Source of the DNA: Rhodomicrobium sp.
GTDB taxonomy: Bacteria > Pseudomonadota > Alphaproteobacteria > Rhizobiales > HXMU1428-3
Direction: 5' to 3'
DNA length: 64,000 nt
Assembly (NCBI GenBank): GCA_021604665.1
Contig: BQJK01000002.1
Coordinates: 372,001 to 436,000, forward strand
Shown here: piece after piece, positions 1 to 64,000 of the stretch
How positions within the stretch are numbered: position 1 is the stretch's first letter
Layout: every line of letters starts with the position of its first letter
Program-made: the position numbers and the translations under genes
Notes under the pieces: model-generated
What the model was told of the DNA's origin: nothing
What the model saw: only the letters and a program-made list of their open reading frames with translations
Database searches by the model: none

Positions 1-923
1 TAGTCTGAGCCCAGCATGCGGCTGCGGCCATTATCTAACAGCACCACATGAAATTCAGTGGGGCCTAGCTCACCTTTTTTTAAGGCTGGCCCACCGGTGA
101 ATGTTGTGTAAGTGGAGATGGGTTGGCCAGTGGCAGAGCGGGCAAGGAGGCGCAGCATGGTCATGGCGTCTTCCATGGTTGGCACCAGCTTTTCAAAGCT
201 TGAAATAACTATATGGGTTTGTGGAAGAGACTGGCACAAATCACCATTGCCTTCATTCGTGACAATGACCGTCTTGCCATTTTCAGCGATGAGAAAATTG
301 GCCCCGGTGATACCGATATCTGCATTTAGGAACTTTTCCCGCAGGATGCCGCGCGCTTCTTTGACGAAATCTTCAGGAGTTTCGAGGGCTCGCTCAATCG
401 GCAGCTCATCATGGGCCGTTTGAAAGTCTTGGCGGATGTCGTCTCTGGTCAGGTGGACGGCGGGAGCGACGATGTGGCTTGGCATTTCACCGCGCAGTTG
501 AATGAGATATTCACCAAGGTCAGTTTCAATGCATTCATAGCCAGCTTTAATCAGATGCGGCGCGAGGTTGATCTCTTCGCTGATCATGGATTTGCCTTTA
601 ACGATGCGCTTGGCGCTGCGTTCTTTGCAGAGTTGCTCAATGATTTGGCGGGCTTGGTCTGGTGTTTGGGCAAAATGGACTGTGCCGCCAGCCTTGCTCA
701 CCGCATGTTCGAAACGCTCCAGATAGTGGGTGATGTTTTCAAGGGTATGTTTTTTTATCTCAACGGCGCGGTCTGATAGGGCGCTGAAATCTGGCCGAGC
801 GGCTTTTGCCTTCAGCCGTTTGTTGACAAACCCTTCAGGGATTACTGATAATGCGGCCTTGAGCTTCTCATCTCCGAGGGCCTGATGGGCGCGGTTTTTT
901 AAATTTTCTATTGGCTCTTGCAT
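1..923 (-). CDS. lutB: LutB-type iron-sulfur protein, N-terminal part (runs off window)
   Basis: My translation of the minus strand gives an open frame from an ATG at 923 down to the window edge, absent from the ORF track because it has no stop here. It begins MQEPIENLKNRA and contains the LUD (DUF162) signature: a lysine-rich KGKSMISEEINL stretch, then ETDLGEYLIQL, ITGANFLIAE and TNEGNGDL. This matches LutB/LldF/YkgF, an oxidoreductase subunit that oxidises L-lactate together with LutA and LutC. The C-terminal ferredoxin-like cysteine region lies outside the window. The plus-strand ORFs at 112-423 and 411-776 are its shadows. No strong ribosome-binding site is visible before the ATG. It is divergent from ggt. 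Function is by family likeness; lutA and lutC are not visible. Confidence 0.85.
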   Translation of the reverse strand, partial: MQEPIENLKNRAHQALGDEKLKAALSVIPEGFVNKRLKAKAARPDFSALSDRAVEIKKHTLENITHYLERFEHAVSKAGGTVHFAQTPDQARQIIEQLCKERSAKRIVKGKSMISEEINLAPHLIKAGYECIETDLGEYLIQLRGEMPSHIVAPAVHLTRDDIRQDFQTAHDELPIERALETPEDFVKEARGILREKFLNADIGITGANFLIAENGKTVIVTNEGNGDLCQSLPQTHIVISSFEKLVPTMEDAMTMLRLLARSATGQPISTYTTFTGGPALKKGELGPTEFHVVLLDNGRSRMLGSD

Positions 924-1078
924 ATATATTTCAATAAGTTAATCGTTATCTTTTGCCTGGATACTGCTATTTTTTCACCCGAATGGCGACCACATTTATT
1001 GGTGCGATACCGTTATAATTGTGAGATACCCTTGCGTCTTATCTTTCTCCCCCCGACCTGATCAGTAAAGGTTTTTTT

Positions 1079-2860
1079 ATGACCCGTTCTTATTTCATCA
1101 TCCTCGCCCTTTTATTGTTGCTGTTTGGGGCGGTACTTTATCTCTCTAAAACAATGACACCGCAAAGAGACGCCCCGCAAAATGTGGAGCAGAGCCGGGC
1201 AGCGCCTGAGGGGGCTTCTGGGTTGCGGGTTGTGAAAGAGGTGCGGGCGAAACATATGATGGTGGCTGCCGCCAATGTGCATGCCAGTAATGCCGGTCTG
1301 TCGATTTTAAAAGCTGGCGGCAATGCTGTTGATGCAGCGATTGCTGTGCAGCTTGTTTTGAATGTGGTTGAGCCACAATCTTCCGGCATTGGGGGTGGAG
1401 CTTTTCTTTTATTTTATGATGCGCTTAGCCAAAAACTAGAGAGCTATGACGGGCGCGAAACCGCACCGCAGCTGGTTGATGAAAAACTTTTTTTAAAAGA
1501 AGATGGCCGCAAGCTCAGCTTTGGTGATGCGGTGCGCTCTGGCCGCTCCATCGGTGTGCCGGGCGTTGTTGCGATGCTGGAAGCGGTGCATAAGCGCCAT
1601 GGCAAGCTTGAATGGGCCGCGCTGTTTCAACCGGCCATTAAACTTGCCTCTGAGGGGTTTAAGGTATCTCGTCGCTTATCATCGATGCTGACAGCAAAAG
1701 GGCAGGATTTTTTTAACCCTTTGGGCCAGGCGCTTTTTTTTAACCCGGATGGCTCAGCATTCGCTGAGGGCCAGCTTTTAAAAAACCCTGCCTTGGCGGC
1801 TAGCTTTAAGCTAATTGCCCGTGAGGGGGCTTCTGGATTTTATAAGGGCCAGCTGGCGGAGGATATTGTTGCAGCTGCAAAGGCTGCGCCGAATGTGCCA
1901 AGCAAATTGAGCTTGCAGGATTTTGCTGAATATAAGGCCAAGATGCGCGCACCTGTTTGTGGGCTTTATCTGAAGCATAAGGTTTGCGGCATGGGATTGC
2001 CCTCATCTGGCGGGATGACAAGCCTGATGATTTTAAAATTAATCGAGCCGAAAGACCTGGGAACAGGGGCGACGCCAGCTGCGCTGCACCTGATCGCAGA
2101 AGCTGAAAAGCTGGCCTATGCTGACCGCGGCCGCTATATGGCTGACCCGGATTTTGTCTCCGCGCCCATGGGGCTGCTTTCTGAGGCGTATATCACCGAG
2201 CGGCGGCGGTTAATCTCATCTGATAGTGCTATCAAACAAGCGGAGCCTGGCACGCCGCCGGGGCAACAGCGGGGAGCGCTTGGCCGTGATGGCACTGTTG
2301 AGATTGGCGGCACGAGCCATATTTCTATTATCGATGGCTTTGGCAATGCTCTTTCTTTAACCAGCAGCATTGAAGGGGCGTTTGGCTCTGGCCAGCTGGT
2401 GGGCGGCTTTTTGTTGAATAACCAGCTGACAGATTTTTCGTTTGCCCCGACAGATGAAACCGGCGCGGTGATTGCCAACCGGGTTGCCCCGTCTAAACGG
2501 CCGCGCTCTTCAATGGCGCCGACCATTGTTTTTGGCCCGGAGGGTAAGGTGCGGCTTGTTCTTGGATCACCAGGGGGCTCGCGCATTATTGGCTATGTTG
2601 TGAAATCTCTCATTGCCCATCTTAACTGGGGCATGGGCCCGCAGGAGGCTGTCTCGCTCTTTAATTTTGGCTCCCGCAATGGGCCGTTTGAGCTTGAGCG
2701 CCATGAAGGGGCTGAAAAAATTGCAACGGCTCTTCAGGCATTTGGCCAGAGCCCACGCCTCTCTGTGATGACCTCTGGTGTGCAGATGATTGTCAGCGGG
2801 GCGGATGGGCTGCGCGGCGGGGCTGACCCGCGGCGCGAGGGGGTTGTGGTTGGTGAGTGA
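1079..2860 (+). CDS. ggt: gamma-glutamyltransferase (glutathione hydrolase)
   Basis: A 593-residue Ntn-hydrolase of the gamma-glutamyltranspeptidase family, which hydrolyses or transfers the gamma-glutamyl group of glutathione, normally in the periplasm. Residues 5-22 form a hydrophobic N-terminal segment (signal peptide or anchor). The early GNAVDAAIA and SGIGGGAF motifs, the central LPSSGGMTS, the autoprocessing site GGTSH with the predicted nucleophile Thr412, and the C-terminal GSPGGSRII are all present, so the enzyme looks intact and self-cleaving. Length is normal for the family. AAAGG lies about 7 bases before the ATG. It stands alone, divergent from lutB; the following thi genes start about 135 bases downstream. 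Confidence 0.93.
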   Translation: MTRSYFIILALLLLLFGAVLYLSKTMTPQRDAPQNVEQSRAAPEGASGLRVVKEVRAKHMMVAAANVHASNAGLSILKAGGNAVDAAIAVQLVLNVVEPQSSGIGGGAFLLFYDALSQKLESYDGRETAPQLVDEKLFLKEDGRKLSFGDAVRSGRSIGVPGVVAMLEAVHKRHGKLEWAALFQPAIKLASEGFKVSRRLSSMLTAKGQDFFNPLGQALFFNPDGSAFAEGQLLKNPALAASFKLIAREGASGFYKGQLAEDIVAAAKAAPNVPSKLSLQDFAEYKAKMRAPVCGLYLKHKVCGMGLPSSGGMTSLMILKLIEPKDLGTGATPAALHLIAEAEKLAYADRGRYMADPDFVSAPMGLLSEAYITERRRLISSDSAIKQAEPGTPPGQQRGALGRDGTVEIGGTSHISIIDGFGNALSLTSSIEGAFGSGQLVGGFLLNNQLTDFSFAPTDETGAVIANRVAPSKRPRSSMAPTIVFGPEGKVRLVLGSPGGSRIIGYVVKSLIAHLNWGMGPQEAVSLFNFGSRNGPFELERHEGAEKIATALQAFGQSPRLSVMTSGVQMIVSGADGLRGGADPRREGVVVGE

Positions 2861-2995
2861 GGCTTTTACGCTCGCAGCTCCTAATTTTTATGGTCCTTAC
2901 GATTGAAAATACCTCCCGTTGAAGACCTTAGGTTGAGTAGGTGCAATGCGTTTTCCCCTTGTACTCCTTCCTGAAATCCTCATAACTTGAGCGCC

Positions 2996-3997
2996 ATGAC
3001 ACAACAAACCATCAACATTATTGGTGCAGGCATTTTTGGACTGTGGCAGGCCTATACCCTCAGCCGCGCCGGTTTTAAACTGCGGATCTATGAGCGCAGC
3101 AAAACGCCCTTTACCTCCTCTGCCAGCTGGCTTGCTGGCGCTATGCTCGCGCCTTATTGTGAAACGGAGCCGAGCCAGCCTGAACTTCTGCCGCTTTCGC
3201 TTGAAGCTCTAGAGCTGTGGCGGGATGGCCCTTTAGATGTGAGCTTTAACGGGACTTTGGTGATTGCCCCGCCCCGCGACAAAGTGGAGTTAATGGGCTT
3301 TCAAAAGCGCACGGAAGGCCATGACTGGCTGAAGCATGACGCAGTTTCGGCAATGGAGCCAGACCTTGAAGGCCGGTTTGAGGATGCGCTATTTTACAAA
3401 GAAGAGGCACATGTGGCCCCGCGCCCTGCAATGCAGCGCTTGCTGGATGAAAGCATTGCTATGGGGGCTGAGCTGATATTGGGCCATGAGGGAGAGGACT
3501 ATGCCGCCGCTGATCACACCATAGATACACGGGGTATTGGCGCAGCCAACGGGCTTTCTGAATTACGCCCTGTACGGGGGGAAATGGCTGTTATCCGCTC
3601 TTCTGAAATTCACCTATCGCGCCCGGTGCGCCTGCTGCATCCGCGGGTGCCTTGTTATATCGTACCGTGGCCGGACCAGTATTTTATGGTTGGGGCGACG
3701 GTGGTTGAATCTGATGATGAGGGGCCGGTTTTGCTGCGCTCTGGGCTTGAGCTGCTGGGCGCTGCCTTTTCTGTACATCCGGCATTTGGGCAAGCGCAAA
3801 TTATTGAGCTCAGCGCCGGGCTGCGCCCGTCTCTGCCCAATAATATCCCGAGAATACTGCTTCAGGATGATCGGATTTATGTGAATGGGGCTTATCGGCA
3901 CGGGTTTTTGCTTGCCCCCCTTTTAGCGGCCCGGGTTTATGACTATATAAATACTGGTGCAATTGATGAAAGGCTGCTTCATGCAAGTGGAGATTAA
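2996..3997 (+). CDS. thiO: glycine oxidase ThiO (FAD-dependent)
   Basis: FAD-dependent amine oxidase of the DAO family that oxidises glycine to the imine used by ThiG for the thiazole ring of thiamine. The N-terminus carries the dinucleotide-binding IIGAGIFGLWQAY motif, followed by SWLAGAMLAPYCE and, near the C-terminus, NGAYRHGFLLAP, a typical ThiO signature. The ORF track starts at a TTG (2987); I choose the ATG at 2996 (333 aa), which puts the Rossmann strand immediately after the start. First gene of thiO-thiS-thiG-thiE; its end overlaps thiS by 17 bases. No TPP riboswitch is visible in the 135 bases upstream. Confidence 0.9.
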   Translation: MTQQTINIIGAGIFGLWQAYTLSRAGFKLRIYERSKTPFTSSASWLAGAMLAPYCETEPSQPELLPLSLEALELWRDGPLDVSFNGTLVIAPPRDKVELMGFQKRTEGHDWLKHDAVSAMEPDLEGRFEDALFYKEEAHVAPRPAMQRLLDESIAMGAELILGHEGEDYAAADHTIDTRGIGAANGLSELRPVRGEMAVIRSSEIHLSRPVRLLHPRVPCYIVPWPDQYFMVGATVVESDDEGPVLLRSGLELLGAAFSVHPAFGQAQIIELSAGLRPSLPNNIPRILLQDDRIYVNGAYRHGFLLAPLLAARVYDYINTGAIDERLLHASGD

Positions 3998-4178
3998 TGG
4001 CAAAAGCGAAGACATAACTGAGGCGACACTGGAAGAGCTATGCAAGCGCTACCTTGATTTGCCGACGGTGATTGCAACTGCTGTGAATGGCACATTTATT
4101 ACGGTGCATGAACGGGCTGAGCTTATTTTACAACCCGGTGATAAGATTGAAATTCTTTCCCCAAGACAGGGAGGGTAG
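3981..4178 (+). CDS. thiS: sulfur carrier protein ThiS
   Basis: A 65-residue ubiquitin-fold sulfur carrier. It ends in the diagnostic Gly-Gly (SPRQGG), whose carboxylate is adenylated and converted to a thiocarboxylate that donates sulfur to ThiG. MQVEINGKS and the late PGDKIEIL strand are typical. I start at the ATG at 3981 rather than the upstream in-frame codon at 3957; GAAAGG lies just before it. It overlaps the end of thiO, so the two are translationally linked. thiG follows only after about 270 bases, an unusually long gap. Confidence 0.9.
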   Translation: MQVEINGKSEDITEATLEELCKRYLDLPTVIATAVNGTFITVHERAELILQPGDKIEILSPRQGG

Positions 4179-4450
4179 CGGTATAATCGCCGTTTCACCC
4201 GCACAGGACTTCAGATTGAGGGCCTGGACACCAGGATCTGGCCTAGACTTCAGGATAAGGGCCCCTTCTGCCGTCTTTTCTCTTGATGTCTTCAGAGGTA
4301 GACTTTTACAGCCCAAAGGTTTTAGCCCAGTCGATTGGTAGATAAGCTGGAATTTACTTTATGTGGGCGCTTTAGTGATGCAATTAGGCTGCCCAAATAT
4401 CAGGGGCAGTTGACCGGTGTTTACGCCGTTTTAGTTTGGAGCAATGGTTT

Positions 4451-5248
4451 ATGCCAGATGGCGCTTTGAAAGTTTATGGGGTTGAGCTTGGCTCGCGCCT
4501 GCTGCTTGGTAGCGCGCTTTACCCATCTCCGGATAGCCTTTCCGGAGCTGTAAAAAACTCGGGCACTGAGGTTGTGACGCTTTCTCTGCGCCGGGAGACC
4601 AGCGGCGACGGCGCGGCGTCTACCTTTTGGGAGCATATAAAATCTTTGAATGTGCGCCTATTGCCTAACACTGCGGGCTGCCGCACAGCAAAAGAGGCGA
4701 TCACCACGGCGTTAATGGCACGGGAAGTGTTTAGCACGAACTGGATTAAGGTTGAGGTGATTGCCAATGATGACACATTGCAACCTGACCTTTTTGGACT
4801 GGTTGAAGCTGTTAGAGAGCTAAGTGACCAGGGCTTTCAGGTGTTTCCTTACACTACAGAAGATTTGGGCGCGGCAGAGCGGTTGCTTTCGGCCGGGGCT
4901 GAAGTGTTAATGCCATGGGGGGCGCCGATTGGCACGGGCCGCGGCCTCATGAACCCTTATGCGCTTATGACGATGCGAAATTATTTCCCTGAAGTGCCGC
5001 TGGTTGTTGATGCGGGCATTGGCAAACCCTCTCATGCGGCAGCGGCGATGGAGATGGGATATGATGCCATTTTGTTGAATACCGCTGTAGCGCGGGCAGG
5101 CAACCCACCACTGATGGCTGGGGCTTTTGCCAAGGCGATTGAAGCTGGGCGGGCCGCTCATGAAGCTTTGATTATTGAAGAGCGCGATATGGCCAGCCCG
5201 TCAACACCCCAGGCCGGTACGCCATTTTTTGACCTTGAAAATCTATAA
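4451..5248 (+). CDS. thiG: thiazole synthase ThiG
   Basis: TIM-barrel enzyme that condenses DXP, dehydroglycine and ThiS thiocarboxylate into the thiazole phosphate moiety of thiamine. Visible family features are the N-terminal [27 protein letters not shown], the Schiff-base lysine in NWIKVEVI, the phosphate-binding [10 protein letters not shown] and [18 protein letters not shown]. The track starts at TTG 4436; ATG 4451 is preferred because GGAG sits 9 bases upstream, giving 265 residues, the usual size. Third gene of the thi cluster. Confidence 0.93.
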
Positions 5249-5320
5249 ATTTAAGTGCGGTAAAGAGCCATTATTAAAAGCTTTTGCAGTCTTGACTTCC
5301 CATTGATAATTCAGCTCACA

Positions 5321-5347
5321 GGCTTGCCCCTGAACCAGGGGCAAGCC
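5321..5347. repeat. perfect 12-bp inverted repeat between thiG and thiE
   Basis: GGCTTGCCCCTG, a 3-base AAC loop, then CAGGGGCAAGCC: a perfect, very GC-rich hairpin about 70 bases after thiG and 80 before thiE. No T-run follows on either side, so it is not a textbook terminator. It could stabilise or process the mRNA, attenuate, or be a dispersed palindromic element. Confidence 0.7.
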
Positions 5348-5429
5348 CCATTGAAAATGGAAGTTGGCCGCTTGGGCATGTTGACAACTAAACAATCATA
5401 TATTGCAGCGACCAGAGGAGCTAACGCAG

Positions 5430-6080
5430 ATGGCGAATAAAAGCGATGATATGCAACGCGGCTTTCCGCGTTTTTATCCCGTAATGCCTGACCTTGCCTG
5501 GGTTGAGCGGCTGGCCCCTTTGGGCATTGAGGTTATTCAATTACGGTTAAAAGACGCATCACCAGATGAGATTGAGCGGCAGATTAAAGGCGCGCTCAAG
5601 GTTTGTAATGACTATGATGTGCAGCTAATCGTAAATGATTATTGGCAAGAGGCTATCCGTTTAGGGGCTGACTATATTCACCTTGGACAAGAAGATATTG
5701 CGGAAGCTGATGTGCCTGCCATTAAAAAAGCAGGTGTTAAATTCGGTGTGAGCAGCCATTCTCTTGAAGAGCTTGAATTCGCGCTTTCCTACCAGCCGGA
5801 TTATATTGCCCTTGGCCCGGTTTATGAAACGCTTTTGAAAAAGATGAAATGGGCACCGCAAGGGCTGGAAAATGTGCAGCTTTGGCGTGAAAAAACTGAC
5901 TTACCGCTGATTGCCATTGGCGGGATCACACCGCATCTGGCTGGTTTGGTGCTGGAAGCCGGCGCTGATAGTGTTGCCGTGGTAACTGATGTGATTACCG
6001 CGCCAGTGCCTGAAGCCCGGGTGCGGGAGTGGCTTTCTGAAACACGATCGCCGCCTGACAGCTCTAAATTAGCGCTGTGA
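5430..6080 (+). CDS. thiE: thiamine phosphate synthase ThiE
   Basis: Joins hydroxymethylpyrimidine pyrophosphate and thiazole phosphate to give thiamine monophosphate. TIM-barrel features visible: VIQLRLKD, LIVNDYWQEAIRLGADYIHLGQED, FGVSSHSLEEL, YIALGPVYET, IAIGGITPHLA. The KKMKWAPQGL loop after GPVYET is a lineage variant of the usual substrate loop. I start at ATG 5430 (216 aa) because GAGGAG lies 9 bases upstream; the track's start at 5403 is a TTG without that support. Last recognisable gene of the thi cluster; thiD is not in the window. Confidence 0.9.
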   Translation: MANKSDDMQRGFPRFYPVMPDLAWVERLAPLGIEVIQLRLKDASPDEIERQIKGALKVCNDYDVQLIVNDYWQEAIRLGADYIHLGQEDIAEADVPAIKKAGVKFGVSSHSLEELEFALSYQPDYIALGPVYETLLKKMKWAPQGLENVQLWREKTDLPLIAIGGITPHLAGLVLEAGADSVAVVTDVITAPVPEARVREWLSETRSPPDSSKLAL

Positions 6081-6250
6081 GTGATCAGGAGACTTGTGAA
6101 GCTTTTTCCCTCAATGCTAGCTTGTCTTGTTGGTCTCTTAATTTTCATGAGAGGTGGCGGGGGAACCGGTTTGACGTGAACGCCTTTGCTCTCATTGATC
6201 TGAACTTCATATAACAGACGATTATCACTTTTATTCGTGGACCCTATCTG

Positions 6251-7414
6251 ATGCCCTATAAATTATTGCTCAGTGAAGAAATCAGCCCCGCTGTGCGGCG
6301 GATTGCACTTGAGCAGTTAACAAGGGCGCGGCGTGAATTGAGTGCCGCTAATAATATGCAGGAGGGGGTGCATCAATCTCGTAAATGTCTCAAGAAGCTA
6401 CGTTCTTTATTGCGGTTGGCGCGGCCAATTATTGGTGAGGAAGTCTTTCGCGCAGAGAATAAAACCTACAGAGACATTGGCCGCGCCCTAGCCCGCCCGC
6501 GGGATGCTGGCGCGCTAGTGGAGACGATTATTAAATTTGAGACGCGGGATGACCTTAAAAACTTCCGGCCTTTATTTCTGAAACTGAAGCAGAAGATTAG
6601 TGAAGATCAGCAGGCCTTTGAAGCTGAGCTGGAGATTGTTGCGCTGTCGCATATTGTTGAAACGCTGGATGCCTCCCTGGCACGATGGCGCAATATGCCT
6701 TTGCCGCAATCCTCTTTTGAAGATATCGCCCATGGCTTTGCCTTTTGCTATGACAGGGGGCGTGAAAGCCTGAAAGTGGCACTGCGAAAGAATAGCTCTT
6801 TTTACATGCATGAGTGGCGCAAGGATGTGCAGCAAACCTGGCGCCATATGCAAATGCTGACCCTGATTTGGCCAGAAGATATCATGCCGCGCATCCGCCT
6901 GGCGCAAGATATATCCCGGCTGATGGGGACGGAACATGATATTTCTGAGTTATTGATTTACATGAAACAGCAGAAGAAACTATTTCGCAAATCGAAACAG
7001 CTGAAAGCGCTGCGCAAGCCGTTTCAGAGGGTTGCCAAAACCATTCAGAGAGATTTGTGCTTGCATGCGGCGGAACGCGGGCGCCGGCTATATGCATTTG
7101 AGGCGGCGGCGATCGCTGAGGCTATGACGGTGTATTGGAAAACCGCACAAGCAATGCAGCCCTTGCCCGGGTTGGTAAGCGCAATGGCGAATATAGAAAC
7201 TGCACCGCCCCGCAAAGTTGAGGCAATGCGCCAACAAACGGCGAGACCGCCGAGGCAAGCTTCTCAGGATGCTGATGACAAAGCTCAGACTATCAGAGGT
7301 AAAAGCACTGTTGGTTTTAGTAAAGTTGTGCCGATTAGAGAGGGGCAGGAGCGCCCTTCAGATGACAAGCCTGAAACACCGGCTGGTTCAAATAAAGACA
7401 GTTTGGACGACTAG
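6251..7414 (+). CDS. CHAD domain protein
   Basis: 387-residue protein with a CHAD domain (conserved histidine alpha-helical domain) over roughly residues 5-300. EGVHQSRKCLKKLRSLLRL near residue 40 and the later GTEHDISELL are the conserved His/Lys/Arg helices that bind polyphosphate in studied members. Often a CYTH triphosphatase domain is fused or adjacent; neither is seen here. The last 80 residues are low-complexity and polar and probably disordered. It lies about 170 bases after thiE on the same strand; no functional link to thiamine is evident. Exact role unknown; polyphosphate binding is a family-based inference. Confidence 0.85.
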   Translation: MPYKLLLSEEISPAVRRIALEQLTRARRELSAANNMQEGVHQSRKCLKKLRSLLRLARPIIGEEVFRAENKTYRDIGRALARPRDAGALVETIIKFETRDDLKNFRPLFLKLKQKISEDQQAFEAELEIVALSHIVETLDASLARWRNMPLPQSSFEDIAHGFAFCYDRGRESLKVALRKNSSFYMHEWRKDVQQTWRHMQMLTLIWPEDIMPRIRLAQDISRLMGTEHDISELLIYMKQQKKLFRKSKQLKALRKPFQRVAKTIQRDLCLHAAERGRRLYAFEAAAIAEAMTVYWKTAQAMQPLPGLVSAMANIETAPPRKVEAMRQQTARPPRQASQDADDKAQTIRGKSTVGFSKVVPIREGQERPSDDKPETPAGSNKDSLDD

Positions 7415-7477
7415 ACGATCTTCTCTCCATTCCCCCCTTGCCGTCTCTACGCCACTAAAATTCAGGAGATACGCACA

Positions 7478-7507
7478 CTGTGTTACAATTAAATTTTTGT
7501 AACACAG
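7478..7507. promoter_or_regulatory. perfect 11-bp inverted repeat upstream of the A2M gene (candidate operator)
   Basis: CTGTGTTACAA and TTGTAACACAG flank an 8-base AT-rich spacer, about 168 bases upstream of the alpha-2-macroglobulin start. The symmetry and half-site spacing suit a dimeric repressor or activator. No T-run follows directly, so a terminator for the CHAD gene is less likely. The bound regulator is unknown. Confidence 0.5.
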
Positions 7508-7674
7508 CGTGTTTAGACTTGACCTGCCATCGTTTAGACACTCTCCTCAGGAGAAATATAAATTCGGCAAAAGTTGTCATTTTAAAAACTTGCGCTTTCC
7601 CTGCACTCCTTTTCTCCTGCCCCCTATCTGGTGAACAGGGACTGACACCGCAAAAATGAACGAGGTTTAATTCA

Positions 7675-10600
7675 ATGCGCGCCCATCCTCTCCCCCGCTC
7701 CTTCAAAATCCTATTTATCCTGACGTTTTTTGTCTTTGTAGTTACGGCGATATTTAGCCTTGGGACATCAAACCTGAAAGCTGAGGGTCTTTCTTTTTCT
7801 CATTCCACCTCGAATTATGAAGCGGTGAATTACCGGTCGCGGTTGATGAAGCGGGAAGCCAAAGAGACGCGCACTGTTGATGATTGGATCAGGATTGCGA
7901 TTGTCTCGCTTGGGGAGAACCCGCATCGCTCGCGCCGGGCCTATGAGGCGGCTCTTGCCATTCAGCCCGATAAAGCCACACTCTGGCTTGAACTTTCCAA
8001 AACCATTCGCACGCTTGCGCTTGATAAAACCCAAAACCGGGCGCGGCGTGGTTTTTATCGGGATGGCAGTGGGGCGGCCTTTAATGCTTATCGTTTTGCG
8101 AAAAGCGAAGAGGCCCAGGCTGAAGCGCTTTCAGTTTTAGCCTTCTTTTTAAGGGGGCGCTCTTATTGGCGGCCAGCCCTTAATGCGTATAAAGCCAGCC
8201 TTGACCTGGTGCCGAATGACGAAATCAAAGAGGTTTATGAAACGCTTCGGGCTGAAAAAGGTTTTCGCATTACCAACTACTCTATTAATTCGGACCTGAA
8301 GCAACCGCAGCTATGCATCCAATTCTCTGAGGCTCTTTTTTCACGGGGGACCGAGTATGCGACCTTCTTTAAAGTGAATAATCAAGATCCTGATGGGGTC
8401 AGGGTTGAGCGGCGCCAAATTTGCCTTGATGGATTTACCCATGGCGAAACTTATGATGTCGCTGTGCGGCAAGGGCTGCCCTCTGTGGTTGGTGAACAGC
8501 TTTTAAAAAGCTCTAACCTTGATATTTATGTGCGTGACCGCAGCCCGTCTGTTCGTTTTTCATCAAAGGCTTATGTATTGCCAAAATTTGGCCAACAGGG
8601 CTTGCCGCTGATGAGCGTAAACACAGATGTGGCTGGCCTCTCGCTTTATAGGGTTGGCGACAGGAACCTTGTTAGCGCCGTGCTTGATGGGCAGTTTCAA
8701 TCTGCGCTAAGCAGCTATGATGTTAATCAACTCAAAGACAAGTTTGGTGCTGAGGTTTGGAGCGGTGAGCTGGATATTAAATCCAAGCTGAATGACGATA
8801 TTAAAACCTCCGTCCCTATCCAGAAAACCATGCCTGAAATGAAGCCAGGGCTTTATGTCATTCGTGCCTGGCCGAAGAACAGCAAATATGGTGAGAGCCG
8901 CGGCACGAGCCAGTGGTTTATTATTTCAGATATTGGCCTTGCGACTGTGAAAGCTGACAATGGGCTTTATGGCTTTGCGCGCAGCATTTCTGATGCGCGG
9001 CCGCTTGAGGGGGTTAGCCTTCGGCTTATTGCCCATAATAATGAAGTGCTCTCTGAAGCAAAAACTGACGCCAGCGGTATGGTGAAATTTGAAGGAGGGC
9101 TGCTGCGCGGCAAAGGCGGCAACCGACCGGCTCTGCTTGTGGCTGACCGGACAGATGAAGGGGATTATGGTTTTGTTGACCTGACAAAAGCTGCCTTTGA
9201 CCTAACTGATCGCGGTGTTGGCGGGCGCGCTGCACCGGGGCCACTTGATGCATACCTCTATGCGGAGCGCGGTGTTTATCGCCCCGGCGAAGAGGTGCAT
9301 TTAACGGCCTTGCTGCGTAACCAGCTTGGCAATGGCGTTTCTAATTTGCCGCTATCATTAGTTGTGACCCGCCCCGATGGCAAAGAACATCGCCGTATTT
9401 CACTGCCTGACCAGGGTGCAGGGGGGCGCAGCTTTAGTATGGCGCTTATACAAGCTGCGATGACCGGGACTTGGCGGGTTCAAGCTTATGCCGATGTTAA
9501 AGGCAAGCCTATTGGTTCGACCTCATTTCTGGTTGAGGATTATGTGCCGGAGCGTATGGAGCTAACGCTGAAAAGCGATGAAGGGGTTTGGAGCCGCGAG
9601 AAAAAGGCTGAGCTAAAAATTTCTGGTGCTTATCTTTATGGTGCTGCCGCGGCCAAACATGAGCTGCGCGGTGATTTCACAATTGTGAAGCGGGAAGCTG
9701 GACTGCCTGGCTTTAAAGATTTCAGCTTTGGCCTGCATGATGAAAAATTCCTCAATGTTCATAACAAGCTGCCACAACTTGGGCTGTTGAATGAAAAAGG
9801 CAAAACCACGGTTGAGCTTGAATTGCCTGATTTTGAGCGCCCTTCAAAGCCCTTAGAAGCACGGGTCAATATTCGCCTCTTAGAGCCAGGCGGCCGCCAG
9901 GTTGTACGGGCTGTTAATTTGCCGGTTGCGAATGAAAAACCAATGATTGGTATTCGCAAAGTTTCCACCGCTGATGAAATGAAGACGGATGGCAAAGGTG
10001 TTTTTGAAGTTGTTAGCCTTGATGCCAAAGCCAAGCAAACGACGCAAAAGCTGAATTGGGAATTGGTGAAGATCACCAAAGATTACCAATGGTACAGCCA
10101 GAATGGCAGATGGCGCTATGAATCTGTTGTATACACCAACCGGGTGGCTGAAGGGGTTGTGGAGACTGATGAAGATGGCCCGGTTAAAATTGAGATGCCT
10201 TTAAAGCGCGGTCAATACCGGCTTGAGCTGGTTTCAGAAACCTATAACCAACTGGCTGCCAGCCGCGAATTTTCAGTTGATTGGTACGCGGCACGAGATG
10301 CAGACACGCCTGACGTGCTGGAGATTGCTGCCAATAAACCAAGCTATGCTGTTGGTGACCAGATGGTGCTGACCGTTAAACCGAAAGCTGCTGGTAAAAC
10401 TTTGGTGGCGCTGATGAATGAAACAGTGCTTGAGCTGAAAGAAGTTGAGCTCGGCCCTGAGGGCGGTGATGTTAGCTTTGACGTAACTGAGAAATGGGGC
10501 GTTGGCACTTATGTGGTGGCGATGCATTATCACCGGCTTGACGCGAGCAACAGCCAGATGCCAGGCCGCGCCATTGGCGTGAAATGGCTGAAAACCGATG

Positions 10601-12960
10601 AAGCCCCGCGCAAACTGACTGTTGCCATGGACCTGCCGGAAAAACACGGTGCGAACCAAGAGCTGACTTTGCCGCTTACAGTTACCGGCCTCACCCCGGG
10701 TGAAAAAGCCTATGCGGTGATTGCAGCGGTTGATGAGGGCATACTAAGCCTGACCCATTATGAGAGCCCGCGGCCTGATAAGTATTTTTATGGCCAACGC
10801 CGGTTGTCTGGTCAAATCAGGGATGTTTATGGCCATTTAATTGATGGGATGAATGGTGCTGCTGGCAATATACGCTCTGGCGGTGATGCGGGCGGGCTTG
10901 ATATGCAAGGCGCACCGAATAGCATTAAGCCGGTGGCGCTCTACTCTGGCATAGTTGATGTTGATGACGATGGCAAAGCGATTGTTAAATTTGCGCTGCC
11001 GCAATTTAATGGCTCATTGCGCGTTATGGTGACTGCCTGGAGCGAATCAAAGCTTGGTACTGCAGAGACATCTCTTATCGTGCGAGACCCTGTTGTGATG
11101 CTCTCGAGCATGCCGCTATTTTTAACGAAGGGTGATCAATCGAGGTTGTTCCTTTCTATTGATAATGTCGATGGGGTTGAGGGGCCTTATAAGCTCTCTA
11201 TCACAAGTTCAGATCAGCTTGGCTTCACTGAAGCTGAAATGGCGGAAACTATTGATCTTGAAAAAGGCAAGCGGGTTAACCTTGCCCTGACATTGAAGGC
11301 TCTTAAAATGGGGGCCGGGAATTTTAAAATTAGCCTGACCCATGAGAGCGGGTTCTCAATATCCCAGAGCAATGATCTATTTGTAAAACCGCCGCAGCCT
11401 GATGCTTCATGGCGGACGGTGAAGATGATGAAGCCGAATGGCGGCAAGCTGACATTCACCGGTGATGTGTTTGCTGATATTATTCCCGAGAGTGCCACAG
11501 GCTCTTTGTCGGTGGGCAATCTTGCCGGGCTTGATGTCGCCGGCATATTTGAAGCGCTTAATCGCTATCCTTATGGCTGCGCAGAACAAACCACCAGCCA
11601 GGCTATGCCCTTGCTTTATGTCTCTCGTATTGCGCCGCTGTATGGCCAATCAATTGCCAAAGACATTCCGAAACGCATTGAAAAAGCGGTTGCGCGGTTG
11701 GCGAGCCTGCAAAATAGTGCTGGCGGTTTTGGGCTTTGGTCGCCGCATCGGGTCGATATGTGGCTAACAGCTTATGTCACTGACTTTCTCACTAGAGCCC
11801 GCGAGCAAAAATTTGACGTGCCGCCAGAAATGATTTCCACGGCTTTGGCGCGGCTTAAAAACTCAGTCAATTTTGCAGCTGATTTCTCAAGCGGCGGTGA
11901 GGATATTGCCTATGCGCTCTATGTGCTTGCCCGTAACGGCGAAGCCAATGTGGGTGACCTTCGCTATTATGCTGATACCAAACTCAAGAACTTCTCGACA
12001 CCGCTTGCCAAGGCGCAGATTGCGGCAGCACTTGCGATGTATGGTGATGTGCCGCGCTCTAAGGCGGCATTTATGACAGCATATACGAGCATACTTGATG
12101 CTGAAGTCGCAGCTGAAGCGGCGGTAGGCACCAGCTATTATCGCCGTGACTATGGCACAAGGCTGAGAGACAGAGCCGCCTTGTTAGCGCTTAGTTCTGA
12201 AGCAAAGCATGCGGCGCTGCCAACAGCTGACCTTATTAAGGCGGTTGTTAATGCGCGGGAGAAGGTGACGTTTACCTCAACACAGGAAAATGCCTGGTTG
12301 CTGCTTGCGGCCAATGCGCTTGAGAAAAATGACCGGGCCATTTTGCTCTCTGTTAATGGTGAGGATCGCACGGGTCTTTACCAGAAGAGCTTTACGCCGC
12401 GCGACCTTGAGGGCACCGGCATAGAGGTGGTTAATAAAAGCGCTGAAGATGTAAGCGCTGTGCTAACTGTGCATGGCTCTAGCGAAAACCCACTACCGGC
12501 TTTTGAGCAGGATATCGGCATTAAGCGTCAGTTCTATTCATTAGAGGGCAAGGAAATCTCTTTATTGAATGCGAAGCAGAATGACCGGGTTGTGGTGGTT
12601 GTGACGATTATTGATAAAGCACATAAGGGTGGGCGGCTGCTGCTTGCAGATCACCTCCCGGCCGGTTTTATGATCGAAAATCCGAACCTTGTAACCGGTA
12701 GTGACCTTAAAAACTTTACCTGGTTAAAACGATCACAGCGCCCGGTTCATCAGAGTTTTCGGGATGATAAGTTTGTAGCGGCGTTTAACCTTCGCTCTGT
12801 TCATAAAAAGGCTGATGACCGCCTCATCAGGGTGGCTTATATCATGCGTGCCGCGCATGAGGGGCGCTATATTCACCCGGCAGCGCATGTTGAAGATATG
12901 TACCGGCCAAATCGTTTTGCCAGAACTGGCGCGCAGAATGTAATTATTGACCGGCAGTAG
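7675..12960 (+). CDS. bacterial alpha-2-macroglobulin (YfhM-like)
   Basis: A 1761-residue periplasmic protease trap. An N-terminal hydrophobic segment (about residues 10-36) serves as signal or anchor; I see no lipobox cysteine. Residues 60-190 look TPR-like, then come the macroglobulin domains (YLYAERGVYRPGEEV is a typical MG motif), the bait/A2M region around IAAVDEGILSL, and the thioester domain. The thioester CAEQ motif is intact at Cys1302-Gln1305, so covalent trapping of proteases is predicted. GAGG lies before the ATG. pbpC follows with 8 bases between, the conserved A2M-PBP1C pairing thought to protect the envelope after cell-wall damage. Confidence 0.93.
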   Translation: MRAHPLPRSFKILFILTFFVFVVTAIFSLGTSNLKAEGLSFSHSTSNYEAVNYRSRLMKREAKETRTVDDWIRIAIVSLGENPHRSRRAYEAALAIQPDKATLWLELSKTIRTLALDKTQNRARRGFYRDGSGAAFNAYRFAKSEEAQAEALSVLAFFLRGRSYWRPALNAYKASLDLVPNDEIKEVYETLRAEKGFRITNYSINSDLKQPQLCIQFSEALFSRGTEYATFFKVNNQDPDGVRVERRQICLDGFTHGETYDVAVRQGLPSVVGEQLLKSSNLDIYVRDRSPSVRFSSKAYVLPKFGQQGLPLMSVNTDVAGLSLYRVGDRNLVSAVLDGQFQSALSSYDVNQLKDKFGAEVWSGELDIKSKLNDDIKTSVPIQKTMPEMKPGLYVIRAWPKNSKYGESRGTSQWFIISDIGLATVKADNGLYGFARSISDARPLEGVSLRLIAHNNEVLSEAKTDASGMVKFEGGLLRGKGGNRPALLVADRTDEGDYGFVDLTKAAFDLTDRGVGGRAAPGPLDAYLYAERGVYRPGEEVHLTALLRNQLGNGVSNLPLSLVVTRPDGKEHRRISLPDQGAGGRSFSMALIQAAMTGTWRVQAYADVKGKPIGSTSFLVEDYVPERMELTLKSDEGVWSREKKAELKISGAYLYGAAAAKHELRGDFTIVKREAGLPGFKDFSFGLHDEKFLNVHNKLPQLGLLNEKGKTTVELELPDFERPSKPLEARVNIRLLEPGGRQVVRAVNLPVANEKPMIGIRKVSTADEMKTDGKGVFEVVSLDAKAKQTTQKLNWELVKITKDYQWYSQNGRWRYESVVYTNRVAEGVVETDEDGPVKIEMPLKRGQYRLELVSETYNQLAASREFSVDWYAARDADTPDVLEIAANKPSYAVGDQMVLTVKPKAAGKTLVALMNETVLELKEVELGPEGGDVSFDVTEKWGVGTYVVAMHYHRLDASNSQMPGRAIGVKWLKTDEAPRKLTVAMDLPEKHGANQELTLPLTVTGLTPGEKAYAVIAAVDEGILSLTHYESPRPDKYFYGQRRLSGQIRDVYGHLIDGMNGAAGNIRSGGDAGGLDMQGAPNSIKPVALYSGIVDVDDDGKAIVKFALPQFNGSLRVMVTAWSESKLGTAETSLIVRDPVVMLSSMPLFLTKGDQSRLFLSIDNVDGVEGPYKLSITSSDQLGFTEAEMAETIDLEKGKRVNLALTLKALKMGAGNFKISLTHESGFSISQSNDLFVKPPQPDASWRTVKMMKPNGGKLTFTGDVFADIIPESATGSLSVGNLAGLDVAGIFEALNRYPYGCAEQTTSQAMPLLYVSRIAPLYGQSIAKDIPKRIEKAVARLASLQNSAGGFGLWSPHRVDMWLTAYVTDFLTRAREQKFDVPPEMISTALARLKNSVNFAADFSSGGEDIAYALYVLARNGEANVGDLRYYADTKLKNFSTPLAKAQIAAALAMYGDVPRSKAAFMTAYTSILDAEVAAEAAVGTSYYRRDYGTRLRDRAALLALSSEAKHAALPTADLIKAVVNAREKVTFTSTQENAWLLLAANALEKNDRAILLSVNGEDRTGLYQKSFTPRDLEGTGIEVVNKSAEDVSAVLTVHGSSENPLPAFEQDIGIKRQFYSLEGKEISLLNAKQNDRVVVVVTIIDKAHKGGRLLLADHLPAGFMIENPNLVTGSDLKNFTWLKRSQRPVHQSFRDDKFVAAFNLRSVHKKADDRLIRVAYIMRAAHEGRYIHPAAHVEDMYRPNRFARTGAQNVIIDRQ

Positions 12961-12968
12961 GCCCCTTG

Positions 12969-15176
12969 ATGAGCAAGCGAGCAGAACCACACACCCCAGC
13001 TGAGCATGCCCCCTTAAATGAGGGCATGCTTATGGCGGCAAGCCCTGAGAGTAAATCATTACTCTATCGCTTAAAGACGGCACGGCTTACTGGCCGCGTT
13101 TACTGGAGCGTATTTTGGGCTGGGCTTGTGGTTGGCTCTCTTCTTGGAATAATTAGCGGCTATCTCTACCTCACCTCTTTGCCGGTTCTTGATCTTCAGG
13201 CTGCCATGAAACGCTCACCTATTGTGGTGGACCGTCATGATCATTTGTTGCGGGCCTTCACAACCGGGGAGGACCGCTGGCGGTTGCCGGTGGCTGCAGA
13301 AGACATTGCACCCCAATATGCGAAGTTGCTGCTAAATTTTGAGGATAAAGGATTTTATACCCATGCAGGCATAGAGCCATTGGCTTTGCTGAGGGCGGCT
13401 AAGCAATGGGCAATGGCTGGGCATATAGTCTCTGGTGGCTCAACGCTGACTATGCAAGTTGCGCGATTAATTGAAGGGCATAGCGGGCGGTCTATTTCGA
13501 TAAAACTACAGCAGATGAAAGCCGCTTTGCAGCTGGAGACGCATCTGACAAAAGATGAGATTTTCTCACTTTATCTGCATCTCACACCATTTGGCGGCAA
13601 TATTGAAGGTGTGCGCGCGGCGTCACTTGCATATTTTGGCAAAGAACCGAAGCGGCTTTCACTGGCTGAGGCAGCGACGCTTGTTGCTATTCCTCAATCC
13701 CCTGAAATGCGGCGTCCAGACAGGTTCCCCAAGCGGGCCATGCGGGCGCGGAACCGGGTTTTAAAACGGGGCTATGAGGCGGGGCTGATCTCTGAAGGGG
13801 ATTATCTTTACGCACGGCGCCAACCTATGACCAAAAGCCGGTTGGCCTTCCCGATGGTTGCACCGCATCTTTCAGAACAGCTTGTGCCTAAGGTTGGGCC
13901 AAGCCATATTGTGCGCACCACCATTTCAAAACATTTACAAGTGAAACTGGAGCGTTTGGCGGCGACCCATGCGGCGCGGCTTGGCAAAGATCTTTCTGCG
14001 GCGATACTGGTGATTGATCATCAGACGGGTGAGGTGCTGGCACATGTGGGGTCGGCAGATTATGAAGATCATGATCGTTATGGACCGATTGATATGACGC
14101 GCAGCGTGCGCTCGCCCGGCTCTACGCTGAAACCATTTATTTATGGTATGGGGTTTGACGCGGGGCTTGCCCATCCTGAAACGCTTATAGATGATGCCCC
14201 GGTGCGCTATGGTCTTTATGCGCCGAAGAATTTTGATGGCAAGTTTCATGGCACTGTCAGCGTGCGCCAAGCGTTGCAAAAATCACTGAATATACCGGCT
14301 GTGAAAATGTTGTCGGCAATAAAACCGGCCCGTTTTAGCGCGCGCTTTCGCTATGCGGGTCTGCATAAATCTATGCCCTTGAACCTGGCTGTGGCTCTTG
14401 GCGGCGTTGGCTTCACACTGGAGGACCTTGCCCGCTCTTATATGCATATTGCGAACCCCACTCATATTGGTGGACTTAAACGGCTTAGGCAGGCACAGTT
14501 AGCAACGTCCCTAAAAAGGCAGAAGGAGCGCCCGTTGATGAGCGAGCGGGCGGCGTTTTATGTTAGCCATATTCTACGCGGGGCGACGCCGCCTAAAAAT
14601 GCCAAGCCCGGTGCCCTGGCCTATAAAACCGGCACCTCCTATGGCTACCGGGATGGTTGGGCGATTGGTTTTGATGGCCGGCATTTGGTGGCTGTTTGGA
14701 TCGGCCGGCCAGATGGCAGCGCTACCACGAACCTGACGGGCATTGGGGCAGCCGGGCCGCTGTTGTTTGATGCGTTTCAATATATCTCTGAGAAGCGGGC
14801 CCCCTTTGCGCCGCCGCCAGAAGGGGTGATTTTTGCCAATGGGGATGAGTTGCCGCCGCCACTGCGCCATTTTGATAAAAAGCCTTTGCAGCTGCTCTCC
14901 CATCAGGGGCTAAGGGATGGCGGCGATGTGAAAATTGCATTTCCGCCGCCAGGGGCTGAGTTTTTAATGCAGAAACGACAGGCTGGACGGTTTCAAATTG
15001 CATTGAAAGCTTCGGGTGGCACTTTGCCGCTGACATGGCTGGTCAATGGCAAGATGATAAACTCTAAAGCTTATCGCCGCCAAAATAATTATAAGCCTTA
15101 TGAGCGAGGGTTTATTGAGTTTTCTGTAATTGACGCGAAGGGCAAGACGGACCGGGTACAAATTCGCGTTCGCTGA
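12969..15176 (+). CDS. pbpC: penicillin-binding protein 1C (bifunctional)
   Basis: 735-residue class A PBP that polymerises and possibly crosslinks peptidoglycan in the periplasm. Order: short cytoplasmic N-terminus, membrane helix (about 40-68), GT51 glycosyltransferase with EDKGFYTHAG and GGSTLTMQVARL, transpeptidase with SPGSTLKPF (SxxK), KSLNIP (SxN) and KTGTSYGYRDGW (KTG), and a C-terminal BiPBP_C beta domain (about 650-735). ATG 12969 is chosen over the track's TTG 12966; AGTAGG spans the stop of the A2M gene 7 bases upstream, suggesting coupled translation. Confidence 0.93.
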   Translation: MSKRAEPHTPAEHAPLNEGMLMAASPESKSLLYRLKTARLTGRVYWSVFWAGLVVGSLLGIISGYLYLTSLPVLDLQAAMKRSPIVVDRHDHLLRAFTTGEDRWRLPVAAEDIAPQYAKLLLNFEDKGFYTHAGIEPLALLRAAKQWAMAGHIVSGGSTLTMQVARLIEGHSGRSISIKLQQMKAALQLETHLTKDEIFSLYLHLTPFGGNIEGVRAASLAYFGKEPKRLSLAEAATLVAIPQSPEMRRPDRFPKRAMRARNRVLKRGYEAGLISEGDYLYARRQPMTKSRLAFPMVAPHLSEQLVPKVGPSHIVRTTISKHLQVKLERLAATHAARLGKDLSAAILVIDHQTGEVLAHVGSADYEDHDRYGPIDMTRSVRSPGSTLKPFIYGMGFDAGLAHPETLIDDAPVRYGLYAPKNFDGKFHGTVSVRQALQKSLNIPAVKMLSAIKPARFSARFRYAGLHKSMPLNLAVALGGVGFTLEDLARSYMHIANPTHIGGLKRLRQAQLATSLKRQKERPLMSERAAFYVSHILRGATPPKNAKPGALAYKTGTSYGYRDGWAIGFDGRHLVAVWIGRPDGSATTNLTGIGAAGPLLFDAFQYISEKRAPFAPPPEGVIFANGDELPPPLRHFDKKPLQLLSHQGLRDGGDVKIAFPPPGAEFLMQKRQAGRFQIALKASGGTLPLTWLVNGKMINSKAYRRQNNYKPYERGFIEFSVIDAKGKTDRVQIRVR

Positions 15177-15218
15177 GTGAGGCTTTTGGCGCCTCACCCC
15201 TACCCCCCCCCTTTTTTT
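15177..15218 (+). terminator. possible terminator after pbpC
   Basis: GTGAGGC and GCCTCAC form a 7-bp stem immediately after the pbpC stop codon, followed after a C-rich stretch by a T-run. The T-run is about 13 bases beyond the stem, so this is a weak intrinsic terminator at best. Confidence 0.35.
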
Positions 15219-15406
15219 CACTCATTTCACATTAAAGTCCAGTCAACTCACTGAGACGTGACAAAATGTTTACGGCCTTTGGCTTGCCTGCTAACGATGC
15301 GCGCTTTAAAGATTAGTCATGCAAATTCATAGCCCTAAAGACTTTCAGGCTCCTGGGCGATTAGTTATCATGGCTGGTGCTGTGCTTAATTTAAGGTTCT
15401 AGCTTT

Positions 15407-16870
15407 ATGTTGCCCTCTGCTGCCTGCTTCTTTAAATTACTCCGCTTTCAGCGGCAAAAGTTAAGTGCTTGCTTGTTTTGGCTGTTGGGGGCTGGGCTTT
15501 TGCTTGTGTCTTTTATTGGCCTGCGGCTCTCTGAATTTTTCTCTTATGAGTACCTTGTAGCTGAGATGCCCTTGCTGGGATTGGTGCTGTTTTTATTTGT
15601 GTGCGGCTGTGGTTTTTTAGGGCTGCGCTATATTCTACTGCGCTTGCCTGACCACCATGCTAGTCGGCACGCCAGCTTTGCGGTTATTGCTGGGATTTTC
15701 CTAATCGGGATTGGCGCGCGCGGGCTTTTATTGCTTAGTGAGCCGGTGCTTGAAGATGATTATCAGCGTTATTTATGGGATGGCGGGGTGCTGGCTGCCG
15801 GGTTAAACCCCTATAAGTACAGCCCGCTTCAAGTGCTTAAGGGGGATGCTCCACCTCGCTACCTTATGCTTAGAAGTGATGCCTACCCGATTGTTGAGCG
15901 GATCAATCACCCTGACCTTAGAACAATCTATCCGCCGGGGGCGGAGGCTGCATTTGCTGGCGCGCACTATTTGTCGCCCTGGTCATTAAGTGGTTGGCGC
16001 GGGGTTATTGTGGCGCTGGAGATTGCTACATTTTTCATTCTGCTTGCTATTCTGAACCATCTTGGGCGGGGCGTGCATTGGGTTTCTCTTTATTGGTGGA
16101 ACCCGCTGGTGATTAAAGAAATGGTGAACTCGGCCCATATGGAGGCGGTGCTGGTGCCGCTGCTTATGGGCGGTGTTTTACTGGTGCTGAAGCGGCGAAT
16201 GGCCGGGGCTTCCCTGCTATTCAGTTTTGCAGCTAGCGTTAAATTCTGGCCGGCATTGTTATTGCCGTTGGTCTGGCGGCAGATGGGGGGGCGACCTTTT
16301 GCCTTGCTGCTCTCTTTAATTATGGCGCTGTTGATTGGGGCTGTAACCATTTGGCCTTATTTGACAAGCGGGTTGAACCAGAGCTCTGGTCTTGTTGCCT
16401 ATGCGCAGGGCTGGAAAACCAATTCGCTGATTTTCCCTTTGATAGAGATGATGGTTAGCAACTGCTTGTTGCTCTTTGATGGGGCGGCTTATGCGCCGCT
16501 TGCGGCGCGTGGCCTGGTGGCTGGCGGCGTGCTGTTGGTTGCAGCGTGGTTCACGATTAAGCCGGGGACCAATGAGCGTGAGCTGTTAGCGCAAGTATTT
16601 GTGCTTGTGTTGTTGATATTCCTTTTCAGCCCGGCGCAATTCCCGTGGTATTTTCTTTGGGTGGCTCCATTTATGGTGATCTACCCCTTGGCATCGCTTT
16701 GCTTACTGGTGCCGATGATGTCTTTTTACTATTTTGGTTTTTATCTGATGGTTCATGATCTTGCTGAGCAATGGCGTTTTCCAGTGACGGCGCTGTCCTG
16801 GTTTTTACCGCTTGCGCTGCTGATATTTGAGATGAAACGATTTAAGGAGCGCCGCTTTGCTCAAGGATAA
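15407..16870 (+). CDS. polytopic GT-C type glycosyltransferase
   Basis: 487-residue integral membrane protein with about 10-12 hydrophobic helices. The first periplasmic loop carries EDDYQRYLWDGG and GLNPYKYSP, with HPDLRTIYPP further on; the acidic pair after the first helices is the hallmark of GT-C fold, polyprenyl-phosphate-sugar dependent transferases (GT87/DUF2029-like). The next gene encodes a dolichyl-phosphate-mannose-synthase-like GT2, which would supply the lipid-linked sugar, and overlaps by 14 bases. The acceptor cannot be told from sequence. Confidence 0.75.
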   Translation: MLPSAACFFKLLRFQRQKLSACLFWLLGAGLLLVSFIGLRLSEFFSYEYLVAEMPLLGLVLFLFVCGCGFLGLRYILLRLPDHHASRHASFAVIAGIFLIGIGARGLLLLSEPVLEDDYQRYLWDGGVLAAGLNPYKYSPLQVLKGDAPPRYLMLRSDAYPIVERINHPDLRTIYPPGAEAAFAGAHYLSPWSLSGWRGVIVALEIATFFILLAILNHLGRGVHWVSLYWWNPLVIKEMVNSAHMEAVLVPLLMGGVLLVLKRRMAGASLLFSFAASVKFWPALLLPLVWRQMGGRPFALLLSLIMALLIGAVTIWPYLTSGLNQSSGLVAYAQGWKTNSLIFPLIEMMVSNCLLLFDGAAYAPLAARGLVAGGVLLVAAWFTIKPGTNERELLAQVFVLVLLIFLFSPAQFPWYFLWVAPFMVIYPLASLCLLVPMMSFYYFGFYLMVHDLAEQWRFPVTALSWFLPLALLIFEMKRFKERRFAQG

Positions 16871-17561
16871 GTTCATATCGGTTGTGATACCGGCGCTTAA
16901 TGAGGAAAATGCAATTGGTGACGTGATCCGCGACTTACCGATGTGGATTGACCAGATCATCGTTTCTGACAATGGCTCGAATGATAACACGGCGGCGGTT
17001 GCTGAGCAGCTTGGGGCCCAGGTGGTATTTGAGCTTGAGCCCGGCTATGGCTCTGCCTGTCTGAAAGGCCTCTCTGCTGTTGACCAGCGCGTGGATGTTA
17101 TTGCGTTCATTGATGGTGATTATTCTGACTTCCCGGAAGATATTCATAAAATCGTTGACCCTATTGTAGCGGGTGAGGCTGATTTTGTGCTGGCGAGCCG
17201 AGCGAAAGGATTAGTTCAAAAAGGTGCCCTTACCCCGGCGCAGAAATTTGGCAACTGGTTAGCTACCTGGTTAATGCGCCGCATTTGGGCCGCGCCTTAT
17301 AGTGACCTTGGCCCTTTTCGTGCCATTGATGCGGCGCTGCTAGAGCGCTTGGCGATGGAAGATAGAAACTATGGCTGGACCATTGAAATGCAGATTAAAG
17401 CGGTCTTGGCAGGCGCGCGAATTTTAGAGGTGCCAGCCCGGTACCGGCAGCGCATTGGGGTTTCTAAAATCTCTGGCACTATTAGTGGTTCAGTTAAGGC
17501 GGGATATAAAATTCTTCACACCATTTGGAAATACCGGAAGCTGGAGCGGCCACAAATGTAA
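16857..17561 (+). CDS. GT2 family glycosyltransferase (polyprenyl-phosphate sugar synthase-like)
   Basis: 234-residue GT-A fold enzyme resembling the catalytic domain of dolichol-phosphate mannosyltransferase. It shows VVIPALNEENAIGDVI, SDNGSNDNTAAVAEQ, FIDGDYSDFPEDI (the DxD-like metal site) and YRQRIGVSKISGT. There are no C-terminal membrane helices. The start is a TTG, supported by a strong AAGGAG 7 bases upstream; it overlaps the preceding gene by 14 bases, pointing to coupled translation with the GT-C partner. Likely makes a lipid-phosphate sugar for that enzyme; sugar identity unknown. Confidence 0.8.
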   Translation: MLKDKFISVVIPALNEENAIGDVIRDLPMWIDQIIVSDNGSNDNTAAVAEQLGAQVVFELEPGYGSACLKGLSAVDQRVDVIAFIDGDYSDFPEDIHKIVDPIVAGEADFVLASRAKGLVQKGALTPAQKFGNWLATWLMRRIWAAPYSDLGPFRAIDAALLERLAMEDRNYGWTIEMQIKAVLAGARILEVPARYRQRIGVSKISGTISGSVKAGYKILHTIWKYRKLERPQM

Positions 17562-17600
17562 AGACAGGCAGTGAGCGCTTGTTTCTATAGTAACCAAGCG

Positions 17601-18158
17601 TTACGGGGTTTTGCGCCAAAGTTGTTTGCTGTTTAAGAGCTTGCCCCAATGGTCATTATAGGGGTGCACATAAGGGGTGGCACCCTGGTTATTGATGAGT
17701 GGCTTGCTGTGATTGGCCCAACCAAAGACGCCTTCTTTTAAATTATATATGTCTTTAGCGCCATTTTGCTTCAGAGCACCTGCCAGATAAGCGGCCATTT
17801 TGCTAGAGCGCACGCCAACTGAGCAATAGAAAATAACGGTTTTGCCATCAACCTTCTGACCCCAGTTTTCAAGAACAGTAGATTTCCAGCTGCCGGGGCT
17901 GAGGCGATGCGCCCCTTTAATATGGCTGACCGCAAATTCATCCGGCTCCCGCACATCAAACAGGATCACATCTTCTGGTGTCTCTTGCCGCAACATATCC
18001 AGCTGCTGGCGGTTAATATGGCGCACATCGTCATAGTCTTTCTCGATTTGCTGGTGAATGGCCGGGAGATTAAACTCTGCCGCTTTCGATGAGTTTGGCA
18101 TGGAACTGAGTAATGCCGTTGTGATAAGTGCCGCTAAGGCTGTGATCTTATTTCTCAT
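17601..18158 (-). CDS. exported rhodanese-domain protein
   Basis: 185-residue single-domain rhodanese with an N-terminal signal peptide (about residues 1-26, ending SSKAA). The active-site loop VIFYCSVGVRSS holds the catalytic cysteine, and VILFDVREPDEF is the typical CH2A region. Family members move sulfane sulfur between donor and acceptor; here in the periplasm. It begins 21 bases after hypF on the same strand, so the two are probably co-transcribed. Substrate unknown. Confidence 0.82.
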   Translation of the reverse strand: MRNKITALAALITTALLSSMPNSSKAAEFNLPAIHQQIEKDYDDVRHINRQQLDMLRQETPEDVILFDVREPDEFAVSHIKGAHRLSPGSWKSTVLENWGQKVDGKTVIFYCSVGVRSSKMAAYLAGALKQNGAKDIYNLKEGVFGWANHSKPLINNQGATPYVHPYNDHWGKLLNSKQLWRKTP

Positions 18159-18179
18159 GTTGGCGGCACCTCTGATGGA

Positions 18180-20597
18180 TTACTTGCTGTTGTCTAAAAT
18201 CTGCGCGGCGGCGATGAGCGCCTGACCATAGCTGATACCGCCATCATTGGCTGGAAGTTTGTTATTGTTATGAACTTGCAGACCCTGCTGGTTTAAAAGC
18301 TCTGTTAACTCTGCTCTCAGCGTTCGGTTCTGCAGGCAGCCTCCTGAAAGGGCGATGGTTGTCGGCGCTTCTGGCAATGTGTTAGCGGCGCGGCGGACCC
18401 ACTCAGCCAGCCCGGTTGCCAGGCTATGATGAAAGCAAGCAGAGATGAAAGATGCTGCCTCCCCCTTTTTCAGATCGCTCAACAAGGCTTGCCAAAGGGG
18501 GGCGAAGTTTAGGTCTAACCTGTTATCGAATTGAGTGAAGTGCAGGGGATAAACGGCTGCAGTAAGCGCCTTGTCTCTGGCGCGTTGATCTATCAACGCT
18601 TCTAGCTGCATGGCGGCTTCGCCTTCATAGGTAACTTTATCAGCCGAGAGCTGCAGCGCTGCCGCAACCGCATCAAACAGCCGACCGCAGGAAGAGGCTT
18701 TGGGGCTATTGAGGCCTTTTGCCATCATAGCGCGAAGTGTCTCTGTTGGTTTGCACTTTAAATAGCTGAGCAGCGAGAGCCCTTCAGATTGTTCTATAAA
18801 CTGCGGCCAGCCCAGGGCGGTTTCTATATGGGCAACGAGGTTTCGCCATGGCTCACCTATGGCGGCAACGGCCCCGGGTAGCGGTATGGCGGGAAATGCC
18901 CCGAGACGCTCTATGTATTTATAATTGCCATAAAATAACTCACCGCCCCAAATCGTGCCATCCAGCCCGTAACCCACCCCGTCCAGAATTAATCCCAGAT
19001 GTTTATTGTCATCATTGGCCGTGCCGTTTTCGCCAAGGGCCGCAGCCATATGGGCGTGGTGATGCTGCACTTCAATGAGGGGGAGGTGATCTTCTGCACT
19101 TAACGCGCGGCCATATTTGGCTGAGAGATAATCCGGATGCATATCAACTATTCGGGCGGTGGGGCGGTGATTAAACAGATCTGTATAGAGCGCGATTGCG
19201 TGCTGATAGGCATCGAAGCTTGGCACATTCTCAAGGTCCCCCAGATGCTGGGAGGTGATGGCTGCGCCGTCTTTTAGTAAGGTAAAGGTTGATTTTAACT
19301 CGCTACCATAGGCGATAAGATCGGGGGCGTTTTCAAACCCAATTGGCAATTTTATCGGTGCGGGGGCATAGCCTCTGGCACGGCGCAAAAGGGTGGTGAC
19401 CGCCCCATCTTGCCTGGCGACGCTGTCATCGACGCGGCTGGTTATCGCTCTATTATGGAGGAGTGCGTAATCGGCAATTCCGCTCAAACCTTCTATCGCC
19501 ATCTCATTTTCAATAAATTGCGGATGGTCAGACAGGTTGCCGCTGGTCATGATTAATGGCTCATCAAACTCTGCCATGATCAAATGATGCAGCGGCGTAG
19601 ATGGCAGCATAATGCCAATTTCAGCGAGGCCGGGGGCGATGGAAGCTGGCAAATTCGAGGCGCTTTGAGGAACAAGCACGATGGGGGCTGCTGGGCTTTG
19701 CAACAGAGCCTGTTGTTCTGTTGTGAGGGGCAGATGTTTTTTCGCTGTCTCACAATCCCGGTACATAAGAGCGAAGGCTTTATTAGAGCGTTGCTTGAGG
19801 CGGCGCAGCTCTTTGACCAGATCTTCGCTCACAGCGCGGCAAGCAAGGTGAAAACCGCCAAGCCCTTTAATGGCGATGATATTATCTGCCTTGAGCAAGT
19901 TGATGCACCGCTCTAGGGCTTCCTCCCCTTGCTCTAAAATTGCTCCTTCGTTGCCCGCCGCCCCATTTAGCGCGACAAGGGATAAGACCGGGCCGCAGGC
20001 AGGGCAGGCAATGGGCTGGGCATGGAAGCGGCGGTCTGCCGGGTTTTCATAGTCTTTGCGGCAGGCGGGGCACAGGGTGAATGGCGACATGGATGTATTT
20101 GCCCGATCATAAGGCGCTTCATGAATGATGGTGAGGCGCGGGCCGCAATGGGTGCAGTTTGTGAAGGGGTATTTATAACGGCGCTCAGTGGGGTTTGTTA
20201 TTTCTTCGACGCAATCTTTGCAGGTGGCAGCATCTGGCGTGATGCGGGTTTTCATCTCACCGCTTTGGCTATGCTTTATGGAAAAGCCTTTGCTTAGCCG
20301 CTCCGCGTTTTTTGCCAGATCACGGCTCTCCTCGGCATGTTCAATTGTTATAGCTTCAATTACCGCGAGGGGCGGGCATTCGGCTTTTAATCGCTCTATG
20401 AAGGTTTTACTAACATCTGCTTCTGATGGATCTGCGTGGTGGAGAATTATCTCGACGCCGGCGGCGCTGTTCCATACCTCTCCGCATAATCCCATTTCAA
20501 CCGCGATGCGCCAAACATAGGGGCGGAAGCCGACCCCCTGCACTGTGCCGGTGATGGTGATGGTGCTGGTAGCTGCGGAAGTTTGGTTTTGGGTCAT
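18180..20597 (-). CDS. hypF: carbamoyltransferase HypF
   Basis: 805-residue enzyme that converts carbamoyl phosphate to the carbamoyl group transferred to HypE for the CN ligands of [NiFe] hydrogenases. Domains in order: acylphosphatase-like (TGTVQGVGFRPYVWR), two Cys4 zinc fingers (CKDC..CTHC and CPAC..CPAC), YrdC-like (GLGGFHLACRA, LMTSGNLSDHP) and a C-terminal Kae1-like carbamoyltransferase (VQHHHAHMAA, ALSGGCLQNRTL). ATG 20597 is preferred over the TTG at 20615. It follows the GNAT gene by 37 bases in the def-fmt run and lies about 25 kb from the hydrogenase locus it must serve. Confidence 0.95.
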   Translation of the reverse strand: MTQNQTSAATSTITITGTVQGVGFRPYVWRIAVEMGLCGEVWNSAAGVEIILHHADPSEADVSKTFIERLKAECPPLAVIEAITIEHAEESRDLAKNAERLSKGFSIKHSQSGEMKTRITPDAATCKDCVEEITNPTERRYKYPFTNCTHCGPRLTIIHEAPYDRANTSMSPFTLCPACRKDYENPADRRFHAQPIACPACGPVLSLVALNGAAGNEGAILEQGEEALERCINLLKADNIIAIKGLGGFHLACRAVSEDLVKELRRLKQRSNKAFALMYRDCETAKKHLPLTTEQQALLQSPAAPIVLVPQSASNLPASIAPGLAEIGIMLPSTPLHHLIMAEFDEPLIMTSGNLSDHPQFIENEMAIEGLSGIADYALLHNRAITSRVDDSVARQDGAVTTLLRRARGYAPAPIKLPIGFENAPDLIAYGSELKSTFTLLKDGAAITSQHLGDLENVPSFDAYQHAIALYTDLFNHRPTARIVDMHPDYLSAKYGRALSAEDHLPLIEVQHHHAHMAAALGENGTANDDNKHLGLILDGVGYGLDGTIWGGELFYGNYKYIERLGAFPAIPLPGAVAAIGEPWRNLVAHIETALGWPQFIEQSEGLSLLSYLKCKPTETLRAMMAKGLNSPKASSCGRLFDAVAAALQLSADKVTYEGEAAMQLEALIDQRARDKALTAAVYPLHFTQFDNRLDLNFAPLWQALLSDLKKGEAASFISACFHHSLATGLAEWVRRAANTLPEAPTTIALSGGCLQNRTLRAELTELLNQQGLQVHNNNKLPANDGGISYGQALIAAAQILDNSK

Positions 20598-20634
20598 AAA
20601 ATTATCGGGCGGCAAAGGTTGTTTGAGTTTTGCC

Positions 20635-21159
20635 TCACCCTTTTACCTGCGCGAAGGCTTCCGGGTAAATTAAGGTGCCGCTTGAGGGGATATCATCAGA
20701 GTAACGCAGGCCTAAGAGGTACGGGCCTGAATAAGGGCCTTTGAACTTGCTTGCAACCTCAGGGCTATAACCAAGCTTGGCGTAATAGTCTGGCTCCCCA
20801 AGTACAAAGGATAGTTTTTCACCCATGGCTTTTAGAATCTCCTGGCTGATGCTGAGCAGCTCTAGGCCAATACCTTTGCCCTGGCAGCTCGGGTCAACGA
20901 CCAGAGGGGCCATTGCGAGCGCGTCATAGAGCCCGTCATCAGTTTCAAGCAAGACACGAGAATAAGCGATGAAGCCGGTTATTTCACCATGTTCGCCTGG
21001 GCGGCGCTGATGCGCGAGGCTTAGAACAACATCGTCATTGTCAAGGAGGTTGCGCATGAAGCGAGCTTCATCTGAGCGAAGAAAAACGCGTTCTATCAGG
21101 GAATAAATCTGGGGCCAGTCCTCTGGCCTGGTATCTCTTATTTCGCCTAGATCCATCAT
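20635..21159 (-). CDS. GNAT family N-acetyltransferase
   Basis: 174-residue acetyl-CoA dependent acyltransferase. The acetyl-CoA pyrophosphate-binding loop is visible as QGKGIGLELL (Q/RxxGxG/A), preceded by ALAMAPLVVDPSC; FVLGEPDYYAKLGY is the typical C-terminal strand. Resembles YhbS-type GNATs. It starts 2 bases after fmt stops (two ATGs in tandem), indicating coupling with fmt. Substrate unknown. Confidence 0.83.
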   Translation of the reverse strand: MMDLGEIRDTRPEDWPQIYSLIERVFLRSDEARFMRNLLDNDDVVLSLAHQRRPGEHGEITGFIAYSRVLLETDDGLYDALAMAPLVVDPSCQGKGIGLELLSISQEILKAMGEKLSFVLGEPDYYAKLGYSPEVASKFKGPYSGPYLLGLRYSDDIPSSGTLIYPEAFAQVKG

Positions 21160-21161
21160 TT

Positions 21162-22097
21162 TTATTCAGCAATCAGTTTTAATGTACCTTGCAGTCCGTT
21201 TAGAAATTCTTTGGTTTTAACGGGCTTTTTGCCTTCTCTTTGCAACTCAATCAGCTCTACTGAGCCTTCTTCGCAATTGATGAAGATTTGACCGTCTTTT
21301 ATTTCAACATCCTTAGATATTACTTCAGAAACACCTGACCGTAAAACCTTTATTCTCTCTATTTTACCTGGGGCAGTTTCTGCTTTAAACCAAGCCCCGG
21401 GAAAGGGGCTTAGCCCTCTGATGTGGTTATGTACCTCTTTAGCCGGGCGTTGCCAGTTAATGCGGGTCTCGGATTTGTCAATTTTGCGGGCATATGTCAC
21501 CCCTTCAACCGGTTGCTTTGTTGCAAGAAGGGAGCCGCGCTCAAGCGCATCCAGCGCCCGGCCTAATAGGTCAGCGCCGCGGATCATCATATCATCATGC
21601 AGGTCTCCAGCGGTCATTTGAGGGGGGATCGGGATGTGATCGCTGAGGAGGATATCTCCCGTATCAAGCCCTTCATCCATCTGCATGATCATTACACCGG
21701 TGGCGCTATCCCCGGCCATAATGGCGCGCTGAATGGGGGCAGCACCGCGCCAGCGTGGCAGCAATGAGCCATGGACATTCAGGCACCCCAAGGGGCAGGC
21801 TTCTAATATTTGTGGGGGGAGCAGCAAACCATAAGCCACGACAATTGCGATATCTGCTTCAAAGGATTTAAATGTTTCTTTGGCCTCTTCGCTTTTCAAA
21901 CGCTTTGGGGTGAGAACAGTCAGCCCTGCTTTTTCTGCAAAATCATGTATGGGGGTTTTGCGGGTTTTGCCGCCGCGGCCAGCGGGCCGTGGGGGCTGGG
22001 TATAAACCGCCCTAACATCATGGCCCTTTAGGATGATCTCTGACAGGCAGGGAATTGAAAATTCCGGCGTGCCCATGAAAATGACCCTGAGTGACAT
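21162..22097 (-). CDS. fmt: methionyl-tRNA formyltransferase
   Basis: 311-residue enzyme that formylates initiator Met-tRNA with 10-formyl-THF. Visible: N-terminal VIFMGTPEFSIP, the catalytic HGSLLPRWRGAAPIQRAI region (Asn-His-Asp set in a NVHGSLLP context) and MDEGLDTGDILL. The C-terminal OB-fold tRNA-binding domain is present. Second gene of def-fmt on the minus strand, 140 bases after def. Full length and ordinary. Confidence 0.96.
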   Translation of the reverse strand: MSLRVIFMGTPEFSIPCLSEIILKGHDVRAVYTQPPRPAGRGGKTRKTPIHDFAEKAGLTVLTPKRLKSEEAKETFKSFEADIAIVVAYGLLLPPQILEACPLGCLNVHGSLLPRWRGAAPIQRAIMAGDSATGVMIMQMDEGLDTGDILLSDHIPIPPQMTAGDLHDDMMIRGADLLGRALDALERGSLLATKQPVEGVTYARKIDKSETRINWQRPAKEVHNHIRGLSPFPGAWFKAETAPGKIERIKVLRSGVSEVISKDVEIKDGQIFINCEEGSVELIELQREGKKPVKTKEFLNGLQGTLKLIAE

Positions 22098-22238
22098 TGA
22101 GCTAGGCTCCTTATTATGTTGGGTGACTTTTTATTTTGGAAAACTTTGGGCTAAGCGTTCGCCTTTGGATGCCATACTGCACCATTTATGTTGAGCCGGG
22201 CGATGATGGCGAATTAGATTAAAAGCGCGCCATCTGGT

Positions 22239-22760
22239 TTAAAGCGCGTCAGTCTTTTTGGCCTTGGCAAATTTCTTGATGACCCGGTCACGACGGAGTT
22301 TTGAGAGATAATCAATGAACAGCTTGCCATTTAGATGGTCGATCTCATGCTGAACAACTGTTGCCAGGAGGTCTTCACAAACCATTTCCTGCATTTTGCC
22401 GTGGCGATCAATATAGGCAACATTAACGGCGGCTGGGCGCTCGACTTCGGCGTAATAGTCGGGGATGGAAAGGCAGCCCTCTTCATAGAGTGAGCGCTCA
22501 TCAGACGCGGAGATGATAACCGGGTTGACCATAATGATCGGGTTGGGCTTTTCTTCCTCCTCACGCTTCGCTGCATCCATCACAATCAGACGAATGGGTA
22601 TATTGATCTGCGGCGCGGCAAGGCCAATGCCTGGCGCGTCATACATGGTCTCGAGCATATCATCCATCAGAACATTGAGCTCCGGGGTGACATCTGCGAT
22701 TTCACCACACATTTCGCGCAGCACAGGGTCTGGAATTTTGATAATCTCTTTTACAGCCAT
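22239..22760 (-). CDS. def: peptide deformylase
   Basis: 173-residue metalloenzyme that removes the formyl group from nascent proteins. All three motifs are intact: GIGLAAPQI, EEGCLSIPD (Cys metal ligand) and QHEIDHLNG (HExxH, two His ligands and catalytic Glu). Paired with fmt as in most bacteria and likely first gene of the minus-strand run def-fmt-GNAT-hypF-rhodanese. Confidence 0.96.
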   Translation of the reverse strand: MAVKEIIKIPDPVLREMCGEIADVTPELNVLMDDMLETMYDAPGIGLAAPQINIPIRLIVMDAAKREEEEKPNPIIMVNPVIISASDERSLYEEGCLSIPDYYAEVERPAAVNVAYIDRHGKMQEMVCEDLLATVVQHEIDHLNGKLFIDYLSKLRRDRVIKKFAKAKKTDAL

Positions 22761-22929
22761 TTTTTCTTTTTGCCTGTTGGCTTGAACTGATTGCTGGTTT
22801 GGTTTTTGTTTTTATTGATAATATAGTGCGTTCAGCCTGTTTTGCCACAAATCTGCCGGGGGGCAAATGGTTTTATTGTGGTTCTTAGCGGCTGCTATCA
22901 TTTTTTAAGTACTGAATTTGGGGGAATAT

Positions 22930-23532
22930 ATGGCTTTTCTATATCGGGTTTTTCCGTTTTTCTTGCTTGTTACCTATCTGGCGCTGATGATCCTCTTGGC
23001 GATTGATCCCTTTAGCCGGGAGACCTGGTTTGCTGAAAATCTACCGGTGTGGATTGTGGTGGCGGCGCTGGTTTTTACCTTCCCCAAATTTCGTTTCTCG
23101 AATCTATCCTATTTTTTAATGTGGTTTTTCCTCTGCTATCACACGATTGGCGGGCATTACACCTTCTCCAGAGTGCCGTTTGATTTCTTTAATGACCTTA
23201 TTGGTTCAGAGCGAAATAACTTTGACCGGGTCGGGCATTTTCTGGTCGGGGTGTTTGCTTATCCGGCGGCGGAGCTTTTCATCCGTAAAGGCTGGACCGC
23301 GTTTAAATGGGTGGCCGTGCTTATCGGCTTTATGGCTGTTTCCACCTGGGCGGGGCTCTATGAGGTGATTGAGATGATATATGCGGTGAATTACGGCGGC
23401 GATGAAGCGGCTGATTTCCTTGGCAGCCAAGGCGATATCTGGGACGCGCAAAAAGACATAGCGATGGATATGCTCGGCGGGCTGTTATTTGGCGGGTTCT
23501 ATTATTGGTGCGGTGGTGATGAGCGGGATTAG
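22930..23532 (+). CDS. YjdF-like membrane protein (DUF2238)
   Basis: About 200 residues with five or six hydrophobic helices. The family signature is clear: RNNFDRVGHFLVGVFAYPAAE, then WAGLYEVIEM, then GSQGDIWDAQKDIAMD. ATG 22930 is preferred over the TTG at 22918 because GGGGGA lies just upstream. Function of the family is not established. Its stop codon overlaps the stop of the convergent minus-strand gene at 23529. Confidence 0.8.
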   Translation: MAFLYRVFPFFLLVTYLALMILLAIDPFSRETWFAENLPVWIVVAALVFTFPKFRFSNLSYFLMWFFLCYHTIGGHYTFSRVPFDFFNDLIGSERNNFDRVGHFLVGVFAYPAAELFIRKGWTAFKWVAVLIGFMAVSTWAGLYEVIEMIYAVNYGGDEAADFLGSQGDIWDAQKDIAMDMLGGLLFGGFYYWCGGDERD

Positions 23533-24197
23533 GCTGCGATATTATCTCCGGTTGCCTCAGACTTGCGGCGACCAAGTACTAGCGCTTCATGACGATCATT
23601 GATCGCTTCAATGGCGATTGATTTATTTTTCAACTTGCTGGCCGGGTGTCCTGAAAATTTTGTTGCGATCAATTTGATGTCAGCGACCTTGAGCTTTTTA
23701 ATTTCCTGAACAATTTCGGGGAAACGTTGCTCGTCTCTGAGCGCATTGGTTAATTTTTCAGTATATTCGGCCACCAGCTCTTGTTGTTTGCGAAGCTTTT
23801 CTTCTTTTTCGGCTTGTTTCTTCAGCTTCTCATGCTCTTCATTTTCCAGAGCAGTAAGTGCAGCATCGATGAATTGCTCAAAACTCACTTGTTCAAATTT
23901 CGTGAGGGTTTTTTCCAAAGCTGTTAGATCATTTACATAGGCCGCTTTGGCAGGCTTTTTCAAAAAGCTTTTCAGCTGTGCGACTTGGGGTTTCATTTTG
24001 CCAAGCGCAACACCAGAACCATCCGCGGCGGGCTTAATTTTATCGATTGATTTCAGTAACTGGCTGACGGTTTTATCTGGAGAAAAGGCAAAGACTTTAT
24101 TGAGTTCCCGCCATCTTTGTGATGCATCATGCGCATCAGAGATTTGTAGCAGTTCAACATATTCATTAATAAACTGGTTGAAGTCTTTCGCTTTCAT
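23529..24197 (-). CDS. unrecognised protein with coiled coil and SAP-like C-terminus
   Basis: 222 residues; I do not recognise the family. The N-terminus is helical and lysine-rich. Residues about 120-165 form a strongly charged Glu/Lys helix (EEHEKLKKQAEKEEKLRKQ), probably a coiled coil. The stretch from KKLKVADIKLIATKFSG to KNKSIAIEAI resembles a small SAP/Rho-N-like helix-extension-helix module. No signal peptide or membrane helix. It starts 19 bases after the membrane ParA stops, so the two are almost certainly co-transcribed. Several 60-base lines here count about 32-47% GC, below the window norm. Possibly the DNA-, cargo- or partner-binding component of the ParA pair; inference only. 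Confidence 0.7.
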   Translation of the reverse strand: MKAKDFNQFINEYVELLQISDAHDASQRWRELNKVFAFSPDKTVSQLLKSIDKIKPAADGSGVALGKMKPQVAQLKSFLKKPAKAAYVNDLTALEKTLTKFEQVSFEQFIDAALTALENEEHEKLKKQAEKEEKLRKQQELVAEYTEKLTNALRDEQRFPEIVQEIKKLKVADIKLIATKFSGHPASKLKNKSIAIEAINDRHEALVLGRRKSEATGDNIAA

Positions 24198-24216
24198 TGA
24201 CCTAACCTTTCAGCGT

Positions 24217-25413
24217 TTAATGCCTTAGCCCCATACGGTTTATGACCTCTTGTGCTAAGGCCTCTGTTGCTTGATTTATCCGTTCAGCAGTAGAGTTATC
24301 ATTTCCAAAAGGATATATGATTCCCTCACCAAAGGAGGCAGCAAGTGCCTTAAATCTGGGGATGAAAGTCTCACCGGGGAGAATATCGACTTTTCTACCT
24401 GGTCCGCCTTCATCCCAAGTGGATCTTAATAAGTCGCCTAGTTGTAAAATTGAGGGGTCATGACCCAGATTCTCAATCTTGGTAGTGGGCGATACCATAG
24501 ATCCTACAACACCAATATGTTGAATATGAGGACAGATTCCTGCACCTCTTAGACTTTCAACCTGCCTTACAAAACTGTTCACAGCTTCTGTCGAGGCTTT
24601 ATTCAGGATGGTAGGAATGAGCAGGTGTGAGCTTGTGGCGAGTGCCTGAATTTTTGCAGTGGTGAGCCTTGGGGGGCAATCCAGGATTATCAGGCTGAAT
24701 TTGTTACGCACATCTTCATTCAGCAGGATATTAGCAAGGTTAAAGCGAACATCATTATCTCGATCACTTAAGAGCCATTCAATCATCAACCTATTTTCGG
24801 TATTTGCCAAATCATAATAAGCGGGGAGAATTTTTAGATTGTTCCTGCCGGTGACGGTGAAATTCGTCGTCACGACTTCATGCTTTGAGAGATCACCTCT
24901 GATGAGTTTGGTGGCATGAGAGTCAGTGTTATTGGGGGGCCATATGTCATCATGTGGGTTGGCAAATCCGGCCAGCGTGCCTTGAAAATCCAGATCAATG
25001 AGTAGGACCGGTTTCTGTTCTGCCACACCTTCATTGAGCATAATAGAGAGGCAAGAGGCCAGATTTGCAGAAATCGTTGTTTTGCCAACACCGCCTTTTA
25101 AATTAGCAATGCTGAGAATTTTGGCGAGTTGAACTCTATCGGCGTAATTATCAGGTCTTGGGATTATTGGAGCGGCCTTCCAGAGGCCTTCTCCTTCAAC
25201 CATGCCGCCATTTTTTTCAACTTGCGCGACAGCCGCATGAGCTGATTTCATTCTATTGAAGTAGTTTATCTTTTCTTTAACGTAATTAAATAACTGCTTT
25301 GCGAACAATAGAAAGAGTGCAAAAATTGTTGCAGCTATAACTTCACCCACATTATGAGCTATTAATGGGCCTATCTTATTCCAGGCCCCTGAAATTATAC
25401 CAGTGATACTCAC
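24217..25413 (-). CDS. ParA-type ATPase with N-terminal membrane helix
   Basis: 398 residues. Residues about 22-41 (EVIAATIFALFLLFAKQ) are a single hydrophobic helix followed by a basic linker, so the ATPase should be tethered to the inner face of the membrane. The deviant Walker A LKGGVGKTT lies near residue 105, Walker A' is LLIDLDFQGTL and Walker B LIILDCPP. ParA, MinD and Soj relatives usually bind DNA or membrane reversibly and lack a fixed helix, which makes this architecture unusual. It lies between two small unrecognised genes and 650 bases downstream of a second ParA gene. Sampled lines count about 30-52% GC versus 62-63% in the neighbouring ParA1. Cargo unknown. Confidence 0.82.
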   Translation of the reverse strand: MSITGIISGAWNKIGPLIAHNVGEVIAATIFALFLLFAKQLFNYVKEKINYFNRMKSAHAAVAQVEKNGGMVEGEGLWKAAPIIPRPDNYADRVQLAKILSIANLKGGVGKTTISANLASCLSIMLNEGVAEQKPVLLIDLDFQGTLAGFANPHDDIWPPNNTDSHATKLIRGDLSKHEVVTTNFTVTGRNNLKILPAYYDLANTENRLMIEWLLSDRDNDVRFNLANILLNEDVRNKFSLIILDCPPRLTTAKIQALATSSHLLIPTILNKASTEAVNSFVRQVESLRGAGICPHIQHIGVVGSMVSPTTKIENLGHDPSILQLGDLLRSTWDEGGPGRKVDILPGETFIPRFKALAASFGEGIIYPFGNDNSTAERINQATEALAQEVINRMGLRH

Positions 25414-25510
25414 AACCCACCCCGTATTACTTATACTGGCATTAGATGAGCATTTATTTTAATGGGTAGCAAATCATTTATCTAAGTATTCGCACAGCAA
25501 CGGCAACCTA

Positions 25511-25999
25511 TTACCCCGCCGCGCCTTTGCGTTGCCGGTCGTATTCGGCGGCGAAGGTGATGAGGGCAGTGATGAGGTCTTGTTTGGTGTGTGTTTTGCC
25601 TTTTAGCTTTAGTTTTTTGCGCAGCTGGAAATGCCGGATGAGGGCATTGAGGTTGGCGATGGTCAGCTTTTGCAATTTGACGCGCATCAAGTCTTCACCA
25701 AATTCCCGGTATAGCGTGATCGGGTTATAAGGTGTAGCGGCAAAGGTTGAGGTTTTTGCTGGTGCTGCCTTGGCTGCAGCGGCTTTTTTGGGTGGTTTTG
25801 TGGGCTGAACATTTTGCGGGGATGCCTTTTGTAACTCCAGCTGCGGCAAGGCCCCTTCGGGCAGGCTTTTTAGCATATCTTCCGCAAAGCGCGGGTTGCG
25901 CTCGGCTTCATTCAGGATGGTTTGAAAAAGCCGCGACAATAGCTCATGAGCTGGTTGCTCTTGTTGTTTTTGTTTTTCTGGCTCCTCAGATTTGCTCAT
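25511..25999 (-). CDS. unrecognised small protein with SAP-like C-terminus
   Basis: 162 residues, family not recognised. Order: charged Glu/Gln N-terminus, an amphipathic helical stretch (ELLSRLFQTILNEAERNPRF), a Pro/Ala/Lys-rich linker (about 70-95) and a basic helical C-terminus from KLTIANLNALIRHF to KQDLITALITF, which looks like a SAP-type helix-extension-helix. The same kind of module ends the 222-aa protein two genes on. It lies 67 bases after ParA1 and 97 before the membrane ParA, all on the minus strand. A DNA-binding adaptor between the two ATPases is a reasonable guess, not shown by the sequence. Confidence 0.68.
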   Translation of the reverse strand: MSKSEEPEKQKQQEQPAHELLSRLFQTILNEAERNPRFAEDMLKSLPEGALPQLELQKASPQNVQPTKPPKKAAAAKAAPAKTSTFAATPYNPITLYREFGEDLMRVKLQKLTIANLNALIRHFQLRKKLKLKGKTHTKQDLITALITFAAEYDRQRKGAAG

Positions 26000-26066
26000 G
26001 AGTTTGTCCTATATATTGTGCGGCGCAGGGCATTGCGAACGGCACTCTCTCTGCTCTTTGTGCCAG

Positions 26067-26951
26067 CTATGCCGAGGCATATTCATTTTCTATTGGCACG
26101 GTTTGCGGCGCATGGTGCTTCCAGGTCAAAATGGCTTCGTGTAGATTTTCAACCAAGTTACGGGCGCTGCCAAATTTGATAGATGGGCTAACCGGTTCTT
26201 CATTATAGCTCAGCGCATTTACAAGGGCCTGACGGGAGGGGATTTGTAAGCCAAACTTTCCATATTCATGCTCTATCGCGTCAATCACCATGGCGCTCCC
26301 CCCCGCATTCCCAACCCTGTTTGCAATCGGTATGAAGCGGGTTTCAATATCGCGGAGCAGCACGTTTTTCATGAGGGCGCGGATATTATCTTCTGCTGTT
26401 GGGTCTGCTGTGTAGGGGATGAGCGCATAATCAGCTGCGCGCAAGCCGCCCCATGCGGCGCAAGACAGGCCGGGCGGGCAATCAAGGATCACCACATCAT
26501 AGAGCCCATCCGCAGAGCGGATGATATTGGCGACCTTTCGCTCAATATCGTAAAACACCTCTTCTAAGGTTGGCTCTGACTGGGCCATCATATAAAGGAG
26601 GGTGCGCTCGCTATCATCGAGCGCCGATGATGAAGGGATGACATCTATCACCGGGTCACGGGGCGGGCTGATCACATCGCCGCCGCCTTGCACGATGAAC
26701 TGGCTGATATCAATATTCTTCCCGTCGCCAAAGGCATTTATCAGCATATCGCCGGCATGGCGGCCTGAATCTTTTGCCTCTATCCAGCGGTCCGCCCCCA
26801 AGAAAGAGAGGCTGGAGCTGGCTTGCGCATCCAGATCAATGACCAGCACACGCTTTTGCCCATATAGGGCGAAGCCATAGGCTGTCATCATGGTTAATGT
26901 GGTTTTGCCAACGCCGCCTTTGCGGTTTGAAATGGCGATAAAGTCAGTCAT
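26067..26951 (-). CDS. ParA family ATPase (soluble)
   Basis: 294-residue deviant-Walker ATPase. NRKGGVGKTTLTM (Walker A) starts near residue 8, VLVIDLDAQASSS is Walker A' and VVILDCPPGLS is Walker B. No membrane helix, and no N-terminal HTH as in plasmid ParA type Ia; no parB-like gene or parS-like repeats nearby. It begins 37 bases after recR stops on the same strand and leads the four-gene set. It is not the chromosomal ParA, which normally sits beside parB and gidAB. Likely positions or segregates something together with the membrane ParA. Confidence 0.85.
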   Translation of the reverse strand: MTDFIAISNRKGGVGKTTLTMMTAYGFALYGQKRVLVIDLDAQASSSLSFLGADRWIEAKDSGRHAGDMLINAFGDGKNIDISQFIVQGGGDVISPPRDPVIDVIPSSSALDDSERTLLYMMAQSEPTLEEVFYDIERKVANIIRSADGLYDVVILDCPPGLSCAAWGGLRAADYALIPYTADPTAEDNIRALMKNVLLRDIETRFIPIANRVGNAGGSAMVIDAIEHEYGKFGLQIPSRQALVNALSYNEEPVSPSIKFGSARNLVENLHEAILTWKHHAPQTVPIENEYASA

Positions 26952-26988
26952 ATTATTGGCCTCGTGACTGTTATCTGAAATTTTTGGT

Positions 26989-27594
26989 TTAGATCATTTT
27001 TCTGGATTTGATGGCCGCCGCTAATGTGCCTTCATCCAGGTAATCAAGCTCACCGCCAACCGGCACGCCGTGGGCAAGCCGACTTGCCTGCACCCCGGCA
27101 TTCGCCAGCTGCTCAGTTATGTAATGGGCGGTGGATTGCCCCTCTACTGTGGCATTCAGCGCGAGTAGCACCTCTTTCACATCGTCACCGCTGGCCCGCT
27201 CTACCAGTTTCGCGATGCTTAGATCATCCGGCCCAATGCCATCGAGTGGTGAGAGAGTGCCACCTAGCACATGATATTGCCCCTTTATCACCTCTGCCCG
27301 CTCGAGTGCCCACAGGTCGCCAACGGTTTCAACAACACAAATAAGGTTGGTTGCACGGCGGTTATCTGAACAGAGGCTGCAGGGGTTGCTGGTGTCAATG
27401 TTGCCGCAAGTGCTGCATTCGACAATTTTTTCAACCGCCTCATTTAAAGCGCGGGCCAAAGGCACCATCAGGCTGTCTTTTTTTCTAATCAGGTGCAAAG
27501 CCGCGCGCCTGGCTGAGCGCGGGCCAAGCCCTGGCAGCTTTGAAATGAGCTTTATTAGCTCAGCTATTTCAGGTCCAGTGACAGAGCGTGACAT
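26989..27594 (-). CDS. recR: recombination protein RecR
   Basis: 201-residue clamp protein of the RecFOR pathway that loads RecA at gaps. Helix-hairpin-helix [17 protein letters not shown], zinc finger [14 protein letters not shown], and Toprim [14 protein letters not shown] followed by the C-terminal [17 protein letters not shown] are all present. Length is standard. It is third of dnaX-ebfC-recR, a widely conserved order. Confidence 0.96.
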
Positions 27595-27752
27595 TGGTGT
27601 TTCCTGGGATATTAGCTGGGGCGTTTCCTGGTCTTCAAGGTGGCCTGTGACTGGTGAAATTTATGTGCCTTAGCCAGTTTGGCGCGCTTATTTGGCAGAT
27701 CTATGATCGTACAAATAATTGAGCGAAGCTTTGAGACAGATGATTGTAATCC

Positions 27753-28064
27753 TTAAAATAATTTAAGGCCGGGGGGGATGGGAAGATCGCCGGTGACTTC
27801 TTTCATTTTGGCTGCGGCCTCTTCTTCTGCTTTGGTTTTGGCATCCTTATGGGCTGCAATGATGAGATCTTCCAACACGTCTTTTTCATTGGCTGCAAAG
27901 AGGCTGTCATCTATGGTCAGACCGCGCATTTCGCCTTTGCCGTTAAGGGTGACAGTTACCATGCCAGCGCCGCTCATGCCTTCAATTTCAGTGCTCTCCA
28001 GCTCTTTTTGCAGCTCCTGCATTTTGGACTGTAATTGCTGGGCTTTTTTCATCATATCAAACAT
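27753..28064 (-). CDS. ebfC: YbaB/EbfC nucleoid-associated protein
   Basis: 103-residue dimeric DNA-binding protein. The Met/Gln-rich N-terminal helix (MMKKAQQLQSKMQELQKEL), the central MVTVTLNGKGEMRGLTIDDSL sheet and the C-terminal helix with Gly/Pro end are typical. GGAGAAAA precedes the start. It sits between dnaX and recR as in most bacteria. Confidence 0.94.
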   Translation of the reverse strand: MFDMMKKAQQLQSKMQELQKELESTEIEGMSGAGMVTVTLNGKGEMRGLTIDDSLFAANEKDVLEDLIIAAHKDAKTKAEEEAAAKMKEVTGDLPIPPGLKLF

Positions 28065-28214
28065 CAGGTTTTCTCCGGTGAAGCGCGCCTCTATGAGCCT
28101 TGCGCTGTCTATAAATTGAGATCGCGGTTGTTGTTAGTTACCTATAGAAAGGCAGGTGAGCTTACAATCTATTTTCGTGTTCTTTGTGTTCTCAACTCTT
28201 TGAGTGATAACTTC

Positions 28215-30065
28215 TTAGCGTTCATTCGGCTCTTCATCTTCTGGCTGCTCACGCTCTAATGCTGGTTTACCAGCTGTTGGCCCGCCCTCTTCAAGTGATT
28301 TTATGCCAATGATTTCTGCGCCAGGGAAATGGGCAAGGGTTTGCTCCAGAAACGGGTGCGCGCGGATCTGCTCCATTTCTTGTGCTTCTTGCTTGCGCCG
28401 CTGACTGCCGATTGTTTCCCGGCCCTTTTCATGTGAGAGGGCGACCATCCACCTCGAGCCTGTCAGACGGGTGAGCTTATTGGATAGCTCGGAGGCTAAA
28501 CCTTCATTTGCTCCCGGCAGCAGGTGAAGCTCGATACGGCCCGGGGCAAAACTAACCAGCTCGGCATAATCTTCCAGTTGCAGCTTTAACTTTACATCGC
28601 GCTCCTGGCCTATCAGCGCGACGACATCATGAAAGCTTCGGAGCTCTACTGCTGTCTGAGGTTCCGCTTGACTATGGGCGATGGGCTCTGGGCGGGTCAT
28701 GCTTTCAGCTTCTGGCGCCGCGATATGATCACGCCCGTTAACGGTGCGAGCGGCAGGGCTGTTACTGAAATGGGCAGTGGCGTCCTCTACACGACCACCG
28801 CCGGGCTCTTGCCCTGTTGCGGGTGCAGCTGGCTCTATGGTTTGGTCCTTCATTTTGTGAAGGGCGCGGATGATATCTTCCGGTGAGGGGAGATCGCTCA
28901 TATAGAGGAGCCGCAGCAGGACCATTTCAGCGGCGCTGAGTTGGTTGGGCGCGCTGCCAACTTCTTGATAGCCCTTAAGGAGCGCCTGCCAAGCGCGGTT
29001 GAGGATGGCCATGGAAAGCTTGCCGCTCATCTCTTCAATTTGGGTGCGGGCGGCCTCTGGCACATCTTCTGCGGCTTTGTTCCCCAGCGCTTTGGCTTTT
29101 GTCAGGCTGTGGACAGCTTCTGCCATATCGCTAACGAGCTGTTGCGGGTCGCCGCCATGGTCATAGAAGGTTTTAAATGTTGGTAGAGCTGCAGCGGCAT
29201 CGCCGCTGAAAAGCTCGCCCAACAGACGCAGGATTTCTGCCTGATCAGCAATGCCAAGCATGGCACGGATATCATCTGCGCTAATGGCGCCGCTTTCTGC
29301 GCGGGCAAAGGCCTGATCGAGGAGGGAGAGGCCATCCCGCACCGAGCCTTCAGCTGCGCGCGCGATGAGGCTTACAGCGTCCTGATCTATGCTGACGCTC
29401 TCTTTTTCTGCAATGCTGGTGAAGTGCTGTTCCAGCTCTCTAATGTCTATGCGGCGGAGATCAAAGCGCTGGCACCGAGACAACACGGTGACGGGCACCT
29501 TGCGTAGCTCGGTTGTGGCGAAGATGAATTTAACATGCGCTGGCGGCTCTTCCAATGTTTTGAGAAGGCCGTTAAACGCCGATTTAGAGAGCATGTGCAC
29601 TTCGTCGATAATGTAAACTTTATAGCGGGCAGAAACTGGCTTGTAGCGGGCTGCCTCGATTATTTCACGGATGTCATCAATGCCGGTGTGGGAGGCGGCG
29701 TCCATTTCGATCACATCAACATGGGTGCCTGCCATGATGGCGGCGCAATGGCGACCTTCTTCCTGCATGTCGATGGTGGGTTCTGATATTTTATCTGTCT
29801 CAAAATTGAGCGCGCGGGCGAGGATGCGGGCGGTGGTTGTTTTGCCGACACCTCTGACACCAGAAAGCATGTAGCCTTGAGCAATGCGGTTGCTTTGAAA
29901 GCCATTTCGCAGGGTTTGCACCATGGCATCCTGGCCGATGAGATCGCTAAAATCTGCCGGGCGATATTTTCGGGCGAGCACCAGATAGCCCTGATCCTTC
30001 ACTGCGGAGGCGGCGGGCGGGTTTTTGGCACCGCTTTTTGAATCTGACTTTGCTGTATCGCTCAT
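28215..30065 (-). CDS. dnaX: DNA polymerase III subunit gamma/tau
   Basis: 616-residue clamp-loader ATPase. LARKYRPADFSDLIGQ, Walker A GVRGVGKTTTARILARAL, Walker B YIIDEVHMLS and SRC-motif VLSRCQRFDLRR are visible; the C-terminal third is the tau-specific polymerase/helicase-binding region. The zinc module after Walker A, usually four cysteines, keeps only one (EGRHCAAIM), a pattern I associate with Hyphomicrobiales. I see no clear A-rich frameshift site for a gamma form, though this was not checked exhaustively. Confidence 0.95.
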   Translation of the reverse strand: MSDTAKSDSKSGAKNPPAASAVKDQGYLVLARKYRPADFSDLIGQDAMVQTLRNGFQSNRIAQGYMLSGVRGVGKTTTARILARALNFETDKISEPTIDMQEEGRHCAAIMAGTHVDVIEMDAASHTGIDDIREIIEAARYKPVSARYKVYIIDEVHMLSKSAFNGLLKTLEEPPAHVKFIFATTELRKVPVTVLSRCQRFDLRRIDIRELEQHFTSIAEKESVSIDQDAVSLIARAAEGSVRDGLSLLDQAFARAESGAISADDIRAMLGIADQAEILRLLGELFSGDAAAALPTFKTFYDHGGDPQQLVSDMAEAVHSLTKAKALGNKAAEDVPEAARTQIEEMSGKLSMAILNRAWQALLKGYQEVGSAPNQLSAAEMVLLRLLYMSDLPSPEDIIRALHKMKDQTIEPAAPATGQEPGGGRVEDATAHFSNSPAARTVNGRDHIAAPEAESMTRPEPIAHSQAEPQTAVELRSFHDVVALIGQERDVKLKLQLEDYAELVSFAPGRIELHLLPGANEGLASELSNKLTRLTGSRWMVALSHEKGRETIGSQRRKQEAQEMEQIRAHPFLEQTLAHFPGAEIIGIKSLEEGGPTAGKPALEREQPEDEEPNER

Positions 30066-30297
30066 ATATGGATGTATCTACGGTTTGGTATGCGGTGATT
30101 TATGATTAGGGCGAAGGATATTGTGTTTTTTAGCGCCTGTCGATGGTGGGCTGATGGGTTTGACCAGTTTTAGTCCGACGTCACAAGGGACGTTCGATAC
30201 AGCATGCGAGCCCTTACTGCACTATGCTGCTCAGATAAATAAGCTGCGATCAGTTATGGAGCGCTGGAATGAAATTATGGGAGGGGGAGAGATAAAA

Positions 30298-30390
30298 GGA
30301 GGTTGGACGGCAACCCGTTTCCAGATCGTTAGGGCTGCTTCCTTCCGGACCTGACCCGGTTGGCGAAGGACACGTCCACCGCCAACCTCC
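30298..30390 (-). ncRNA. ffs: signal recognition particle 4.5S RNA
   Basis: The minus strand contains the SRP RNA core GGTCAGGTCCGGAAGGAAGC, which holds the GGAA tetraloop and the Ffh-binding asymmetric loop. The ends GGAGGTTGG and CCAACCTCC pair to close a hairpin of about 93 nt. TTTTATCT follows the closing stem, so the RNA's own base stem can act as its terminator. It lies between pheA and dnaX, a position typical for this group. Confidence 0.95.
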
Positions 30391-30398
30391 CGGCCTAT

Positions 30399-30429
30399 AG
30401 TATAGCAGAAAGTACGGGGGTGTTTGCAA
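30399..30429 (-). promoter_or_regulatory. candidate sigma-70 promoter of the SRP RNA
   Basis: On the minus strand TTGCAA and TATACT are separated by 19 bases, ending 8 bases before the SRP RNA 5' end. The -10 is close to consensus; the spacer is somewhat long, so the -35 assignment is tentative. Confidence 0.5.
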
Positions 30430-30505
30430 GCCTATTTTTTACTAAATTTCAGAGAATTTATAAAAAGCTTCGCTTTGCATTCTGCCTGCTGATAACAGCC
30501 CTTTT

Positions 30506-31348
30506 CTACATAGAATCCCTGAAGTTATGGCGCTTATAGGTGCCGAGGATGCGCACTGTAGAGGTATAGAAATCAAGCTCTTCCAATGCCAGGGTGACGG
30601 CGCGTTCGCTCGGGTGGCCTTCAATATCAGCATAGAACATGGTTGCGTTAAAAGAACCTTCGAGCTGGTAGCTTTCCAGCTTGGTAATATTGACCCCATT
30701 GGTCGCAAACCCGCCCAGCGCCTTATAAAGCGCGGCTGGTACATTGCGGACCCGGAAGATGAAGCTGGTCATTACAGGCCCCTCTTCTGCTGTAGCGTCC
30801 TTTTGCTTATTTGCGAGAATGAGGAACCTTGTGGTGTTATGCTCTGCATCTTCAACATCAGGGCGGAGAATCTCCAGCCCATAGATTTCTGCGGCGAGCG
30901 ATGAGGCGATGGCCGCTTGTGAGCTATCGCCATTTTCGCTGACCATGCGGGCGGAACCAGCCGTGTCGGCTTCCAGCACCGGGGTGAGGCCTAACTCTCT
31001 GATAACATTACGGCATTGACCGAGCGCCATTGTGTGGCTATGGACTGTTTTTAGATCCTCCAGCTTTGTTCCCTTTAGCGCTAACAATTGATGACGCACG
31101 CGCTCAAAATGCTCGCCAACGACATAAAGCCCTGACTCTGGCAAGAGATGATGGATATCTGCGACGCGGCCAGCGACGGAATTTTCAATCGGGATCATCG
31201 CCAGATCTACCTGGCCGTTCTTTACTGCTGCGAACGCATCTTCAAAGGTGGCGGCGGGGATGGCCTCAGCTTTTGGGTAGGCATCAACGCAGGCGAGATG
31301 GGAATTAGCGCCTGCTTCACCCTGATAAATGACTTTAAGCCCTGCCAT
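30506..31348 (-). CDS. pheA: prephenate dehydratase
   Basis: 280-residue monofunctional enzyme converting prephenate to phenylpyruvate for phenylalanine synthesis; no chorismate mutase domain. YQGEAGANSHLAC, IPIENSVAGRV and the catalytic NTTRFLIL (TRF) are intact. The C-terminal ACT domain (VPAALYKALGGF, then KLESYQ, the ESRP-like site) binds phenylalanine for feedback inhibition. Followed at 31469 by kdsB on the same strand upstream. Confidence 0.94.
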   Translation of the reverse strand: MAGLKVIYQGEAGANSHLACVDAYPKAEAIPAATFEDAFAAVKNGQVDLAMIPIENSVAGRVADIHHLLPESGLYVVGEHFERVRHQLLALKGTKLEDLKTVHSHTMALGQCRNVIRELGLTPVLEADTAGSARMVSENGDSSQAAIASSLAAEIYGLEILRPDVEDAEHNTTRFLILANKQKDATAEEGPVMTSFIFRVRNVPAALYKALGGFATNGVNITKLESYQLEGSFNATMFYADIEGHPSERAVTLALEELDFYTSTVRILGTYKRHNFRDSM

Positions 31349-31468
31349 TGGCCGGTTTCCTTAAATATTTTGGTTCTTTAACGCCTGCGCCGCACTGGCT
31401 TGCGCCTCAATCTTCTGTATCAGCTTTAAAGAGCGGTTGCTTGCTGTGTCAAGATAATTGGATGACAC

Positions 31469-32212
31469 TTATTCCGCTAACAGGGCGCGGGCTTTTTCCA
31501 AATCTGCTTCTGTATCCACACCCAGGGGGTGCGTGTTGACGATTGCGACATCTATTCGCAGGCCCGCTTCCAGCGCGCGGAGCTGCTCCAGCTTTTCGCG
31601 CTGCTCTAACGGCGAGGGAGGGAGCGCAATAAAACGCTTCAGGCTATCACGCTGATAACCATAGATACCGATATGATGATAGAGCGGCCCCTGACCTGTG
31701 GGGGCGGTGGCCCTTGTGAAATAAAGGGCGCGGTGATGAGTGGGCGTTAGCGGGCTGCCGACCATTTTTACCACATTAGGGTTGGTCTTCTCGGCCTCAT
31801 CCGCGATCTCAACAGCAAGGGTAGAAACATCGACCGCGGGCTCATCCAAAAGGGCGGCGCATTGCTTGACCAAGGCGGGGTCTAATGTTGGCAAGTCACC
31901 TTGTAGGTTTATGATTTTACTGTATTTTCCAGCCTCGTCAGATTTTAGCAGTGCCTCATAGATGCGGTCTGAACCGCTGGCATGGTCGCTGCGGGTGAGG
32001 CAGGCTTTGCCGCCAACCGCTTCAATCGCGCTGGCGATTTCCTGATGATCTGTGGCCACAATGACCGGGCCTATATCTGCCTCTACAGCGCGGCGCCAGA
32101 CATGAATGATCATCGGTTCGCCATTGATTTCTCTTAGTGGCTTACCGGGCAGTCGCGTGGCTTCCATGCGGGCGGGAATGAGTGTGAGGCAATCTGTATT
32201 CTGTGCGCTCAT
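31469..32212 (-). CDS. kdsB: CMP-KDO synthetase
   Basis: 247-residue 3-deoxy-manno-octulosonate cytidylyltransferase that activates KDO for lipopolysaccharide inner core. LIPARMEATRLPGKPL (nucleotide binding), TRSDHASGSDRIYEAL, NLQGDLPTLDP and the late EQREKLEQLRALE are characteristic. Divergent from the cytochrome c gene. Its presence shows a KDO-bearing outer membrane. Confidence 0.95.
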   Translation of the reverse strand: MSAQNTDCLTLIPARMEATRLPGKPLREINGEPMIIHVWRRAVEADIGPVIVATDHQEIASAIEAVGGKACLTRSDHASGSDRIYEALLKSDEAGKYSKIINLQGDLPTLDPALVKQCAALLDEPAVDVSTLAVEIADEAEKTNPNVVKMVGSPLTPTHHRALYFTRATAPTGQGPLYHHIGIYGYQRDSLKRFIALPPSPLEQREKLEQLRALEAGLRIDVAIVNTHPLGVDTEADLEKARALLAE

Positions 32213-32456
32213 TCTACATTTACTCCTTGATCATCATCATTTGGCGGGCTGGTTCATCTTTATTTTCAGAATGCCCCTTTATGCCGAATTTGGCGCTAAT
32301 TTGATCTGTTCTATTGACAAAAGCCATAAATTATATTGAGAAACCGTGCAGACTGGTTGATTGCTACCCGAGAGAAGGCTAGTTTGCACACCAGCCTTTC
32401 AGGATCAATCTCTGAATATAACTGAATTACCTTATTTCAAAGGGACTGAGCGCAAC

Positions 32457-33002
32457 ATGGACGGATTTGAACTCAATAAAATTATCGGCTGGGCGCTTGC
32501 TGCGTTACTGGTCATATTCGGTGGACGCACTTTTGTAGAGATATATAACGGTGGTCATGGCGATCACGGTGAGCATAAGCCTGCTTATGCGATTGAAGTT
32601 GCTGATAGCGGCGCGAAAAAAGGTGCCGAGAAAAAAGCGGAAGTGGCTGTTGATATTAAAACGCTGATTGCTAGTGCTGACATCGATTCTGGGGCTAAGG
32701 TCGCAAAAAAATGTGCAGCCTGCCACACATTCGATAAAGGCGGCGCCAATAAAACTGGCCCAGCGCTTTACGGCGTTGTTAATCGTGACCTGGCTTCTGC
32801 CTCCGGTTTTGGCTACTCGGATGCCTTAAAAGCCAAAGGCGGCAAGTGGGATTATGATGCGCTTGCCAAATTCCTTGCAAAACCTAAAGACTTTGCACCA
32901 GGCACGGCGATGAATTTTGGTGGCATCAAAAAAGATAACCAACTTGCCAGCCTGATTGCTTACCTTAGAAGCCTGAGCGATAACCCGGCGCCATTGCCAT
33001 AG
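32457..33002 (+). CDS. membrane-anchored cytochrome c (CycM type)
   Basis: 181 residues: an uncleaved N-terminal membrane helix (about 8-25, IIGWALAALLVIFGG), a His/Lys/Glu/Ala-rich linker and a class I cytochrome c domain with CAACH haem attachment and a Met ligand in PGTAMNFGG. Such CycM/c552 proteins carry electrons from the bc1 complex to cytochrome oxidase. I start at ATG 32457; the track's longer ORF from 32361 adds 32 residues with no helix logic. Followed by a strong terminator. Confidence 0.9.
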   Translation: MDGFELNKIIGWALAALLVIFGGRTFVEIYNGGHGDHGEHKPAYAIEVADSGAKKGAEKKAEVAVDIKTLIASADIDSGAKVAKKCAACHTFDKGGANKTGPALYGVVNRDLASASGFGYSDALKAKGGKWDYDALAKFLAKPKDFAPGTAMNFGGIKKDNQLASLIAYLRSLSDNPAPLP

Positions 33003-33096
33003 GGCTATAGCCTTATTAATCAGGTATCTCCCTCGAATTCGGGGTGGATTTTGGTCTTTTGGGGCCGATTTTAGTGTCAGATTAAAGTAAAATCAT

Positions 33097-33137
33097 AAAA
33101 ACCTTGCCGAGAGCCACATTTTCGGCGAGGTTTTTTG
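33097..33137 (+). terminator. intrinsic terminator after cytochrome c
   Basis: AACCTTGCCGA and TCGGCGAGGTT form an 11-bp stem with one G-T pair, followed directly by TTTTTT. It lies about 95 bases after the cytochrome stop. Confidence 0.85.
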
Positions 33138-33229
33138 TGCTCTTAGCGGGCATGGGGCTTTCACCGGTTAGTGGTTGCCTCATCGTTTGTTTTAGTCATG
33201 TTATCTATTGCTGACTAAAAGCTGTTACT

Positions 33230-35305
33230 ATGGAAATTGCCGCCCCGAAACTAATGAAAATTAAGGTCATTACCTTGAAAAAACTTACACTTCAGTCTTT
33301 TGCTCCTCGCTTCCTCTCCTCTCAAATCATAGCTTCTCTCTTTGCCGCTGCTTTTTCAGGCGCCTTGCTATTGATGGCGCTATCCTCTCACGCTATTGCG
33401 CAAGAGGGAGAGCAAGGCACGTCTAGTGTTGGTGGCAAACGGCATATTGCTCTTTCACTCACAGGCACGCCGAAATATGGCCCTGAGACCACACATTATG
33501 AGTATGTGAACCCTGAAGCGCCTAAGGGCGGCTCTATGCGGCTTTTTGGGAATGGCGGTTTTGACAGCCTGAACCCATTTACGACCAAGGGCACCCCGGC
33601 AGCGGCGTTATTGCTAACCTATGACCAGTTAATGACCTCAACCATGGATGAGGGCTCCGCGCAATATTGCCACCTTTGTGAGTGGGTCTCCTACCCGGAT
33701 GATTTTTCCTCTGCCACTTTTAAGCTGCGGGACGGGCCAAAATTTCATGATGGTAAGCCGATTACTGTGGAGGATGTGATTTACTCACTGACGACGCTGA
33801 AGGAGGCGAACCCGCGCTACAGGCAATATTACAAAAATGTAGTTAAGGCTGAAAAGACCGGCGAGCGGGAAGTTACTTTTCGCTTTAATGTAAAAGGCAA
33901 CCGGGAGCTGCCCTATATTATTGGTGAGCTATATATCATCCCGAAACATTATTGGACGGCGAAAAACAAAGAAGGTGAGCTGCGTGACCTTGGCAAAACC
34001 ACGCTCGATGTGCCGCTTGGCTCTGGCCCTTACAAAGTGAAAGATTTTCGCCCCGGCCAGCAAATTGTTTACCAGCGCAATGATGACTATTGGGCCAAAG
34101 ACCTTTTCACAGTGGTTGGACAATATAATTTTGATGAAATTAAATATGAATATTTCCGTGATCAGTCTGTAGCGTTTGAGGCGTTTAAAGGTGATGAATT
34201 TGATTTTTATTATGAAAACTCATCCATCAACTGGGCGCGGAACTATGAATTTAGTGCGGTGAAGGATGGGCGTGTTGTGCGCCGGGATGACATTGTGCTT
34301 CAGAACCCGCAGGGCATGCAGGGATTTGTTTTTAACACCCGACGCGCTAAATTTTCAGACCGGCGGGTAAGAGAAGCGCTATCGCGAGCGTTTGATTTTG
34401 AATGGGCGGCCAAGAACCTTTTTTACAATCAATATAAACGTACAACCAGCTATTTTGAGAATTCTGAGCTTGCCAGCCGGGGGACGCCAAGCGCTGAGGA
34501 AGTGGCGCTCTTAAAACCGCTGGCGAAACAAATTCCACCGAAGGCACTGACTGATGAGTATAAGCCGTTTACTCATGATGGGCAGGGCGGCACCCGTAAG
34601 CAGCTGCGCACAGCCAGAGAATTGCTACGCGCTGCCGGATGGAAAATTCAGAAAGAAGTGGCTGAGGATACCAACTGCGGATTTTTCTGCCGGGCGATGA
34701 TTGCTATTGGTCTTAAATCTGAAAAACAGAATAATGTGCTGCGGAACGCCACTGGCGACGCGATGAAGATCGAGTTTTTGATTGTTGCGCCAGCCTTCCA
34801 GCGGGTGATTCAATCTTATGTTTCAAATCTCAAACAGCTTGGTGTGCAAGCCTCTATCCGGTTGGTTGACCCGGCGCAATACCAGAAACGGCTTGAGACA
34901 TTTGACTTTGATGTTGTTATTTCCGGCTTTGGCCAGTCTGAAAGCCCAGGCAATGAGCAGCGCTTCTATTGGGGCTCGCAAGCAGCAGACACCCCTGGCA
35001 GCCGCAACCTCGCAGGCATTAAAAGCCCAGCGATTGACAAGCTGATTGACAAGATCATCTTTGCTAAATCACGCAAAGAGTTGATAACCGTGACGCGGGC
35101 GATGGACCGGGTGTTGTTGTTTAGCCATTATGTGGTGCCCAACTGGCATGCCGCTTATGAGCGCATCGCCTATTGGCAACGTTTTGGCCAACCGAAGGTG
35201 CAACCCTCCCGCGCGGTTGGGCATGTGCAGACCTGGTGGTATGACCAGGAGAAGGCAACGCGGATAAAATCCAAGCCGGAGGCCGCAAAAAAGCAGCCGA
35301 ATTAA
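33230..35305 (+). CDS. yejA: YejA-like ABC transporter substrate-binding protein, copy 1
   Basis: 691-residue family 5 solute-binding protein of the YejABEF peptide importer type. A long basic N-terminus precedes a signal helix ending near AIAQ (about residue 57); the ATG at 33254 is an equally plausible start. YVNPEAPKGGSMRLFG, FKLRDGPKFHDGKPIT, PLGSGPYKV, EYFRDQSVAFEAF and the C-terminal VQTWWYDQEKA are family features. Compared with copy 2 it has an insertion of about 25-30 residues containing CGFFC (Cys483, Cys487). Lysine-rich tail. First of a yejA-yejA-glo-yejB-yejE-yejF run. Substrate probably oligopeptides. Confidence 0.9.
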   Translation: MEIAAPKLMKIKVITLKKLTLQSFAPRFLSSQIIASLFAAAFSGALLLMALSSHAIAQEGEQGTSSVGGKRHIALSLTGTPKYGPETTHYEYVNPEAPKGGSMRLFGNGGFDSLNPFTTKGTPAAALLLTYDQLMTSTMDEGSAQYCHLCEWVSYPDDFSSATFKLRDGPKFHDGKPITVEDVIYSLTTLKEANPRYRQYYKNVVKAEKTGEREVTFRFNVKGNRELPYIIGELYIIPKHYWTAKNKEGELRDLGKTTLDVPLGSGPYKVKDFRPGQQIVYQRNDDYWAKDLFTVVGQYNFDEIKYEYFRDQSVAFEAFKGDEFDFYYENSSINWARNYEFSAVKDGRVVRRDDIVLQNPQGMQGFVFNTRRAKFSDRRVREALSRAFDFEWAAKNLFYNQYKRTTSYFENSELASRGTPSAEEVALLKPLAKQIPPKALTDEYKPFTHDGQGGTRKQLRTARELLRAAGWKIQKEVAEDTNCGFFCRAMIAIGLKSEKQNNVLRNATGDAMKIEFLIVAPAFQRVIQSYVSNLKQLGVQASIRLVDPAQYQKRLETFDFDVVISGFGQSESPGNEQRFYWGSQAADTPGSRNLAGIKSPAIDKLIDKIIFAKSRKELITVTRAMDRVLLFSHYVVPNWHAAYERIAYWQRFGQPKVQPSRAVGHVQTWWYDQEKATRIKSKPEAAKKQPN

Positions 35306-35340
35306 TTTAAGGCTTATTGTTCAGCAGGGTGAATTATCAG

Positions 35341-37269
35341 ATGATATTAAACGGCCTTTCGCACTGCATGTCTTGCAGCAGCTCTGCCCTTCAGCGGCGC
35401 CATGCTTGTGCCCCTCTTGAGCCCAGGGAGATTGTTGGGCCTCGGGCAATTGGGCTTTTTTCAGCGCTATTCGTCGCCTTGTTTTTCATCATTACAGCGG
35501 CTGAAAGCGCAGCCCTTGCCGGGGAGCGCCGCCATGGCCTCTCGACATTTGGTGAGCTGAAATACCCCGCAAGCTTCACTCATTTTGACTATGTGTCGCC
35601 TAATGCGCCCAAAGGCGGGCGGCTCTCTATGATTGGTACTGCGGGGGTGACGACATTTGACAGCTTTAACATGTTCATCCGCAAGGGGGATGCGGCGCAA
35701 GGGCTTAGCTATATTTATGACAGCCTGATGGTGCGGGCCTTTGACGAGGCGGACGCTGTTTATGGGTTGGTTGCAAAAGAAGCTGAGCTGCATGACGATG
35801 GCAAGGGGGTGACCTTTTACCTGCGCGATGAAGCGCGTTTTGCTGATGGCAGCCGCGTGAAGGCCAGTGATGTTGTTTTCACAATTACTACCTTGAAAAC
35901 CAAGGGCCAGCCTTTTTACCGGGTGAGTTTAAAAGATGTTGAGACGGTAGAAGCTGTTGATGACTTGACCGTGCGCTTTCGTTTCAAAGGCGAGCAGACC
36001 CGCGACCTGCCGCAACGGGTGGCTGAGCTGCCTATTTTACCCGCAGCTTTTTATGAGACAGTTTCTTTTGAAAAGGGTTTTCTCACCAAACCGCTTGGCT
36101 CTGGCCCTTATGAGCTTAAGGATTTTAAACCTGGCTTATATGTGACCTATGCGCGGCGGGAAGATTATTGGGCGAAAGATCTGCCTGTGAATAAGGGGCG
36201 GTTTAATTTCGGTGAGCTTCGCTATGAATATTTCAAGGACCGGGGGGCGGAGTTTGAAGCGCTGAAAGCCGGGGCCTTTGACCTTCGTGAGGAATTTACC
36301 TCGAAGGATTGGGCCACGAAATATGATTTTGATGCGGTGAAGACGGGCCGGGTAATTGTTGCAACTCTGCCGGATATGAACCCATCTGGCACCCAGGGCT
36401 TTTTCATTAATACGCGGCGCAAGAAATTGCAGGATGCCCGGGTGAGAGAGGCGATTGGTCTGGCTTTTGACTTTGAGTGGACCAATAAGAACCTGTTTTA
36501 TGGCCTTTACAAACGTACTGGCAGCTATTTTGAAAACTCGCCCATGAAGGCGGAAGGGCTGCCCAGCGCAGCAGAGCTTGAATTGCTTACCCCATTTAAA
36601 GACCAATTGCCCGCCGCCGTTTTTAAGGATGCGGTTACGCCGCCCAAGAGCAATGGCAGCGGCCAGGATCGGCGCTTATTGCGCCGGGCGCGCAAATTGT
36701 TGGATGAAGCAGGCTGGCCGTTAAAAAACCGGGTGCGGACCAATGCGGCTGGTGAGGTGCTTAAGTTGGAGTTCTTAACGTTTAGCCCCTCATTCTCTCG
36801 CATCATTCTGCCGATGATACGGAATTTGAAAACTATTGGCATTCAAGCCACTTTGCGCCAAGTGGACCCGGCGCAATATCAGGAGCGGTTGAAAAGCTTT
36901 GATTTTGACCTCACCACATCGCGCTTCACTATGCGGCTGACACCTGGGGTTGAGCTGCGTAATTTCTTTGCCTCTTCTTCGGCTGAGGCGCAGGGGAGCT
37001 TTAACCTTGCTGGCATTAAAAACCCTGTGGTTGATGCGCTGATCGCGCGTATTTCCCAGGCCAAAAGCCGGGAAGAGTTGACCACCGCGACCAAAGCGCT
37101 TGACCGGGTGCTTCGCGCCTCTCATTACTGGGTGCCGCATTGGTATAAATCTTCCCATAACATCGCTTATTGGAACAAGTTCTCAGCCCCGAAGGTCAAA
37201 TCCAAATATGATCGCGGGGTGATAGAGACCTGGTGGTATGATGAGGCTAAAGCGAGCAAGCTAAAATGA
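35341..37269 (+). CDS. yejA: YejA-like ABC transporter substrate-binding protein, copy 2
   Basis: 642-residue paralogue of the preceding protein, aligned over its whole length: YVSPNAPKGGRLSM, FYLRDEARFADGSRVKASDVVF, KPLGSGPYELKDF, INTRRKKLQDARVREAI, IETWWYDEAKAS. The signal helix lies near residues 35-58, with an Arg-rich leader. ATG 35341 is chosen over TTG 35317; AGGGTG lies upstream. It follows copy 1 by 35 bases and overlaps the glyoxalase gene by 4 (ATGA), so the three are co-expressed. Two binding proteins on one permease would broaden the substrate range. Confidence 0.9.
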   Translation: MILNGLSHCMSCSSSALQRRHACAPLEPREIVGPRAIGLFSALFVALFFIITAAESAALAGERRHGLSTFGELKYPASFTHFDYVSPNAPKGGRLSMIGTAGVTTFDSFNMFIRKGDAAQGLSYIYDSLMVRAFDEADAVYGLVAKEAELHDDGKGVTFYLRDEARFADGSRVKASDVVFTITTLKTKGQPFYRVSLKDVETVEAVDDLTVRFRFKGEQTRDLPQRVAELPILPAAFYETVSFEKGFLTKPLGSGPYELKDFKPGLYVTYARREDYWAKDLPVNKGRFNFGELRYEYFKDRGAEFEALKAGAFDLREEFTSKDWATKYDFDAVKTGRVIVATLPDMNPSGTQGFFINTRRKKLQDARVREAIGLAFDFEWTNKNLFYGLYKRTGSYFENSPMKAEGLPSAAELELLTPFKDQLPAAVFKDAVTPPKSNGSGQDRRLLRRARKLLDEAGWPLKNRVRTNAAGEVLKLEFLTFSPSFSRIILPMIRNLKTIGIQATLRQVDPAQYQERLKSFDFDLTTSRFTMRLTPGVELRNFFASSSAEAQGSFNLAGIKNPVVDALIARISQAKSREELTTATKALDRVLRASHYWVPHWYKSSHNIAYWNKFSAPKVKSKYDRGVIETWWYDEAKASKLK

Positions 37270-37637
37270 CCTTTAAACCAGCACAACCCATTTTTCGTAG
37301 TTTTGATGAAGCCAAGGCGAGCGAGTTTTATATCGATTATCTTGGCTTTCAGGTGGATTGGGAGCATCGCTTTGAGGAAGACGCGCCGCTCTATATGCAG
37401 GTAAGCCTTGGTGAGGTTGTCCTGCACCTCTCTGAACATCACGGTGATGCTACGCCTGGCTCTGCCATTCGTATTGAATGCGCGGATATTGAGGAGTATC
37501 ACGCTAAACTTATGGGTAAAGGGTATCGATTTGCCAATCCGGGGCTTTTAGACCAAAGCTGGGGCTGCCGGGAGCTGATACTGACCGACCCGTTTGGAAA
37601 TCGCATTGTTTTCTTCGTAGATTTACCGAATGAATAG
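37266..37637 (+). CDS. glyoxalase/bleomycin-resistance fold protein
   Basis: 123 residues of the vicinal-oxygen-chelate fold: PIFRSFDEAKASEFYIDYLGF at the start and ELILTDPFGNRIVFF at the end, the two beta-alpha-beta-beta-beta units. Such proteins include bleomycin-binding resistance proteins and lyases; the short ligand-binding form fits a BRP-like protein. ATGA overlap with yejA copy 2 links it to the transporter. Binding of an imported peptide-like compound is possible but unproven. Confidence 0.82.
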   Translation: MTFKPAQPIFRSFDEAKASEFYIDYLGFQVDWEHRFEEDAPLYMQVSLGEVVLHLSEHHGDATPGSAIRIECADIEEYHAKLMGKGYRFANPGLLDQSWGCRELILTDPFGNRIVFFVDLPNE

Positions 37638-37836
37638 AGTTTTATGAAAAACAAGGGTCTCGGCGACGTTTGTTTTCTATTTGTGGTTTGTTATTTGGCC
37701 CTATGCTCGCTTAAAGGTGAGCGGGTGTTAACGGTTTGAGGCTATGAAAGCCCTTCAAAAGGCAGTATCAATTGGGCGGCCTGTTTATGCAGCCCACTAA
37801 CTGAATGAAAGCGCATCAAGGAGCGATAAGAACAAC

Positions 37837-38952
37837 ATGACCGCCTATATCATCAGACGGCTATTGCTGATCATTCCGACCCTTCTCGGCATAATGGCGC
37901 TGACTTTTGTGATCATTCAATTTGCCCCTGGCGGGCCGGTTGAGCAGGTGATTGCACAGCTCACCGGCACTGATGTGGATGCTTCAACACGAGTTGGCGG
38001 CGGCAATCAGGGGGATTTTGGCGGCGCGAACCCGAGCACGCAAACGGGCGATACTTCGCAGTTAAATTCCAAATATCGTGGTGCGCAGGGGCTAGACCCC
38101 GAATTCATCAAAGAGATTGAAAAGCAGTTTGGGTTTGATAAGCCGCCCCTGGAGCGGTTTTTCCTGATGATATGGAATTATGCGCGGTTTGATTTTGGCG
38201 ATAGCTATTTTCAGGATAGAGCCGTTGTTGACCTGATCCTGGAGAAATTGCCTGTATCCATCTCACTTGGGTTGTGGGTGACGCTTTTATCTTACGGCAT
38301 CTCCATACCGCTTGGCATCAGGAAGGCGATTTCTGATGGCTCCAAGTTTGATTTATGGACAAGTGCGATCATTATTGTGGGCTATGCAATCCCCGGGTTT
38401 TTGCTGGCGGTTTTATTAATTGTGCTGTTTGCCAGTGATAACTTTATGAATATCTTCCCGCTTCGGGGGTTGGTCTCTGAGAATTTTGAGGAGATGAGCT
38501 GGTTTGAGAAAATTGGCGATTATTTCTGGCACCTGACCTTGCCGTTGATTGCCATGTCGGTCTCGGCTTTTGCGACGACAACCTTCCTGACCAAAAACTC
38601 ATTCCTTGATGAGATTAAGAAGCAGTATGTGACAACAGCCAGGGCCAAAGGTCTTTCAGAACAGAGAGTGCTTTATGGTCATGTGTTCCGCAATGCAATG
38701 CTGATTATTATTGCGGGCTTTCCGGCGGCTATTCTCAGTGTGTTTTTCACCGGCTCTATTCTTATCGAGACGATCTTTTCCCTTGATGGGCTGGGGCAGC
38801 TTTCTTTCCGGGCTATTTTCCAGCGGGATTATCCGATCGTATTTGCCACGCTCTATATTTTCTCGCTGATGGGTCTGGTTGTGAACCTGCTTTCGGACCT
38901 TACCTATTCAATTGTCGATCCGCGGATTGATTTTGAAAGCCGGGAGGTTTAG
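37837..38952 (+). CDS. yejB: ABC transporter permease YejB
   Basis: 371-residue inner-membrane permease of the dipeptide (DppB) family. The N-terminal YIIRRLLLIIPTLLGIMALTFVI helix with FAPGGP, about six helices, and the EAA loop TTARAKGLSEQRVLYGHVFRNAM that contacts the ATPase are visible. A 60-residue Gly/Asn/Gln-rich periplasmic insertion follows the first helix, as usual for YejB. Followed by yejE after 5 bases. Confidence 0.93.
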   Translation: MTAYIIRRLLLIIPTLLGIMALTFVIIQFAPGGPVEQVIAQLTGTDVDASTRVGGGNQGDFGGANPSTQTGDTSQLNSKYRGAQGLDPEFIKEIEKQFGFDKPPLERFFLMIWNYARFDFGDSYFQDRAVVDLILEKLPVSISLGLWVTLLSYGISIPLGIRKAISDGSKFDLWTSAIIIVGYAIPGFLLAVLLIVLFASDNFMNIFPLRGLVSENFEEMSWFEKIGDYFWHLTLPLIAMSVSAFATTTFLTKNSFLDEIKKQYVTTARAKGLSEQRVLYGHVFRNAMLIIIAGFPAAILSVFFTGSILIETIFSLDGLGQLSFRAIFQRDYPIVFATLYIFSLMGLVVNLLSDLTYSIVDPRIDFESREV

Positions 38953-38957
38953 CCACT

Positions 38958-40220
38958 ATGAAACCTCTTAATACTCAAATTGGAGACCCGCAGGCGCCGC
39001 TCTACAGGCGGGCGCTTTCGCCTGTTTATCGCTTTTATCAGACAGTGTTTTTCTGGCGGCGGGATGATTTAACGCCAATAAACAAGCGGCGGTTGCAGAA
39101 TTTCAGGGCTAATAAGCGTGGCTATTGGAGCCTGGTGATCTTCTCGGTGTTGTTTTTCCTGACCTTGTTTTCTGAATTTATCGCCAATGATAAACCGCTG
39201 ATGGTTTCATATAATGGCTCCTGGCATTTTCCGGTGGTGAAATTTTACCCGGAGACCAGCTTTGGTGGTGAGTTTGAAACTGAAGCGGTTTATAGGCGCC
39301 ATGATGTGGAGTGCCTCATTCGCACCGGCGGCAATGAGACTTGCTATGATGACCCGCGGACAACTGAGATCGCTGAAGGCCAGCAAGCCGGGTGGGTGCT
39401 TTGGCCACTCATTCGCTACTCCTACTCAACGGTGAATGACTTTATACCGACGGCGGCACCTTCCGCTCCGTGGTGGACCTTTGAAGATGGCAATCTTTGT
39501 AAAGTGTTTGATGGCGGCGATCAGAACCGGCATTGCACTATGGGTAATTTCCATTGGCTTGGCACGGATGATAACGGCCGAGATGTTTTGGCGCGGGTGC
39601 TCTATGGCTTCCGTATTTCCGTATTATTCGGCCTTATCCTGACCATCTTGTCTTCGGTTATTGGTGTGGCCGCGGGGGCGGTGCAAGGTTATTTCGGCGG
39701 CTGGGTTGATCTTATATTCCAGCGGGTCATTGAGCTTTGGTCATCCATTCCGCAGCTGTTTGTGTTGTTGATTGTGGCAGCGGCATTGGTGCCGGGGTTT
39801 TGGACGCTACTTGGCATTATGATGTTGTTCAGCTGGATAACACTGGTTGGTGTGGTGCGGGCCGAGTTCCTCCGGGCGCGGAATTTAGAATATGTGAAAG
39901 CCGCGCGCTCACTTGGGCTTAGCAATGCAAAAATCATGTTTCGCCACCTTCTGCCGAACGCCATGGTGGCGACCATTACGATGCTGCCCTTCATTCTCTC
40001 TGGTGCGCTGACCACGCTGACCTCGCTTGACTTTCTTGGTCTTGGTCTGCCGCCTGGCTCGCCCTCTCTTGGTGAGTTGATTAAGCAGGGTAAGGAAAAT
40101 ATTGAAGCGCCGTGGTTAGCGATAACCGCATTTATTGTGATCTCGCTGATGCTGAGCCTGCTGATTTTCATTGGTGAAGCGGTGCGAGACGCTTTTGACC
40201 CGCGCAAAACCTTCAAGTAA
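38958..40220 (+). CDS. yejE: ABC transporter permease YejE
   Basis: 420-residue DppC-type permease and partner of YejB. After the first helix (WSLVIFSVLFFLTLFSEFIAND) there is a long periplasmic loop typical of YejE with FHWLGTDDNGRDVLARVLYG; the EAA loop is VKAARSLGLSNAKIMFRHLLPNAM. Ends in AVRDAFDPRK, the normal family terminus. 5 bases after yejB, 20 before yejF. Confidence 0.93.
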   Translation: MKPLNTQIGDPQAPLYRRALSPVYRFYQTVFFWRRDDLTPINKRRLQNFRANKRGYWSLVIFSVLFFLTLFSEFIANDKPLMVSYNGSWHFPVVKFYPETSFGGEFETEAVYRRHDVECLIRTGGNETCYDDPRTTEIAEGQQAGWVLWPLIRYSYSTVNDFIPTAAPSAPWWTFEDGNLCKVFDGGDQNRHCTMGNFHWLGTDDNGRDVLARVLYGFRISVLFGLILTILSSVIGVAAGAVQGYFGGWVDLIFQRVIELWSSIPQLFVLLIVAAALVPGFWTLLGIMMLFSWITLVGVVRAEFLRARNLEYVKAARSLGLSNAKIMFRHLLPNAMVATITMLPFILSGALTTLTSLDFLGLGLPPGSPSLGELIKQGKENIEAPWLAITAFIVISLMLSLLIFIGEAVRDAFDPRKTFK

Positions 40221-40240
40221 GGCTAGATAGGTAAGATATT

Positions 40241-41884
40241 ATGAGCACAGGTACAGCAAATCATGACCTGCTGATTGATGTGAAAAACCTTTCCGTTGCC
40301 TTTACAGCCAGCGGTACAACCGAAGAGGTTGTGCATGGTGTCAATTTTGATATTCGCCGTGGTGAGACGGTGGCGCTTGTCGGCGAATCCGGGTCTGGTA
40401 AGACGGTGTCTGCGCTGTCAATTATGGGGTTACTGCCGCAATCAGCCAGCCATCCCAGTGGGGAAATCCTCTATCAGAAGCAGGATATTTTAAAGCTCAG
40501 CGAGCGGGAGCTCAGGGGCCTGCGCGGAGATCAGATCTCCATGATTTTCCAGGAGCCGATGAGCTCACTTAATCCACTGCATTCAATTGAGAAGCAGGTT
40601 GGTGAGGTTTTGCAATTGCACCGGGGGATGGAGGGGGCTGCCCTTCGCCGCCGGGTGATAGAGCTTTTAGAACGGGTTGGTATTCGCGATGCGGAGGCAC
40701 GGTTAAAAGCTTATCCGCATGAGCTATCTGGCGGGCAACGCCAGCGTGTGATGATTGCCATGGCGCTGGCTTGTGAACCTGATTTGCTGATCGCTGATGA
40801 GCCAACGACCGCGCTTGATGTGACCATTCAGGCGCAGATTCTTGAGCTTTTGGAAGAGCTGAAAGCTGAATTTAACATGGCGCTCTTATTGATCACCCAT
40901 GACCTGGCGATTGTGCGCAAACTGGCTGACCGGGTTTCTGTTATGCAACAAGGTCATATTGTTGAGCAGGGTGACTGCGAAGCGATTTTTGAGACCCCGC
41001 AACATGAGTATACCAAGCATCTTCTTTCTGCTGAACCTTCAGGCGAGCCGCCTGAACAGGATTTAACTGCGCCAGTGATTATGGAGACCGATAATCTTAA
41101 GGTGTGGTTTCCGATTAAGGCCGGTGTTTTGCGGCGCACGGTTGATTATGTCAAAGCGGTTGATGGCATTTCTCTCAAAGTGCGCGAGGGGCAAACTGTT
41201 GGGGTGGTCGGCGAATCTGGCTCAGGTAAAACCACATTAGGGCTTGCCTTATTACGGCTGATTTCATCAGATGGGCCGATTGTTTATCTCGGCAATAATA
41301 TCTCTGAGTTGAACTCAAAAGAGATGCGCCCCTTAAGGCGGGATTTGCAAATTGTGTTTCAGGACCCTTATGGCTCATTGAGCCCGCGCATGTCGATTGG
41401 CGAGATTATTGCTGAAGGGCTTGAAATTCAGCATCCTGAAATGAGCTATGAGGACCGGCGGGACCGTGTCTCCAAGGCGTTAACTGAAGTTGGGCTTGAC
41501 CCTTCAGCCCAAGATCGCTACCCGCATGAATTTTCAGGAGGGCAGCGGCAAAGGGTGGCCATTGCGCGGGCGATGGTGCTTGAGCCGAAATTTGTGATGC
41601 TTGATGAGCCAACAAGCGCGCTTGATATGTCTGTACAGGCGCAGATTGTTGACCTGCTGCGAGACTTACAAGCCCGCTATAAGCTGGCCTTTTTATTCAT
41701 TAGCCATGATCTGAAAGTGGTGCGTGCCCTTTCTAACCATGTGATTGTGATGCAAAATGGCAAGGTGGTTGAAGAAGGGGCTGGGCGGCAGGTGTTTGAA
41801 GCGCCGAAGTCTGATTATACCAAAGCGCTTTTGGCCTCAGCTTTTGACCTTGAGGTGAAGCATCAGGATGCCATCCAGCGGTGA
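40241..41884 (+). CDS. yejF: fused double ABC ATPase YejF
   Basis: 547-residue protein with two complete ABC ATPase domains that power the YejBE permease. Each has Walker A ([18 protein letters not shown]), signature ([18 protein letters not shown]) and Walker B with D-loop ([23 protein letters not shown]). All catalytic residues look intact, so both sites should hydrolyse ATP. Last gene of the transporter run. Confidence 0.94.
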
Positions 41885-41965
41885 GGCTATGACCGACCCA
41901 TTCGTCCTGTTTTGATTTTAGTTTATAGCGGCGGGGAGGCCCCCTGCTGCATGAAGAGAATATAA

Positions 41966-42607
41966 ATGGCTGACACACCCTCTGAAAAAAAAGAAACGAG
42001 TGAGCAAGGCGCTGATTTTCTAGCGGCCTCTGCGCCATTTACGCTGTTTGGGACATGGCTGAAAGAGGCGGAAGCGTCTGAGCTGAATGACCCCAATGCG
42101 ATGTCGCTGGCAACAGTTGATGTGAGCGGCCTGCCGAATGTGCGCATGGTGCTTTTAAAAGGTTTTAGCCCTGAGGGGTTTGTTTTTTACACAAACAAAG
42201 AAAGCGCCAAGGGAAGGGAAATTATAGCTAACCCGCAGGCAGCCCTTTGTTTCCATTGGAAAAGTTTGCGCCGCCAAGTTAGGGTGCGCGGCCCACTCAC
42301 TGAAGTTAGCAGCGCTGAAGCTGATGACTATTACAATAGCCGGCCGCGTGGCAGCCAGGTTGGGGCTTGGGCCTCGCAGCAATCACGCGAGCTGGAGAGC
42401 CGCTTTGCTTTAGAAAAGCGGGTTGCAAAATTTGGGACTAAATTTGCGGTTGGTGAGATTCCCCGGCCAGACTATTGGAGCGGCTTTTGCCTGACACCGC
42501 TTGAAATTGAATTTTGGCATGACAGGCCCTTTCGGCTGCATGATCGTTTGCAATTTAAACGGTCGGCTGTTGATGCGCCGTTCACCACGGCGCAGCTTTA
42601 CCCTTAA
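41966..42607 (+). CDS. pdxH: pyridoxamine 5'-phosphate oxidase
   Basis: 213-residue FMN flavoenzyme that oxidises PNP/PMP to pyridoxal phosphate. [40 protein letters not shown] and the C-terminal PPDYWSGF-like stretch, seen here as [18 protein letters not shown], are diagnostic. Ends in RLQFKR..QLYP as usual. It is 82 bases after yejF on the same strand. Confidence 0.94.
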
Positions 42608-42931
42608 GCTTTTGGGTGCCACTTTCGCCGTTCCCCTAGCGCCTTTTGCAGCTTTTGCCTGCTCCTGCCCCTCTTCATGTGCTGGGCGGTTTATCAGCGC
42701 CCCATATTCGCTTATAAATAGCTGCGTATTACCGGCTCTCTATGATTGCACTTAATCTTTAAATGCCTCATCTTAAGGGGTGTTTTGGTAAGGGGGGTGT
42801 GCTGCTGCTCTTTAGCTCTGTGCGCCTCTTTATTGACAGGCACTCCAAGTTCGTCACTATCAAAGATTGGCACTATCGTCGTTTGCCGCTTTGATAGTTT
42901 GTCATTTTTTATAGTCAGTGGATTTTTCTCC
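42608..42931. other. intergenic stretch with no recognised feature
   Basis: 324 bases between pdxH and the DUF1499 gene. It is open in one frame from 42746 into the next gene, but that extension is Cys/Leu/Ser-rich and does not look like a real N-terminus. I see no terminator, repeat or RNA here. Confidence 0.5.
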
Positions 42932-43789
42932 ATGTCCTATCGGCAGACATTCCGAAAATCGCGCCTCGCGGAATGGGGCTTTCGGCTTAGCATTCTGAGC
43001 GCGCATATCATTGTTTTTACTGTTATTTTGCATCGCTATGCCGGGCAATCAACTGCCGTTTCCCTCAACCTTATGCAAATTGGCTTTATTGGTGCGCTGG
43101 TTGCGTTGGGCATGTGCCTTGTGGCGGCCATTCAAATCTGGAACAAATTGCTAAAAGGGTTTGGGCAATCCATTGCAGGGTTGGTCATTAGCTTGCTGGT
43201 CCTGGCGTGGCCGCTTTATTATCTGCCGACCTATCTGGTCACGCCGCAGCTCTATGATATCTCTACCAATATCAGCGCCCCACCAAAATTTGAGGCGTTA
43301 AAATCATTTCGCGGATTTGGCAGCAACCCGCTTAATTTTGTTGAGCGTGAAAGTTTTGCTGCTGATGTGGTGCCGCTGCGCTTTGACAAATCGGGCCAGG
43401 ATACGTTTGATCTGGTGCGTCAGCTGGTTTTGAAGCGCAAGTGGGAGCTTATTTCAGCTAAGCCCTTATCACCTGCAAGCGGTGAAGCAATTATTGAAGC
43501 GGTTGACCGCTCAGCCGTGCTGGCGGTGCCAGATGATATTGTTATCCGCATCCAGTCCCGGGGTGGGCAGAGCATACTTGATATGCGCTCACAATCGCGG
43601 TTTGGCTCTTATGATCTGGGGCGCAATCAAAGGCGCATTCAGAATTTCCTTGATGATCTGATAACTCAAAATAGTGGCGTGGAGCGGGTGAAAGCCGGCC
43701 AGCCTCTCTTTATCCCGGGGAAGCAGTTTGAAGTTGAACCTGAGCCTGCTGTACCGCCTGTGCCCGAAGTTGAAGATGGCAAAGAGTGA
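42932..43789 (+). CDS. DUF1499 membrane protein
   Basis: 285 residues. The N-terminal third has three hydrophobic helices (AHIIVFTVILHRYAG, FIGALVALGMCLVAAI, SIAGLVISLLVLAWPLYY); the rest is a soluble DUF1499 domain (ADVVPLRF.., IEAVDRSAVLAVPDDIVIRIQ, DMRSQSRFGSYDLGRNQRRI). I start at ATG 42932 (MSYRQTF), not the track's 42746. Function of the family is unknown. The C-terminus is Pro/Glu-rich. Confidence 0.8.
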   Translation: MSYRQTFRKSRLAEWGFRLSILSAHIIVFTVILHRYAGQSTAVSLNLMQIGFIGALVALGMCLVAAIQIWNKLLKGFGQSIAGLVISLLVLAWPLYYLPTYLVTPQLYDISTNISAPPKFEALKSFRGFGSNPLNFVERESFAADVVPLRFDKSGQDTFDLVRQLVLKRKWELISAKPLSPASGEAIIEAVDRSAVLAVPDDIVIRIQSRGGQSILDMRSQSRFGSYDLGRNQRRIQNFLDDLITQNSGVERVKAGQPLFIPGKQFEVEPEPAVPPVPEVEDGKE

Positions 43790-43820
43790 TATTTGTCAGG
43801 ACCGGTTTCCTCATAAGTGC

Positions 43821-44744
43821 TTAGTTTGATTTGAAATTACTGTTTAGTGCCGGTAATTCTTTGCAGTCGATAAGACCTTGCTCACAGAGATGCTCTAAAT
43901 GAGCGAGAATTGAAAGAGACGCAGCTGGCATTACCTCTGGCTGAACATTTGGATACATTAAGGGCAATAGCTCGGGGATGGTGCCTATGCCGCTGCGAAC
44001 ATGATCCAGCAGGGAAGATTCTCGCCATTTGCGGTGCATCAAATAGGCTTTTACCAACCGTTCAGGGGCGCGGACCTGGCCGCCATGGCCGGGCATGAAC
44101 CTTTCATAGCCACCGCCGGTCAATTTTTTTAAAGACCTTAAATAAGCAGCCATGTTGCCTTCTGGCGGGATGATGACGCTGGTGTTCCAGGCCATGACAT
44201 GATCACCTGAAAACAACACTGGCTGACCTTCCAGGCGATAGCAGATATGGTCTGGTGCATGGCCTGGGGTGTGGATGGCGCTTAAGGCCCAGCCATTCCC
44301 CTCGATCACATCCCCCTCCTTAATTGGCCGCGCCGGCGCTATGGAAAAATCGACAAAGTCAGCCTTAAGCGCGGCACCGCTTTGATGGCGAGCGCCGCGA
44401 TTTTCGTGGATGGGCAAGTGAGCGCATGTCTCGGCCCCTGTGGCCTCAGCTAATTCAGTAAACAGCGATGAATGATCTTTATGGGTATGGGTGAGCAGGA
44501 TGTGAGTGATTGTCTCGCCGCGCGTGGCTTCTAAAATTGCGGCAAGGTGCGAGGGGTCTGCCGGGCCGGGGTCTATCACTGCCACTTCACCTTGACCGAT
44601 GATGTAGCTATTGGTGCCGTTTTGTGTGAGGGGGCCTTTATTTGGGGCGACGACGCGGCGCACACCAGGCCAGATCTCACGGGCAACCCCATAAGTGAAG
44701 ATCATTTCCATGTGGAAGGGCAGCTCTGGTTTATTACGGTTCAT
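43821..44744 (-). CDS. MBL-fold metallo-hydrolase (LACTB2-like)
   Basis: 307 residues. The metallo-beta-lactamase fold is shown by THTHKDHS (HxHxDH), then IHTPGHAPDHICY and FSGDHVM; the two-zinc site looks complete. The C-terminal 70 residues, with AYLMHRKWRESSLLDHVRSG, form the winged-helix extension of LACTB2/RNase-like or hydroxyacylglutathione-hydrolase-like members. ATGs at codons 12 and 14 are alternative starts. Divergent from hupS and convergent with the DUF1499 gene. Substrate not predictable. Confidence 0.85.
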   Translation of the reverse strand: MNRNKPELPFHMEMIFTYGVAREIWPGVRRVVAPNKGPLTQNGTNSYIIGQGEVAVIDPGPADPSHLAAILEATRGETITHILLTHTHKDHSSLFTELAEATGAETCAHLPIHENRGARHQSGAALKADFVDFSIAPARPIKEGDVIEGNGWALSAIHTPGHAPDHICYRLEGQPVLFSGDHVMAWNTSVIIPPEGNMAAYLRSLKKLTGGGYERFMPGHGGQVRAPERLVKAYLMHRKWRESSLLDHVRSGIGTIPELLPLMYPNVQPEVMPAASLSILAHLEHLCEQGLIDCKELPALNSNFKSN

Positions 44745-44854
44745 ATTCGCCTTTAGTTTAACCTCTTATGTAGGATCGATCCTGTTGCCAATCTTAGCTC
44801 ACAAGCGGTTTTAGGCAAGACTATGATCTTGCGCCCTGCCGCCGCAAGTAAACC

Positions 44855-44869
44855 GGTAAGTTACTTACC
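44855..44869. promoter_or_regulatory. palindrome upstream of hupS (candidate HupR binding site)
   Basis: GGTAAGT-T-ACTTACC is a perfect 7-bp inverted repeat centred about 104 bases upstream of the -24 element of the hupS promoter, the usual distance for an NtrC-class enhancer site. I know of no matching published HupR/HoxA consensus that it fits exactly, so the assignment is inferential. Confidence 0.45.
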
Positions 44870-44965
44870 ACTCCATAAGGATTGCTTAACACTTGTTTGC
44901 AACCAGAGGGTACCGACAACACCTAAATTCTCTTTAGTCCGCTGTTATTACTCACCTTTTCCGTT

Positions 44966-44981
44966 TGGCATACCGATTGCT
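44966..44981 (+). promoter_or_regulatory. sigma-54 (-24/-12) promoter of hupSLC
   Basis: TGGCATACCGATTGCT matches the sigma-54 consensus TGGCAYR-N4-TTGCW fully, with the required GG/GC spacing. It predicts a start near 44993 and a leader of about 120 bases to hupS. Sigma-54 promoters need an AAA+ activator; HupR at 55548 is the obvious candidate. Confidence 0.85.
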
Positions 44982-45112
44982 ACTAATGTATGCAAGGCAC
45001 GATCTATTGAACTAGATAGATGTGTATTCTGGGGAATGGTTCGCAAGAGTTAAGCCAAAAAAATCTTAGCCTCTTGATATGCGAACCCAACTGATAAGGA
45101 GGGTCGCCTAAA

Positions 45113-46186
45113 ATGGAAACCTTTTATGACGTTATGAGACGTCAGGGGATCACCCGCCGGAGCTTCTTGAAATATTGCAGCCTAACAGCTGCAGCGCTCG
45201 GGCTTGGTCCATCTTTCGCACCGAAAATCGCACATGCCATGGAAACAAAGCCTCGTATTCCTGTTCTATGGCTTCACGGTCTTGAATGCACCTGCTGCTC
45301 GGAAAGCTTTATCCGTTCAGCGCACCCTCTTGCTAAAGATGTGGTGTTATCCATGATTTCACTCGACTATGATGACACAATTATGGCCGCTGCTGGTCAT
45401 GAAGCTGAAGCCATCATTGAAGAGATTGTTGAGAAATATAAAGGCAACTACCTGCTGGCTGTTGAGGGCAACCCGCCCCTTAATGAAGATGGCATGTACT
45501 GCATCATCGGCGGCAAGCCATTTACCGAACAGCTGAAATATGCAGCCGAGCATGCAAAAGCCATTATCTCCTGGGGCTCTTGCGCCTCCTGGGGTTGTGT
45601 GCAAGCGGCGCGGCCAAATCCAACACGGGCAACACCGGTTCATAAAGTTCCTGGCCTTGCCGCTAAACCAATCATTAAAGTGCCTGGCTGCCCGCCGATC
45701 GCTGAGGTGATGACGGCTGTTGTTACTTACATCCTTACATTTGAGCGCTTCCCTGAGCTAGACCGCCAGGGCCGGCCGAAGATGTTCTACTCACAACGTA
45801 TCCATGACAAATGCTATCGCCGGCCACACTTTGATGCTGGTCAGTTTGTTGAGAAATGGGACGATGAGGGCGCTAGAAAAGGCTATTGCCTATATAAAAT
45901 GGGCTGTAAAGGGCCGACAACTTATAACGCCTGTTCAACAGTTCGCTGGAATGGTGGCCTGTCCTTCCCAATTCAAGCCGGTCATGGCTGCATCGGTTGT
46001 TCTGAGGACGGCTTCTGGGATAAGGGCGGCTTCTATGACCGATTAACCGACATCCATCAATTTGGAATCGAGGCCAACGCAGATGAAATTGGCGTTGGGG
46101 CGGCGACTGTCGTCGGTGCGGCTGCGGCAGCACATGCGGCTGTCAGTGCGGTTAAGCAAGCGCGCGTTAAGGGAGAAACTGACTAA
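45113..46186 (+). CDS. hupS: uptake [NiFe] hydrogenase small subunit, oxygen-tolerant type
   Basis: 357-residue electron-transfer subunit with three iron-sulfur clusters. The twin-arginine signal is RRSFLK at residues 15-20; HupSL is exported folded and sits on the periplasmic face. The proximal cluster region reads ECTCCSES (Cys59, 61, 62) and GSCASWGC (Cys157, 162): the second and last of these replace glycines of standard enzymes and mark the [4Fe-3S] cluster of oxygen-tolerant group 1d hydrogenases such as Ralstonia HoxK. A C-terminal anchor helix (about 320-340) is Ala-rich. GGAGG lies before the ATG. Stop and hupL start overlap (TAATG). Confidence 0.96.
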
Positions 46187-47988
46187 TGGCTATTCAAACA
46201 CCTAACGGCTACACACTCGACACCACTGGTGAGCGCGTTGTTGTCGATCCGGTTACCCGGATTGAAGGGCATATGCGCTGCGAAGTGAATGTGAACGAGC
46301 ATAATATGATCACCAATGCGGTCTCCACCGGCACCATGTGGCGCGGTCTTGAGGTTATCCTCAAAAATCGTGACCCACGGGATGCCTGGGCGTTTGTGCA
46401 ACGGATTTGCGGTGTGTGCACAGGCACGCACGCTCTGACATCTGTACGCGCGGTGGAAGATTCACTTGGTATTGAGATTCCGGAAAATGCGAACAGCATT
46501 CGGAATATTATGCAGCTCTCTCTTGAGATCCATGATCACCTTGTGCACTTCTATCACCTGCATGCGCTTGACTGGGTAAACCCTGTTAACGCGCTTAAGG
46601 CTGACCCACGCGATACATCTATGCTGCAAAAGGCAACATCGCCGCGTCACCCTAAATCATCACCGGGCTATTTCCGGGATATACAAAACCGTTTGAAGAA
46701 ATTCATTGAAAGCGGCCAGCTTGGCCCGTTCAAGAACGGTTATTGGGATAACCCTGCCTATCTTCTGCCACCTGAAGCTGACTTGATGGCTGTGACCCAC
46801 TATCTTGAAGCGCTTGATTTCCAAAAAGAAATTATGAAAACCCGGACCATCTTTGGTGGTAAGGACCCGCACCCGAACTGGTTGGTTGGCGGTGTGCCTT
46901 GCCCGATTAACATTGACGGCGAGGGCTCAGTTGGCGCGATCAACATGGAAAGCCTGAACCGGGTGCGCTCGGTTATTGAGCAAACCATTGAGTTCTGTGA
47001 CAATGTTTACATCCCGGATATTCTGGCGATTGGTAAGATTTATTACGATAAAGGCTGGACCTATGGTGGCGGTATTTCCGGCACTGATGTTATGGCTTAT
47101 GGTGACATTCCTGATAGAGCGAATGACTACGGTAAATCAAACCTGATGATGCCTCATGGTGCCATTATTGGTGGGAACCTCAATGAAGTGCATGATGTTG
47201 ACCTGAGAGACCCTGAGCAAATTCAAGAATTTGTGCCGCACTCCTGGTACAAATATGATGATGAGAGCAAAGGCCTGCACCCTTGGGATGGCGTCACTGA
47301 TCCGCATTATGAGCTTGGTCCACAAACCATTGGTACACGGACCAATATTAAACAACTTGATGAAGCGGCAAAATACTCCTGGATTAAAGCGCCACGCTGG
47401 CGCGGTAATGCGATGGAAGTTGGCCCGCTTGCTCGTTATGTTGTTGGCTATGCCACGAAGCACACTGAGTTCACTGATCAAATCAATGATACTCTTGGTG
47501 CCCTTGGTAATGCCCCTGTTAGCGCGCTCTTTACAACGATTGGCCGGACGGCTGCTCGTGCGCTAGAGGCCCAATGGTGTGCTTATAAGCAACGCTACTT
47601 CCTTGATAAGATGATTGCCAACATCAAAGCTGGTGACGAGACAACTGCAAACACTGATAACTGGGACCCACAGACCTGGCCCAAAGAAGTTAAAGGTGTT
47701 GGCTTTACAGAAGCGCCGCGCGGTGCTCTTGCTCACTGGATCAGAATCAATGACCAGAAGATTGAAAACTACCAATGTGTGGTTCCGACCACATGGAATG
47801 GTAGCCCACGCGATCTGAATGGAAACATTGGCGCGTTTGAAGCCTCTCTCATGAATACGAAAGTTGAACGGCCACACGAGCCGGTGGAAATTCTACGGAA
47901 TATCCACTCCTTCGACCCGTGCCTTGCTTGTTCAACTCACGTTATGGGACCGGATGGTCAGGAATTGGCGAAAGTCAAAGTAAGATAA
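46186..47988 (+). CDS. hupL: uptake [NiFe] hydrogenase large subunit
   Basis: 600-residue catalytic subunit that splits H2. RICGVC (Cys75, Cys78) and DPCLAC (Cys579, Cys582) supply the four Ni ligands. The chain ends in His585 followed by a 15-residue tail starting VMGPDG, which HupD removes once Ni is inserted. The length and motifs are those of group 1 enzymes. Begins one base inside the hupS stop, so the two subunits are coupled in translation. Confidence 0.97.
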
Positions 47989-48000
47989 AGGAGGTGCGTC

Positions 48001-48711
48001 ATGGCTGAACATAGCGCAGCTCAACAAACAGCCGTTTATGTCTACGAAGCGCCAGTACGAATTTGTCATTGGATAAATTTCTTCGCCATCGTTGCGCTTT
48101 GTATAACCGGCTATCTAATCGGTTCACCCTTACCCTCTGTTTCTTCAGGTGAGGCAAGTGACCATTACATGATGGGGTATATCCGCTTCGTTCATTTTGC
48201 GGCGGCTTATATCTTCATTATCGGATTTGTCTTCCGCGCCTATTGGGCGATCGTTGGCAACTCCCACTCGAAAGAGATCTACACGCCCCGCATCTTTTCC
48301 GGTGTTTTCTGGAGAGATGTCTGGCATGAGATCAAATGGTATGGGTTTATGACATCGGAACCAAAAAAATACACCGGTCATAACCCTCTTGCCATTATCA
48401 GTATGCATCTAATGTTTGTCTGGGGCTCTATTTTTATGATCATTAGTGGTCTTGCCCTTTACGGTGAAGGCGCTGGCATGAGCAGCTGGCAATATACCTT
48501 CTTTAGCTCTTGGTTCATTCCTCTTATGGGGCAGAGCCAGGATGTGCATACCTGGCATCATCTTGTGATGTGGCTGCTGATTGTATTTGCAATCATCCAT
48601 ATTTACGTGGCGGTGCGAGAAGACATTATGTCAAGGCAATCGATTATCAGCTCCATGATTTCCGGTTGGCGGATGTTCAAAGACAACCGCCCAGCGGACG
48701 ACCTTGATTAG
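48001..48711 (+). CDS. hupC: hydrogenase cytochrome b subunit HupC
   Basis: 236-residue di-haem cytochrome b that anchors HupSL and passes electrons to the quinone pool. Four helices are visible (for example WINFFAIVALCITGYLIG, MHLMFVWGSIFMIISGLAL and HHLVMWLLIVFAIIHIYV) with His residues in the VRICHW and HxxH contexts that bind haem. AAGGAGG precedes the ATG. Last gene before a strong terminator. Confidence 0.94.
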   Translation: MAEHSAAQQTAVYVYEAPVRICHWINFFAIVALCITGYLIGSPLPSVSSGEASDHYMMGYIRFVHFAAAYIFIIGFVFRAYWAIVGNSHSKEIYTPRIFSGVFWRDVWHEIKWYGFMTSEPKKYTGHNPLAIISMHLMFVWGSIFMIISGLALYGEGAGMSSWQYTFFSSWFIPLMGQSQDVHTWHHLVMWLLIVFAIIHIYVAVREDIMSRQSIISSMISGWRMFKDNRPADDLD

Positions 48712-48736
48712 TCTATTCGCCCCTCACCAACAACTA

Positions 48737-48768
48737 AGGCGCCTCACATTTGAGGCGCCTCTTTTTTT
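48737..48768 (+). terminator. intrinsic terminator after hupC
   Basis: AGGCGCCTCA, a CATT loop and TGAGGCGCCT give a perfect 10-bp stem followed by C and seven T. It ends the hupSLC unit and isolates it from the hupD promoter. Confidence 0.92.
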
Positions 48769-49018
48769 GCCTCGCGCCTATTTACCTCAAACCCTTCTAT
48801 TGCATTCACGGGTTTTATCATCGGCGCTTAGGTCGGAAAGCAACTAACCATTAGCCTGCTATTTATCACGTAACCGGCTAAATCAGGGCTGTGAAAAATT
48901 ATTTTACTGCAAAGTTTCTTTCCATTTTTACGCCAGAGTGGATACCACGCCTTCTTACTGGCTGGTCAACCTTAGCGATTATTATAATTTATACATATAT
49001 TACAGTGGTTTAGGTAAC

Positions 49019-49034
49019 TGGCCCGATGCTTGCT
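49019..49034 (+). promoter_or_regulatory. sigma-54 (-24/-12) promoter of the hupD operon
   Basis: TGGCCCGATGCTTGCT fits TGGCNCG-N4-TTGCW, deviating only by C for A at one position. It lies in the 529-base gap between hupC and hupD and predicts a leader of about 195 bases. The upstream 250 bases hold an AT-rich stretch (48980-49000) and TTAGCC/GGCTAA inverted repeats near 48862-48891 that might serve IHF or the activator. Confidence 0.8.
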
Positions 49035-49240
49035 ATCTTTAGTCGCATATTATTGCATAATGGTAAAATCCCGGCGCGACTGCGAAGTTACTTTCCAGTT
49101 TTAATCGGAAAAATAAACGACCAAGCAAGATATTCAGACCTTTAAGTAGGCAAAGTGCCGGACAACCTCATCTGAAATGGTGGCCCGGCTCGTGACATAA
49201 GAATCATCCGCACAAATGCGTTATCTGGGGAGATATTGTG

Positions 49241-49963
49241 ATGGGTTCTAATAAAATACTCATTTTAGGAATTGGCAACCTGCTCTGGGCTGATGAAGGC
49301 TTTGGGGTGCGTGCCGTTGAGCATATGCATAGTCATTATGATGTACCACCTGAAGTGGTTGTCCTTGATGGCGGTACACAGGGGCTTTACCTGGTTCAGC
49401 ATGTGCGTGAATGCGATTATCTTATTGTTTTTGATGCGGTTGATTATGGGCTTGAGCCTGGCACCATGAAGCTAGTGCGTGATAAAGAAGTGCCCAAGTT
49501 TCTTGGCGCCAAAAAAATCAGCCTTCATCAAACAGGATTTCAGGAAGTGCTCGCCACTGCAGAGATGCTTGGCAACTACCCCAAAGGCATCTTGCTGATC
49601 GGCGTGCAGCCGGTTGAACTTGAAGATTATGGCGGGAGCCTACGGCCTGAAGTTAAAGACAAAATTGAACCTGCCATTCAGCATGCCATTGATTTCCTGA
49701 AAGACATTGGCGTGACTATCACCAAGCGTGATGTGCCCATTGGTGATGATGGGCTTGTTGGTTGCGAAGTGGTGACCATGGAGAATTATGAAAAACTCCG
49801 CCCCAGTGAACAAGATGCCTGCCGCATTGGTGATGATCGACTTCTGGTCTCCGATGCCTGGAAGGGGCCAACCTTTACTGACTCTGGCATTGCAGAATTT
49901 GACCCGGATTATGTAGGGCCTGCGAAAACCTCACCTTCTTCTGACCAGAATTCAACCAGCTAG
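49241..49963 (+). CDS. hupD: hydrogenase maturation protease HupD
   Basis: 240-residue nickel-dependent endopeptidase (HyaD/HybD family) that cuts the C-terminal tail of HupL after His585. LGIGNLLWADEGFGVRAVE holds the metal-binding Glu; FDAVDYG and LHQTGFQEVL supply the other Asp and His ligands. Beyond the usual 165-195 residues there is an extra C-terminal stretch rich in polar residues. ATG 49241 is chosen; GGGGAG lies 8 bases upstream. First gene of the accessory operon. Confidence 0.93.
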   Translation: MGSNKILILGIGNLLWADEGFGVRAVEHMHSHYDVPPEVVVLDGGTQGLYLVQHVRECDYLIVFDAVDYGLEPGTMKLVRDKEVPKFLGAKKISLHQTGFQEVLATAEMLGNYPKGILLIGVQPVELEDYGGSLRPEVKDKIEPAIQHAIDFLKDIGVTITKRDVPIGDDGLVGCEVVTMENYEKLRPSEQDACRIGDDRLLVSDAWKGPTFTDSGIAEFDPDYVGPAKTSPSSDQNSTS

Positions 49964-49973
49964 GGGGCCTTTT

Positions 49974-50285
49974 ATGTGCATGGGGATTCCGATGCTGGTG
50001 GTTGACGCAACCGAGGGCAGTGCTGTCTGTAAGCGCGGCGATGAGAATGTGACGGTTGATATGTCACTGGTTGGCGACCAGCCAACTGGCACCTGGGTGC
50101 TTACCTTTTTAGGAGCCGCGCGCGAAGTTATTTCAGCTGAGCAAGCGCAGGATATTCAAAATGCGTTAGAAGCCGTTTCCCTTGCGGTAACAGGGGCCAA
50201 TGATGGGGATATTGACCTCTTATTTGCGGACCTAGTTGGGCGAGAGCCTCAGCTACCACCGCATTTACGGCCTAAATCTGACTGA
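49974..50285 (+). CDS. hupF: HupF, HypC-family hydrogenase chaperone
   Basis: 103 residues starting MCMGIPM, the HypC/HupF signature in which Cys2 binds the Fe(CN)2CO unit or the large subunit. It is longer than HypC (about 75-90 aa) and ends in a Pro-rich tail (LPPHLRPK), which favours HupF. In studied species HupF works beside HypC to stabilise HupL under oxygen. hypC itself is not in the window. 10 bases after hupD. Confidence 0.9.
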   Translation: MCMGIPMLVVDATEGSAVCKRGDENVTVDMSLVGDQPTGTWVLTFLGAAREVISAEQAQDIQNALEAVSLAVTGANDGDIDLLFADLVGREPQLPPHLRPKSD

Positions 50286-50370
50286 GCCTGATGCCGTCTG
50301 CCATCAATTACCGCCCCTGCTCTTTTTGCAGTTTGGGAGGTTCAGACGCAAAATTTTAATGGAGAAATTT

Positions 50371-50814
50371 ATGTCTTTTATTCCACTCGTTAGAATGATT
50401 ATCGAAGAAAATAACTACCCGATTGTTACAGAAGAATCGCTGGATGAATGGGCCGCAGCGCATGATGTTGTGATGCTGTTTTTTGGCGGTGATGGTGAGC
50501 GGCTGGATGAAACGGCTGATGTGGCTGTTGTTGTGCCGATGCTAGATCGGCATTTTGGAGGTCGCTTTAAATCTGCTGTGGTGGCGAGAGAGTCTGAACG
50601 GCAATTGCAAGTGCGCTACCGGTTCAATGCCTTCCCGACCCTGGTGTTTTTGAAAAATGGTGGCTATCTCGGCGCTATTTCGCGAATGCAGGACTGGGGT
50701 GACTATGTGGCGATGGTCGAAGAAATCTTAAAAGGTGAGCCGGGCGATGCGCCTGCATTCAAGCTGCCCCATGGCTGCGGCACTGATGAAAGCACTGATG
50801 CGACTGCGCATTAG
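50371..50814 (+). CDS. hupG: HupG, thioredoxin-like hydrogenase assembly protein
   Basis: 147 residues of the HyaE/HoxO/HupG family, with a thioredoxin fold but no CxxC; VMLFFGGDGERLDETAD and RFNAFPTLVFLKNGGYLGAI show the strands. It chaperones the small subunit before Tat export. The track begins at 50236, inside hupF; ATG 50371 with TGGAGA just upstream gives the right N-terminus. Late LPHGCG cysteine is a small oddity. Confidence 0.85.
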   Translation: MSFIPLVRMIIEENNYPIVTEESLDEWAAAHDVVMLFFGGDGERLDETADVAVVVPMLDRHFGGRFKSAVVARESERQLQVRYRFNAFPTLVFLKNGGYLGAISRMQDWGDYVAMVEEILKGEPGDAPAFKLPHGCGTDESTDATAH

Positions 50815-50918
50815 ATTTTGGCCTAACTGGCAACCGATAGCCCCTTAGAAACTGGCCGCCTTAAGAGCCAGTGGGATTTTGGATTAATAATTTTAGTTAT
50901 TATTTTGGGAGACTTTCA

Positions 50919-51791
50919 ATGAGCAATATTTTTCCGCCTTCTGTGCCGCTTGGCGGCGTTGGCCCCGGTAGCCAGCCTATGGAACCTGATGGGGGTCAGC
51001 TGGAATATATGGAAATGCCATCTGAGATGGTGACATATTCGATGCCTGACATTCCAGAGCCTGAAAATCTCGTTGGCCTGAATGATGCCAAACGGGTTTT
51101 GACAGAACTTAAAGAGGCGCTTCACTCTTATAAAGTCGGCGAAGACACCATTATCCTCGATATTACTGATATTGCAGATAAAGATCAGGCGCTTATTAAC
51201 CAGGTGCTGGGTGAGGGCGAAGTCTCTGCCATTGGCGGGCCGAATATTCAAGCCCAGGAAGCAGTGCTGGCCGGTGTTTGGCGGGTGCGTACTGGTGACG
51301 ATAACGGTGTTGTTATTAAAGACCTGATTGAAGTTGCTGACTTCCCGACATCCATTCTCGGCACCACTTTCAGAAGTGCGAAACTGCGCCCTGATCCTGT
51401 GCCAGAGCAATTACCTGAAGGGGTTTTGAATGCCTCGCCGCTGGTTGTTGAATTAACGGATCATCTTGATAAATTTCAACCCGGTGATGCGCCGCATGTT
51501 ATTAACCTGACCCTTTTGCCGCAAACGGATGAAGACATTGCCTTCCTTGGGAAACAGCTGGGTTATGGCAACACTACCATTCTTTCGCGTGGCTATGGCA
51601 ACTGCCGTATTTCTTCTACTGGCACTAATAACATCTGGTGGGTTCAATTCTTCAATAGCCAGGATGCAATCATTCTAAATACGATTGAAATTGACAGGAT
51701 CCCTCAAGTGGCCTGCGCAGCTCAAGAAGATATTGACGAAAGCGACCAACGGCTGGGCGAAATATTAGAGGTCTATCTCAACCATGACTGA
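50919..51791 (+). CDS. hupH: HupH, hydrogenase expression/assembly protein
   Basis: 290 residues of the HyaF/HoxQ/HupH family. ALINQVLGEGEVSAI, AQEAVLAGVWRVR and the C-terminal RGYGNCRISSTGTNNIWWVQFFNS are conserved. It acts with HupG on HupS maturation. ATG 50919 follows GGGAGACTTTCA. It overlaps hupI by 8 bases. Confidence 0.92.
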   Translation: MSNIFPPSVPLGGVGPGSQPMEPDGGQLEYMEMPSEMVTYSMPDIPEPENLVGLNDAKRVLTELKEALHSYKVGEDTIILDITDIADKDQALINQVLGEGEVSAIGGPNIQAQEAVLAGVWRVRTGDDNGVVIKDLIEVADFPTSILGTTFRSAKLRPDPVPEQLPEGVLNASPLVVELTDHLDKFQPGDAPHVINLTLLPQTDEDIAFLGKQLGYGNTTILSRGYGNCRISSTGTNNIWWVQFFNSQDAIILNTIEIDRIPQVACAAQEDIDESDQRLGEILEVYLNHD

Positions 51792-52029
51792 TCAGAAACC
51801 AGAGCCTGATGGTAAAGGATTTTATGCCGGCTCTTATGGCGGCAATGATGAGAAGATTGGGCCTAAGACGCGTCTCGAATGTAAAATCTGCTGGGAAATT
51901 TATGACCCAGCATTGGGGGATGATTATTGGCAGATCCCCGCCGGGACAGCTTTTTTCGATTTGCCTGACCATTGGACCTGTCCCAATTGCGATGGCAAAA
52001 AAGATGAATTTATGGTCGTGAAGGATTAG
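51784..52029 (+). CDS. hupI: HupI rubredoxin
   Basis: 81 residues. CKIC and CPNC are the two halves of the rubredoxin Fe(Cys)4 site, with EIYDPALGDDYWQIPAGT between them. HoxR/HupI rubredoxins help assemble the HupS clusters when oxygen is present, matching the oxygen-tolerant HupS here. Overlaps hupH by 8 bases. Confidence 0.94.
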   Translation: MTDQKPEPDGKGFYAGSYGGNDEKIGPKTRLECKICWEIYDPALGDDYWQIPAGTAFFDLPDHWTCPNCDGKKDEFMVVKD

Positions 52030-52124
52030 GGGCTTTGCGGGTCTTGCTTGAAATAGCGGCCCGCTGCCCCCTCTGCTCCGCAGGCCCAAACCGCGATTAA
52101 AAATCGCAGCAACTGGTGGTACCG

Positions 52125-52901
52125 ATGCAAGATGAGCTCACTACAGATAGCTTAAGCCCGCCCCTTAGCGATGAGGCGGATGAGGTAAATGAAGCAGTGG
52201 TTGAGGCGGCTTCTGGCACAGAGCCTGTCATTCCAGAATTTGGTTCTGATGAGCATTCCGACCGGCTGGAGGCGTTGTTTAAAAAGATTTATGTAACCGC
52301 CATGCATGATGTGCCCATTTGCAATTCGGCGATTAAAGTTGAGGCAATCGCCTATGGCCGTTTTGAAGATATGTGGATGGGGGCGCTTGTAACCCCCTGG
52401 TGCATGAACCTGATGCTGTTACCTGTTGAGGAAAGCTGGGATGGGCAGCGCACCGGCGATAAGCATAAGCATAAGCTGCCAGCTGGGTCATATGAATTTA
52501 TCAACGGGGCGCATGAGGATTTTGGCCCCTATCGCATGTGCTCTCTTTTCTCCCCCATGTATGAATTTGCGGACCACGCCTCTGCTATGGCAACTGCTGC
52601 CGTGGCGCTTGATGCGGTGATGACAGCGCAAACAGCTGAAGAGCAGCAAGCGGAAGAAGAAGCGATGATGGCGGCCATTATGGCTGGCGCGGTGCCGGAA
52701 GATATGAGAGTGGAACCGCTGCCCAATGGTGATGAAGCCTATGAGGATGATGAAGAAACACCCTCTGAACTCGCCTCCTCTACAGAAGTTGAAGCAGGTG
52801 ACCCAGGGCCTGATGGTGATGGCGCCGCAAACTCAGATAATGATGAGCCCATTGATATGGGCCGCCGTTCGTTTCTCAGGGGCGGTGATAATAATGGGTA
52901 A
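52125..52901 (+). CDS. hupJ: HupJ, HybE/HoxT-type hydrogenase chaperone
   Basis: 258 residues. The core (about 50-170) has DVPICNSAIKVEAIAYGRF, TPWCMNLMLLP and the GSYEF/GPYRMCSLFSPMYEF stretch of the HybE family, which monitors Tat-dependent assembly. The N-terminus (40 aa) and C-terminus (about 70 aa) are acidic extensions. The protein ends GRRSFLRGG, a twin-arginine-like motif at the C-terminus. ATG 52125 is used; GTG 52116 is possible. GCGATT/AATCGC hairpin (52093-52107) lies just upstream. Confidence 0.85.
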   Translation: MQDELTTDSLSPPLSDEADEVNEAVVEAASGTEPVIPEFGSDEHSDRLEALFKKIYVTAMHDVPICNSAIKVEAIAYGRFEDMWMGALVTPWCMNLMLLPVEESWDGQRTGDKHKHKLPAGSYEFINGAHEDFGPYRMCSLFSPMYEFADHASAMATAAVALDAVMTAQTAEEQQAEEEAMMAAIMAGAVPEDMRVEPLPNGDEAYEDDEETPSELASSTEVEAGDPGPDGDGAANSDNDEPIDMGRRSFLRGGDNNG

Positions 52902-52952
52902 TGTGATGAGACGAATAGCTGAGGATCGCCGGGGAGAAGGGTCTGCTTTGTG

Positions 52953-54203
52953 ATGACACCGAATGCGCAAATCGAAGTCCTTATCAGCATTGATGGCGCT
53001 GACAAGAAGTCGGTTACGATCACCAATAATCGACCTGTGCAGGCAGCCCAGCTGTTTGTTGGTAAAAAGGTAAGCGAAGCGCTTCGTATCATTCCGCTGT
53101 TGTTTCATGTGTGCGGCAAAGCCCAGGGGTTTGCCGCGGTTAGTGCGGTGGAAGCTGCGCTTGGTCAGCCAGCAGATACTGAAAGCCGCCTCGCCCGGCA
53201 GATTGTCTGTGATAGCGAATTAATTCGTGAGCATTTATTGCGGATATTTCTCGATTGGTCCGCTTTTATGCCAGATGAATTCAAATCCTCCGATCGCACA
53301 GCTGAATTGCAAGAGGTTATGTCTATTTTGCCTCAATTTGAGCAGGGGCTCTATAATGGTGCTAAACCATTTAACCTTTCTAGCCGCTGCGATTTGAATG
53401 CTGAGACATTGCGCAGCGCGCTCCGAAAGCTTGAAGAGTTATTGACCCGTCATATTTACGGCGCCCCGCCGGCACTTTGGCTGGCAGCACAGAGCCGGGA
53501 TGTAATTTTTCATTGGATGCAGAACGCCAAAACACTGGCAGGTAAAAGCTGCGGCCGTATTGTTCAAAATAACTGGGCGAAAGCTGGCGCTTTGGACCCC
53601 GCGGCCGAGCCAAGATTTTTACCGCCGCTTTCTGCAGAGACTTTGTACCCAAAACTGTTTGGTGTGACTGCTGAGCGTTTCATTCAGCAACCGACATATC
53701 GGGAAAGGGCTTTGGAAACATCTGCCCTATCGCGTCATCACTTTCACCCCTTATTGCGCATATTGATGCAATATTGCGGGACCGGATTATTGACCCGCCA
53801 AATAGCACGGTTGGTGGAAGTGGCTGTGGTTTTTGCCACTCTTTCCGAGAGTGTTGAGCGCTTACTGGCCGGGGATGCGGACGTGCCGCACTGCCGCGAA
53901 GCGCCTGCCTCATTTGAGCGGCGGCGGGGCCTGGCCATGGTGGATGCCTCACGCGGCGTGTTAGTCCATGCTGTTGAGCTTGCAGGTGAGGTGGATAACA
54001 AATGTGTGACGGATGACCCTGTGATTTCCTGTTATCGTATACTTGCTCCGACGGAATGGAATTTCCACGCCTCTGGCCCGCTGGTTTCTGCGCTAGAGGC
54101 TATTGAAGGCCGCGATGAAGCGCATATCCGGCAGATGGCTGAAATGTTGATTTCCTCTATTGACCCATGCACCGGCACAAAACTGGAGGTGCATTATGCA
54201 TGA
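52953..54203 (+). CDS. hupK: HupK, HupL-like maturation scaffold
   Basis: 416 residues of the HoxV/HupK family, a catalytically dead relative of the large subunit. The first motif is degenerate (FHVCGKAQG) and the C-terminal one reads IDPCTGTKLEVH, keeping one cysteine of DPCxxC. It is thought to hold the Fe(CN)2CO group during HupL assembly. The C-terminus overlaps hypA by 8 bases. GTG 52950 is an alternative start. Confidence 0.9.
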   Translation: MTPNAQIEVLISIDGADKKSVTITNNRPVQAAQLFVGKKVSEALRIIPLLFHVCGKAQGFAAVSAVEAALGQPADTESRLARQIVCDSELIREHLLRIFLDWSAFMPDEFKSSDRTAELQEVMSILPQFEQGLYNGAKPFNLSSRCDLNAETLRSALRKLEELLTRHIYGAPPALWLAAQSRDVIFHWMQNAKTLAGKSCGRIVQNNWAKAGALDPAAEPRFLPPLSAETLYPKLFGVTAERFIQQPTYRERALETSALSRHHFHPLLRILMQYCGTGLLTRQIARLVEVAVVFATLSESVERLLAGDADVPHCREAPASFERRRGLAMVDASRGVLVHAVELAGEVDNKCVTDDPVISCYRILAPTEWNFHASGPLVSALEAIEGRDEAHIRQMAEMLISSIDPCTGTKLEVHYA

Positions 54204-54537
54204 AATGTCGATCTGTGAAGGCATTCTCCAGGTTTTGGAGGCGGAAAGCCAGACGAAGAATTTTAAGGTCGTAAAAAAAGTATTTGTTGAGATCGGCCCG
54301 CTTTCTGGTGTTGAAGTTGAGGCGCTCAGATTTAGTTTTGATGTTGTGATGAAGGGCTCGTTAGCTGATACAGCGGTGCTTGAAGTTATCGAGACGGACG
54401 CCAAGGCCTGGTGCATGAACTGCAATGAACCGGTGATTATTAAACAGAGATTTGACGACTGCCCGCAATGCGGCTCTGCGCAAATTCAAGTGACGAGCGG
54501 CGAAGAACTGGCAATTAAAGAATTGGAGGTGGACTGA
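54196..54537 (+). CDS. hypA: nickel metallochaperone HypA
   Basis: 113 residues. MHEMS at the N-terminus supplies the nickel-binding His2, and CMNC..CPQC forms the zinc site. It delivers Ni to HupL with HypB. ATG 54196 with GGAGGT directly upstream; the track's 54160 lies in hupK. TGATG joins it to hypB. Confidence 0.96.
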
Positions 54538-55532
54538 TGTGCACTGTATGTGGCTGCGCTAGCGGCAATGTAAATATTGAGGGCAAAGACCCTCACAAGC
54601 CCCACTCACATGAAGCTGGGGATGGTCACACACATGACCATACTCACGATCATCACCATGATCACACTCATAATGACGGTCATGATCACGATCATAGCCA
54701 TTCTCATGATCATAGCCATAATCATGTAGAAGGTGATGACACCCATGATTATGGGCAAGGGCCTGCCCATGCCCATGCGCCGGGCCTTAGCCAAGGCCGC
54801 ATGGTACAGATTGAGCAAAATATTCTCGCCAAGAATAATGAATATGCGGCTGCCAATCGTAACTTTTTTAACGAGCGCGGTATTCTGGCTCTTAATTTGG
54901 TTTCAAGCCCTGGCTCTGGCAAAACAACCACGCTTTGCGAAACCATTAAGCAGCTGCAAAATGAGCATGATTGCTTCGTGATTGAAGGTGACCAACAAAC
55001 AGCTAATGATGCTGAGCGCATTCGGGAAACGGGGGCTAAGGCCATTCAGGTGAACACCGGGAAAGGCTGTCATTTGGATGGGCATATGGTCGGCCATGCC
55101 CTTGGCAGCTTAAGCCCAACTGAAGGCAGCTTCATGTTTATTGAAAATGTTGGCAACCTGGTATGCCCTGCCAGTTTTGACCTTGGAGAAGCGCATAAGG
55201 TTGTTGTGCTCTCGGTAACCGAGGGAGAAGACAAGCCATTAAAATACCCAGATATGTTCCACGCTGCTGATCTCATGCTGTTAAACAAGGTTGATCTGCT
55301 ACCGCATATTAATTTCGATGTTGAGGCTGTTGTGGCCAATGCACGCCGGGTGAACCCGGGTATTAAAGTGTTGAAAATTTCTGCCACAACTGGTGAGGGC
55401 TTTGATGATTGGACAAGCTGGCTAAAAGCCACAAGAGCGGTTGCCATGATTGGGCGACCGGCACTTCATGAGGACCGCAGCGCAGATAAAACTGACATCA
55501 ATGAAGCTGGCTCAAAGGCCCAGAGCGCCTAG
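54537..55532 (+). CDS. hypB: HypB GTPase with His-rich nickel-storage region
   Basis: 331 residues. N-terminal CTVCGC is the high-affinity nickel site; residues about 20-80 hold some 25 histidines in HDH repeats, a nickel store as in Bradyrhizobium HypB. The G domain has [10 protein letters not shown] (P-loop), [10 protein letters not shown] and NKVDLLPH (NKxD). GTP hydrolysis drives Ni insertion. Coupled to hypA by a one-base overlap. Confidence 0.97.
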
Positions 55533-55547
55533 AAGCGGGGAAGAATT

Positions 55548-57050
55548 ATGAGTGATATATCAAAGGATCTCCCGACTATACTGGTGATTGATGATGAAGC
55601 CAGATCCGTTGAGGCTCTGGAGCGTATTCTTGAGGAAGATTTCTCAGTGCGCACCGCAACATCAATCTCAGATGCAGAGGCGATCCTTGAGAGCGATCAC
55701 ATTCATATCCTTTTATGCGATCAATGCATGCCGGATATGACGGGGGTTGAGTTCCTTAAAACGGCCCGTGAGCGCTGGCCTGATATTGTTCGCATAATCA
55801 TCTCTGGCTATACGGACGCTGAGGATATTATTCGCGGCGTCAATGAGGCTGGGATTTACCAATATGTCACCAAGCCGTGGCAACCCGAATCTTTGCTTCT
55901 CACATTGCAAAATGCTGCCCGGTTGTTTGACTTGCAACGCAGTAACGAGCTGCTGGCGATTGAGCTGAAAATGTCCGCTAACCGGGCTGAATCAGTGATG
56001 GAAACCAGACGGCGCGACCTCAAAGAAAATTACAATTATGACGATGGTATCATTCGCTCTGATACCAGCGCGATGAATGATATTTGTGACCGGCTCTCGC
56101 AGCTGGCACCTTATGATGTTTATGTGCTTATTACCGGCGAATCTGGCACGGGCAAAGAGCTTGCTGCGCGCTCGCTGCATTACAATAGCCTTAGATGGAA
56201 CAAACCTTTTGTAGTTGAAAATTGCGGCGCGCTGCCTGATGAGCTATTGGAAAGCGAATTATTTGGCCATAAGCGCGGGGCGTTTACCGGCGCTGTTCAA
56301 GACCATGTTGGGCTGTTTGAGCGGGCCGATGGTGGCACCATTTTCCTTGATGAGATTGGCGAGGTTTCTCCTGCCTTCCAGGTGAAGCTGCTTAGGGTCT
56401 TGCAGGAAGGTGAAATTCGCCCGGTTGGCTCCAGTAAAACGCGGCATGTAGATGTACGTGTGATCGCTGCGACGAATAAAGACCTGGAGACGGAAATGAG
56501 AGCTGGCCGTTTTCGCCAGGATCTTTACTACCGGCTAGCTGGCGTCACCATAACCCTGCCGCCGCTACGCGAACGGCGTGATGATGTAGAGCCAATAACC
56601 CAAATTCTGTTTGATCGTGCGCAATTGAGCTTGAAAAAGCCTGTTGGAAGCTTGCATGCTGAAACAATAGCCTGCCTTAAGCGCTACCACTGGCCGGGTA
56701 ATGTGCGTGAGTTGATGAATGAGATCCAGCATATGGTTGTAATGGCTGAAGAAGGGGCAGATTTAACGGCTGATTTACTTAGCCCAAGGATCTTACGTGC
56801 GGCCCCGCCTGATGATGATGGTGTTTTGGAGACATTTGCCAGCCTTGATGGTACATTGAAAGACCGGATTGAAGCGCTTGAGGCGCGCATCATTCATGAA
56901 ACGCTGATCCGCCATCGCTGGAATAAGAGTAAAGCGGCAAGAGAGCTTGGCTTGTCGCGGGTTGGGTTACGGTCCAAATTGGAGCGGTATAGCCTTGATA
57001 AAATTGAAAGCCTTGACGAACCAACTGAAAAGGTGAAACGGAAGGTCTAA
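55548..57050 (+). CDS. hupR: NtrC-family response regulator HupR/HoxA
   Basis: 500-residue activator of hydrogenase genes. Receiver domain 10-125 with DD15-16, phospho-acceptor Asp58 ([10 protein letters not shown]) and TKPW; central AAA+ with GESGTGKE, the sigma-54 contact GAFTGA and DEIGE; C-terminal Fis-type HTH ([20 protein letters not shown]). In HoxA/HupR systems the unphosphorylated form activates. The intact GAFTGA agrees with the two sigma-54 promoters seen in the locus. It lies directly after hypB, the place it occupies in Rhodobacter capsulatus. Confidence 0.95.
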
Positions 57051-57059
57051 CTTTAAATT

Positions 57060-58445
57060 ATGTCCTCATCGCGTGAGACAGATGCCCCTGGCAATACTGC
57101 TGAAAGCTACCTTGGCTTGATCAACGCGGCTGGGGTTGAAAATAGCATCTCGCTTGATAGCAATAGCGAAGAAGCCTGGATTGATGTGATCCAGAAAATG
57201 GATGAGGTCTATTCTGATCTGGTGCATTACCAGCTGGAGCTGGAGCAGAAAAATGCCGCCCTTGAGGAAGCCCAAGCTTTTATTGACAGCGTGCTAACTT
57301 CAATGACTGATGTGCTCATTGTCTGCGATACCAGAGGGCGCATTCAACAGGCCAATGGGGCGTTTCAAGCGCTATCCGGGCTGAGCTTAGACGCGCTTGT
57401 TGGCTCTGAGCTTAAACAGATATTCGCGCCTGATAGTCAGTCTTTCATCTCGCTGCTCACACAGACTATTCGTGATAACAATATGATCGTCGATGAGGAG
57501 TTATTGCTGCTAAATGAGCATGGTGAGGCTTCTCCATTCTCGATGAACTGCTCTGCGCGGTTTGACCATGAGGGGCGGTTTGTTGGCATTGTTTTAATTG
57601 GCCGGCATCTTGGTGAGTTGCGCCGCGCTTATAAAGAGCTGGATCAGGCGCACCAAAAATTACGCAACACGCAACAACAGCTGGTGTTTGCGGAAAAAAT
57701 GACAGCCCTTGGCCGGTTGGTTGCCGGTGTTGCCCATGAGCTGAATAATCCGATTAGTTTTGTGTTTGGCAATATGCATGCGCTTAGGCGCTATGGTGAT
57801 CGTATCACCAAATATTTGCGGGCGGTGGATAAGGGCGGCTCGGCTGAAGACATTGGCACGCTGCGTAAAGAATTAAAAATTGACCGCATCATGGAAGATA
57901 TAGGCCCGCTGGTTGATGGTACGCTGGAAGGCGCTGAGCGTGTAAGCGAGATTGTACAAGAGCTGAGGCGTTTTTCTTCAGTGCAGAAGGAAACACAAGA
58001 GCCCTTTAACATTGTGCAGGTGATCCGCACCGCAACACAATGGGTTGTTAAGTCCGCCGCATCCAAACCGAAGGTGACTTACCATATGCCTGAGGAGCTT
58101 GATATTATCTCGCGGCGCGGGCCTGTCCATCAGATCATTGTTAACCTCATTCAAAATGCGGTGGATGTGGTTGAGAAACAAGATCAACAGATAATTGATA
58201 TTTCCTGTATCGTCACAGATGAGATGATACGCATTCATGTGAAAGATAATGGCCCGGGCATTCGGGCTGATGCGGTTGACCGTATTTTTGAGCCTTTTTA
58301 CACCACCAAACCTTTGGGGCAGGGCACGGGGCTTGGCCTCTATATCAGCTATGGCCTTGCAGAAGAACTTGGCGGCAACATTACTATTTCGAACAGTACT
58401 GAAGGCGGGGCGGAGTTTATTTTATCATTGCCATTAAAGAGTTAG
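57060..58445 (+). CDS. hupT: PAS sensor histidine kinase HupT/HoxJ
   Basis: 461-residue soluble kinase. N-terminal coiled region, PAS domain (about 80-190, DSVLTSMTDVLIVCDTRGRI), H-box GVAHELNNPISF with His226, and HATPase boxes N (NLIQNAVDV), G1 (DNGPGIRADAV) and G2 (GQGTGLGL). No membrane helix. It binds the HupUV sensor and phosphorylates HupR when H2 is absent, turning expression off. 9 bases after hupR. Confidence 0.95.
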   Translation: MSSSRETDAPGNTAESYLGLINAAGVENSISLDSNSEEAWIDVIQKMDEVYSDLVHYQLELEQKNAALEEAQAFIDSVLTSMTDVLIVCDTRGRIQQANGAFQALSGLSLDALVGSELKQIFAPDSQSFISLLTQTIRDNNMIVDEELLLLNEHGEASPFSMNCSARFDHEGRFVGIVLIGRHLGELRRAYKELDQAHQKLRNTQQQLVFAEKMTALGRLVAGVAHELNNPISFVFGNMHALRRYGDRITKYLRAVDKGGSAEDIGTLRKELKIDRIMEDIGPLVDGTLEGAERVSEIVQELRRFSSVQKETQEPFNIVQVIRTATQWVVKSAASKPKVTYHMPEELDIISRRGPVHQIIVNLIQNAVDVVEKQDQQIIDISCIVTDEMIRIHVKDNGPGIRADAVDRIFEPFYTTKPLGQGTGLGLYISYGLAEELGGNITISNSTEGGAEFILSLPLKS

Positions 58446-58449
58446 CCAT

Positions 58450-59508
58450 ATGAACATGCCATTTCACTTAAATGATGCCAAGCGCCCCAGCCGGGCGAAG
58501 GGCAAAAAGACTTTGCTTTGGCTGCAATCTGGTGGCTGCGGCGGGTGTAGCCTTTCGCTTCTATGCGCGGAGGGGCCTGACCTTATCACCGGTCTTGAGG
58601 CCGCGGGGATTGATGTTTTATGGCACCCATCCTTAAGTGAAGAGACGGGGGAAGAGTTTGTTGAAATTCTCAACCGTATTTTGGCCGATGAGCAGCATTT
58701 AGATTTTCTCTGCCTTGAGGGCTCGGCCATACTTGGGCCGAATGGCAGCGGGCGCTTTCATATGATGGCTGGTACCGGCAAACCAATGATGGAGTGGATT
58801 TCAGAATTAGCTGAAAAGGCTCAGCATGTGGTGGCGGTTGGGAGCTGCGCGGCCTTTGGCGGCATTACGGCGGCAGGTGATAATGAAGTTGAGGCGGTTG
58901 GTCTTTCTTATGACGGGCGCGACAAGGGCGGGCTGCTTGGCGGTGAGTTTCGCGGCCGCTCAGGCCTGCCTGTTGTTAATATTGCCGGGTGCCCAACCCA
59001 TCCTAATTGGGTGCTCGACACCTTAATGGATATGGCGATGGATGGCTTTACGCTTGAACAGCTTGACCAGCTTGAGCGTCCGCGCTCATACACTGATCAT
59101 CTGGTCCATCACGGGTGCCCGCGCAATGAATTTTATGAATTTAAAGCCAGCGCTGAAGAGTCATCTGACCTTGGCTGCATGATGGAACATATGGGCTGCA
59201 AAGGCACCCAGGCCCAGGCAGATTGCAACACGCGCCTTTGGAATGGCAGTGGGTCTTGCCTTCGCGGCGGCTACCCCTGCATTAATTGCACAGCCCCTAA
59301 ATTTGAGGAGCCGGGACACACCTTCACCCAGACACCGAAACTTGCCGGCATTCCGATTGGCTTGCCAACAGACATGCCCAAGGCGTGGTTTGTGGCGCTG
59401 GCCTCACTCTCTAAAGCGGCCACACCTGACCGGTTGCGCGCCAATGCAACGGCGGATTATATCAAGGTTCCTCCCTCCGGAAAAAGAAAGGCTGAGCATG
59501 AGTCGTAA
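58450..59508 (+). CDS. hupU: H2-sensing hydrogenase small subunit HupU/HoxB
   Basis: 352 residues without a Tat signal, so cytoplasmic. The proximal cluster site SGGCGGCSLSLLC and GSCAAFGG is of the ordinary type with no extra cysteines, unlike HupS. Later MGCKGTQAQADCN and CINCTAPKFE bind the other clusters. Group 2b regulatory hydrogenase with HupV. 4 bases after hupT; it overlaps hupV by 11. Confidence 0.95.
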   Translation: MNMPFHLNDAKRPSRAKGKKTLLWLQSGGCGGCSLSLLCAEGPDLITGLEAAGIDVLWHPSLSEETGEEFVEILNRILADEQHLDFLCLEGSAILGPNGSGRFHMMAGTGKPMMEWISELAEKAQHVVAVGSCAAFGGITAAGDNEVEAVGLSYDGRDKGGLLGGEFRGRSGLPVVNIAGCPTHPNWVLDTLMDMAMDGFTLEQLDQLERPRSYTDHLVHHGCPRNEFYEFKASAEESSDLGCMMEHMGCKGTQAQADCNTRLWNGSGSCLRGGYPCINCTAPKFEEPGHTFTQTPKLAGIPIGLPTDMPKAWFVALASLSKAATPDRLRANATADYIKVPPSGKRKAEHES

Positions 59509-60955
59509 AATTATTGGTCCGTTTAACCGGGTGGAGGGGGACCTTGAAGTGCAAGTTGATCTTGTTGATGGCAGGGTTGAAGATGCCTGGGTTGTCTCGC
59601 CGCTTTACCGGGGATTTGAGCGCATGTTGATTGGCAAATCGCCGCAGGATTCGCTGGTATATACCCCCAGAATTTGCGGTATCTGTTCAGTTTCTCAATC
59701 TGTGGCCGCAGCCAAAGCCTTGCAAATGGCACAAGGGCTTGAAATGCCAGAGAATGGCCAACTCTCTCAAAATCTGGTGTTAGCGGCTGAGAATATAGCC
59801 GACCATCTCACTCACTTTTATCTGTTTTTCATGCCGGATTTCTGCCGTAAGACTTATGCCAATGAGCCTTGGTTTGAGCGTATTTTTTCGCGCTTTCAGG
59901 CGATAAGGGGCAAAGCTGCTAAAGACGTTTTGGAAGCTCGTGCGGAGTTTATGCATTGTCTTGGCCTGTTGGCAGGTAAATGGCCTCATAGCCTGGCCAT
60001 TCAACCGGGTGGCTCTACCAAAATGATTGAGCGACCGGATCAAATGCGGCTCATTGCTATTCTGCAATCGTTTCGCGGGTTTCTTGAAGACACGCTTTTT
60101 GGCTCCTCTCTTGAAGATGTTGTCTCGCTGTCTTCTATTAGCGCGATGAAGGCGCATTTTAGCGGCGGTGCGGCGGCCGCAAGTGACTTCGGACAGTTTT
60201 TGGAAATTTCAGAAAAGCTTGACCTGATCAGCCTGGGCGCCGGTCCTGATTTATTTATGAGTTATGGCAATTATACTGACCACAATGGCAATCTCTTTTA
60301 CCCGTCTGGCACGTATCAGAATGGCAAGTTCTCATCACTTGACCAAAGCGGCATTGCGGAAGATGTAAGCCATAGCTGGGTGGCAGCGCAAGGCCAGGCG
60401 CTGCACCCTTATGATGGCGCAACGGTGCCAGATGCGGACCAGGCGCAGGGGTATAGCTGGTGCAAAGCGCCGCGCTTAAAATCTGCACCGGCGGAGGTTG
60501 GGGCGCTTGCTCGGCATTTGGTTGCCGACTTGCCGCTATTTAAAGAGCTGACAAATTCTGGCCGCGGCAATGTTGAAGCGCGGATTGTGGCTCGGCTATT
60601 TGAAATTGCTGAATCTGTTATGGCTATGGAGGCCTGGGTTCGGGAGCTGAAGCCAAAGCAACCTGTTTGCGCGCATGGGTCAATGGATAAAGAAACTGAG
60701 GGTTACGGCTTGGTTGAAGCCGCGCGCGGTGCGCTTGGCCATTGGGTGAAGGTGAGCAAGGGGCGGATTATCAACTATCAGATCATCGCGCCGACAACCT
60801 GGAACTTCTCACCGCGCGATGCCTCTGGCCAGCCTGGCCCGCTGGAAATGGCGCTGATAGGGGCCTCCTTGCGAGAGGGAGAAGCGGATCAACCAGTTGC
60901 CATCCAACATATTGTCCGCTCTTTTGACCCTTGCATGGTTTGTACTGTTCACTAA
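59498..60955 (+). CDS. hupV: H2-sensing hydrogenase large subunit HupV/HoxC
   Basis: 485 residues with RICGIC near the start and DPCMVC near the end. The protein stops at ...CTVH, exactly at the histidine where catalytic subunits are cleaved, so it needs no protease, a hallmark of regulatory hydrogenases. The track ORF from 59243 runs inside hupU; the true start is ATG 59498 (MSRKIIGPFNRVEG). It signals H2 to HupT. Confidence 0.96.
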   Translation: MSRKIIGPFNRVEGDLEVQVDLVDGRVEDAWVVSPLYRGFERMLIGKSPQDSLVYTPRICGICSVSQSVAAAKALQMAQGLEMPENGQLSQNLVLAAENIADHLTHFYLFFMPDFCRKTYANEPWFERIFSRFQAIRGKAAKDVLEARAEFMHCLGLLAGKWPHSLAIQPGGSTKMIERPDQMRLIAILQSFRGFLEDTLFGSSLEDVVSLSSISAMKAHFSGGAAAASDFGQFLEISEKLDLISLGAGPDLFMSYGNYTDHNGNLFYPSGTYQNGKFSSLDQSGIAEDVSHSWVAAQGQALHPYDGATVPDADQAQGYSWCKAPRLKSAPAEVGALARHLVADLPLFKELTNSGRGNVEARIVARLFEIAESVMAMEAWVRELKPKQPVCAHGSMDKETEGYGLVEAARGALGHWVKVSKGRIINYQIIAPTTWNFSPRDASGQPGPLEMALIGASLREGEADQPVAIQHIVRSFDPCMVCTVH

Positions 60956-60992
60956 GGGCGTGCATTAGGGCCTTGTGGGGAGAGGCGGATTA

Positions 60993-61028
60993 AAAAAGCC
61001 GGGCTCTGAGGCCCGGCTTTTATTTTTG
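60993..61028. terminator. bidirectional terminator between hupV and thiC
   Basis: AAAGCCGGGC, TCTGAG loop, GCCCGGCTTT: a perfect 10-bp stem with A-run on one side and T-run on the other, so it can end both the hup operon (plus) and thiC (minus). Confidence 0.9.
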
Positions 61029-61041
61029 ATTTCAGTGAGGG

Positions 61042-62904
<1,863 letters not shown>

Positions 62905-62921
62905 TCAGGGTACCTCTGTAT

Positions 62922-62935
62922 GTGTTATGTAACAC
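62922..62935. repeat. palindrome before thiC
   Basis: GTGTTA-TG-TAACAC, a perfect 6-bp inverted repeat 18 bases upstream of the thiC start, with a further GTGTAAC nearby. The half-sites resemble those of the inverted repeat at 7478-7507. Confidence 0.45.
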
Positions 62936-62979
62936 TTTAACTTGTGTAACTGGTTTGCTTCGCTATCAGTTTCTAATGG

Positions 62980-63025
62980 CCGCATGAGTACGGACATGTT
63001 TTATTTTCCGCTTGAGTACGGACTG
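62980..63025. repeat. direct repeat between thiC and the membrane protein gene
   Basis: CCGCATGAGTACGGACATG at 62980 and CCGCTTGAGTACGGACTG at 63008: two copies of about 16 bases, 28 bases apart start to start. No function recognised; possible scar of an insertion or a regulator site. Confidence 0.55.
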
Positions 63026-63031
63026 GGGGCC

Positions 63032-63460
63032 TTAGGTCGGTTGCAGATTTCTCCAAAATTGTTTGACATCATCAGTTAGGGAAAACCCTTCAAGGGTAAG
63101 CCACATACTGGCCATGAATATTACCCCGATCATTATGATTAGTATGGGGCGGTTATGCTGAATAAGACGAATGGCCTTATCGGCAATGTCGGGGACCAGC
63201 AACAGGATGACCCCTTCAATAAAAGCCAGCCAGCCAACTAAAGTTATGATGAGGCGATAATCCCAGATGCGAATATTATGGACAGAAATGATACAGAGAC
63301 CGACAATTAATGCGACAACACCTGTGAGATAGAGAAGAAATTCACTCTCCAATAACTCGGTGGCGAGAAGATTGACGCGTTCATAGTTCAACATGGCGCT
63401 AATAGAGATAATGACCCCATATACACCGATGATTTTCGCCAAGCTTAGCGATATATCCAT
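63032..63460 (-). CDS. unrecognised four-helix membrane protein downstream of a TPP riboswitch
   Basis: 142 residues, mostly hydrophobic. Four likely helices: SLAKIIGVYGVIISISAML, FLLYLTGVVALIVGLCII, RLIITLVGWLAFIEGVILLL and PILIIMIGVIFMASMWL. Short charged loops and a Trp-containing C-terminus (FWRNLQPT) remain. I do not recognise the family. ATG 63460 is chosen over the track's 63490 because AGGAGG lies 9 bases upstream. It is the first gene after the TPP riboswitch and lies 127 bases before thiC on the same strand, so a role linked to thiamine or its precursors is possible, but neighbouring is the only evidence. Confidence 0.72.
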   Translation of the reverse strand: MDISLSLAKIIGVYGVIISISAMLNYERVNLLATELLESEFLLYLTGVVALIVGLCIISVHNIRIWDYRLIITLVGWLAFIEGVILLLVPDIADKAIRLIQHNRPILIIMIGVIFMASMWLTLEGFSLTDDVKQFWRNLQPT

Positions 63461-63728
63461 TGCCGTCAGCCTCCTCATATAGATCAACATCCTTTAGGGA
63501 TGTTTTTTACCAGCTTTTTAAGGGGGAGGAGAGGTTTTAAACGTAACTGACTACCGCTGAGTGCTAAGCTCTGCCGATATGCTTCGCCGGCTCTTCATAT
63601 TGTGCTTAACCTGCCAAACTTAAGTGAATGGCCTTATTGAGACTTTTTAGAGTGAGGCTTTTCAGACTCAAAATTTCTTTCCGTCGCAATAATCAGTGTG
63701 GTTGCTTGCACTCAGATGGCGTGACATT

Positions 63729-63774
63729 ACGCTTATGTGTAAAAGCACCAGGCGCTTATGTGCATATGCACCAG
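63729..63774. repeat. tandem 23-bp imperfect repeats
   Basis: Two adjacent copies, ACGCTTATGTG.AAAAGCACCAG-like and GCGCTTATGTGCATATGCACCAG, differing at about five positions. The second contains the palindrome GTGCATATGCAC. They lie just downstream of the riboswitch, in the leader of the membrane protein gene. Confidence 0.65.
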
Positions 63775-63789
63775 CAATTGGTTCCGTCT

Positions 63790-63892
63790 CTCCGTCCCTC
63801 CGCCGGCATGACCCGGATCAGGTTTAAAGGGTTAAGCTTATGGCTTTCTCAGCTCCAGAGCTGGGCTTTTGACAGCCCCCACAGGAACACCC
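63790..63892 (-). promoter_or_regulatory. TPP (thiamine pyrophosphate) riboswitch
   Basis: On the minus strand: a P1 strand GTTCCT, GGGGGCTG, the CTGAGAAAG element, ACCCTTTAAACCTGATC, GGGTCATGCCGGCGGAGGGA and the P1 partner AGGGAC. CTGAGA and ACCTGAT..ATGCC.GCG.AGGGA are the conserved THI-box cores that bind thiamine pyrophosphate. It reads toward the membrane protein gene and thiC. The rest of the leader (about 330 bases) shows no obvious terminator or start-codon-masking stem. Confidence 0.95.
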
Positions 63893-64000
63893 CTCGGACA
63901 GATTGATAATGGGGACTATTTGCACAAATTACAAGAAGCTTCGACTAAAGACGAGAGAGAGCCGCCGCTTAGCGTAGGTGACGCTTCAAAGCGTGGCGGT

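Follow-up and report, generated by a model that had tools for sequence, protein, structure and literature searches.

The locus between recR and the YjdF gene

The window analyzed here, meaning the whole 64,000-nucleotide stretch of a Rhodomicrobium sp. contig, comes from a 2.9 Mb genome in 6 contigs. Four ORFs on its minus strand run in one direction between recR and a convergent YjdF/DUF2238 gene, in the transcription order recR - parA1 - p162 - membrane ParA - p222, an arrangement already recognized in a preliminary description of the sequence. Below, parA1 and p162 are referred to as pair A, and the membrane ParA and p222 as pair B. The features of the locus are as follows.

26989..27594, minus strand: recR, the fixed edge of the slot, located after dnaX and ybaB; the dnaX-ybaB-recR order is kept in related loci
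26067..26951, minus strand: parA1, the pair A ATPase; ORF for a soluble ParA-type ATPase of 294 aa with SNRKGGVGKTT (AAA_31, 7.5e-27)
25511..25999, minus strand: p162, the pair A partner; ORF of 162 aa, pI 9.9, with an N-terminal helical segment, a low-complexity linker and a C-terminal SAP-like pattern
24217..25413, minus strand: membrane ParA, the pair B ATPase; 398 aa, GTG start, with a predicted N-terminal transmembrane helix, a linker and a ParA domain (AAA_31, 1.9e-25)
25285..25341, minus strand: codons of the predicted transmembrane helix, membrane ParA residues 25-43, VIAATIFALFLLFAKQLFN (hydropathy scan)
25075..25098, minus strand: deviant Walker A motif KGGVGKTT with the signature lysine, membrane ParA residues 106-113 (alignment A1)
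23529..24197, minus strand: p222, the pair B partner; 222 aa, pI 9.1, predicted to be helical, with a duplicated N-terminal three-helix unit, a long charged helix and a SAP/HeH-like C-terminus
23553..23726, minus strand: predicted C-terminal HeH/SAP-like helices, p222 residues 158-215 (structure model; pattern conserved across the partner family)
22918..23532, plus strand: YjdF/DUF2238 gene, the other edge of the slot, outside the modules (Pfam DUF2238, 1e-45); found in the same place in L026, L028 and L035

Both ATPases are genuine members of the ParA/MinD group, with AAA_31 matches above the cut-off and an intact KGGVGKTT motif that includes the signature lysine, and both are extra ParAs, because the standard gidB-parA-parB locus of the genome sits on another contig. 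A search of the region of the four genes found neither parB nor a set of parS-like repeats, as had been noted before, and no iteron-like repeat family was detected at 23400-27100, where the two ATPase genes, being homologous, account for the long repeats. The earlier statement that no ParABS, chemotaxis or cellulose context accounts for the locus likewise stands. Elsewhere in the same genome, two closely similar small ParA genes (L003 and L004, on contigs C5 and C2) each lie beside a similar replication-initiator-like gene and may mark plasmid or integrated-plasmid replicons. Farther along the window, reading of the translations revealed a large [NiFe]-hydrogenase region (45113-60955) that resembles uptake and sensory hydrogenase sets, with small and large subunit pairs at 45113-47988 and 58450-60955, a cytochrome b, maturation genes, an NtrC-type regulator and a histidine kinase.

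Residues 25-43 of the membrane ParA form a single, strongly hydrophobic helix (Kyte-Doolittle 1.85) followed by basic residues, and the protein is therefore predicted to be single-pass, N-out and C-in. In a hydropathy scan, 40 of 49 family members showed a transmembrane-like peak (>=1.6); 3 of them are cut short by contig ends. In alignment A1 of the membrane ParAs, K106, K111, D140, D142 and D245 are invariant, providing the deviant Walker A motif, the signature lysine and the switch II aspartate. The ATPase is apparently fixed in the cell membrane by the predicted N-terminal helix, which upholds, at the level of prediction, the membrane tether proposed for the second ParA in the preliminary description.

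Distribution of the two ParA-partner pairs

The 69 non-redundant copies of the membrane ParA come from Alphaproteobacteria and, in a few cases, from Planctomycetota. In a profile search, 64 of them had a partner-family ORF directly downstream on the same strand (within -250 to +500 bp), with a median gap of -4 bp; three of the five copies lacking a downstream partner stop at a contig edge. When the partner profile alone was searched, 16 of 199 genomes were positive, and 15 of these 16 contain the membrane ParA; the informative part of this result is the absence outside the 16 genomes, because the profile was built partly from them. The membrane-ParA profile matched 21 of the 298 genomes searched in the window's order, 14 of 105 Hyphomonadaceae genomes and 1 of 246 Planctomycetota genomes; a class-wide sample of 385 genomes gave 3 hits, one in the window genome itself and two in a different family. 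Scanning GTDB genomes for the membrane ParA yielded 69 loci, a lower bound because exact short peptide matches were required. Loci with a family-specific score belong to Hyphomicrobiales, Hyphomonadaceae and a few other Alphaproteobacteria, together with about nine loci of Planctomycetota; the weakest-scoring loci are for the most part common Soj genes from Bacillota. One membrane ParA and partner region (L118 and L119) is identical across the cassette in a Henriciella MAG and a 'Puniceicoccaceae' MAG, and the latter locus is probably a contamination.

Apart from the partner, no neighbor recurs beside the membrane ParA outside the recR slot (56 loci), be it a mobile, defense or cargo gene, so no cargo is indicated for pair B by its surroundings. 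Distances among membrane ParAs and among their partners correlate (r 0.54, 0 of 5000 permutations), which is compatible with co-evolution and also with mere co-inheritance or shared ancestry. The two genes of pair B form a genuine module, which would represent an uncharacterized kind of device for positioning or tethering in bacteria.

Within the genus, parA1 is 67-72% identical to its counterparts, and a search of 249 genomes of the order found relatives at E<=1e-35 in 23. Among the loci read in other families, a p162-like ORF directly follows the parA1 relative in G016, G025, G032, G059, G008, G113, G143 and G220, at places not linked to recR; in several further loci read, none was detected there. 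Each ParA of the locus accordingly comes with its own partner gene, as first supposed. The two partners share no detectable homology (hhalign probability 0.2% for p162 against the p222 family), and a reading of them as homologous partners was rejected on this ground. Pair A is best explained as a soluble ParA of the ordinary kind that has an unrelated partner of its own and operates in parallel with pair B.

The slot between recR and the YjdF gene was compared with that of seven other genomes of the genus, wherever the slot was covered. Cassette A (parA1 and p162) occupies it in the window, G002, G003, G004, G006 and G007; cassette B (membrane ParA and p222) in the window, G005 and G007; and a third, cassette C (another membrane ParA with a partner, p154), in the opposite orientation in G003, G004, G005 and G007, with a further copy in G001 cut by the contig end. 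A tree built from 65 ATPase domains sets the membrane ParAs apart from the Soj-type and parA1 sequences by a single branch (SH-aLRT 95). Grouping of cassettes B and C in a single clade was rejected (AU p 7.7e-6), and the slot thus holds distinct, old lineages rather than recent duplicates. In some genomes of the genus, the slot also holds a gene for a TRAP binding protein of the TAXI type (369 aa, TIGR02122 8e-26) with two small genes, and in G159, a genome of another family, a relative is located close to a membrane ParA linked to recR (L036:9603-11908; L028:4773-7086; L064:8722-10179).

The preliminary description had joined the four genes into a single device in which the soluble and the membrane ParA act together. 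In favor of such a device, A and B are adjacent in the window genome and in G007, and some genomes of other families, such as G016, G032 and G155, hold both pairs, at separate loci. Among the same-genus genomes, however, A and B are adjacent only in these two; G005 lacks A, whereas G002, G003 and G004 lack B at the slot; genomes of other families have the pairs singly or at separate places; and the partners are not detectably related. A four-gene neighborhood conserved across families, the pattern hoped for at the outset, was not found. We therefore reject a four-gene system and consider joint action of the two ATPases in one device very improbable. The locus consists of two autonomous, independently distributed pairs of a ParA and a partner that share a slot.

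The partner p222 and its family

The AlphaFold2 model of p222 (mean pLDDT 94.1, pTM 0.74) is helical throughout and ends in helices 158-166, 171-182 and 192-215, with a basic loop between the last two, as in HeH/SAP folds. Leave-one-out profiles retrieved every alphaproteobacterial partner at E 2e-6 to 2e-33 (3e-26 for p222 itself), and of seven planctomycete partners tested with a profile built from Alphaproteobacteria only, six were retrieved at E<=2e-4 and one at 0.02. In a control set of 1038 ORFs, no score was better than E 0.16, true partners and partner fragments aside. The pair B partners thus constitute a single family. Long partners carry twice the N-terminal unit that short partners carry once. 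In G032 (L091:986-1644, on the same contig as L033), the partner is split into a 64-aa ORF with the N-terminal unit and a following 155-aa partner ORF, which is consistent with a modular, duplicated N-terminus. The family has a median pI of 9.5. Lysine is at position 2 in 22 of 49 partners, and the p222 N-terminus is predicted to be an ordered helix, not a disordered segment.

Searches of Pfam, NCBIfam, PHROGs, PADLOC and PDB produced no match for the pair B partner family; in particular, no ParB family (HTH/CTPase) in Pfam, NCBIfam or PHROGs matched the partners at E<=0.001, and the p222 model matched no PDB fold at the same cut-off. PDB sequence matches of the partner C-terminal profile were designed helical repeats and were judged to be due to chance. 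As for p162, it matched nothing in Pfam or PDB, and its structure model was poor (pLDDT 44, from only 4 sequences) and for this reason was not interpreted. Both small proteins had been called SAP-like. The Pfam SAP, HeH and Rho_N profiles match neither of them, which leaves the claim weaker than first put, and the p162 model is too poor to bear on it; the predicted helix-loop-helix C-terminus of p222 does fit. For p222, lacking a family or PDB fold match, 'SAP-like' is a statement on topology and pattern only. The protein may possess a SAP/HeH-like C-terminus and is a putative DNA binder, on the strength of its charge and predicted topology.

Possible roles of pair B and comparison with known systems

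With ATP, known ParA/MinD ATPases form dimers and attach to the nucleoid or the membrane; a dedicated partner, docking by its charged N-terminus, brings about their release (PMC10241942). For pair B we infer a topology, partner docking, stimulation of the ATPase, DNA binding and some positioning role along related lines. The membrane ParA would be held in the inner membrane by its one N-terminal helix, with the ATPase domain in the cytoplasm, and its ATP-driven dimerization would create a docking site for the co-expressed p222. The latter would dock through its N-terminal helical unit or units, stimulate hydrolysis and then be released, while its basic, HeH/SAP-like C-terminus would carry the cargo, most simply nucleoid DNA. 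DNA is the simplest cargo because this end of the partner is basic and HeH-like. Since the prediction is one of permanent attachment to the membrane, the ATP cycle would switch partner binding, not surface binding: the ATPase would stay on its track rather than cycle on and off, and the net effect would be a reversible link between cargo and membrane. We place middling confidence in this account of pair B as an ATP-controlled cargo-membrane link made of an anchored ParA and the p222 adaptor, with pair A acting in parallel. In its favor are the gene linkage, the single partner family, the conserved helix and ATPase motifs, and the basic partners with the HeH-like end of the p222 model; against it count the absence of an SAP/HeH profile or PDB fold match for p222, the N-terminal lysine being found in 22 of 49 partners, the helical rather than disordered N-terminus predicted for p222, and the lack of a recurring cargo gene. 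More tentatively, pair B could exemplify a ParA class with an integral-membrane ATPase and a DNA-holding partner, in which the membrane replaces the nucleoid as the track and the chromosome becomes the cargo.

The membrane ParA and its adaptor could instead position a protein complex of the envelope, of secretion or of metabolism, in the manner of McdAB, ParC/ParP or PpfA/TlpT, the HeH-like domain then being a protein-binding module. The partners of known ParA/MinD ATPases vary widely, and many of them bind protein cargo (PMC10241942); the pair B partner, for its part, matches no SAP profile. Yet the partners are basic, as their median pI attests, and no cargo gene recurs beside the pair in the 56 loci. 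A protein cargo is possible and the less probable choice. Still less can be said for an accessory or selfish module, that is, a mobile-element, anti-plasmid or defense pair, which we regard as unlikely. Its distribution is patchy, cassettes turn over in one slot, and ParI, an orphan ParA that destabilizes IncP-7 plasmids, offers a precedent (PMC9178275). The pair nevertheless has no recurrent mobile or defense neighbor. Although 3538 plasmid records match, the best among the matches listed are generic ParAs of ~24-30% identity, with none above about 30%, and viral contigs yielded a single generic match of 28%; a plasmid or phage origin was rejected for want of close relatives, and the suggestion of a plasmid remnant found no support. 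PADLOC returned only weak, generic matches in the P-loop region (PDC-M28B and mad8), so that neither a catalogued defense system nor the defense role once considered for the locus is supported.

Many of the hosts belong to budding or hyphal groups (Hyphomicrobium, Filomicrobium, Hyphomonas and some Planctomycetota), and the membrane ParA might be thought to haul chromosomal DNA through DNA-free stalks or hyphae that offer no nucleoid track to an ordinary ParA. In H. neptunium, the through-stalk step has no known motor, its driving mechanism being unknown, and the stalk is DNA-free beforehand (PMC6650430). A machine required by all budders, however, should not be as patchy as the genome counts given above for Hyphomonadaceae, the window's order and Planctomycetota, and this weakens a general budding role, to which we assign only a marginal chance.

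A reversible link between cargo and membrane remains our preferred reading of pair B. The pair is apparently a ParA variant not described so far, with a partner family of its own; the literature searched, with most subscription journals outside it, describes no integral-membrane ParA of this type. ParA/MinD ATPases position many bacterial cargos, and those studied cycle on and off their surface. If the ATPase remains in the membrane, a different transport logic would be needed, or else the pair would be a switchable tether. With the partner family, many ParA genes that stood as orphans in Hyphomicrobiales and Hyphomonadaceae acquire a defined mate. Because the pair is small and self-contained, and its linkage close to obligate in two phyla, it should be transferable to a laboratory host.

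Several known systems bear comparison. BY-kinases (Wzc, CpsD) couple a ParA-like P-loop fold to the membrane. The window's membrane ParA differs from them in having neither a C-terminal tyrosine cluster nor adjoining polysaccharide genes, and its partner is a predicted helical protein without a membrane segment. ParABS and plasmid RepAB systems share the ATPase fold, and the ParA and RepA models of NCBIfam give weak matches that fall well short of the cut-off; the locus, however, is without ParB and parS-like sites, and the real ParAB of the genome lies elsewhere. Orphan ParAs (PpfA, ParC, BcsQ, ParI) are likewise chromosomal ParAs outside parAB and are tied to special functions, but they have other partners and are not described as membrane-anchored in PMC9178275, and no chemotaxis or cellulose genes recur beside pair B. 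MinD and FlhG are membrane-associated ParA-fold ATPases as well, which use a reversible membrane-targeting sequence (PMC10241942), whereas the pair B ATPase has a predicted N-terminal transmembrane helix instead and no MinE-like partner. McdA-McdB-type ParA/MinD (A/D) systems resemble pair B in the deviant Walker A motif with its signature lysine, in an adjacent, dedicated basic partner and in the presence of more than one such system per genome. The pair B partner family, in contrast, matches no catalogued family searched, and where the known members bind the nucleoid or the membrane reversibly, the pair B ATPase has a predicted transmembrane helix.
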